A stretch of DNA of 31,015 nt, taken from IMG/VR virus record IMGVR_UViG_3300033150_000717, positions 1 to 31,015 of that record. The stretch is one strand, 5' to 3'. Positions 1 to 31,015 of this stretch are shown here, one piece after another. Each line of letters starts with the position of its first letter. Within the stretch, counting starts at the first letter, position 1. The stretch is from a virus. The position numbers and the translations under genes are program-made. The notes under the pieces are model-generated. The model saw only the letters and a program-made list of their open reading frames with translations, had not been told where the DNA came from and made no database searches.

Positions 1-73
1 ATTGATTCAGCCATTCATAGTCCTCATCGTCCACAATCGCCACCTGGCCTTGAGTTAACTCTATCGCTTTCAT
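1..73 (-). CDS. AP2/HNH homing endonuclease, N-terminal fragment (cut by window edge)
   Basis: Only the first 24 codons are inside the window; the start ATG is at 71-73. The visible residues, beginning MKAIELTQGQVAIVDDEDY, match the N-termini of the complete copies starting at 7644, 9602 and 10593, so this is another member of the same family. The HNH and AP2 parts lie beyond the window. Its upstream region carries the full promoter and double-helix leader seen at the other copies. The Shine-Dalgarno is weaker here (AGAAG rather than AGGAG). Confidence 0.85.
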   Translation of the reverse strand, partial: MKAIELTQGQVAIVDDEDYEWLNQ

Positions 74-87
74 AAGGTTACGCTTCT

Positions 88-188
88 AAAAAAGCCGCTT
101 TACCGGAGACAATAAGGCTCTTATGAGGAGGTTTACCGGTAAAAGCGGCTTCGATTTTATTATGATTTTCATAAAAGCCTCATTGTCT
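88..188 (-). promoter_or_regulatory. Leader element E1: interleaved double helix (pseudoknot topology) with U-tract
   Basis: Read on the minus strand, helix S1 is 176-188 with 107-119 (13 pairs, one G-U). Helix S2 is 136-151 with 92-106 (15 pairs, one bulged base). The order is S1, S2, S1', S2', so the helices interlock. S1' and S2' are directly adjacent, and six U follow S2' (88-93). Position 188, the first base of S1, is 7 nt below the -10 box and is the expected transcription start. The architecture matches four other elements in the window. Confidence 0.85.
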
Positions 189-194
189 ATAGTA

Positions 195-222
195 AGTATA
201 ACACATTTTTGGAGATTGTCAA
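195..222 (-). promoter_or_regulatory. Sigma-70 promoter of element E1
   Basis: Consensus -35 TTGACA (217-222), 16-bp spacer, -10 TATACT (195-200) preceded by an extended -10 TGn. An A/T-rich stretch lies upstream. The spacer resembles those of the promoters at 9717-9744 and 10705-10732, so the promoters look paralogous. Confidence 0.85.
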
Positions 223-234
223 ATAAAAACAATT

Positions 235-471
235 TTATTTATTTACACCATTTTTGGCATCCTGAAACAACTTCCACGTCTCAGCTTGCTTAACTAATGC
301 TGCTTTCATCTCATCTTCAGACAACTCGCCAACTTCTGCTCTTTTGGCTATTTCTGCTGATACCGCCGCCGTCCTATTAAGCAAGTCAGAATACTTCGGA
401 CTTAACTGGACGCCACTACATCCAACTACAAAAACCGCTACCAATACCAATACTACAATTCTTTTTTTCAT
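235..471 (-). CDS. Small predicted lipoprotein
   Basis: A 78-residue protein with a basic N-terminus (MKKR), a hydrophobic stretch of about 13 residues and a lipobox VVGC, with Cys18 as the predicted lipidated residue. The rest is a short helical, charged region. This predicts an envelope lipoprotein. Small phage lipoproteins can be outer spanins or superinfection-exclusion proteins, but nothing here decides between these and no inner spanin or endolysin is adjacent. It is the last gene before promoter E1. The Shine-Dalgarno AAGGTG fits the ATG at 471. Confidence 0.75.
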   Translation of the reverse strand: MKKRIVVLVLVAVFVVGCSGVQLSPKYSDLLNRTAAVSAEIAKRAEVGELSEDEMKAALVKQAETWKLFQDAKNGVNK

Positions 472-489
472 AATTACACCTTACCTTTC

Positions 490-888
490 CTAAAATGGTA
501 AATCTTCAAATCCTGCAGTTATCCTACAATTAACCGATTTACTCGTATCTATCTTCTCAATTAGTTTATTGATTGCTTCAATGGTTTCCAGACTCCACTC
601 GCTCTGTGCTTTTTTAATATCTTTTGACATCTGCATACGAGCATCAGTAAACTCTTTACAACAAATAGAACCCACATCGTGTATTGGGCAATCAACACAA
701 CAGTCATAATGCTGACATAATGCACAATGGACTGCTGAAGTCGATACAAGTTCATCGTCTCCTGCGTTGAGATATTCATCAGGACCTGCGTCTCGAATCT
801 GCTTCCAGTGCAGTGCAGAACATTCCCTTACGGCTATAGGACTTTTCATTGCGGCCTTTTTTATTTCTTCTTTAGTCAGCCACTTCAT
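490..888 (-). CDS. Cys-rich protein, paralogue A, with SSB-tip-like C-terminus
   Basis: A 132-residue protein of unknown function. It has a central cysteine cluster (CALCQHYDCCVDCPI, then ICC) suggesting metal binding, and a helical C-terminal part. It is a tandem duplicate of the gene at 885-1256: the first about 27 residues are nearly identical and the cysteine spacing is similar. Its last residues, FEDLPF, resemble the acidic C-terminal tip of SSB proteins; the phage SSB in this window ends DDLIPF. The ATG at 886-888 overlaps the stop of the upstream paralogue and uses Shine-Dalgarno AGGGAG. Confidence 0.75.
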   Translation of the reverse strand: MKWLTKEEIKKAAMKSPIAVRECSALHWKQIRDAGPDEYLNAGDDELVSTSAVHCALCQHYDCCVDCPIHDVGSICCKEFTDARMQMSKDIKKAQSEWSLETIEAINKLIEKIDTSKSVNCRITAGFEDLPF

Positions 889-1267
889 TTTTGTCTCCCT
901 TCAATTCTTTCTATCAACCTATCTATCGCTTCAAGAGTCTTCGGACTCCATTGCTCTTTTCCCTCATCTATATCCTCTTTTATCAAATCATTTGCGTCCT
1001 CATACTCTTCGCAACACACAAAGTCTTCATCGTGTATAGGACAGAGTTCGCAACGACATCGAAAACCATTTTCATAACGTTGACATAAAGCACAATAATT
1101 CTGACTTGTTGACACGACACCCTGTAGTTCTGCATCACAAAACTCCTTTGGTCCGGCATCCTTAATTTGTCTCCAATGTAGTGCAGAACATTCCCTTACG
1201 GCTATAGGACTTTTCATTGCGGCCTTTTTTATTTCTTCTTCAGTCAGCCACTTCATTTTTGTCTCCC
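818..1267. repeat. Near-identical direct repeats at the 5' ends of the two Cys-rich genes
   Basis: About 85 bp covering the Shine-Dalgarno, start codon and first about 25 codons (818-903) recurs nearly unchanged at about 1183-1267. Start codon to start codon distance is 368 bp. The rest of each gene has diverged much more. This indicates tandem duplication with either recent gene conversion or constraint at the 5' ends. Confidence 0.8.
885..1256 (-). CDS. Cys-rich protein, paralogue B
   Basis: Unknown function. From the ATG at 1254-1256 the protein is 123 residues; an upstream in-frame extension to 1277 is less likely because Shine-Dalgarno AGGGAG sits at the right distance from 1256. It shares MKWLTEEEIKKAAMKSPIAVRECSALHW-type N-terminal sequence and a Cys cluster (CALCQRY, CRCELCPIHD, CC) with its neighbour at 490-888, consistent with a small metal-binding fold. 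It lacks the FEDLPF tail of the neighbour. Its stop overlaps the next ATG as ATGA, suggesting coupled translation. Confidence 0.75.
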   Translation of the reverse strand: MKWLTEEEIKKAAMKSPIAVRECSALHWRQIKDAGPKEFCDAELQGVVSTSQNYCALCQRYENGFRCRCELCPIHDEDFVCCEEYEDANDLIKEDIDEGKEQWSPKTLEAIDRLIERIEGRQK

Positions 1268-1935
1268 TTCTTTCCAATAATTATTTTTGGTTCAACACCT
1301 GTTCGGTCCATTAACCATGCGCCAGGTCCATAAAGTAAACTTTTAACCTTGTCTCCCCACTGAATTACTGAGCTTGACTCATAAACATTTACTTTACTAA
1401 AATTAAAGGCTTCTATAAAGCTTGAATTATAACCAAATATCTCACTATTATCATAAGCCATTATTCTGCTATTACCATAAGCCTTTATTTGACTTGAATC
1501 AAAAGCACTTATTTCACTTAAATCATAAGCATTCACTAAACTTGAACCATGTGCTTCTACTTTGCCAAAAGCCGCTGTGATATAAGTATTACCACTAACT
1601 TTTCTTGTTTGATTTGGCAAAACCACTTTTGCCTTAAGCCATTTTTCTAATTCTTTTCTGACCACATTTTCAACTACTTTTGTAGTTTCTGTATTATACC
1701 ACGAAGGTAATAATGTTTGATTAAGTTCATATTCCCATTTTGGTAATGGCGAAATATAATCACAATTCGGTGGGGTAACCTTTACACATATAAGAGCGAA
1801 TTCACTCCGATTATCCCATATCTTAAGATTGAATTTTTCGAGTATGTCTTTATAAGATTCACTGATATCAGAACCCCAAAAAACATTATAATCGCTATTT
1901 TCTTTTGTTACTATAAAATTCGCTGACTGGCACAT
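1240..1935 (-). CDS. Protein with octapeptide beta-solenoid repeats
   Basis: A 231-residue protein. The N-terminal 120 residues are unrecognised. Residues from about 128 to 195 consist of about eight 8-residue repeats of the form x-S-S-x-I-x-A-Y/F (for example DSSQIKAY, GNSRIMAY, DNSEIFGY), the pattern of a narrow beta-solenoid. Similar repeats occur in phage and bacterial proteins of unknown role. It lies in the early operon, not with the tail genes, so a receptor-binding role is not implied. Shine-Dalgarno AAAGGAG precedes the ATG at 1935. Its 3' end overlaps the start of the next gene by 17 bp. Confidence 0.7.
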   Translation of the reverse strand: MCQSANFIVTKENSDYNVFWGSDISESYKDILEKFNLKIWDNRSEFALICVKVTPPNCDYISPLPKWEYELNQTLLPSWYNTETTKVVENVVRKELEKWLKAKVVLPNQTRKVSGNTYITAAFGKVEAHGSSLVNAYDLSEISAFDSSQIKAYGNSRIMAYDNSEIFGYNSSFIEAFNFSKVNVYESSSVIQWGDKVKSLLYGPGAWLMDRTGVEPKIIIGKKGDKNEVAD

Positions 1936-1977
1936 ATTTAGCTCCTTTCTCGGCCATTGCCGAAAATCTATTAAAAA

Positions 1978-2005
1978 TCAGGTGTAATCATTCAGGTGTA
2001 ATCAT
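1978..2005. repeat. Perfect 14-bp tandem duplication at the stop of the NinG-like gene
   Basis: The 14-mer TCAGGTGTAATCAT occurs twice in a row (1978-1991 and 1992-2005). The duplication spans the stop codon of the gene at 1988-2416. Without it the reading frame would end MITPDF rather than MITPE. Confidence 0.9.
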
Positions 2006-2416
2006 TTCAGATAATTCCTTGTATTTCTCTTCATAATCAATCGATATGTGCTTTTTATTATTTTTATTTCTTTCATACCACTCATAGGTCTCCGATTTAT
2101 TTTTTTTCATCCATTTCCAAAAGTTTTGTTGTTGTTCTAAATCACCGTGAGCAGCTATCCGGACACCATCAATTACAGAACCCCAAATATGACAGCGAAC
2201 ACAGAGACATATGCCATTATATATATCATGTCTAAACTGCGGATACGCACCTTTACTGAGTAGATGATGAGAGTTCAAACCTTTAATTGGCCTGCCATCC
2301 TTTGTCAGCTTTCCGGGCCTGCCACAAATTTCACAATGACCTACCAATCGAACAAGATGCGACCATAGATTATCGCATTGCTTCTTCCAATATCGTCTAT
2401 TTTTCTTTTTCATCAT
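1988..2416 (-). CDS. NinG/Rap-like HNH recombination nuclease
   Basis: A protein of about 142 residues with a CxxC zinc pair (CEICGR), an HH pair (NSHHLLSKGAYPQ) and a second CxxC (CLCVRCH). This is the layout of small HNH/NinG-type nucleases found in lambdoid recombination operons, where NinG (Rap) acts on branched DNA. Assignment to that group is by motif and context (SSB, annealase and helicase loader nearby), not by full-length match. The start is ambiguous (ATG at 2416 or 2413, or TTG at 2419). The 2416 ATG overlaps the stop of the endonuclease remnant just upstream. Confidence 0.65.
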   Translation of the reverse strand: MMKKKNRRYWKKQCDNLWSHLVRLVGHCEICGRPGKLTKDGRPIKGLNSHHLLSKGAYPQFRHDIYNGICLCVRCHIWGSVIDGVRIAAHGDLEQQQNFWKWMKKNKSETYEWYERNKNNKKHISIDYEEKYKELSEMITPE

Positions 2417-2457
2417 CAAGCTCTTTTAAAATTAAGATTTGCGTATTCACCAAACAA
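2416..2457 (-). pseudogene. 3' remnant of an AP2/HNH endonuclease gene
   Basis: Directly after the stop of the helicase-loader gene, in the same frame, 14 codons read LFGEYANLNFKRA-stop. This is the C-terminus of the AP2/HNH family: the copy at 3234-3704 ends LFGEYANLNLKRA. The nucleotide match over the 42 bases is 36/42. Everything upstream of this tail has been lost. The TGA of the remnant overlaps the ATG of the NinG-like gene, so the scar also supplies the upstream translation context of that gene. Confidence 0.85.
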
Positions 2458-3231
2458 CTATTTATTTATTATTTTCTTCAAAACTATCTCTTTGCTCATA
2501 AACCGGATACGATGTGCAATCCGCTCATCATATATTCCCGCTAATTTGTCCTGTTCCACATTGCTGCTAAAATGTGTAATAAAATTACGATAATACCGCT
2601 TGTTAATCAATGCATATAAAAGAACTCTGGCTGCCTCTGACTCTTGGCCTTTAGCTGTGCGTTTACCAGCCCCAATATCATCAAAACATAACACATCCGG
2701 CCTTATATACCGAGTTAATATATCTAATTCAGTCTCTTTTGCTGCTGGCTGATATGTATTTCGGACCTCAATTTGAAAATCCACCCAATTTAAAACCTTA
2801 GCACTTCTGCCATTAGCTAATGCGTCGCAGGCTATTGCGCATAGAGCCCAAGTTTTACCACTGTCGCTTGGCCCACAAATATAGCTTGACCTATCCCACT
2901 GAAGACTTAAATTTGGTATAAAATTAGCCAGCGTAGGGAGCTTGCCATCTCTAATATACAGCTCACCTACATTAGCCAACATCACCGCTTTTCTTATCTG
3001 CTCACCGTCGCTTGCTAACATCCATTCGTGTTGTCTTCTACATACTCTTTTACTACACACACGCTCTATAAAACTCTCCTCACTGTCAGCGGGCACAGCT
3101 TCTTTGGCGTGTTTAACTCCGCAAAATGGACATCGGACGTCTATATCTTTATAACGTATTCTGTTTGGATTATTTATCATCTTACTTAGCTCTGTCTTTT
3201 TCAGGAACATAATCTTTCCCAGTTTTTTCAT
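2458..3231 (-). CDS. DnaC/IstB-like AAA+ helicase loader
   Basis: A 257-residue AAA+ ATPase. Visible motifs: an N-terminal zinc-ribbon-like set (C34, C37, C59, C64); Walker A GPSDSGKT (120-127); Walker B LCFDDIG (181-187); sensor-1-like HFSSN ending at N224; candidate arginine finger in RIAHRIR (237-243). DnaC-type proteins load the replicative helicase at the origin, here presumably with the initiator encoded just upstream (3778-4575). It follows the truncated endonuclease gene by 2 bp, with an AAAAGAGC stretch as a weak ribosome site. An internal start at residue 8 (MFLKKTE) is also possible. Confidence 0.85.
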   Translation of the reverse strand: MKKLGKIMFLKKTELSKMINNPNRIRYKDIDVRCPFCGVKHAKEAVPADSEESFIERVCSKRVCRRQHEWMLASDGEQIRKAVMLANVGELYIRDGKLPTLANFIPNLSLQWDRSSYICGPSDSGKTWALCAIACDALANGRSAKVLNWVDFQIEVRNTYQPAAKETELDILTRYIRPDVLCFDDIGAGKRTAKGQESEAARVLLYALINKRYYRNFITHFSSNVEQDKLAGIYDERIAHRIRFMSKEIVLKKIINK

Positions 3232-3233
3232 TA

Positions 3234-3704
3234 TTAAGCTCTTTTAAGATTAAGATTAGCATATTCGCCAAATAATTCTAACGCCTTGGTATCATAGGCT
3301 TTAGCAGCTTCTGCCTCTGAAGTAAAATAGCCAAGATGAATGTGTTTTCCATTAAAGCAGATTCGTGCCCCCCATTTTTTCACATCTTTACGCCAACTAA
3401 CACCGTTATATCTTGACGAGGTTTCTTTGCCACACCAAGTCCGATGTTTGCGCTGATTCATTCCGTTTTGTTGATGGCTACAGATTCGTAAATTACATCG
3501 GCGATTATCGAGTGTATTATGGTTGATGTGGTCTGCCTGTCGTTTATCGCCGTATTTTAACCCTAAAATCTCTCGGTGCATAAGAATACGATGTTGTTTT
3601 CCATTGATTTGCGGAGAATGGCACCTGGCATAAAATGATGCTGTAATTGAACTCCAATGAGCATACCATTTCCACCGGTTAAGTTGTGCTTTTCTATGTA
3701 ACAT
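3234..3704 (-). CDS. AP2/HNH homing endonuclease, 5'-truncated and leaderless
   Basis: From the ATG at 3702-3704 the protein is 156 residues. It contains the HNH core (QADHINHNTLDNRRCNLR) and a C-terminal AP2 domain (RYNGVSWRKDVKKWGARI..LGYFTSEAEAAKAYD). It lacks the first about 20 residues (MKTIQLTQGQVALVDDEDY) found in the family, replaced by MLHRKAQ. The ATG lies only 6 bp below a consensus -10 box, so the transcript would be leaderless or nearly so. The double-helix leader present at the other copies is missing. A single deletion between promoter and gene explains both losses. Whether the protein is active is unknown. Confidence 0.75.
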   Translation of the reverse strand: MLHRKAQLNRWKWYAHWSSITASFYARCHSPQINGKQHRILMHREILGLKYGDKRQADHINHNTLDNRRCNLRICSHQQNGMNQRKHRTWCGKETSSRYNGVSWRKDVKKWGARICFNGKHIHLGYFTSEAEAAKAYDTKALELFGEYANLNLKRA

Positions 3705-3710
3705 ATTGTA

Positions 3711-3738
3711 AATATAGCCTATAACAGTCATTTGTCAA
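3711..3738 (-). promoter_or_regulatory. Sigma-70 promoter E6 without leader
   Basis: -35 TTGACA (3733-3738), 16-bp spacer, -10 TATATT (3711-3716). The expected start of transcription coincides with the ATG at 3704. Unlike the five other promoters of this kind, no S1/S2 helices follow. Confidence 0.7.
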
Positions 3739-3777
3739 GTGGCGAATTTCACATATCAAAAACTTACTCTTTCACCT

Positions 3778-4575
3778 TCATTTATCCTTCCAATATTCTT
3801 CACTGCCCGGGTCAAGCTCTTTTGTTTGTTCTGTTCGTCCGCAAACATAATCATAGCGACCTTCTAAAACCCTTGTATAATTCCTGTCGTTCTGGATTAT
3901 CCAGTCAAAATCTGCCTTCCAGCCTCTCTCACCTCCACCTGTAAGAAACTTGCTGGCGGATGTTTTATCAATTATTTCTCGCCAATGTTCCTTAAATTGC
4001 TTTTCCTTAAATCTGGTAGTAAGATGTTTTCTTCTAGATGCGGTTAATTCTCTGGCTTTAGGTAATTTTTCTGTTTGATTCCAATAATTGAAAAAATTGA
4101 TTATTTTAGCAGTTGTTTGTGCGCGCGCATTCTCTTCTGTATTTCTATTTTTGTATATCTCTACTGTATTACTCCCTTTGCTGTTTCCGCAATAGGGTAT
4201 TGTCGTTTCCGCAATAGGGTTCTTGTCGTTTCCGCAATAGGGTTCTTGACATTTTCGCAATACCCTTATTGTGTCATTTGCTTTTGGCGTTAGCCATAAT
4301 ATCCGTTCTACTATTTGCTTTCCTTTTCGTTTTTCTGACGATTTTACCCAACCTTTTGAAATTAAACTATTGATAATACGGCTACACCTGCACTTGCTTA
4401 ACCCTGAAAATGCGGCAAAATGACTGTTTGAGGCAAAACAACCACGCTCCGACTTTGACAAACTGTCGATTTCAACCAAAAAAACTTTTTCTTGAAGTGT
4501 TAATTCCTTATTTAGCCAGATATGACGTGGTATCCATACGCCCTTAAAGTCTCTTGATACGGTTTTTTCTATCAT
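3778..4575 (-). CDS. Replication initiator, lambda O-like, with embedded origin
   Basis: A 265-residue protein from the ATG at 4573-4575; an upstream in-frame start at 4620 would lie inside the leader and is rejected. Residues about 1-95 look like a winged helix-turn-helix (LTLQEKVFLVEIDSLSKSERGCFASNSHFAAFSGLSKCRCSRIINSLISKGWV). The middle is low complexity and encodes four iterons. The C-terminal part (SASKFLTGGGERGWKADFDWIIQ) is typical of phage replication proteins. This layout, with the origin inside the initiator gene, matches lambda O. The gene is driven by promoter/leader E5, and the DnaC-like loader lies downstream. Confidence 0.8.
   Translation of the reverse strand: MIEKTVSRDFKGVWIPRHIWLNKELTLQEKVFLVEIDSLSKSERGCFASNSHFAAFSGLSKCRCSRIINSLISKGWVKSSEKRKGKQIVERILWLTPKANDTIRVLRKCQEPYCGNDKNPIAETTIPYCGNSKGSNTVEIYKNRNTEENARAQTTAKIINFFNYWNQTEKLPKARELTASRRKHLTTRFKEKQFKEHWREIIDKTSASKFLTGGGERGWKADFDWIIQNDRNYTRVLEGRYDYVCGRTEQTKELDPGSEEYWKDK
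4060..4265. other. Putative replication origin: four iterons plus AT-rich flank
   Basis: The core TTTCCGCAATAGGG (plus strand) occurs exactly at 4184-4197, 4206-4219 and 4229-4242, and a fourth degenerate copy starts at 4252. Spacing is 22, 23 and 23 bp, about two helical turns, so a protein could bind each on the same face. An AT-rich stretch at about 4060-4180 adjoins on the downstream side of the gene, as the duplex-unwinding region does in lambda. Location inside the initiator gene supports an origin; activity is inferred. Confidence 0.8.
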
Positions 4576-4589
4576 AATATCTCTTGTCC

Positions 4590-4697
4590 AAAAGAAAAAC
4601 CCAGATACTGGCTGCAACAATCAAAACCATAAAGACTTGATATACCAGTATTTGGGTTGTTTTGTTTGCTATTAAAATATGGTTTTAACTGTTGCAT
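4590..4697 (-). promoter_or_regulatory. Leader element E5 upstream of the replication initiator
   Basis: S1 is 4679-4696 with 4613-4630: 18 consecutive pairs including two G-U. S2 is 4645-4658 with 4598-4611: 13 of 14 pairs with one A-C mismatch. The order is S1, S2, S1', S2' with 1 nt between S1' and S2'. The U-tract after S2' is UUUUUCUUUU (4590-4599), the same as in E3. The predicted transcription start (4697) is 1 nt before S1. Here the leader precedes a replication gene rather than an endonuclease. Confidence 0.85.
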
Positions 4698-4703
4698 AAT
4701 ATA

Positions 4704-4732
4704 ACTATATCACACTTATCGCCGCTTGTCAA
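4704..4732 (-). promoter_or_regulatory. Sigma-70 promoter of element E5
   Basis: -35 TTGACA (4727-4732), 17-bp spacer, -10 TATAGT (4704-4709) with TGn just upstream. It drives the replication initiator through leader E5. Confidence 0.8.
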
Positions 4733-4790
4733 ATGTTTTTCTGATATTTTTATTAAACACTGCTCTGGCAAAGACTTACCGTCAGTATCG

Positions 4791-4928
4791 CTACAGCTTT
4801 CGTAAGATACGCCCAGAAGCCTTACCGGCAATCCTGCGTATTATCCGCCTGCCGGCTTTACCTTTTCTGACAGCAGTTATATCTCCGAGTAACCTTGCTA
4901 ACCAGTATAAAACACCTCTTATTCTCAT
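4791..4928 (-). CDS. Small basic conserved-type protein (45 aa)
   Basis: A 45-residue ORF: a short hydrophobic/aromatic start (GVLYWLARLLGD) followed by a very basic tail (RKGKAGRRIIRRIAGK). The pattern LYxLARxLGDxxAVxxGKxGxRxxxRxxGKxxGRxxxKL recalls tiny hypothetical proteins I have seen in phages and other mobile elements, but I know no function. The base content and the amphipathic basic helix argue that it is real. The Shine-Dalgarno is weak. It is the last gene before promoter E5. Confidence 0.6.
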   Translation of the reverse strand: MRIRGVLYWLARLLGDITAVRKGKAGRRIIRRIAGKASGRILRKL

Positions 4929-4972
4929 ATTTCAGCTCACTTTGCCGAGACGGCCTCTAATCGGCTCTTCTT

Positions 4973-5094
4973 GGTAGATAAACTATTTCTATTTCGTAAT
5001 TATTGGTAGTTTTATACCAATCTGTTTTTCGGTCATTTTTCAGCCCTTATTTGACAAGGACTTACAGCGGTCAAAATGGCATAGTTTATCTACC
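4973..5094. repeat. 14-bp inverted repeat enclosing a 7-bp hairpin
   Basis: GGTAGATAAACTAT at 4973-4986 is perfectly complementary to 5081-5094, 94 bp away. Between them lies a second hairpin, ATTGGTA at 5002-5008 with TACCAAT at 5015-5021. In RNA the pair would join the 3' end of the gene at 5040-5498 to the leader of the 45-aa ORF. There is no U-tract, so it is not a simple terminator. Confidence 0.7.
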
Positions 5095-5498
5095 AGGCTA
5101 CCCGTTTTTTGCTTATATTTTCGTTTAGATTCAAGTTGTCGTTTTCGAGCGCATTTTTCACACACTTGTTTATATTTTGCCAGCAGAGCGCCGCATTCAC
5201 ATTTACGAATCTTTGCCTCTGGTATTGGTTTTTTGCGGGCATTGAGATATATTTCTCTTGCCTCTAACCGTTCTGCCTGTAAGTCCGGATTATCTTTTGG
5301 GCTTGGATTGTCTGCCAGCGGTAAAACAACTTGCTCGAAATACCGACAGGGCTTCATAGGACTGCAACCTAATAAGCATTTATCGTGTGCCTGAACAAGC
5401 AATTTAGGATTTAGTAGGCCCTCTGGCATTACACCAAGACAAGAGTTATTCGGTAAAAAATTAGCGCAATCGTGTCGGGCCATTGCATATGGCGTCAT
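5040..5498 (-). CDS. Cys-rich zinc-ribbon protein of unknown function
   Basis: A 152-residue protein. The N-terminal half has scattered cysteines (MARHDCANF..CLGV..CLLGCSPMKPCRYFE), a pattern known in phage proteins of unknown role. The C-terminal half has a zinc-ribbon motif (CECGALLAKYKQVCEKCARKR) followed by a lysine-rich tail, suggesting nucleic-acid binding. It is directly downstream of SSB and translated from the ATG at 5498 with a strong AAGGGAG site. No catalytic motif is visible. Confidence 0.7.
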   Translation of the reverse strand: MTPYAMARHDCANFLPNNSCLGVMPEGLLNPKLLVQAHDKCLLGCSPMKPCRYFEQVVLPLADNPSPKDNPDLQAERLEAREIYLNARKKPIPEAKIRKCECGALLAKYKQVCEKCARKRQLESKRKYKQKTGSLVDKLCHFDRCKSLSNKG

Positions 5499-5510
5499 AA
5501 TTTTTCTCCC

Positions 5511-5912
5511 TTAAAACGGTATAAGGTCATCATTCGTCGCCGGTGCATTCGGTGTATCTTCCGGAATATCAGACGAACTTCTATAATTATCACCAAGAAA
5601 TTGAAACGATTCTATGAATATCCTGTGCCTGGAGCGCTTTGAGCCATCTTGGGCCTGCCAAGTGTCCAGGCATAATCGCCCTTCTATGAGTAAGGGGTTG
5701 CCTTTGGTCAAATACTTTTTCAGCGTTTCGGCGGCAGCTCCATAAGCACGACAATCTACATAGCAAACCTCTTCTTTTTGTTGGCCGTTTTTATCTTTAT
5801 ACTTGCGGTTAGTGGCGAGACCTATCTCCGTAACAGGTGTTTGCGATGGTAGATAAGTCATTTCCGGGTCTCTTGTGAGATGGCCTGCTAAAATTATTTT
5901 GTTGTAATTCAT
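5511..5912 (-). CDS. ssb: Single-stranded DNA-binding protein
   Basis: A 133-residue OB-fold SSB from the ATG at 5910-5912, with an AAAGGA site; the longer frame to 5996 overlaps the upstream gene and is not needed. Recognisable SSB sequence includes NKIILAGHLTRDPEMTYLPSQTPVTEIGLATNRKY, then VDCRAYG.AAETLKKYLTKGNPLLIEGRL. The C-terminus is the acidic tip DDLIPF, used by SSBs to recruit repair and replication partners. It lies between the Rad52-like annealase and the initiator, fitting a role in phage recombination and replication. Confidence 0.93.
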   Translation of the reverse strand: MNYNKIILAGHLTRDPEMTYLPSQTPVTEIGLATNRKYKDKNGQQKEEVCYVDCRAYGAAAETLKKYLTKGNPLLIEGRLCLDTWQAQDGSKRSRHRIFIESFQFLGDNYRSSSDIPEDTPNAPATNDDLIPF

Positions 5913-5916
5913 AGTT

Positions 5917-6336
5917 TTATCCTTTCTTATTAAACCAATTTCTATCTGGAGGAGGTATCGAGCAACCAAGAGTAACAGCCGCCCAACGTATTGCATTGTC
6001 GATGAACTGTTTAGCGTCTTTAACAGTCATATTGCGTTTTAGTAACCCTTCACTGCAATAGTGTTTAATTATGGTATCTGCCATGTCTTCTGATATTGGC
6101 ACACCCATCACTTCTATACCATTTTCCACTAACTGCTTGTGAATAGTAGGCAAAATTACGGCGTAATAATACCCTAATTGGTGTTGTGTTATAGGTTTAC
6201 CGACAGGCCGGATAGTCTCTGAAATCCAAGTACCGTCAGGCAAAGACTCAATAGCTTCCTGTCTCATTTTATAATATGTCCAGACTATCTCATTATCTCT
6301 TATCTGTCCGACATGTCTTTGTATCCTTTTACTCAT
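5917..6336 (-). CDS. Conserved phage recombination-operon protein
   Basis: A 139-residue protein between the Rad52-like gene and ssb. The segment KPITQHQLGYYYAVILPTIHKQL, followed by a helical region around DMADTIIKHYCSEGLL, resembles small phage proteins (NinB-like or RecT-neighbour proteins) in recombination operons. I cannot name the family with confidence. No catalytic residues can be assigned. The spacing of 4 bp to ssb and 43 bp to the annealase gene supports co-expression. Confidence 0.65.
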   Translation of the reverse strand: MSKRIQRHVGQIRDNEIVWTYYKMRQEAIESLPDGTWISETIRPVGKPITQHQLGYYYAVILPTIHKQLVENGIEVMGVPISEDMADTIIKHYCSEGLLKRNMTVKDAKQFIDNAIRWAAVTLGCSIPPPDRNWFNKKG

Positions 6337-6379
6337 TTCTCTCTCTCGAAAAACGGCGACATCAATTGTCTATATCTAT

Positions 6380-7126
6380 CTAATCGTTTTTTTTTGAAAG
6401 CGATAAATCAAACGATTTCACTATATATTCGGCTTCGCTGGGCACAACGCCACCTAATTTGTCCATCAGTAATTCGTAATCATTATCTTTCAGTTGGTAA
6501 TGTTCCATAAGCCAGAGTATGAAATTAGGAATGTTCTCTTTATCCGGCAAAGCCGGCCCGAAGATACCTTGCATTTTTTTCCATAGCAATTCTTTTGCCT
6601 TTTGCATATATTTTTTGCTTGCACCGTCAGGACTTCCGCCGGATAAAGATGCTTTTGGCGGTTTTGTTTTTGGCACGTTATTTGTCGCATTATCTGCTAA
6701 CCAATCTTTGTCATATAAGCAATTTCCAAAGGCATTACCAAAACTACGCAAACAGCGCTTAAGTGCGTCCGTAACCGCTTCTTTTACAGCGCTTTCATAT
6801 GCGTCGCCTATATTGACATAACTTTGGCCTATACCATAGCCTATATCCTCTGCAACAGTGCCGTCTTTTAACTCTATCCGATATTTGCATATTACACCTA
6901 TATCATTTCTTATGCCTTTCTTTGTCTCAACAGCTTCACTATAAACCTCTTTTATGCCTTCATCGACAAACATCCGGCTCCATTCACCCGGGCCAAATAT
7001 CTCATTTGCTTTTTGGATTGCCTGCCATCCTTCTATATATGTAAGCGTAAGACCTGCCTGCTTGCGAGTATGTAACGTCTCTGGCAACGGACATTCATTT
7101 AATTGTTTTATTTGTTCGTCATTCAT
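6380..7126 (-). CDS. Rad52/22-like single-strand annealing recombinase
   Basis: A 248-residue protein. Residues about 25-155 match the Rad52/22 family: LTYIEGWQAIQKANEIFGPGEWS, then EDIGYGIGQSYVNIGDAYESAVKEAVTDALKRCLRSFGNAFGNCLYDK. Such phage proteins anneal complementary strands and drive homologous recombination with SSB. The C-terminal about 90 residues are variable. The ATG overlaps the stop of the upstream endonuclease gene as ATGA (7123-7126), and the Shine-Dalgarno GAAAGG is inside the end of the endonuclease gene, so translation is coupled. Confidence 0.9.
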   Translation of the reverse strand: MNDEQIKQLNECPLPETLHTRKQAGLTLTYIEGWQAIQKANEIFGPGEWSRMFVDEGIKEVYSEAVETKKGIRNDIGVICKYRIELKDGTVAEDIGYGIGQSYVNIGDAYESAVKEAVTDALKRCLRSFGNAFGNCLYDKDWLADNATNNVPKTKPPKASLSGGSPDGASKKYMQKAKELLWKKMQGIFGPALPDKENIPNFILWLMEHYQLKDNDYELLMDKLGGVVPSEAEYIVKSFDLSLSKKND

Positions 7127-7644
7127 TTTTTTAACCTTTCAAAATTAACATTAGCAAATTCATTGGATAACTCTATTGCTTTTTTGTCATAAGCTTTGGC
7201 TGCTTCAATTTCGGAATTAAAACTTCCCAAATGAAAATGTTTCCCTCTATCTGTAATTTGGGCTATCCATTTTTTGTTTTGTTTGCTCCAACAAACTCCA
7301 ATGAAATTGGAAGTAACTTTGTGTCCTCTATTGTTTTTCTTTCGTTTATAACGATTCCGTGCATTTTGTTGATTAGTGCATATCCTTAAATTACATCTGC
7401 GATTATCCAGAGTATTGTGATTTATATGGTCAACCTGGCGTTTATCACCTGTTTTGAGATTAAGAATGACACGAGCCATTCGGATTACTGTTGGTTTTTT
7501 AGATTTTCGATAAACATTTCGTCTGGCACGAAATGATGATGTTTTTGATGACCAATCAGCCGTCCATTTCCATTGGCTTAACCATTCATAATCCTCATCA
7601 TCCACTATCGCTACCTGCCCTTGTGTTAATTGTATTGTTTTCAT
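7123..7644 (-). CDS. AP2/HNH homing endonuclease
   Basis: A 173-residue protein. Residues 1-45 form the conserved N-terminal module (MKTIQLTQGQVAIVDDEDYEWLSQWKW). The HNH core is at about 70-95 (VDHINHNTLDNRRCNLRICTNQQN). The DNA-binding AP2 domain is at about 112-160 (NFIGVCWSKQNKKWIAQIT..LGSFNSEIEAAKAYD). Such proteins cut DNA to spread their own genes. The gene has its own promoter and leader (E2), and its 3' end overlaps the Rad52-like gene, so it may also serve as the head of that operon. Shine-Dalgarno AGGAG lies 9 nt before the ATG. Confidence 0.9.
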   Translation of the reverse strand: MKTIQLTQGQVAIVDDEDYEWLSQWKWTADWSSKTSSFRARRNVYRKSKKPTVIRMARVILNLKTGDKRQVDHINHNTLDNRRCNLRICTNQQNARNRYKRKKNNRGHKVTSNFIGVCWSKQNKKWIAQITDRGKHFHLGSFNSEIEAAKAYDKKAIELSNEFANVNFERLKK

Positions 7645-7658
7645 AAGTTTATACTCCT

Positions 7659-7750
7659 AAAAAAAGGCCAGTCAGAGTTGCTACGCAGAATGGGCTTTCA
7701 CCCGAAATGCCTCTGACTGGCTGATTAAGTTGTATAACTCTGCGTAGCAT
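7659..7750 (-). promoter_or_regulatory. Leader element E2
   Basis: S1 is 7739-7749 with 7679-7689 (11 perfect pairs). S2 is 7711-7721 with 7667-7677 (11 perfect pairs). The helices interlock in order S1, S2, S1', S2' with 1 nt between S1' and S2', and seven U follow (7659-7665). The loop before S1' can form a small GGGU/GCCC hairpin with a GAAA tetraloop. The predicted start (7750) is 1 nt before S1. Confidence 0.85.
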
Positions 7751-7756
7751 ATTAGA

Positions 7757-7785
7757 AGTATAACCTATGATTCACAGTTTGTCAA
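7757..7785 (-). promoter_or_regulatory. Sigma-70 promoter of element E2
   Basis: -35 TTGACA (7780-7785), 17-bp spacer, -10 TATACT (7757-7762). The -35 box overlaps the TGA stop codon of the Gam-like gene (7782-7784), so the promoter is packed against the upstream gene. Confidence 0.85.
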
Positions 7786-8360
7786 GCATCTTTTTTCTCT
7801 GGTAAAGATAAAGTAATTGGTTTCGCATAAAAAACCTCTTTGCCCACTATATATTCGCACCCGTCAGGGATTTCACCCGTTGTCTTTATATGCTCTTCCA
7901 GCGGTTTGATATATAAATCAGTAGCTATCTGCCGTAACTCAGCCGGAGCTAACAGTTTTTTGGCCGCCTCAATATCAATGTTTTTAACTGCATCGATAAA
8001 ATCATTATTGCTAAAATTCTCATATGACCACAAAATAGCTGCGTTTATATCTGTGATGACCAGTTTGTCCGGTTGTGTTCGATAACCAATAGTGCCAGTT
8101 AGTAGTTTTACAGATTTTTTCTTACGCTGGTCTCGAATCAGTTTGTCCGATTCAGATTTGAATGCAGAACCATAGAAATTATCCATAGCTTCTTCTTCTT
8201 TATCGAGGTCAGCCATTATTTCTTTGAATCGGTTCTTGACGGCCTGACGAGTTGACTCTATTTGACCTTTTCGCTTTAAAACCCATTCAACGACCCAGTT
8301 TTTATCTTCGTTTCTGTTTAACTCATTAAATTCATTCTCTAATGTTTTCACGATGTCCAT
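7782..8360 (-). CDS. gam: Mu Gam-like DNA-end-binding protein
   Basis: A 192-residue protein. Residues about 15-85 are a long charged helical region (predicted coiled coil). Next comes KKKSVKLLTGTIGYRTQPDKLVITD, a motif typical of the Mu Gam family (host-nuclease inhibitor, Ku-like). Gam binds double-strand ends and protects linear phage DNA from RecBCD-type exonucleases. A place in the operon upstream of the annealase fits. It overlaps the preceding small gene (8332-8508). Confidence 0.8.
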   Translation of the reverse strand: MDIVKTLENEFNELNRNEDKNWVVEWVLKRKGQIESTRQAVKNRFKEIMADLDKEEEAMDNFYGSAFKSESDKLIRDQRKKKSVKLLTGTIGYRTQPDKLVITDINAAILWSYENFSNNDFIDAVKNIDIEAAKKLLAPAELRQIATDLYIKPLEEHIKTTGEIPDGCEYIVGKEVFYAKPITLSLPEKKDA

Positions 8361-8508
8361 TGTCGCCTCCGTCTAATATATCAGCAACAACCTCTTTTGT
8401 CTTACTGCCCAAAAGCTCTGCCAGCTCTTGCGGTAATCCGTCATTGATAAGCTGCTTGACAGTTCGATTTTCCTGAATAGCTGGCTTATTGTCAGTTCCG
8501 ATGAACAT
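8332..8508 (-). CDS. Small early protein, unknown
   Basis: From the ATG at 8508 (or 8511) the protein is about 58 residues: MFIGTDNKPAIQENRTVKQLINDGLPQELAELLGSKTKEVVADILDGGD. Shine-Dalgarno AAAGGAG fits one of these adjacent ATGs better than the upstream GTG/ATG frame at 8538. It is acidic and helical. It overlaps both its upstream neighbour and the Gam-like gene, so translation is probably coupled. No family recognised. Confidence 0.6.
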   Translation of the reverse strand: MFIGTDNKPAIQENRTVKQLINDGLPQELAELLGSKTKEVVADILDGGDNGHRENIRE

Positions 8509-8698
8509 CATAGTACTCCTTTTGATACTCTCCACCAATCCCCGATGGCCCGATAGATATGAGCGGCATTTTTTCTTTACTCAATTTTTGACCATCCTGA
8601 TAGGTCTCTATCTCATCGACTATCCGCTTCGCAATATCTTTTATAAGAAGAAGTTCGATAAATACATTAGTGAATTTTTTATATATTTCTTTTTCCAC
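8492..8698 (-). CDS. Small early protein, unknown, GTG start
   Basis: A 68-residue protein starting with GTG at 8696-8698, with AAGGAG 7 nt upstream inside the 3' end of the previous gene. The sequence is MEKEIYKKFTNVFIELLLIKDIAKRIVDEIETYQDG.., helical N-terminal half, then a glycine-containing tail. No recognised domain. Tight packing on both sides supports a real gene. Confidence 0.6.
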   Translation of the reverse strand: MEKEIYKKFTNVFIELLLIKDIAKRIVDEIETYQDGQKLSKEKMPLISIGPSGIGGEYQKEYYDVHRN

Positions 8699-8699
8699 A

Positions 8700-9089
8700 T
8701 TATTTCTCCTTAATTCGCCTTTCTATTTGTTCTTCTATCAATTGTATTTGTAGATAACTATAGAGTTTAGTTCTACCATTCACTATCTTTATCGGCTTTA
8801 TCTTGGTTAACTTGATAATATCCGATATGAATTTCGGCTTCTTCTTGAATCGCTTTGCAATCTCAGCTACAGTCCAGACCAGCGGTGTTTTAGATGTTTT
8901 GTCAGGGATAGATATTTCATTATCTAACCAATTTCTTAATTCCACGGCGTCATTGTGTTCCATTACAACCGCTAATGTTCCTTCACGAGGATGCTCGATA
9001 CGAACCAATACCCGTCCGGATTTGGACGATAAATTGGTTGCGTAAGCCACAAATCGTGTGTCTTGGGATTTTTTCTCATATGCGCCCAT
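8700..9089 (-). CDS. Protein with C-terminal helix-turn-helix
   Basis: A 129-residue protein. The N-terminal about 65 residues look like a small beta-rich domain (TRFVAYATNLSSKSGRVLVRIEHPREGTLAVVMEHNDA). Residues about 70-120 (VWTVAEIAKRFKKKPKFISDIIKLTKIKPIKIVNGRTKLYS) look like an excisionase/MerR-type winged helix that would bind DNA. A regulatory role is an inference. Its Shine-Dalgarno AAGGAG is formed by the last sense codons (AAG GAG) of the endonuclease gene upstream. Confidence 0.7.
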   Translation of the reverse strand: MGAYEKKSQDTRFVAYATNLSSKSGRVLVRIEHPREGTLAVVMEHNDAVELRNWLDNEISIPDKTSKTPLVWTVAEIAKRFKKKPKFISDIIKLTKIKPIKIVNGRTKLYSYLQIQLIEEQIERRIKEK

Positions 9090-9092
9090 CTT

Positions 9093-9602
9093 TTACTCCT
9101 TAAAATTAAGATTAGCAAACTCGCCAAATAACTCTTTAGCTTTTTTATCATATGCTTTGGCGGCTTCAATTTCGGAAGTGAAATAGCCAAGGTAAATACG
9201 TTTGCCATTATGCCGGATATATGCCCGCCACTTTTTCGCCCTTTTATCCCAACAAACACCGCTATACCTGGACGAGCATTTTTTGCCGGCATGTGGCCGA
9301 CGTTTGCGCCGATTCATTCCATTTTGCTGATGAGTGCAAATACGCAAATTACACCGGCGGTTGTCTAATGTGTCGTGATTTATGTGGTCTGCCTGCCGTT
9401 TATCGCCTTTTTGAAGGCCTAAAACCTCTCGTGCCATAGAAATTGTGTGCCTTTTTCCGTTGACTGTTTTTGAGTGGCGTTCAGCATAAAACGATTTTGT
9501 ATTTGGAGACCAGACAGCAAACCATTTAAATTGATTCAACCCCCCATAGTCCTCATCGTTCACCAGCGCCACCTGGCCTTGAGTTAACTCTATAGTTCTC
9601 AT
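9093..9602 (-). CDS. AP2/HNH homing endonuclease
   Basis: A 169-residue protein from the ATG at 9600-9602 (MRTIELTQGQVALVNDEDYGG); the longer frame to 9710 runs through the structured leader and is rejected. HNH core: QADHINHDTLDNRRCNLRICTHQQNGMNRRK. AP2 domain: RYSGVCWDKRAKKWRAYIRHNGKRIYLGYFTSEIEAAKAYDKKA. It ends FANLNFKE, and its final codons AAG GAG act as the Shine-Dalgarno for the gene at 8700-9089. It has its own promoter and leader (E3). Confidence 0.9.
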   Translation of the reverse strand: MRTIELTQGQVALVNDEDYGGLNQFKWFAVWSPNTKSFYAERHSKTVNGKRHTISMAREVLGLQKGDKRQADHINHDTLDNRRCNLRICTHQQNGMNRRKRRPHAGKKCSSRYSGVCWDKRAKKWRAYIRHNGKRIYLGYFTSEIEAAKAYDKKAKELFGEFANLNFKE

Positions 9603-9614
9603 CTGATAATCTCC

Positions 9615-9710
9615 AAAAGAAAAACCAGCCAGAGATGAAGCATAGGTTGGACGATTTGTCCAAAATGTGGCTCTGGCTGGTTCATTTTGTTGGATATTCT
9701 TATGCTTCAT
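9615..9710 (-). promoter_or_regulatory. Leader element E3
   Basis: S1 is 9701-9710 with 9635-9644 (10 perfect pairs). S2 is 9671-9682 with 9623-9634 (12 perfect pairs). S1' and S2' are directly adjacent. The U-tract is UUUUUCUUUU. The loop before S1' holds a 6-bp hairpin (TTGGAC/GTCCAA). The predicted start falls exactly on the first base of S1 (9710). Confidence 0.87.
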
Positions 9711-9716
9711 ATTATA

Positions 9717-9744
9717 AGTATAACCTATTTTTGAAGATTGTCAA
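9717..9744 (-). promoter_or_regulatory. Sigma-70 promoter of element E3
   Basis: -35 TTGACA (9739-9744), 16-bp spacer, -10 TATACT (9717-9722). The spacer closely resembles that of promoter E1. Confidence 0.85.
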
Positions 9745-9761
9745 ATAAATTATTCTTTGGC

Positions 9762-9800
9762 AAAAATTGCGGCCCCGACACGGGAAGAAATCGAGGCCGC
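9762..9800 (-). terminator. Intrinsic terminator after the zinc-ribbon gene
   Basis: On the minus strand a 10-bp stem (9791-9800 with 9769-9778, one G-U pair) with a 12-nt loop is followed by AAUUUUUG. It separates the transcription unit started at 10705-10732 from promoter E3 just below. Confidence 0.8.
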
Positions 9801-9819
9801 TACAGCAGTAAGGAGATAC

Positions 9820-10017
9820 TCACCCTTCTCTCATTTCAAATTCGTGGCACGATAGATGAGCTTCTTTATGATTGACGACTATCAAATCATCGTCATCAAT
9901 TATTTGCTCACAATACTGACAAACAGGTTTATCGTCATATAAACCGCCACCTCCCATATGAATAGGCGTGTGAAGCTCTTTGTCTAAATTAGCATCTCTA
10001 ATATACTTGTGTGCCAT
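9820..10017 (-). CDS. Small zinc-ribbon-like protein
   Basis: A 65-residue protein: MAHKYIRDANLDKEL.., a glycine run (MGGGGLYDD), CQYC, an acidic stretch IIDDDDLIVVNHKEAH and LSCHEFE. The CxxC and the HxxxxC pair suggest one bound zinc. No named family. GAGGAGA is a good Shine-Dalgarno for the ATG at 10017. It is the last gene before the terminator at 9762-9800. Confidence 0.65.
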   Translation of the reverse strand: MAHKYIRDANLDKELHTPIHMGGGGLYDDKPVCQYCEQIIDDDDLIVVNHKEAHLSCHEFEMREG

Positions 10018-10029
10018 TTTGTGTCTCCT

Positions 10030-10593
10030 CTATTTTTTGACATAGGCGTTAACATTGACAATAACAGGCTTGTCTTTGTATTTCTCCTTTCTAAAATTAA
10101 GATTAGCAAAATCGCCAAAATACTTTTTGGCTGCTACATCATATGCTTTGGCGGCTTCTATTTCAGAAGTGAAAAGACCAAGATGTGTTCGTTTTCCATT
10201 AAACCTGATTTGCGCTTGCCATTTTTTTGCGTTTTTATGCCAATAAACACCGTTATATCCGGATGAACATTTTTTGCCGGCATGTGTCCGATATTTACGC
10301 TGATTCATATGATTTTGCTGATTAGTACAGATACGTAAATTACACCTGCGGTTGTCCAAAGTGTCGTGGTTTATGTGGTCGGCCTGCCACTTGTCGCCTT
10401 TTTGAAGGCCTAATATCTCTCGATGCATAAGAATGGAATATTGTTTTCCATTTATTTTCTGTGATTTGCGGACGGCGTAATACGATTTTATACTTGGATA
10501 CCATGAAGCAAACCACTTATGTTGGCTTAATCGTTTGTAGTCTTCATCATCCACCAATGCCACTTGGCCTTGTGTAAGTTGTATTGTCTTCAT
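10030..10593 (-). CDS. AP2/HNH homing endonuclease with C-terminal extension
   Basis: A 187-residue protein from the ATG at 10591-10593 (MKTIQLTQGQVALVDDEDYKRLSQHKWFASWYPS). HNH core: QADHINHDTLDNRRCNLRICTNQQN. AP2 domain: GYNGVYWHKNAKKWQAQIRFNGKRTHLGLFTSEIEAAKAYDVAA. Unlike the other copies it continues past FANLNFRKE for about 17 residues (KYKDKPVIVNVNAYVKK). It is the first gene of the early region, expressed from promoter and leader E4. Confidence 0.9.
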   Translation of the reverse strand: MKTIQLTQGQVALVDDEDYKRLSQHKWFASWYPSIKSYYAVRKSQKINGKQYSILMHREILGLQKGDKWQADHINHDTLDNRRCNLRICTNQQNHMNQRKYRTHAGKKCSSGYNGVYWHKNAKKWQAQIRFNGKRTHLGLFTSEIEAAKAYDVAAKKYFGDFANLNFRKEKYKDKPVIVNVNAYVKK

Positions 10594-10606
10594 AAGGTTA
10601 TACTCC

Positions 10607-10698
10607 AAAAAAAACCCAGACACCGGCTGTCAGAGCTAAAATCACAAAGATTTGGCTTACCGATGTCTGGATTAGTTTGTGGTATTAGCTCTGACATA
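10607..10698 (-). promoter_or_regulatory. Leader element E4
   Basis: S1 is 10685-10696 with 10628-10639 (12 perfect pairs). S2 is 10660-10670 with 10616-10626 (11 pairs, one G-U). There is 1 nt between S1' and S2', and eight U follow (10607-10614). A 5-bp AAATC/GATTT hairpin can form in the loop before S1'. The predicted start is within 2 nt of S1. Confidence 0.85.
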
Positions 10699-10704
10699 TT
10701 ATTA

Positions 10705-10732
10705 AGTATAACATCATTTCGGAGTATGTCAA
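10705..10732 (-). promoter_or_regulatory. Sigma-70 promoter of element E4
   Basis: -35 TTGACA reads on the minus strand of TGTCAA at 10727-10732; 16-bp spacer; -10 TATACT (10705-10710). This is the most upstream early promoter in the window. The stretch 10733-10803 above it is very AT-rich and I see no gene in it. Confidence 0.83.
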
Positions 10733-10803
10733 ATAAAAAATAAGAATTTTTCACAAAAGATTATAATTCTTTTTAGGATATAGAGTTAAAAAAGGATATA
10801 TTT

Positions 10804-10837
10804 AAAAAAACGGTTCGGACACAAAAGCCCGAACCGT
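10804..10837 (-). terminator. Intrinsic terminator of the late operon
   Basis: A 9-bp GC-rich stem (10829-10837 with 10810-10818) with a 10-nt loop is followed on the minus strand by a run of seven U (10804-10810, the first paired in the stem). It lies 36 bp beyond the stop of the last late gene. Confidence 0.88.
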
Positions 10838-10873
10838 AGAAAGGAGGAAAAAATGAAAAAATTTCTATTTTGT

Positions 10874-11413
10874 CTATGTTATTGTCGGGGCTTCTGCTGC
10901 AATTGGGCCCACATTGTCGGACCTGCCAGTTGCCTGAATACCCTCTGATTCATAGGTTGTCTCTGACACAATTCGATAAGCTCGCACCTCGAATGTCTTC
11001 AATCCATCACTCAAAGACTCTGTTGTGGTGCTGTGTTGCAACCGATGATTATTATGAGCAACCGTATCTAATAGAGTCTCATTCCCATCATCGTCAATTA
11101 GATACACTTTGTAGCCGTCTGGTGTAGCACAATTATCAGACAGTTCGCCGGCAATCCAGTCTAACCGCATAGTTCCGCCCGCCATAGGTATAACTGATAA
11201 TCTTTGAGGGACAGGGCCCGGATCAACAACAACAGAACCGGACTCAATTGTTATGCGTTTAACCGGCCCAATTTCTGACGCTCTACCATGCGATATTCTG
11301 TATCGTGCAAGGTCAAGAGTTACATTATCCCAGCCGGTATTATATAATTTAGCTTCGGTGTCATTATCCGGGTCTGGTATCCATCCAACTATTGGGCTAT
11401 GATAATCCACCAT
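10874..11413 (-). CDS. Fibronectin-type III-like tail protein
   Basis: A 179-residue protein from the ATG at 11411-11413 with Shine-Dalgarno GAGGAA; the 11446 start would overlap the gene before. The region MAGGTMRLDWIAGELSDNCATPDGYKVYLIDDDGNETLLDTVAHNNHRLQHSTTTESLSDGLKTFEVRAY has the strand pattern of an FN3/Ig-like domain, common in tail-tip and fibre proteins. It is the last gene of the late operon. Function is inferred from fold and position. Confidence 0.65.
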   Translation of the reverse strand: MVDYHSPIVGWIPDPDNDTEAKLYNTGWDNVTLDLARYRISHGRASEIGPVKRITIESGSVVVDPGPVPQRLSVIPMAGGTMRLDWIAGELSDNCATPDGYKVYLIDDDGNETLLDTVAHNNHRLQHSTTTESLSDGLKTFEVRAYRIVSETTYESEGIQATGRSDNVGPIAAEAPTIT

Positions 11414-11426
11414 AATCAAGATTCCT

Positions 11427-12818
11427 CTATGATTCCTCGGCCACAATTATATCATATGCGGACGGCTTACCTACAGCACCTATATGAGTAGGATTTCCAC
11501 CGGTATCTTCTATACCTGATTCCATCAACTGCCACGTCGCTGGTAAATAATTTTCGTCAAATTGAGGATTAATTTCGATTGCATTATCTCCTCCTCCGTA
11601 ATCAGAATAATCGCATGCTCCACCTGCTACACTCCAATAACAATTATAATCTGCATATAAGGTGCTGCCTCGTGTCATTAGGATTGATTTGTTAGCGGTA
11701 GCGGCAGGCATAAATATATTACTGTATGCCACAACCGTAGCCGCAGCTATAGAGCTTCCATTGTCTATGCACGCGACTGATTGGTTATAAAACACACAAT
11801 TAGATACGTTCAAAATATAGCCGTGTGAGTGAACAATTGCTTTTTCCCCGTCAATGAAAATGCAATTTCTAAACATCCCCACATGTTTAACAACTACCTG
11901 CGAAACTACGTTAGACTCGAACCGACAGTTTAGGCAATCTATAGCTATATTCAGAGCCTGAATATCCCCGTCCGAATTAGAGGAAAAGACACAATTCCTT
12001 ACAAAAACATTATTTACATATGTGCCATTAATATATAATCCATAAGTATTGTCGGCCAGCTTACAATTTTCAATGAAATAGTTATAACCACTCGCCCCAT
12101 TTGAAATATTCAAACCAGTAGTATTAGAACCAGTTAAATATATTCCAGCCATACTAACATTATTTATATCATCCCATATCATTGTAGCGGCAACAGGGCC
12201 AGTCCCCTCAGTTAAAGTAATATAAGAACCGGCTGGTAATAATTCTCCATCATCAGGACTCACGCCCTTTATAAACAACTTTTTGGCCGGGTCTGTATGA
12301 TCTCCACCTGTCGCAAAGATTATCGTTTCCGCAAATCCGCTGGTAGCATCCTGAGAGATTAAAAAGTCGGTGGCTTCACCGTCAACAACCAAATCTGTAG
12401 CAGCTACAGGAGTCTTCATTGCACCACCTACATGAATATCACAGGCACTGTCGGATATATAGGCTAAATCTATATCAACATAATTACCGTTACTACTGTC
12501 AATTGCCAGAACCTCGTATCTGTCGTCAGGATATGTACCATCCACAGTCTCAATGTTTGCTAACATACCTACTTTAGCTAAATCAAAACCATGAAGAAAA
12601 GTAACTCTGACCTTACCAGGATTATCAGGAGATTCCACCATTGAGCAAGCTATTTGCGAACCTCCCCATGTAGCGGAAAGATTAACTGACAATCCATTAT
12701 CTTTTTGAGCATCCACCCATGTGCCGGTATAGTTATCCGTATAACCACCGCCATGGTTATCACTGGCAGCACTTCCATCTCCCTTGCCTCCCACTATAAT
12801 TGTAGCATCAACCGCCAT
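11427..12818 (-). CDS. Right-handed beta-helix tail protein
   Basis: A 463-residue protein. From about residue 215 it has short repeats typical of a pectate-lyase-like right-handed beta-helix (NTTGLNISNGASGYNYFIENCKLADNTYGLYINGTYVNNVFVRNCVFSSNSDG.., then further CxF/NC rungs). Phage proteins of this fold are usually tailspikes or fibre parts. The position at the distal end of the tail genes fits a host-contact role. I see no clear catalytic site. Its start overlaps the upstream stop by one base (TAATG). Confidence 0.75.
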   Translation of the reverse strand: MAVDATIIVGGKGDGSAASDNHGGGYTDNYTGTWVDAQKDNGLSVNLSATWGGSQIACSMVESPDNPGKVRVTFLHGFDLAKVGMLANIETVDGTYPDDRYEVLAIDSSNGNYVDIDLAYISDSACDIHVGGAMKTPVAATDLVVDGEATDFLISQDATSGFAETIIFATGGDHTDPAKKLFIKGVSPDDGELLPAGSYITLTEGTGPVAATMIWDDINNVSMAGIYLTGSNTTGLNISNGASGYNYFIENCKLADNTYGLYINGTYVNNVFVRNCVFSSNSDGDIQALNIAIDCLNCRFESNVVSQVVVKHVGMFRNCIFIDGEKAIVHSHGYILNVSNCVFYNQSVACIDNGSSIAAATVVAYSNIFMPAATANKSILMTRGSTLYADYNCYWSVAGGACDYSDYGGGDNAIEINPQFDENYLPATWQLMESGIEDTGGNPTHIGAVGKPSAYDIIVAEES

Positions 12819-13231
12819 TACATCTTATCCTCTTTTATCTGAAACGAATCAACATCTTTAAAGCCAACAATCTTATCATTTACGCCTGTCAACCAATTAG
12901 CCGGTTTGCCCATTGCCGCCCAGTCAGCATGTCTTTTTTCAAAATCTGCCACTCTTGCCGCTTCCTGTTCAGCTCGTAACTTTTCTGCTCGAATACGAGA
13001 CCTTATGGCTCCGCCCCGACGACCCGTAAAAGTCGTCATTATTTTATCCATCTCTGCAACAGTTTTATTATTCAAATCCTCTGTCTGGATAATACGTTGC
13101 CGAAAGACAACATCTTTTCGAGCACGAAGTTCATTCTCATCTTTTGGCGGTGGAGCTTCTTTTTGAAAATAATTTTCAAGCTCCTGCCATGTCATTGCTT
13201 CTTGTTCTTTTGTCAAAGATAAACTCGTCAT
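12818..13231 (-). CDS. Predicted coiled-coil tail-region protein
   Basis: A 137-residue protein of unknown function. It is rich in charged residues with a predicted long helix (NKTVAEMDKIMTTFTGRRGGAIRSRIRAEKLRAEQEAARVADFEKRHADW). The C-terminus is short and polar. It sits between the membrane/coiled-coil gene and the beta-helix gene, so it could be a chaperone or attachment protein for a fibre; this is only positional inference. The ribosome site is AGAGGT. Confidence 0.6.
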   Translation of the reverse strand: MTSLSLTKEQEAMTWQELENYFQKEAPPPKDENELRARKDVVFRQRIIQTEDLNNKTVAEMDKIMTTFTGRRGGAIRSRIRAEKLRAEQEAARVADFEKRHADWAAMGKPANWLTGVNDKIVGFKDVDSFQIKEDKM

Positions 13232-13236
13232 TTGAT

Positions 13237-13533
13237 TTACCTCTTTGTTTTCTGTAAAAGAATCTTGATGTCGCTCCGGATAATATCTATATCCTTTTTC
13301 ATATCGCCAACATCAGTCGTCAGACTGCTTATCTTTGTATCTAATATCTTTACATTCTTTTCCATAATAGCAATATCTGCCTTTTTGTTAACCTCTCTTG
13401 TTAAAGCATTAATAGACTCAAGTTGTTTTCCATATGCTATTGCTGCTACAATAACAGTTATCATCAAAGTCAATATCCATTTTGTATCTCCATTGAAAAC
13501 AACTGATAATTTGTTTTTTGCTTCTCTAATCAT
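13237..13533 (-). CDS. Small membrane protein with coiled coil
   Basis: A 98-residue protein with one predicted membrane segment (WILTLMITVIVAAIAYGK, about residues 19-36) followed by a coiled coil of about 55 residues (heptad-like leucines and isoleucines in AIMEKNVKILDTKISSLTTDVGDMKKDIDIIRSDIKILL). Topology is like that of small holin-associated or inner-spanin-type proteins at the end of late operons. No endolysin gene is visible next to it, so a lysis role is only possible. Confidence 0.6.
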   Translation of the reverse strand: MIREAKNKLSVVFNGDTKWILTLMITVIVAAIAYGKQLESINALTREVNKKADIAIMEKNVKILDTKISSLTTDVGDMKKDIDIIRSDIKILLQKTKR

Positions 13534-13546
13534 GTTGTAACTCCTA

Positions 13547-13951
13547 TTATAAATCTATTGTTAAAATATCATCACTATAATTAGCAGCACCAGTGCCCCA
13601 TGCGCCAGGTTTTTTAGGTCTTGGCGTCTGATAAGTTTCCGTTACTGAACCGTTGTCTCCCTGATTACCTGCAGTGTCAAAACATACAACAGCAAACTTA
13701 TATAACCCGGGCGACGATACAAAGGCATTAACACTTATGTCTATCGTCCATCCCGCCCCCCATTCTCCAAGCCCCCAGCCTTCATAACCCCATCCATAAC
13801 GAGTTAACTGCGGTTCATATAGATAATACTTCCGGTTATCGTGCGGATTATCCCAATCCATCGTTCCGGTCGCATCATCACTAAACACCTGCATATGATC
13901 ATATGTAGGCACAGTTACAGTTAATGTCAAACTTTCCGGTATATAATCCAT
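13547..13951 (-). CDS. Tail-region structural protein, unknown
   Basis: A 134-residue protein, beta-rich in appearance. It has an unusual Gly/Trp-rich stretch, YGWGYEGWGLGEWGAGW, in the middle, and a segment SPGLYKFAVVCFDTAGNQGD that looks Ig/FN3-like. It is probably a minor tail or fibre component by position. It has no family I recognise. Confidence 0.6.
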   Translation of the reverse strand: MDYIPESLTLTVTVPTYDHMQVFSDDATGTMDWDNPHDNRKYYLYEPQLTRYGWGYEGWGLGEWGAGWTIDISVNAFVSSPGLYKFAVVCFDTAGNQGDNGSVTETYQTPRPKKPGAWGTGAANYSDDILTIDL

Positions 13952-13954
13952 ATC

Positions 13955-14362
13955 TTATGCGTCAAATAAATAACCAAATACATCTGCCGTGCAAGTGCAG
14001 GCCGAGCCGGCTGCCGTTGTTATCTCTATCCCTAAAGCCTCTCCGGCATCCATAAGCAGACTGGCTACAGGTGTAGCCGAAGGGACTGGCATCAATATAA
14101 CACATTCATCAGCATAGCCGGCTGTTATATTACTCAACGTCTGGTCGCCTAAAAACTCATCACAAGAACCACCTGTTAATCCTATAGTTACAACTGAATT
14201 GCCGGCATCTGCTGAAAAGGTATGCAGAACAACCATTACAGGTATGCAGTGCTTGCCGACAGGACATTCAAAAAGCTGCGTTTCCGTGTCTGCAGACGCA
14301 TTCAAATTGACGCCCGATGTGCTTTCCAGCAAAAATATAGTTTTTTCACTTGCCAAACTCAT
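13955..14362 (-). CDS. Beta-rich structural protein, unknown
   Basis: A 135-residue protein, low in charge and rich in Ala, Thr, Gly and Ser. It starts MSLASEKTIFLLESTSGVNLNASADTETQLFECPVG and ends with a CTCTADVFGYLFDA strand. It looks like a small jelly-roll or Ig-type virion protein, similar in style to the one at 24602-25111. Probable tail or fibre component by position; not recognised. Confidence 0.6.
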   Translation of the reverse strand: MSLASEKTIFLLESTSGVNLNASADTETQLFECPVGKHCIPVMVVLHTFSADAGNSVVTIGLTGGSCDEFLGDQTLSNITAGYADECVILMPVPSATPVASLLMDAGEALGIEITTAAGSACTCTADVFGYLFDA

Positions 14363-14373
14363 TAAATAATCTC

Positions 14374-14592
14374 CTAAATACTATCCATTAAAACATTACC
14401 ATCCTGGTCAACTAATATATCAGTCCCATCCGTCAAAATTGCATCCATACCACTTGTTATCAACTGATAAATACACTCTATGAACTCATAAGCGTAACTA
14501 TTACTTGGCGCATGCGAATCTATCGTCGGTGTGGTTACGCCAATAGAAGTTAAAAAATTACTCATATATTCTGTCGATGCTGCTGTTGCCAT
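14374..14592 (-). CDS. Small structural-region protein, unknown
   Basis: A 72-residue acidic protein. The N-terminal 50 residues appear helical. The end repeats a short aspartate/glycine strand motif (LTDGTDILVDQDGNVLMDSI). It lies between the beta-propeller gene and other small virion genes. No family recognised. A stable stem-loop lies upstream (14628-14676). Confidence 0.55.
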   Translation of the reverse strand: MATAASTEYMSNFLTSIGVTTPTIDSHAPSNSYAYEFIECIYQLITSGMDAILTDGTDILVDQDGNVLMDSI

Positions 14593-14627
14593 TAATATCT
14601 ATCTCCATCTTTTTATTATCTTTAACT

Positions 14628-14676
14628 GGTAGCCCTTATCCGCCACTTCCCGTCTGGCCAGTGGCGGCAGGCTACC
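14628..14676 (-). other. Two-tier stem-loop in the late intergenic gap
   Basis: Outer stem: 14628-14634 with 14670-14676 (7 bp). Inner stem: 14640-14647 with 14660-14667 (8 bp). The short bulges between them are 5 and 2 nt. No U-run follows on the minus strand, so it is unlikely to terminate. It lies in the largest gap of the tail operon, between the propeller gene and the 72-aa gene, and may stabilise or process the mRNA. Confidence 0.75.
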
Positions 14677-14701
14677 ATTTTCCAATTGGACTTATACATT
14701 T

Positions 14702-15832
14702 TTATCTATAACCAATCTTCCTAACACTACCCCCAGAACCGATAGTATAGCCACCTATGTAAATATCACCTTTGGTGTCAACTTCGATACATGTTGCATG
14801 AGAACTAAAAGCACCATAAGTATCAATTATTTCCCCTGACGAGTTGAGTATTGTAAGGTCTGTGTCTTCATTGTAACCATATTGTGCAATATATATTTTA
14901 CCATCATTCCCGACCGCAACATCTCTGGCGCTCTTAAGAGAATCAGCAGTCATAAGCAATGTTCCTGATGAATTATATTTCCAAAGCGTTGCATATTGTC
15001 CACCGCCCAAATCTAATCTATCGCCTACTACATATACATTGCCAGAATCATCTACAGCAACTCCGTAAGCAGAACTGCCTGTGTCTTTACTCCAGATTAA
15101 GGTTCCCCCCGAAGTAAACTTATAAATTGTATCATATCCTGTTTGTTTTGATGTAGCAAGATATATGTTGTTAGAGCCATCAATTGCAATCTTTCTTCCA
15201 GCTACATTCTCACCTAAATTTTTTCTCCATATTCTATTTCCGTCAGAATCACATTTGTAAAGTGTATATCCTCTGCCATATATATCACGATTGCCAGAAA
15301 TATATAAATAATCAGAACTATCTATCTCAATATCCCTATCAAGGCCCTCCCCAGGCTTTGTCCATTGTTCTGTTCCTGACGAATTTATTTTTATAAGATT
15401 GGTCGGAACATAACCGCTGGCAACACATCCATAAACATTACCTGAACTATCAACAGCAACCCCACTACATTCAGCCGAATTATATTCCCATACATCTTCG
15501 CCATCTGAATCTAACTTGCCTATCGAATAATTAGATGTTCCTTTTCCATAATAACAATTACCCGAACCATCAAAAGCATCCAATTCAATGTCGTTACAAT
15601 AATAAGCCGTTTTGCTCCATATTGCTGTAAGAATGGGAATATGAACCTCTAATTTATTTGCGTCATCATCCCACATTGCTTGATAATCTGTTCCTGAATA
15701 ATTTATCTCAAGTTTATTATTATCATCATCCCATTTTGCAGGGCCAATTTCTGTATCGCCACTATCATTATTAAGGTAAGCAGTCAGTGTATTGTCATCG
15801 TCATTCCATTTTAATATATTATTAGTTGACAT
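14702..15832 (-). CDS. Beta-propeller tail-tip or fibre protein
   Basis: A 376-residue protein from the ATG at 15830-15832, which overlaps the upstream stop as TAATG. The N-terminal 65 residues carry three related units (LKWNDDDNTLTAYL, AKWDDDNNKLEINY, AMWDDDANKLEVHI). The rest is about seven repeats of the form G-V/I-A-V/I-D-S-G-N-V/I-Y followed by a W-S-K-type strand, as in NHL/SBBP-type beta-propellers. Propellers of this kind bind proteins or sugars; a host-contact role is inferred from the tail position. Confidence 0.75.
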   Translation of the reverse strand: MSTNNILKWNDDDNTLTAYLNNDSGDTEIGPAKWDDDNNKLEINYSGTDYQAMWDDDANKLEVHIPILTAIWSKTAYYCNDIELDAFDGSGNCYYGKGTSNYSIGKLDSDGEDVWEYNSAECSGVAVDSSGNVYGCVASGYVPTNLIKINSSGTEQWTKPGEGLDRDIEIDSSDYLYISGNRDIYGRGYTLYKCDSDGNRIWRKNLGENVAGRKIAIDGSNNIYLATSKQTGYDTIYKFTSGGTLIWSKDTGSSAYGVAVDDSGNVYVVGDRLDLGGGQYATLWKYNSSGTLLMTADSLKSARDVAVGNDGKIYIAQYGYNEDTDLTILNSSGEIIDTYGAFSSHATCIEVDTKGDIYIGGYTIGSGGSVRKIGYR

Positions 15833-16344
15833 TACCACTCTCCAAACCAACGATAGATAAACCTGCCGCCAAACGAAGCACCTGTGTCAGAGACGGCGTT
15901 TGCACTCGTCCCCATCTTCAAACACGGTATCCCGATATATCGCTCATTGCCTTCATCGTCTGTTTTTTTCCAGCATAATATCCTGTCTCCATCCCTTAAT
16001 TCGTGAACATCAAGACCAATTTCGGCAATGTTCATTACTACAACACTATCGCCTTCAGACTCTAATGCATCTGTGTCGGTATTCCAGTTGTCAGCATCTA
16101 TAGTTTGTAAATAACAATTATAATATCCGCCACCTTCTGCGTTTGAATCCACCTCGGCTATATACACCTTATAAGCGATCGATAAATCTCTAATGCTCAA
16201 TGTTGTGCCGTTAGGCCCGACAGAGCAATACGTGCCCGGGCCTCTAAAGCTAATCCGGCTACGCAAAATAGCGGCACGCAGAGCGTTAAAATCCTCCCAT
16301 GTTACCTTTTGACCTTTACGTTTTGCCGGTGGTAAATTAATCAT
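15832..16344 (-). CDS. Tail-tip/fibre-region protein, unknown
   Basis: A 170-residue protein. It begins MINLPPAKRKGQKVTWEDFNALRAAILRSRISFRGPGTYCSVGPNGTTLSI, a style common in phage proteins that attach fibres. The middle has an OB-like strand-rich segment (KVYIAEVDSNAEGGGYYNCYLQTIDADNW), and later DGDRILCWKK. Its start overlaps the upstream gene by 8 bp. No named family. Confidence 0.6.
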   Translation of the reverse strand: MINLPPAKRKGQKVTWEDFNALRAAILRSRISFRGPGTYCSVGPNGTTLSIRDLSIAYKVYIAEVDSNAEGGGYYNCYLQTIDADNWNTDTDALESEGDSVVVMNIAEIGLDVHELRDGDRILCWKKTDDEGNERYIGIPCLKMGTSANAVSDTGASFGGRFIYRWFGEW

Positions 16345-17155
16345 TGTAAAATCCCATATTCGGGTCGTCCTCTATATAATCCATACCAGATAATAAATCA
16401 TAAAACTCCATCGATTCGTAAATCTCAAAACTACCTGTTAAATCAGGGTCAAGATTATAAGGATTATTCCATCCTAAATGATTATATAAAAAATGCAGCT
16501 CATATTTATAATTTTCAGAATTAGTCGGTGTCCGCCGACAACCCATAAATAATAACTTGCCTGCATCGTGAAAAGCTATAGCATCTGATTCTTTAGTCTT
16601 TACCTTCATTATTCTTGTCTGGACTTGACTAATAAAATCAGTGCTGTTTATTTTACCGGCCGCTTCCATAAATCGGCCTATAAGCGACGCTGAACCGTAA
16701 ACTGTGCAAGTATAAACCATTCGAGGCGTATGTTTTGTTAATATAGGACGGTTATCATCAGTATTATCCTCTGAAGCAGCTTTCCACATTTCTGCCCAAG
16801 ACACTGGTTTGCCAGTTACCGAATCTATCCAGGATTCTATTACAGTCTCTTCTGTAGTTATCTCAAGTGAATCTTCCCACGATGCTATCTGGTTAGGTCT
16901 GCCTCGCCTATATTCACCACATTCTGTAGACCAGGTCGCTGTAATTATAGCGTGAGTATTACCTGCCAATTGTCTAATCTCCACGTCCGAACATCTTATG
17001 TCCGGTCGTGCAGGAGACCAATAATCACCTATTAACGGCAGGCCGCTGGCCCTCGGGTCAAGCGTTTCGGCCCGAGTTGCCGTATATTTAGTCGTGAACT
17101 GGTAACCATACATGGTTAACCGTTCATCTCTACTATCATAATTTTCAGTTGGCAT
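16337..17155 (-). CDS. Tail protein downstream of the tape measure, unknown
   Basis: A 272-residue protein immediately after the tape measure gene, overlapping it by 1 bp. The position corresponds to distal tail or baseplate proteins in siphophages. The sequence appears beta-rich (HAIITATWSTECGEYR.., TPRMVYTCTVYGSASLIGRF) and ends with an acidic aromatic region. I recognise no specific family, and the distal-tail assignment is positional. Confidence 0.6.
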   Translation of the reverse strand: MPTENYDSRDERLTMYGYQFTTKYTATRAETLDPRASGLPLIGDYWSPARPDIRCSDVEIRQLAGNTHAIITATWSTECGEYRRGRPNQIASWEDSLEITTEETVIESWIDSVTGKPVSWAEMWKAASEDNTDDNRPILTKHTPRMVYTCTVYGSASLIGRFMEAAGKINSTDFISQVQTRIMKVKTKESDAIAFHDAGKLLFMGCRRTPTNSENYKYELHFLYNHLGWNNPYNLDPDLTGSFEIYESMEFYDLLSGMDYIEDDPNMGFYND

Positions 17156-18603
17156 TATTCTAATCCTACCGAACCTACAGGTCTATTAACTATCTGTTCA
17201 AGCAAACTTATCATTTTTTGTTCGTTTTTATCACTTCGTTTCAATGCGTCATCCATACTTTTGAAAAAATACTCTTGAGGAGAAGGCAAAGGTTTTATCG
17301 ATGGCCCTTGTGGCTTTTGTGCAGCAGCATATAATGATGCTATTTTCTCACGAGCAGTAGCAAATATATCTATAACAGTTGGCATAACAGGGCGATTTAA
17401 GTTTATTTTCCTTTGAACCTTTTCGGCTTTTTTCCGCCAATCCTCAAGTTTTTTCTGTTCTGGCGATGGTACATACCCAGATGTAGGCATTGGAGGGAAA
17501 GTTAAAAACTGCGGATGTTCTCCAAAAAACTTTAGGATTTTAAATAATTTCGGAAACTCCTCTTTAACTCCTTTTTTTATTCCTTCAACAAGAGCTTTTC
17601 CAATTTCAAGACCCGGGCCTTTCGCCATTACAACCAATGACTCAAACATAGCTTTGGCTAATATCAATACTGATTGAAAGGCTAATTCAAATCCTTTACT
17701 GAAATCCTTTCGCATATATTGTATCATAGTTTTTAAGCCACCAAGCATTTCACCGGTCTTGTCATAAAATACTTTTGCCCAATCCTTGATTTCTTCTTTG
17801 TTTTCAGTTAGCCATTTTTTCATCGCCTTGGCAGCTTTGTTGACGCTTGGCAGCAACATCTCGCCTATCTCAATCCCAAGCTCTGTCAAGGTTGCCTTTA
17901 ATGACCTCAAGACGTTTGTCAAGCTATTAGATGTCCGCCTTAAATCACCCTGCGCTAGCTTTGTAGAATCCATCAAAACACCATACCGGGCAAGTATCTT
18001 TTGAACCTCCGTTAACTGCTCTCCTTCTTCAACTAACCCGTTGTTCAGTGCCCACGTTTTAGCCGTTGTCTCATTTATAATAATGCCCAGTCGCTTTAAC
18101 GGTTCTGTCTCGCCTGTTATGCCTGCCTGTATTTTTTCAAATGCTTCTTCGTGGCGAAGGTTGTAAAAACTTGCCATATCATAAGCGAGTTTTGTCATTT
18201 TTTTCGACATATCAACAGCTTTTTCTTCTGTTAGCCCCATCGATTTGAGCATTACATTGAAAGTGGCAACGTTTTCCCGTATAGAATAAGCGTTAAGCCC
18301 CAAAGCCTTCGCCAGCTCTTTTGACCATTTACGCGTTTCCTTTGCCATGTTTCCCACGGAAACCTGAAATAAATTCTCAGACTCTTCTGCGTCCATCGCC
18401 AGCTTCACAATCGCTGCCGACAACCCGGTTACGCCGATAGCGGACGCAACCAATGCCCCTTTCATTCTCTGGCCAATGCGAATCACAGATCGGTTTATTA
18501 CCTTCATGCTTTGCAAAGTGATGGCATATGCCTTTTTAAAGCTCGCTCGCAAAGGTTGTAAATTACCTTTGATGTCAACAAACGCTTCACCTAATTTTGC
18601 CAT
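17155..18603 (-). CDS. Tape measure protein
   Basis: A 482-residue protein, mainly helical. The N-terminal half includes a hydrophobic segment (MKGALVASAIGVTGLSAAIVKLAMDAEESENLF) and a TP901-type tape-measure core (MSKKMTKLAYDMASFYNLRHEEAFEKIQAGITGETEPLKRLGIIINETT). Such proteins set tail length and enter the tail lumen. At roughly 1.5 angstrom per residue it predicts a short siphovirus tail of about 70 nm. It follows the tail assembly chaperones, which is the standard order. Confidence 0.9.
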   Translation of the reverse strand: MAKLGEAFVDIKGNLQPLRASFKKAYAITLQSMKVINRSVIRIGQRMKGALVASAIGVTGLSAAIVKLAMDAEESENLFQVSVGNMAKETRKWSKELAKALGLNAYSIRENVATFNVMLKSMGLTEEKAVDMSKKMTKLAYDMASFYNLRHEEAFEKIQAGITGETEPLKRLGIIINETTAKTWALNNGLVEEGEQLTEVQKILARYGVLMDSTKLAQGDLRRTSNSLTNVLRSLKATLTELGIEIGEMLLPSVNKAAKAMKKWLTENKEEIKDWAKVFYDKTGEMLGGLKTMIQYMRKDFSKGFELAFQSVLILAKAMFESLVVMAKGPGLEIGKALVEGIKKGVKEEFPKLFKILKFFGEHPQFLTFPPMPTSGYVPSPEQKKLEDWRKKAEKVQRKINLNRPVMPTVIDIFATAREKIASLYAAAQKPQGPSIKPLPSPQEYFFKSMDDALKRSDKNEQKMISLLEQIVNRPVGSVGLE

Positions 18604-18831
18604 TTATTTTACCTTTCTGGGCAACATCATCCTTGCCGCCATAATACCAGCAGAACCTTCAAGCAACTCTTCTTTTAATGAATTTTCCGCTCCAAAATTA
18701 CTTATCTCTCTACATAACATATTAAATTGATAAATAGTTAAATTTCGAATCTTATCCAGTGTATAACCCGGATAAAATCGACATATCATGCAGACAGCCG
18801 TTGACCAATTCAGGCTATCTGCATTTATGCT
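18604..18831 (-). CDS. Tail assembly chaperone, -1 frameshift extension (GT-like)
   Basis: This reading frame is open without a stop from the slippery site at 18831 to 18604. After the shift it adds SINADSLNWSTAVC and then MICRFYPGYTLDKIRNLTIYQFNMLCREI.., 75 residues in all. The upstream protein (140 residues to the shift) plus this extension gives a 215-residue fusion, the G-GT arrangement of lambda-type phages. An independent start at 18789 (ATG) would give only 61 residues. In this family the fusion product links tape measure and tail tube protein. Confidence 0.85.
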   Translation of the reverse strand, partial: SINADSLNWSTAVCMICRFYPGYTLDKIRNLTIYQFNMLCREISNFGAENSLKEELLEGSAGIMAARMMLPRKVK

Positions 18832-18837
18832 TTTTTT
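18788..18837 (-). promoter_or_regulatory. Programmed -1 frameshift signal
   Basis: The slippery heptamer A AAA AAA (18831-18837, zero frame CAA AAA AAA GCA) is followed after 6 nt by a 12-bp stem, 18813-18824 with 18788-18799 (one G-U pair), with a 13-nt loop. The zero-frame stop TAA (18825-18827) lies in the spacer. Spacing and stem strength are those expected of a -1 frameshift stimulator. Confidence 0.9.
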
Positions 18838-19250
18838 TGATTGTCTGTTTTTGTTTTGTCAGTATTAACCGGATTGCTTAAAATGTTAGTTATTTCAACT
18901 ATATTATCTGTTGTTAAAAGCTCTCGTGCTTTATCTAATGTTATATCAGGTCTTGTCTTATTCAAAGAACGCCATAATAGAAAAAATACATATTCAATTG
19001 ACTCACACGCCTTTTCTGTCTCTTCATCAGAAATAGTTTGATTTAAAACTGCAGATAATGCAGGCTGCGGTATATTATCCCCATAAACCTTTTTTAATGC
19101 AATTAGACTTCTATCTATTTTTTTCTGCAAAATAAATGCCTGAAAATCCGCCCAATCGCCAAGCGTTAGAGGTGATATAACATATCTTTCGTTATTTATA
19201 ATAATTTCTCTTTTGCCCGCTAAAACATCAGATAATATCTCCGGATTCAT
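18825..19250 (-). CDS. Tail assembly chaperone (G-like)
   Basis: A 141-residue protein: MNPEILSDVLAGKREIIINNERYVISPLTLGDWADFQAFILQKKID.., helical, located just upstream of the frameshift extension and the tape measure gene. This is the position of gpG in lambda and its counterparts. It is expected to chaperone the tape measure during tail assembly. The end of the gene (CAA AAA AAA GCA TAA) is the slippery site. Confidence 0.85.
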   Translation of the reverse strand: MNPEILSDVLAGKREIIINNERYVISPLTLGDWADFQAFILQKKIDRSLIALKKVYGDNIPQPALSAVLNQTISDEETEKACESIEYVFFLLWRSLNKTRPDITLDKARELLTTDNIVEITNILSNPVNTDKTKTDNQKKA

Positions 19251-19273
19251 TTTATTTTTCTCCTTTCAATATA

Positions 19274-19648
19274 TTATGCCCATTCTAATTCACCTACCCC
19301 CTGAAATTCATATGTTATCGTGCACATACCATCAGAAGGATTATTTACCGTGGCACTTGTGCAAATTGCATCTCCAGTAAGTGCATGTGTTGCATCTTGA
19401 TTCAAAACTAAAGATGCTGCCGCTGTCCCCGGTTCCAAATGATATGTTGAACCAGCCTTCTGGTAACATTCAACAGTTGCCGTCCAATCCATTATCCCCA
19501 TTACTTTCGACCGCCAAGCAACACCGCTACCCATAGCTGTCGCATCTTCTATGTCTCGTGTTACATTACACGTCCAATTAATTACGTGTAAAATCTCTGT
19601 CCCTGATGTTACTTTACCTGATTTACCTGTAAATAATGATAATGCCAT
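19274..19648 (-). CDS. Tail tube-like protein, paralogue 3
   Basis: A 124-residue protein related to the two genes just upstream. Shared features: a GKxGxVT N-terminal strand, a WT/WS strand (INWTCNVTRDIEDAT), the motif MDWTATVECY and a C-terminal strand pair (MCTITYEFQGVGELEW). This is the pattern of tail-tube proteins of the phage tube/Hcp fold. Which of the three paralogues builds most of the tube cannot be decided from sequence. Confidence 0.75.
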   Translation of the reverse strand: MALSLFTGKSGKVTSGTEILHVINWTCNVTRDIEDATAMGSGVAWRSKVMGIMDWTATVECYQKAGSTYHLEPGTAAASLVLNQDATHALTGDAICTSATVNNPSDGMCTITYEFQGVGELEWA

Positions 19649-19663
19649 AACACCTCTCCTATA

Positions 19664-20071
19664 TTATGATTCTGCCGATTCCGATAATGCGCCATCGCCA
19701 TCGAACACAATCGATAATGTTACCATATCATCAACCGGCACACCCATAGTAATCTCTTTAGCATATGCCTTGCCCGTGAATTTGTAACTGCCATTAGATA
19801 AAACTAAATCCACCGACGAACCAGAATCGCCATAAGATGCCATTTCTGTTAATGCAGCAGTATTGCCAATCGTTGGGCCCGTAGTGTCATCTACAAGCAC
19901 GTCTACTGTAGCCGTCCAGTCTTTTAAGCCGAGAATACGGCTTTTATACGTTCCGCCCATAACTGTGTTTTCAACAGGTTCAGCGGTTATATCTAAAGTC
20001 CAGTTTACAACATTCGCTTGACTACTACCATTATATGTTACCGTTCCATTCTTTCCGTGAACTGTTGACAT
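19664..20071 (-). CDS. Tail tube-like protein, paralogue 2
   Basis: A 135-residue protein from the ATG at 20069-20071 with Shine-Dalgarno AAGGAG; the frame extends to 20101 but that overlaps the previous gene. It carries the same signature as its neighbours: GKNGTVTYNGSSQANVVNWTLDITAEPVENT, then LKDWTATVDVLVDD, and a C-terminal MVTLSIVFDGDGAL strand. Best read as a tail tube or tube-associated protein. Confidence 0.75.
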   Translation of the reverse strand: MSTVHGKNGTVTYNGSSQANVVNWTLDITAEPVENTVMGGTYKSRILGLKDWTATVDVLVDDTTGPTIGNTAALTEMASYGDSGSSVDLVLSNGSYKFTGKAYAKEITMGVPVDDMVTLSIVFDGDGALSESAES

Positions 20072-20084
20072 CTGATTCTCCTTA

Positions 20085-20465
20085 TTAACTATCACCTGCA
20101 CTTAAAAATGTAAACGTCATCTTTTCTATATCGTCCTTATCTGTTACTATATTAGCCGACGAACAAAATGCGTTAGATAACGTATGTGAAGTGCCATTGC
20201 CATCAGTTAAAACTAAAGCCGCTTCAGTGCCTATCTTATCGAGCAGTGAACTTGTCCCTATCTTGTGGCCCCCACTATCAGCATGACATTCAACCGTAGC
20301 TGTCCAATCTTTATAACCAGGCGTATATTCTTTCCACGTATCTGCAAGGTTTGTAGTTTCAACTGTATCTGCAGTATAAGTAAGCGACCAACTTGTAACC
20401 ATCGCCTGCGATTCCGCATTAAATGTTACTGTTCCGCCCTGTCCATAAAACTTCTCGTTTGCCAT
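20085..20465 (-). CDS. Tail tube-like protein, paralogue 1
   Basis: A 126-residue protein: GQGGTVTFNAESQAMVTSWSLTYTADTVETTNLADTWKEYTPGYKDWTATVECHADSGG.., ending IEKMTFTFLSAGDS. It shares the DWTATVE motif and strand order with the next two genes. It follows the tail terminator gene, the usual place for the major tail protein, so this is the first candidate for the main tube subunit. Confidence 0.78.
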   Translation of the reverse strand: MANEKFYGQGGTVTFNAESQAMVTSWSLTYTADTVETTNLADTWKEYTPGYKDWTATVECHADSGGHKIGTSSLLDKIGTEAALVLTDGNGTSHTLSNAFCSSANIVTDKDDIEKMTFTFLSAGDS

Positions 20466-20474
20466 AACAAACTC

Positions 20475-20870
20475 CTATTCTCTTATGACCTGATAATCAA
20501 TCGTTACCTGCCATACATCCTCAAACACCAACGGCCCCGTTTCGTTAATTCGCTGCACCACTATAGCCGTATCATTATCATAAGTTAAAGTTGTATCATC
20601 AAAAGCATTACATAATTTATCATAAATTGTCATCACTTCCGAAAATACATCACTAAAAATACTAAACTGCACCGTTGCTTCTTTCAGCACGCTTGTGCTT
20701 GTATAACTTATAGAACCAACTATATGATTCAGTGTCATATAAGGATATTCTTGCTGCTCTTTTGCCTTTACAAGATATAGACCACCTGTATTAGCAGCAC
20801 GCAGAGCCGCAAATACACCTGAATCATTTAGATTATATTTAGCATATATAGCATCAAGTAAATCTTTCAA
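20475..20870 (-). CDS. Tail terminator-like protein
   Basis: A 131-residue protein with a helical start (MKDLLDAIYAKYNLNDSGVFAALRAANTGGLYLVKAKEQQEYPYMTLNHI) and a strand-rich remainder (ATVQFSIFSDVFSEVMTIYDKL.., VWQVTIDYQVIRE). This layout fits the small tail-completion/terminator proteins (DUF3168-like) that cap the tube. Its place between the gp10-like gene and the tube genes is standard. The start overlaps the upstream stop as ATGA. Confidence 0.75.
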   Translation of the reverse strand: MKDLLDAIYAKYNLNDSGVFAALRAANTGGLYLVKAKEQQEYPYMTLNHIVGSISYTSTSVLKEATVQFSIFSDVFSEVMTIYDKLCNAFDDTTLTYDNDTAIVVQRINETGPLVFEDVWQVTIDYQVIRE

Positions 20871-21271
20871 AATACATCCTTAAATATCTTGACTATCTTT
20901 TTTCTGCTTTTAGCCAATGCCGGCCTCAAAAACGGCCTTGGCGCCATTTTACTGGTTCCATCTTTCTTACTGGTTCCATATTCCAACCAATATCCATATT
21001 TAACTGCCTTTTTCACTCCTACCCTTGCAGTATCGTTACCTACAAGCTCGTAACCTATACCCCTTAATAATGTCCCTGTATCTCTGTGTGGCGGTTCACC
21101 AGGCTTTGACCTGTATTTGCGTCGCTCGGATTTTGTAGCCCCTCTAATTCCCGTATCACCTATCGAACTTTTAGCTTCACGGACAACAACAAGGGCCGCT
21201 TTGGTCAATGCTGATTTCCGAACCTTTTCGGCTTCATTTATACATCTATCTGCATACCAGTTTATTTTCAT
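20867..21271 (-). CDS. HK97 gp10-like head-tail protein
   Basis: A 134-residue basic protein. Typical features of the HK97 gp10 family are KAALVVVREAKSSI, a KPGEPPHRDTGTLLRGI segment, an aromatic YGYWLEYGT motif and MAPRPFLRPAL. These proteins join the tail to the head connector. ATGA overlaps link it to both neighbours, suggesting strongly coupled translation. Confidence 0.85.
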   Translation of the reverse strand: MKINWYADRCINEAEKVRKSALTKAALVVVREAKSSIGDTGIRGATKSERRKYRSKPGEPPHRDTGTLLRGIGYELVGNDTARVGVKKAVKYGYWLEYGTSKKDGTSKMAPRPFLRPALAKSRKKIVKIFKDVF

Positions 21272-21591
21272 TTTATCTCAAGTAAATCTACTTTCTGATG
21301 ATGATTCATTTGGTTTACATTATCTGTGCCACGAACCATAAAATATCTACCATCATATTCTATACGGTCTTTATTACTTATCGCCACCGTCGGACTACAA
21401 TAAAAAGTATAATCACTCCATACTGTATCTTTATCCGCAAATATAACTTCACGTGCGCCTTTTCGCTGTAGCCGGCCTTTAACATTTTTAAACAAATCTG
21501 TCCAGGTCTTCACCTGTGCACCATAATCATCCTGACTCATTGTTGGTCTTTGTATATCTACTGTTATGTTATATAAATTATCAATAGCCAT
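21268..21591 (-). CDS. Head closure (head-tail adaptor) protein
   Basis: A 107-residue protein with the small beta-barrel pattern of the SPP1 gp16/Phage_H_T_join family: ITVDIQRPTMSQDDYGAQVKTWTDLFKNVKGRLQRKGAREV.., then IEYDGRYFMVRGTDNVNQMNHHQKVDLLEIK. It would seal the connector after DNA packaging. It overlaps the connector gene by 11 bp. Confidence 0.85.
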   Translation of the reverse strand: MAIDNLYNITVDIQRPTMSQDDYGAQVKTWTDLFKNVKGRLQRKGAREVIFADKDTVWSDYTFYCSPTVAISNKDRIEYDGRYFMVRGTDNVNQMNHHQKVDLLEIK

Positions 21592-22801
21592 AACGCTTCC
21601 AAACAGCCAGTTGGTCGGCTTTACTTTCTATTGCAGTTTTTATTTCTCCCAGCGTGTAAGAATAATCACCTATCTTTTCACTCTTCAACGACTTATTAGT
21701 ATTCCTCGACTCATATAAATCGCTAACCAGCTCTATAGCTATCTGTTCTAAATCGTGCGGTATAGTTACATATCCGCCGTGATAATCAATGTAAATGTTT
21801 TTATAATATCTGGCGAAACCGCCCTCATAAAATATCGAACCTTCAGCCTGATTCATTTGATAATCACTTAACCGTCCATCAGGGACTTCTAAAGTCCTTA
21901 TCGAATTAAGACATTCACTGGCACCTATACAAACAAACTCCGTAGAATCATAAGCAGCAAACCCACTTAAAACGGTTGCCTCCCAGCCAGTCAAAGCGTT
22001 TACTGCCGCAGCCAAAGTCGTTAGGTTTGTATAAGTTGAAAAAGCAAGCGAATTAGTCCCAGCATTATCACCACCGTGAATAACAAGTTTCAAGTGAGTA
22101 TTGGCAGGAAGTGAGCCGGTAGAACGGGTAATTTCACATGTTGCTGAATAAGCGCCCGTGTCAGAACATTTTATTTGTAAAGCACCTGTTGTTGCAGTTG
22201 CGATACGCTCTATACTGACTATCGGATAATTTTTAACAAATATGATATTACTACCCGAACCGTCCTGCCTCTCCATAGTATAAGACCGGCTCTTAAACTT
22301 CCTGTCGCAATACCTTTCTATCGCCAAACTAACAGCATTTATAAGTTGTGCTAACACCGCATCAGTTGCTGTATCTGTTATGCCCATATATGCCTTAACT
22401 TTAGCAAGCGATGTAAGCGCATATGTATCTACTGTAGTGCTCAACGTGTCGGCTGTCAGCCAACATTTAGCCGTTGTATCCTCATTAGTTGCACATTTAG
22501 CACGTATCCGGACATATTTAGCTGATGATATATCGGTAGATGTAAAACTTACGTGGTCGCTTGTGCCCGATGTTATGTTTGCCGCAGGCGATATATCATA
22601 AGCATCAGTAGATACAGTTACCCCAGCATCATCGGACGTGTCCAATTGAACATCCGTAATATCATCACCACTGCCGCCACCTGTATTTTCCGTTACAACG
22701 TGAAAATCTTCATACGCCTCAACGCTTATCCAATCAATCAGTGTTGTAAGCGAATCAGATACGGCAGTTGCCGTCGTCTGGTCAGCAATAGTATATCCCA
22801 T
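21581..22801 (-). CDS. Head-tail connector fused to extra beta domains
   Basis: A 406-residue protein. The connector core is split: the helical part SLAKVKAYMGITDTATDAVLAQLINAVSLAIERYCDRKF (about 130-170), and the end YIDYHGGYVTIPHDLEQIAIELVSDLYESR (about 338-370), both typical of gp6/YqbG-type connectors. An N-terminal beta-rich domain of about 125 residues and an insert of about 110 residues (about 205-315) are additional. Connectors of this family are usually less than half this size. The start overlaps the neighbouring stop by one base. Confidence 0.8.
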   Translation of the reverse strand: MGYTIADQTTATAVSDSLTTLIDWISVEAYEDFHVVTENTGGGSGDDITDVQLDTSDDAGVTVSTDAYDISPAANITSGTSDHVSFTSTDISSAKYVRIRAKCATNEDTTAKCWLTADTLSTTVDTYALTSLAKVKAYMGITDTATDAVLAQLINAVSLAIERYCDRKFKSRSYTMERQDGSGSNIIFVKNYPIVSIERIATATTGALQIKCSDTGAYSATCEITRSTGSLPANTHLKLVIHGGDNAGTNSLAFSTYTNLTTLAAAVNALTGWEATVLSGFAAYDSTEFVCIGASECLNSIRTLEVPDGRLSDYQMNQAEGSIFYEGGFARYYKNIYIDYHGGYVTIPHDLEQIAIELVSDLYESRNTNKSLKSEKIGDYSYTLGEIKTAIESKADQLAVWKRYGY

Positions 22802-23346
22802 TAATGGTCAGCCTCAAAATAACCAAACAGAGCTAAATTAAATGCGCCTGGCTCGCTGCCAATATCAACCGCCAATGAATCATGGTATCCTAACACAATC
22901 ATACCATCAAAATCTATCCATTGACCCACTGAACAAGTCGTCTGTCCATTAGTTGCCACGTGCAGATAATTAGTCATAAACAAATTAGCCTGTGAATTGG
23001 CCGTCTCATCAGCATATGCCAGAACCGGCGGTGCACTGGACGTCTTCTGTCTGTTCAGCGGAATGCCTGTAACCGCTGTCCCACTGAATGAATCGCTATA
23101 AGATGGAAAATGCCAATCAAGTTCAGTAGCAACATCAACACGAACAAAAGCTCTTACAATATGTAAATGCTTGCTTGTGCTTGTATTGCATATCAAAAAA
23201 GCAGTATCTCCTGCATCAATATCAGCAGTTGCCGTTGTCCACGCATACGCTTCTATTTCGTCCGGCTTCTTTATATAAATTGCACCTTCCGAATTCACAT
23301 CAGCCAAATTACCTGTTCTACCAAATATATTCATTGTGTCAGTCAT
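22801..23346 (-). CDS. Virion structural protein, unknown
   Basis: A 181-residue protein, beta-rich: MNIFGRTGNLADVNSEGAIYIKKPDEIEAYAWTTATADIDAGDTAFLICNTSTSKHLHIVRAFVRVDV.., ending FNLALFGYFEADH. It resembles small jelly-roll proteins in virion gene clusters. It is located between the beta-helix protein and the connector, so a capsid decoration or head-fibre role is possible. No family named. Confidence 0.6.
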   Translation of the reverse strand: MTDTMNIFGRTGNLADVNSEGAIYIKKPDEIEAYAWTTATADIDAGDTAFLICNTSTSKHLHIVRAFVRVDVATELDWHFPSYSDSFSGTAVTGIPLNRQKTSSAPPVLAYADETANSQANLFMTNYLHVATNGQTTCSVGQWIDFDGMIVLGYHDSLAVDIGSEPGAFNLALFGYFEADH

Positions 23347-23376
23347 TTCTATTTCTCCTATTAATTTAATTATCTT

Positions 23377-24324
23377 TTATTCACACGCTGTCGGTGCAGC
23401 TGAACCTTGTCCACCTGCCGCAGAATCATTACCAAGAGCTGAAGTTGCACCAATCCAGAATGAAGCACCAAGTGTGCCCCAAAGATTAGCGTCTGATACA
23501 TCAGTTGAAGCCGGCGTCGCTCCGCCACAGTTTTCCGCTGAACCAGTAGCACCATCAACCAATACAAAAGGTTTCATATCAGACAGCGAACAATAAAACC
23601 GACAATTTGTTACCCACAGATTCTTACAAGCAGTTGTCTTGTTATGGATAGCTGCAGTTTCTATCTGGTCGTAGAATATACAATTGTCTATAATGATATT
23701 CTCCGAATCTACAATAAATATGCCACCTGTCCCAGTTGCACCGTTCGTTCCGCCAGGGTCGGTTTTCTGTTCAAACATACAATCCTTTATCGTGAAATTG
23801 TCTTTTGTCGTGGTTAACTTGATTGCATTCAACCATTGATAAGACGCCCCGCCCTGAAATAAACAATTATCTATATGATTATCGCCTGTCTCACAATTAA
23901 CGAATCTGGCAATATTATCAGCGCCAGCAACAAACCTGCAATTAGATATATACGTGCTTGCAGCACCCATCAGTGTTGTCGCACTTGAATCCGTATAAGT
24001 AAAAGTAGGCCTGTTCGCACCGATACCTAAACCAATAACGCTTACACCCGCAACATCTATATCCAAAGCGCCTGCAGAATCTAAATCCTCGGCATGACCA
24101 GGCATCAAATAGATTCTATCGCCTTGATTAGCTGTGCATAGTCCAACAGCATAATCTGCGGTCGCAAGTGGTTTATCGGGGTTTCGTCCATATCCTGCCG
24201 CATCAGTCCCCGTTCCTGAATGCACCCACCATATATCACCGGTAGTCATCGTTTCGTTCACTATCATATACACGCCGCCCGGTTGCTTACGTGAAAATAG
24301 TGGTGATTTTTGTCCTATAGCCAT
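23377..24324 (-). CDS. Right-handed beta-helix protein in the head cluster
   Basis: A 315-residue protein. After the leader MAIGQKSPLFSRKQPGGVY it has a segment IWWVHSGTGTDAAGYGRNPDKPLATADYAVGLCTANQGDRIYLMPGHAEDL, then beta-helix rungs such as STYISNCRFVAGADNIARFVNCETGDNHIDNCLFQGG. This form recurs in head clusters of environmental phages. The location between capsid and connector genes argues for a virion surface protein rather than a tailspike; this is inference. Confidence 0.75.
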   Translation of the reverse strand: MAIGQKSPLFSRKQPGGVYMIVNETMTTGDIWWVHSGTGTDAAGYGRNPDKPLATADYAVGLCTANQGDRIYLMPGHAEDLDSAGALDIDVAGVSVIGLGIGANRPTFTYTDSSATTLMGAASTYISNCRFVAGADNIARFVNCETGDNHIDNCLFQGGASYQWLNAIKLTTTKDNFTIKDCMFEQKTDPGGTNGATGTGGIFIVDSENIIIDNCIFYDQIETAAIHNKTTACKNLWVTNCRFYCSLSDMKPFVLVDGATGSAENCGGATPASTDVSDANLWGTLGASFWIGATSALGNDSAAGGQGSAAPTACE

Positions 24325-24371
24325 TTCTGGGTTCTCCTAAAATAATAAGTTATGGATGACCAGTGTAATGG

Positions 24372-24590
24372 TCATTTACTTTTGTAATCCTTTAACATCT
24401 TGTTATTAGGCGAACCGGCCCGCTTGATTTTACCCTTACGGGCCTTGTTCGCTTTACTTTTTACAACTCCTGAATCTTTTAAGGCTTTAGCCCTGCCAGA
24501 CACAATCAAATAATTCGCTATGTCATCAGCAATATCAAGAATATCACCGGCCTCGTGCCCAAAAGCGTGAGCTGTCAATAATAACTTCAT
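24372..24590 (-). CDS. Small protein with basic tail, head cluster
   Basis: A 72-residue protein. The first 38 residues (MKLLLTAHAFGHEAGDILDIADDIANYLIVSGRAKAL) look like a small folded domain seen in phage head operons. The remaining 34 residues are strongly basic (KSKANKARKGKIKRAGSPNNK). No function known. It lies between two structural genes, consistent with a minor virion protein. Confidence 0.6.
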   Translation of the reverse strand: MKLLLTAHAFGHEAGDILDIADDIANYLIVSGRAKALKDSGVVKSKANKARKGKIKRAGSPNNKMLKDYKSK

Positions 24591-24601
24591 AGTTAAACGC
24601 C

Positions 24602-25111
24602 TTAATCGGTAATAGCTGACGGCATCGAATCGTTCTGATAACGAGCACCATCAAGAATACATACAACACTGGCAATTGCACTATCCGACGAATAAGCTAT
24701 ATCCAGTCTTAAGCAATCGTAATTTGTTGTAGTCCCAGACGTGAGCTCTTCAGCACGCACCTCGGCAATCAGCATAACATTGTCTTCTGTGCTCAATACA
24801 CTACTTAAATTAACTCCAGTTGAGGTTGCAGATGATATACTGTCAAGCGTATCACCTGCAGCATCTGATTCTACACGATAAGTAAAAGGCATCGCCGTCG
24901 CACCTGTTGCCGATACGTCTGTGCACTTCTTGATTGTCAACGCACCTGGTGTCGCACCGTCATTTACCACACCAAAAGTTACGATAAATGTAGCTCTATC
25001 ATAACCTTTCATACTGATAACATCTGTAGTTTTGCCGCCACTTATGTCTATAGGTGGCAAGGCATTTACAACTTTCCTTTTTGTTGTGAATAATGCAGTT
25101 GTTAAACTCAT
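24602..25111 (-). CDS. Probable minor capsid or decoration protein
   Basis: A 169-residue protein, rich in Ser, Thr and Ala, immediately after the major capsid gene. The core TTDVISMKGYDRATFIVTFGVVNDGATPGALTIKKCTDVSATGATAMPFTYR has the strand pattern of small jelly-roll virion proteins. Position next to the capsid gene suggests decoration or fibre base. Not recognised as a named family. Confidence 0.6.
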   Translation of the reverse strand: MSLTTALFTTKRKVVNALPPIDISGGKTTDVISMKGYDRATFIVTFGVVNDGATPGALTIKKCTDVSATGATAMPFTYRVESDAAGDTLDSISSATSTGVNLSSVLSTEDNVMLIAEVRAEELTSGTTTNYDCLRLDIAYSSDSAIASVVCILDGARYQNDSMPSAITD

Positions 25112-25147
25112 TTTATTATTCTCCTATAAATTAGTTTTTATTAATTA

Positions 25148-26482
25148 CTATGCTCTCGCAGCCAGCGCAACAAACGGACTTAAAGTATTTGTGCTATGTT
25201 TTGGCGTCAGAGCACTTGACCACCACGGTTGGCCGTCATATCGAGTCTCAATGCGATACGCCATCTCGTTGTAGTCAAATCGTAAATGGCTCGAAGATGC
25301 TGTCCGAACCGCACCACCATACTTGCCACCAATAAGATACTGACTCCAGTCCGCAAGCAATATATCACCTTTATCGCCGACCGTTTGCATATGCTCACTA
25401 TCTATAAGCGGTCTGCCCATCAGTGTCCCATATGGAGTGGCAGAAGCGCCACCCGGTGGTATATATACCGCCGAACCACCGGTGCCTACAGCCAACGACA
25501 TCTGCATCAATTGCGGTAACGCATCAGTATTTACAAGCCAAATAGCATTACCCCGCGACCGCGGATACAATCTCGACCACATTTTGATAACATTTTCATA
25601 TATAATTGTATCCGCAGCTTGCCCTGTCTCTTTAGCCTGCGTAACAAGACACGGAGCGTTCAGGACACCTAACGCCTGACCGGCACCAGTTCCATTGATA
25701 AAGTCTTCATCTTCCTGCCACGCTATCGCTCGAGCAAAAAGGTCATAAAGCAATGGCTCTATTGATATTGGCGAATCCTCCAAAAGCTGATTAGATACAT
25801 AAACCAGCCCAGTAAGATTATGCAGAGTCAATTGAACCTTACCAACCTTTGGCTTGCTCGGAGACTTTTGACTGCCTTCATCCGTTCGGTAAATAACAAT
25901 GCCACCAAACAAACTCGATGCGTGGCTTGTGTCAACAATGCACGGATAAGATATAGTGTTAGTCTGCATCGGGACATATTGCGCTCGTTGCCGGACAATA
26001 GTCTCCTCAAGCATAGTGCTCAATAGTTTAGAGTTAAACTCTTCAGGCACTAAATAACCACCTTCTACATCATCACTTTCAGACATATGGCCTGCCGTCT
26101 TCTGGTCCCACTCTTGCAGTTTCTTTGTCATCACACCTTTTGCAGCCTTGGCCACATCCTGTGCAAAACTACTATAAGTCTCATAACCGCCTGTCTTAAA
26201 ATACTCTTCATCATCGTTTTTGTTTTCATAAACAACCTGGCCAATTTTACGAGTCGGCGTAATCGCCTCAAGGTGCTTTTTCAATGCAGCCTGAACCATC
26301 AGCTCTATCGATTTCTCATCTATCTCATCCTGCTCTTTCTGGCTTTCAGGTTTTTCGACCTTCTCACCAATACCAGCCTTGATAAGCTCTTCAGCGTCAG
26401 AATCATGCTCCATATCAAGTGTTACGCCTTTTACATACTCGTCTGGCCCATTTTTCCAGTCTTGCAATAATTTGACTAACAT
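25148..26482 (-). CDS. HK97-fold major capsid protein
   Basis: A 444-residue protein. The N-terminal about 100 residues are charged and helical (ESQKEQDEIDEKSIELMVQAALKKHLEAI), the expected delta domain acting as internal scaffold and removed by the protease. The HK97 core follows: GGYLVPEEFNSKLLSTMLEETIVRQRAQYVPM, then VYVSNQLLEDSPISIEPLLYDLFARAIAWQEDEDFINGTGAGQALGVLN, and ending LRFDYNEMAYRIETRYDGQPW. It directly follows the prohead protease gene. The exact cleavage site cannot be read from the sequence. Confidence 0.93.
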   Translation of the reverse strand: MLVKLLQDWKNGPDEYVKGVTLDMEHDSDAEELIKAGIGEKVEKPESQKEQDEIDEKSIELMVQAALKKHLEAITPTRKIGQVVYENKNDDEEYFKTGGYETYSSFAQDVAKAAKGVMTKKLQEWDQKTAGHMSESDDVEGGYLVPEEFNSKLLSTMLEETIVRQRAQYVPMQTNTISYPCIVDTSHASSLFGGIVIYRTDEGSQKSPSKPKVGKVQLTLHNLTGLVYVSNQLLEDSPISIEPLLYDLFARAIAWQEDEDFINGTGAGQALGVLNAPCLVTQAKETGQAADTIIYENVIKMWSRLYPRSRGNAIWLVNTDALPQLMQMSLAVGTGGSAVYIPPGGASATPYGTLMGRPLIDSEHMQTVGDKGDILLADWSQYLIGGKYGGAVRTASSSHLRFDYNEMAYRIETRYDGQPWWSSALTPKHSTNTLSPFVALAARA

Positions 26483-26590
26483 AGTTAAACTCCTATATAA
26501 TAACTCTTATTATTCATATCTATCTGTTCTATCTGTCTCCAGCCATTACCTGATATTTCTGAAAAATATCTCCAGCAATTACCTGACAGC

Positions 26591-27556
26591 TTAAACAATA
26601 CCTCTAATCCTTTTTATCTGCTCTATAATTTCATTCCCTACAACTTGTTTAACAGGGACCTTATATTTCTTTACCCCTGTCTTATAAACAGAAAGTAGTT
26701 TAGGTTCAGATTTAATCACTTTAACTATTTTAGATTTTTTGAATGGGTTAAAATCCTTACGCTCATTCACCCATTCTCTTGCCTGCTCAACCGTCCATTT
26801 GTCCTTATCAAATAGATATGACTGGACGTGAGTCGGACCATCAGGGTCTTTTTTCAACTTGCCTACAGTGGCTTTTATCCCTTCCTTTTTAGATATATCT
26901 ATCACCCTGAAAGAGTTCCTTACAAACAAATCCGGGTCTTTTATCCGCCACCTGATATAATTTTCCGTTATATCTGGCGCCGGTTTCAACTCTATATCCT
27001 CATATTCTAAATCCTCAAAATCCTTTGCTATGTGTAAATCCTTCTTGAGCTCGTCAGACAACTCCATCCCTTTGTTCACGGCAATAGCTAATGCCTCGGG
27101 ATTAGACGGCACAGGAACGGCACTATACTCAAACAGCTCCCATTTGCTGTGTATCCGCCGGACTTCTGCCCATTCCGGATGGTTTTTCAAATCCTGTTCT
27201 TTTGGTTCTCGGCTTTCCCTTGACATAAACCCAATACTAAACGCCTTCAAGAATCCGCCCTTATATAATTCATATACCTCATTTGCCCTGTCAGTTTCAG
27301 CAAAGATGGTTTTAGCTATTAAACCTTTGTTCTTGTCCGTCTTAATCCACGCCATTTTCCCAATTGGCGGTGTCGTCGATTGGTGTGCCCAAAGAACAAC
27401 CGGATTTTTGCGATAGTTTTTTAAATCTGCACCTTGTGGCAAAACTACCTCTTTATCCCTGTCAACAGCAGCCGTTGAAATAGTCGAAATCACAGCCCTC
27501 TCTTCAGGCTCTATATCAATTTTAGCTTTGTCTATGTCAAAATACTTAAATGTCAT
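26591..27556 (-). CDS. HK97-type prohead protease with C-terminal extra domain
   Basis: A 321-residue protein. Residues 15-165 form the S78 protease: candidate catalytic His58 (VLWAHQS), Ser107 (KAFSIGF) and acidic Glu140 or Glu143 in WELFEYSAVPVPSNPEAL. Residues about 195-265 (NYIRWRIKDPDLFVRNSFRVIDISKKEGIKATVGKL..VQSYLFDKDKWTVEQAREWV) are a second domain known from phage head proteins of XkdF type, so this is a fusion. It trims the capsid precursor during maturation. Confidence 0.9.
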   Translation of the reverse strand: MTFKYFDIDKAKIDIEPEERAVISTISTAAVDRDKEVVLPQGADLKNYRKNPVVLWAHQSTTPPIGKMAWIKTDKNKGLIAKTIFAETDRANEVYELYKGGFLKAFSIGFMSRESREPKEQDLKNHPEWAEVRRIHSKWELFEYSAVPVPSNPEALAIAVNKGMELSDELKKDLHIAKDFEDLEYEDIELKPAPDITENYIRWRIKDPDLFVRNSFRVIDISKKEGIKATVGKLKKDPDGPTHVQSYLFDKDKWTVEQAREWVNERKDFNPFKKSKIVKVIKSEPKLLSVYKTGVKKYKVPVKQVVGNEIIEQIKRIRGIV

Positions 27557-27569
27557 TTTTATAGCCCCT

Positions 27570-29660
27570 CTAATCTATAACCGGCAGCCAATCACATCTA
27601 CAATGTGGGTGATAAGGCAATATGCCCCTCGATTGACCTATCGGCATCCGTTCTCCATTGTGTGGTAAGCATATGTCGCAAGCATCATTCGCAGCATTCC
27701 ATTCCACCATATCTACCTGCGATTTATTATAACTCTCTAATTCACCGTGTATTAACGCTGACGCCGACTCTGTCCGGGCAATCATTTCAGCCCGTTGCGT
27801 CAATAACCTGTCTCTATATTCACGAACAGCCATATTTACACTTGTATCGCTTAATTTACCCCCTGCTTTTAAGCGTGCCGCATAATTGCTTAAAGCCTTT
27901 TGTTGACGAGCGTTAAGCCCAAGACTGTTAACACTTCGTATCTCTCTGGCAAGCTCTCGTGGCGTTGTCCCTTGCCGCAGCCGCTCGGCTATAGAATTTC
28001 TGATTGCCTGTCGTGTCTCTTCGTTTATCATTGTTATCCGCTCGCCAACATATTCCTTTGCCCATCGAATAACCGCAGGATCCTGTATATCAAACGCAGT
28101 TGCCAACTTGCCCAACAAATGATTACCCTTTTTCATACCAACAAGAAGATTGTCATCAATAACTTCATTTAATGCCTTTTCCCCCTCCTCACGTATAATA
28201 TGCCAGTCTATCTGCTCTACAACTGCACCTGATGCGAGATTTATGTCCGTAACAGTCTCACTTATCCGGACAGATGTCGAATCAAGCCATTTTTTTATCT
28301 TCTTTAACTGTTCCGGCTTATTATTGTTTATAGCTTTAGTTTTTAATTCCGGACCACTTTTCCCAAAAGCCGGCATTGCCGGTTCAACCGGTTCATCACC
28401 CCACTCAACCGGCTCTAATCCCTCACTCTCCCGAATCTCATTTACCGTCATAATCTTATTTTTAACATACATCTCGTGTCTTTTAAGATTAAATTCGTTA
28501 TCTTCAGGCACAGGATTGTCAAAAGCTACGAATAATGTCTCATCGAACATCGGCATTATTCTTTCGTTTATTTTCTGCTCTATCCGCTTCAGTCGTGGCA
28601 ATATACCCGATTGCATCCATTGTCGGTATCCCGCCTTTGCATTAGCCAGATTAACATTATCAGTGCTCAACACGCTCCACGGGACATCAAAGGCCCTTGC
28701 CAGTTTTTTCAATGTCAGCTCCGAACCAGCAACAAACTCAAAATCCTTTGGGTTCGTTGTTATCGGTACAGGCTTCATACCAGAATGAAATATGCCAAAC
28801 CGCCCCGTCCTGTTTATGCCTTTGTGCTCTCTCTCAAGTCCGGAACGCATCAGTCTTATCTGCTGTTCAGTTAAGATAGTATCCGTCTGAAGATAAAACG
28901 GCATAACAAGATTATTATCCAGCATGTATTTATTAAACTCATCATAGCTTACATTTAAGCCTGCCTGAAGTAATGAAGCCTGCAAAGGCCCCATTCCATA
29001 CCATAAATTCATCGGGTTCGGCATCTTAAAATGGACAATATCTTCTGGTTCATATCTTGACTTCTGTGTATCCGACCCCACTCCATACAAATAATGACTT
29101 ATAAACCGATTAGCATCAACCTTTATCTTCACCCATTGAGAATATAATGGCCATATCTGACAAGGAATGCCTGTCGCCGGATTCTTTATAATATACCAAT
29201 AAGCGTTACCCGTAAGCTCCAAAAACAAATCAAGCAACTCTATCGCCTCAAACCCATTCAAAAAATCATTTATATTATAAAGCATATCAAGAAACGGATG
29301 CTCAAGAACTTCGCTTATCTCTGTAGATTTATTTGTCCACTTAATAAGATGTGCCTTACTTTGTAATTCTTCATATTTTAAAGTTTTTATCAATATTGAT
29401 TTCGTATATTTGGCTTGCCTGGATTTAGGCTTGTTCGTATAAAGCCGAAGTGGAGTCTGCGCAACCGCTTGCGCATTCCTCTTTGCAAGCGAATAAATCT
29501 CGCCTCTATATTCTTTTATCAAAGAACGATAATCAGCAGGAGGCTGTAATGGTCTATTGCCAGTCCAGGGCGATATAGAATCTGATATAATCGCCCTGAC
29601 CTCCCTCGGCTGCTGCGATAACTTCTTTTCTATATAAGAATCTAAAAATGGTATCCGCAA
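27570..29660 (-). CDS. Portal protein fused to a MuF-type minor head domain
   Basis: A 696-residue protein. Residues 1 to about 440 are an HK97/SPP1-type portal (WTGNRPLQPP.., GNAYWYIIKNPATGIPCQIWPLYSQWVKI, DIVHFKMPNPMNLWYGMGPLQASLLQAGL, LTLKKLARAFDVPWSVLS). The C-terminal part ends in a MuF-like domain (AEMIARTESASALIHGELES..CDICLPHNGERMP..HPHCRC, residues 661-696). Portal and MuF are often separate genes. The start is TTG at 29658-29660: an in-frame stop lies just upstream, and AAGG sits 8 nt before the TTG. Confidence 0.9.
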   Translation of the reverse strand: MRIPFLDSYIEKKLSQQPREVRAIISDSISPWTGNRPLQPPADYRSLIKEYRGEIYSLAKRNAQAVAQTPLRLYTNKPKSRQAKYTKSILIKTLKYEELQSKAHLIKWTNKSTEISEVLEHPFLDMLYNINDFLNGFEAIELLDLFLELTGNAYWYIIKNPATGIPCQIWPLYSQWVKIKVDANRFISHYLYGVGSDTQKSRYEPEDIVHFKMPNPMNLWYGMGPLQASLLQAGLNVSYDEFNKYMLDNNLVMPFYLQTDTILTEQQIRLMRSGLEREHKGINRTGRFGIFHSGMKPVPITTNPKDFEFVAGSELTLKKLARAFDVPWSVLSTDNVNLANAKAGYRQWMQSGILPRLKRIEQKINERIMPMFDETLFVAFDNPVPEDNEFNLKRHEMYVKNKIMTVNEIRESEGLEPVEWGDEPVEPAMPAFGKSGPELKTKAINNNKPEQLKKIKKWLDSTSVRISETVTDINLASGAVVEQIDWHIIREEGEKALNEVIDDNLLVGMKKGNHLLGKLATAFDIQDPAVIRWAKEYVGERITMINEETRQAIRNSIAERLRQGTTPRELAREIRSVNSLGLNARQQKALSNYAARLKAGGKLSDTSVNMAVREYRDRLLTQRAEMIARTESASALIHGELESYNKSQVDMVEWNAANDACDICLPHNGERMPIGQSRGILPYHPHCRCDWLPVID

Positions 29661-29679
29661 ATCATCAACCTTAACTTAT

Positions 29680-29790
29680 CTAATCATCATCTAATCGTGC
29701 TACGTTTTCTCTCATTCGTGCTACCGCTTTAATATCCTTCAGCTTTATGCCAGGACTCTGTAAGATAGTACTCCATAGAGCATAGTACAT
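29680..29790 (-). CDS. Possible small head-region protein (36 aa)
   Basis: An ORF from the ATG at 29788-29790: MYYALWSTILQSPGIKLKDIKAVARMRENVARLDDD. It fills the gap between the helix-turn-helix gene and the portal. Its helical, charged composition looks like protein. A GAGGTG sequence upstream is 14 nt away, farther than usual, and can pair in a 4-bp hairpin, so the start is uncertain. The rest of the gap (29791-29930) shows nothing I can assign. Confidence 0.45.
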   Translation of the reverse strand: MYYALWSTILQSPGIKLKDIKAVARMRENVARLDDD

Positions 29791-29930
29791 TTCTGGTGAG
29801 GATACACCTCTGCAAAACGTTATACAAGCTGCGCCCCCACCTTATTTTTAATATATTTTGGACACATCGCGTCCTATATAAAAAACTATCCCCCTCCGTA
29901 TTACCTGTACTTGTAAACCTTTTTGACCGG

Positions 29931-30209
29931 CTAAAACTTTGTAATCAGACGGCAATCCATTGAATTGCAATAACTTAAGATTTTTTTATTTTTTTTAAAA
30001 ATGTTTACAGAAAAAGTTGTAGAAGTGAATAAATGCGGATTTGTTTTTTTTAATCGTTTTAACAGCCGATAGACCGCCTGCCTGCTTATCCCCATTAGTG
30101 TAGCAGTTTGTTTATAATTATAACCAGCTATAAAAACATAATAATAGGCTCTTATTTGCTTTAACGTCGGTTTTCTTTTAATATCAATTCTCCTTAAAGC
30201 ACGTTCCAC
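29931..30209 (-). CDS. Small helix-turn-helix protein within the packaging cluster
   Basis: A protein of up to 92 residues. Residues about 15-55 (LKQIRAYYYVFIAGYNYKQTATLMGISRQAVYRLLKRLKK) form a sigma-like or transposase-like helix-turn-helix; the C-terminus is basic. GTG at 30209 starts the frame inside the terminase 3' end (16-bp overlap). Alternatively an ATT codon at about 30188 has a good AAGGAG spacing. It could be a late regulator or a small-terminase-like DNA binder, but small terminases usually precede the large one. Confidence 0.6.
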   Translation of the reverse strand: MERALRRIDIKRKPTLKQIRAYYYVFIAGYNYKQTATLMGISRQAVYRLLKRLKKTNPHLFTSTTFSVNIFKKNKKILSYCNSMDCRLITKF

Positions 30210-31015
30210 ATCCTATCATCATTTATTTTGTTAAACTCATCATCTTCATTTTCCAGTTCAAAAAAAGTAAATCCAGTTGAGATATTAAGATCGGTGTCTA
30301 ATTTTTTAATAGCATACCGCATAGCGTCCATAGCGTGATCTCTAAATGGCAATGGCTCTTCCAATATGTTATCACTTTTATCAACTTTGTATTTGTATCC
30401 TTTAAGTTCTTTAATTATATTGGCCGATGATTCCAATATATGTAATCTTTTACGTTTACATCTATCTATACCTTCAGTTAGACTATTTTTGCCTTTTGTC
30501 GCAGGTATTGCATTAAATCCGGCACCTCTTATCTCTTCTATTCTATCAGGCTCTGCAGCATCAGCCACAATAATATCATTAAAATCAATTGACATTTTCA
30601 TTTTTTCAATCAGTTCAGTATTTGTAAGTTTTGTCTGATAAATAACTTCTGACAAATATACATCCTTGCCTTCATCATTTGTCTGGCATTTAACAACTGC
30701 TGATGGATTTACATATCCAAAATCTACCCCATAATAAGTCAAATGGCAATCTTCTGGTATTTTCTGGACAATATCCCAATTATCATATACTATGTATGTA
30801 GGCGTTGCCCACTGGCCTAACCTGTATATTTTATCATATTCTTTATCTTCATTTTGCAGATTCTCTATTTGTTCTCTCTCTTCAGGTGCCAAAAAAGGAT
30901 TATCTTTATGCGTTACGTGCAATACTTCTGTATTATATAATTGATATTTTAACCCTTTTGTCTCTCCGTTTAATTTATCTGTAATTTCTTTAAGCCACGC
31001 ATTACCTATCGGGTC
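30194..31015 (-). CDS. terL: Terminase large subunit, C-terminal part (cut by window edge)
   Basis: The frame is open to the window end (31015), so the start lies outside. Visible are the end of the ATPase region (DPIGNAWLKEI.., VTHKDNPFLAPEEREQIENLQNEDKEYDKIYRLGQW) and the RNase H-like nuclease: YYGVDFGYVNPSAVV, IIVADAAEPDRIEEIRGAGFNAIPATKGKNSLTEGIDRCKRKRLHI, and FRDHAMDAMRYAI, which supply the acidic metal-binding residues. It matches the PBSX/SPP1-type terminase group. It cuts and packages phage DNA into the prohead. Confidence 0.92.
   Translation of the reverse strand, partial: DPIGNAWLKEITDKLNGETKGLKYQLYNTEVLHVTHKDNPFLAPEEREQIENLQNEDKEYDKIYRLGQWATPTYIVYDNWDIVQKIPEDCHLTYYGVDFGYVNPSAVVKCQTNDEGKDVYLSEVIYQTKLTNTELIEKMKMSIDFNDIIVADAAEPDRIEEIRGAGFNAIPATKGKNSLTEGIDRCKRKRLHILESSANIIKELKGYKYKVDKSDNILEEPLPFRDHAMDAMRYAIKKLDTDLNISTGFTFFELENEDDEFNKINDDRMWNVL

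What the first reader, a model, noticed from the sequence alone, without database searches (positions are those of the whole stretch)
88..10732. Five copies of a promoter-coupled interleaved-helix leader (S1-S2-S1'-S2' plus U-tract)
Seen directly: at 88-222, 4590-4732, 7659-7785, 9615-9744 and 10607-10732 a TTGACA/TATAAT-type promoter is followed by two long helices in pseudoknot order. Pairs are S1 = 13, 18, 11, 10, 12 and S2 = 15, 13 of 14, 11, 12, 11 (order E1, E5, E2, E3, E4). S1' and S2' are 0-1 nt apart and a U-tract starts right after S2'. Predicted transcription starts fall within 2 nt of the first base of S1 in all five. The stem sequences differ between copies while pairing is retained, which is the signature of a selected structure. 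Inference: S1 forms first and its topology decides whether the S2-plus-U hairpin terminates, giving promoter-proximal attenuation or antitermination. Alternatives are a put-like antiterminator or 5'-end protection. I do not recognise it as a described RNA family.
Basis: partly seen in the sequence, partly recalled or inferred. Interest (0 to 1): 0.92.

Follow-up and report, generated by a model that had tools for sequence, protein, structure and literature searches.

The report
Interleaved-helix leader of phage homing endonucleases
In this phage, five promoters are followed directly by a short RNA with two crossing hairpins that also encodes a tiny protein starting at the RNA's first base; the same device precedes DNA-cutting "selfish" genes in unrelated phages and probably decides whether those genes are made.

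Summary
All five leaders lie on the minus strand as promoter–S1–S2–S1'–S2'–U-tract–RBS–gene, 7 to 15 sd below shuffles. In homologous leaders 11 of 20 stem pairs show compensatory changes. (1) The leader heads homing-endonuclease genes: four of five window copies precede AP2-HNH genes, and the architecture recurs upstream of AP2-HNH, other HNH and GIY-YIG genes in other phages (28 of 157 HNH starts, 2 expected). (2) An ATG usually sits at the predicted +1, as the first bases of S1, and opens a leaderless frame through both helices (19 of 23 open, 6.5 expected, P about 4e-8). (3) In several copies the promoter strand, or S1', is complementary to the RBS. My best reading is a portable expression gate. 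Own-promoter transcripts pass the S2 terminator and expose the gene only if a ribosome enters at the 5' AUG before S1' hides it. Readthrough transcripts are silenced by promoter:RBS pairing, as for T4 I-TevI. The anatomy and its selection are shown; termination, leaderless translation and the switching logic are inferred. I found no Rfam family and no paper describing it. New variant of a known kind.

The parts
195..222 (-). E1 promoter TTGACA-16-TATACT
91..188 (-). E1 interleaved helices: S1 188-169, S2 152-136, S1' 126-107, S2' 106-91, then U-tract
   Evidence: z -15.1
86..183 (-). E1 leader frames: MRLL (183-169) overlapping (ATGA) MKIIIKSKPLLPVNLLIRALLSPVKRLF (172-86, stop in the U-tract)
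1..73 (-). Start of an AP2-HNH-type gene (MKAIELTQGQVAIVDDEDYEWLNQ...), cut by the window end
   Evidence: similarity to the other three N-termini
7757..7785 (-). E2 promoter TTGACA-17-TATACT; its -35 overlaps the stop codon of the upstream gene (7782-8360)
7667..7749 (-). E2 interleaved helices
   Evidence: covariation
7649..7750 (-). E2 leaderless ORF MLRRVIQLNQPVRGISGESPFCVATLTGLFLGV, ATG at predicted +1
7123..7644 (-). AP2-HNH endonuclease behind E2
   Evidence: PF00847, PF13392
9717..9744 (-). E3 promoter TTGACA-16-TATACT
9622..9710 (-). E3 interleaved helices
9093..9710 (-). E3 leaderless ORF, in frame with the HNH gene (ATG at 9710; gene ATG at 9602)
10705..10732 (-). E4 promoter TTGACA-16-TATACT
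10613..10696 (-). E4 interleaved helices
10590..10697 (-). E4 leaderless ORF MSELIPQTNPDIGKPNLCDFSSDSRCLGFFWSITL, stop overlaps gene ATG (ATGA)
10030..10593 (-). AP2-HNH endonuclease behind E4
4704..4732 (-). E5 promoter TTGACA-17-TATAGT
4598..4696 (-). E5 interleaved helices
4572..4697 (-). E5 leaderless ORF MQQLKPYFNSKQNNPNTGISSLYGFDCCSQYLGFSFGQEIL, stop overlaps gene ATG (ATGA)
3778..4575 (-). Replication initiator (O-like/DnaD-like, HTH_36) behind E5; relatives elsewhere lack the leader
3234..3738 (-). Remnant cassette: TTGACA 3738-3733, TATATT 3716-3711, ATG 3704-3702 (same -10 to ATG spacing) running in frame straight into an AP2-HNH body; stems and the usual HNH N-terminus are missing

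Best explanation
The leader is a portable 5' expression gate carried mainly by free-standing homing-endonuclease genes. A sigma70-type promoter starts the RNA at or next to an AUG that is also the first bases of S1. If a ribosome enters this leaderless AUG while the RNA is still short, it follows RNA polymerase through a frame kept free of stops. It then keeps S1 and S2 from pairing, so the S2:S2'-plus-U terminator fails, and it ends at or near the gene's start codon and helps open it. If no ribosome enters in time, S1' pairs with S1 and hides the AUG, S2:S2' forms next to the U-tract, and the transcript ends at about 100 nt or stays untranslatable. Where present, complementarity between the promoter strand and the RBS (E2, E3, E4) silences the gene on transcripts that read in from upstream, because only those contain the promoter sequence. 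Shown: architecture, covariation, position of the ATG, open-frame selection, U-tract enrichment, RBS complementarity. Inferred: start-site use, translation of the frame, termination, and the direction of the switch.
For: Five copies far beyond chance; compensatory changes in both helices of homologous leaders. ATG within -6..+8 of S1 in 23 of 37 leaders, 11 at exactly -1; the commonest best -10 position is 12 nt before the A of that ATG, which makes it +1. ATG frame open in 19 of 23, against 7.8 (dinucleotide) or 6.5 (structure-preserving) expected, P = 7e-7 and 4e-8. T runs after S2' enriched. Stops fall after S2', often as ATGA on the gene start (E4, E5, L032, L161; L026 read by eye). Own promoter:RBS pairing exceeds cross-pairing, P = 0.0005; readthrough RNA of E2, E3 and E4 folds with the RBS locked by the promoter segment. 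The cassette at 3704 keeps promoter spacing and ATG, fused in frame to HNH after loss of the stems, as if that ATG is a usable start.
Against: No RNA or protein data. About a third of the curated leaders have no ATG at S1, and about 40% lack a run of 4 T, so neither the frame nor termination is universal. E1 opens with a 4-codon frame and needs a second overlapping one. The S2:S2' loop (about 20-40 nt, containing S1') is long for an intrinsic terminator and the simple terminator scan does not list it. S1:S1' forming first could hinder S2 instead, which would reverse the logic. Promoter:RBS pairing is weak in E1 and E5.
Confidence: 0.45

Rival explanations
1. Purely translational gate: the interleaved helices abut the ribosome-binding site and hide it; ribosomes that translate the leaderless ORF open them and re-initiate at the overlapping gene start. 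The U-tract is only an unstructured U-rich approach to the RBS, not a terminator.
For: S2' ends only 9-27 nt before the start codon in all 37 leaders (the search itself limited this range); ATGA overlaps; some clear members (L161, L217) have no T run; S1' pairs with the RBS in a subset (L007, L012, L024, L026), own versus cross P = 0.0002.
Against: T runs are strongly enriched right after S2' (59% against 10%), and all five window copies have 5 to 8 consecutive T.
Confidence: 0.25
2. One reading: S1:S1' closes first and, by trapping S2 in a closed loop, prevents the full S2:S2' terminator, so untranslated RNA reads through and a ribosome on S1 permits termination.
For: S1' is completed immediately before S2' in every copy (0-1 nt gap); both helices have similar energies.
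Against: Gives no reason for a stop-free frame through S2'.
Confidence: 0.12
3. 5'-end protection: both helices form together as a coaxial S1'-S2' pseudoknot that buries the 5' nucleotide and stabilises the mRNA.
For: S1 begins at the predicted +1 and S1'/S2' are adjacent, which allows coaxial stacking.
Against: Explains neither the open frame nor the U-tract nor the RBS complementarity.
Confidence: 0.08
4. put-like antiterminator: nascent leader RNA modifies RNA polymerase so that it ignores downstream terminators in the early operons.
For: Leaders head the successive early operons in this window.
Against: No conserved sequence or fixed fold that a polymerase could recognise; the stems differ freely; most carriers elsewhere are endonuclease genes.
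Confidence: 0.04
5. DNA-level feature, such as terminal inverted repeats or a recombination site of the mobile gene.
For: Promoter and RBS regions are inverted repeats in some copies (E3, L182).
Against: Compensatory change with free stem sequence, position tied to +1 and to the RBS, and frame selection all point to RNA.
Confidence: 0.03

Closest known systems
T4-type control of homing endonucleases (I-TevI, I-TevII, I-TevIII, segB; Aeh1 mobE): RBS hairpin broken by an internal promoter (PMC2988022)
   Same: Homing endonuclease; internal promoter lies in the 5' arm of an RBS-sequestering helix, so only upstream-initiated transcripts are locked (E2, E3, E4).
   Different: Sigma70-type promoter in an early region, an additional interleaved S1/S2 structure with U-tract, and a leaderless ORF; the promoter:RBS helix is absent or weak in E1 and E5.
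Leader-peptide transcription attenuators (trp/his/ilv type)
   Same: Short translated ORF overlapping alternative RNA helices and a U-tract hairpin before the structural gene.
   Different: No control codons, no SD for the leader ORF, interleaved rather than mutually exclusive nested hairpins, terminator inside the ORF and its stop at the gene start.
Leaderless uORFs that control downstream genes (mycobacterial Cys-rich uORFs; PMC9031893)
   Same: AUG at the 5' end of the mRNA opens a small ORF ahead of the regulated gene.
   Different: No Cys runs; dominated by long paired stems and U-tract; phage-borne.
repY-pseudoknot-repZ control of IncI/IncK-type plasmids (my own knowledge; PMC10724649 was only listed)
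   Same: A leader peptide coupled to a pseudoknot controls a downstream gene.
   Different: There the pseudoknot involves the rep RBS region and is countered by an antisense RNA; neither is seen here.
HK022 put RNA (own knowledge)
   Same: Structured RNA directly downstream of an early phage promoter.
   Different: put is two nested hairpins with conserved sequence; this is interleaved with free sequence.

Membership tests
T4 I-TevI-type RBS-sequestration switch | RBS paired only in transcripts initiated upstream of the internal promoter | tested here: met
   Met for E2, E3 and E4 by predicted folds; weak in E1 and E5, so it holds for part of the set only
T4 I-TevI-type RBS-sequestration switch | Late or middle phage promoter | tested here: not met
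   TTGACA/TATACT sigma70-type promoters
Leader-peptide transcription attenuator | Translated leader ORF overlapping the alternative helices | tested here: inconclusive
   ORF present and selected to stay open in 19 of 23; translation itself not testable here
Leader-peptide transcription attenuator | Intrinsic terminator before the gene | tested here: inconclusive
   U-tract after S2' enriched, but the hairpin loop is long and the simple scan does not list it
Leader-peptide transcription attenuator | Control codons of one amino acid | tested here: not met
   Leader peptides of the window share no codon run
Leaderless mRNA | AUG at the transcription start | tested here: inconclusive
   Predicted from -10 spacing; the start is not mapped
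HK022 put RNA | Two nested hairpins of conserved sequence | tested here: not met
   Helices are interleaved and sequence-free
HDV-like ribozyme | P1-P2-P3-P1'-P4-P2' with catalytic J4/2 between P1' and P2' | tested here: not met
   0-1 nt between S1' and S2' in the window copies; no Rfam match
Any Rfam 15 family | Score at or above gathering threshold | tested here: not met

The most novel reading that the evidence does not exclude
A widespread, sequence-free RNA device in which a leaderless ORF's start codon, a pseudoknot and an intrinsic terminator are overlaid, so that expression of phage homing endonucleases requires a ribosome to catch the nascent 5' end in the brief interval before S1' emerges, while readthrough mRNA is kept silent.
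Probability: 0.4. Interest if true: 0.85.

Novelty: new variant of a known kind. Interest (0 to 1): 0.72.

Why it matters
T4 endonucleases are the textbook case of multi-layer control of selfish phage genes, but PMC2988022 says the translational control of the remaining free-standing ones is not obvious and untested. This device recurs in front of several endonuclease types (AP2-HNH, other HNH, NUMOD3-HNH, GIY-YIG) with little sequence conservation, so covariance models are poorly suited to find it; it must be found by architecture. It links 5'-terminal AUGs, pseudoknots and termination in about 100 nt and gives directly testable predictions, and the module could serve as a compact transcription-translation coupling switch.

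Tried and rejected
Rfam at gathering and relaxed thresholds: nothing but a chance snoRNA. Megablast of the left 11.5 kb against phages: none. A pattern for the E2-type loop found only the two phages already known. Leader as a property of the rep gene: rejected, none upstream of the rep gene in 80 rep loci (977 starts scanned, including two E2-type loci that did score). A relaxed scan (GTG/TTG starts, no RBS filter) of 20 GTDB genome loci and 10 cultured-phage loci gave long GC-driven lists but no convincing leader in the part shown; in several of the cultured phages the HNH gene follows directly on an upstream gene. A first gapped scorer over-extended helices and was replaced. HDV-like ribozyme considered for its P1-P2-P1'-P2' order: no room for J4/2. 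Amino-acid-specific attenuation: no control codons. A covariance model was not built because the stems carry no common sequence and pseudoknots are not modelled. Literature searches found neighbours but no description.
Full report
WHAT IS THERE. The window is a 31-kb tailed-phage sequence held as a virus record. The real genes read on the minus strand: a left early region with replication initiator, DnaC-like loader, SSB, Rad52-like recombinase and Gam-like protein, and structural genes from 10.9 kb to the terminase at 31 kb. The five elements are in the early region, on the minus strand, each as promoter, S1, S2, S1', S2', U-tract, RBS, gene. Recalculation gives z from -7.3 to -15.1. In the whole-window scan four of them score -43 to -53 and the next minus-strand site -22 (the best plus-strand site is -33.9); E1 was missed there, I think only because its S2 has a bulged base. 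The scanner's best score in 119 shuffled strands was -37.7. A plain promoter scan finds six 11-of-12 promoters on 1-11000: these five and a remnant.

SELECTION ON THE STRUCTURE. E2, E3 and leaders from three other phage records (L303, L276, L302) are homologous. With the stems aligned, 99% of cells pair and 11 of 20 pairs carry compensatory changes; shuffles give 3.6 and slid controls 0-2; both helices contribute. I aligned stems only and in the register of the structure, which favours pairing, but the slid controls show the size of the effect.

WHO CARRIES IT. E1-E4 precede AP2-HNH genes. Among 157 non-redundant AP2-HNH or KxCxKC-HNH starts (IMG/VR loci plus the window's own), 28 have a leader scoring below -36 (2.0 expected) and 25 below -38 (0.9 expected). 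Scanning the held parts of 18 leader-bearing records plus the window (3064 ATG starts) gave 35 unique hits below -40 against 3 in shuffles, and 22 against 0 below -46. Carriers include NUMOD3-HNH, EndoVII-like HNH and a GIY-YIG T5orf172 gene, plus a few non-endonucleases (the rep gene of E5, a DNA methylase, several unknowns). Relatives of the E5 rep gene lack it (80 loci), so I read E5 as a captured copy; that is inference. I chose these phages because they had HNH leaders, so their per-genome rate does not generalise.

THE LEADERLESS FRAME. In E2-E5 an ATG lies at the first base of S1 or one base before it, 6-7 nt after the -10 hexamer, that is at predicted +1. Over 37 curated leaders (a few obvious GC-rich or tandem-repeat hits removed by hand) 23 have such an ATG, 11 at exactly -1. 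The frame from it stays open through S2' in 19 of 23; expected 7.8 by dinucleotide shuffles and 6.5 when base pairs are kept, P = 7e-7 and 4e-8. Fisher against the other two frames gives 3e-7, or 1.7e-4 after leaving out the first bases, where ATGA would force a stop in another frame. In two of the four exceptions (L272-6023, L274-12723) a second ATG four bases upstream is open and in frame with the gene. Peptide sequence does not look conserved beyond what homology of the RNA gives, and homologous leaders use different frames, so passage of ribosomes, not the peptide, seems to matter. These tests treat leaders as independent, although some are homologous.

RBS CONTROL. Promoter-to-RBS complementarity of own pairs exceeds cross-pairs (-8.75 against -7.24, P = 0.0005), carried by E2, E3, E4, L182, L015 and a few others, some of them homologous; in another subset S1' pairs with the RBS (P = 0.0002). 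Predicted folds of readthrough RNA lock the RBS in E2-E4. This is the arrangement described for I-TevI and others in PMC2988022.

A NATURAL DELETION. At 3738-3702 the same promoter spacing and ATG run in frame straight into an AP2-HNH body; stems and the usual HNH N-terminus are gone (sequence; promoter; domains; alignment). It suggests that the leader ATG can serve as a start, on one example.

MECHANISM. The frame, start codon in S1, U-tract after S2' and stop at the gene start together favour a gate opened by a ribosome that enters the nascent 5' end. Termination is the weakest step: 41% of the leaders lack a T run of 4 or more and the loop is long.

LIMITS. All evidence is sequence. The host is unknown; leaderless initiation efficiency depends on it. 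Energies are simple stack sums without loop terms. Literature cover is the open-access library only.

Noticed in passing
window 4183-4262: 3.5 tandem copies of a 23-bp unit (GTTTCCGCAATAGGGTTCTTGTC) inside the replication-initiator gene, like lambda O iterons; probably the replication origin.
   Followed up: partly
window 3234-3738: AP2-HNH gene with own TTGACA/TATATT promoter and in-frame ATG at predicted +1, apparently a leader-deleted cassette.
   Followed up: partly
window 490-888 and 885-1277: Adjacent paralogous genes (MKWLT.EEIKKAAMKSPIAVRECSALHW, Cys-rich) with near-identical starts: a recent duplication.
   Followed up: no
window about 4973-4986 and 5081-5094: 14-bp perfect inverted repeat GGTAGATAAACTAT / ATAGTTTATCTACC flanking the 3' end of gene 5040-5498.
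   Followed up: no
L289 near 13478 (-), L293 near 5075 (-): Leaders with a third interleaved helix (order A-B-C-A'-B'-C'), seen by eye from the sequences.
   Followed up: no
window 10810-10837: Strong conventional terminator (11 pairs, then a T run) between the structural genes and the E4 promoter.
   Followed up: no
L295 near 1434 (-): Cluster of GTGATCC(C/T)GGGATCACTA-like repeats in another leader-bearing phage record.
   Followed up: no
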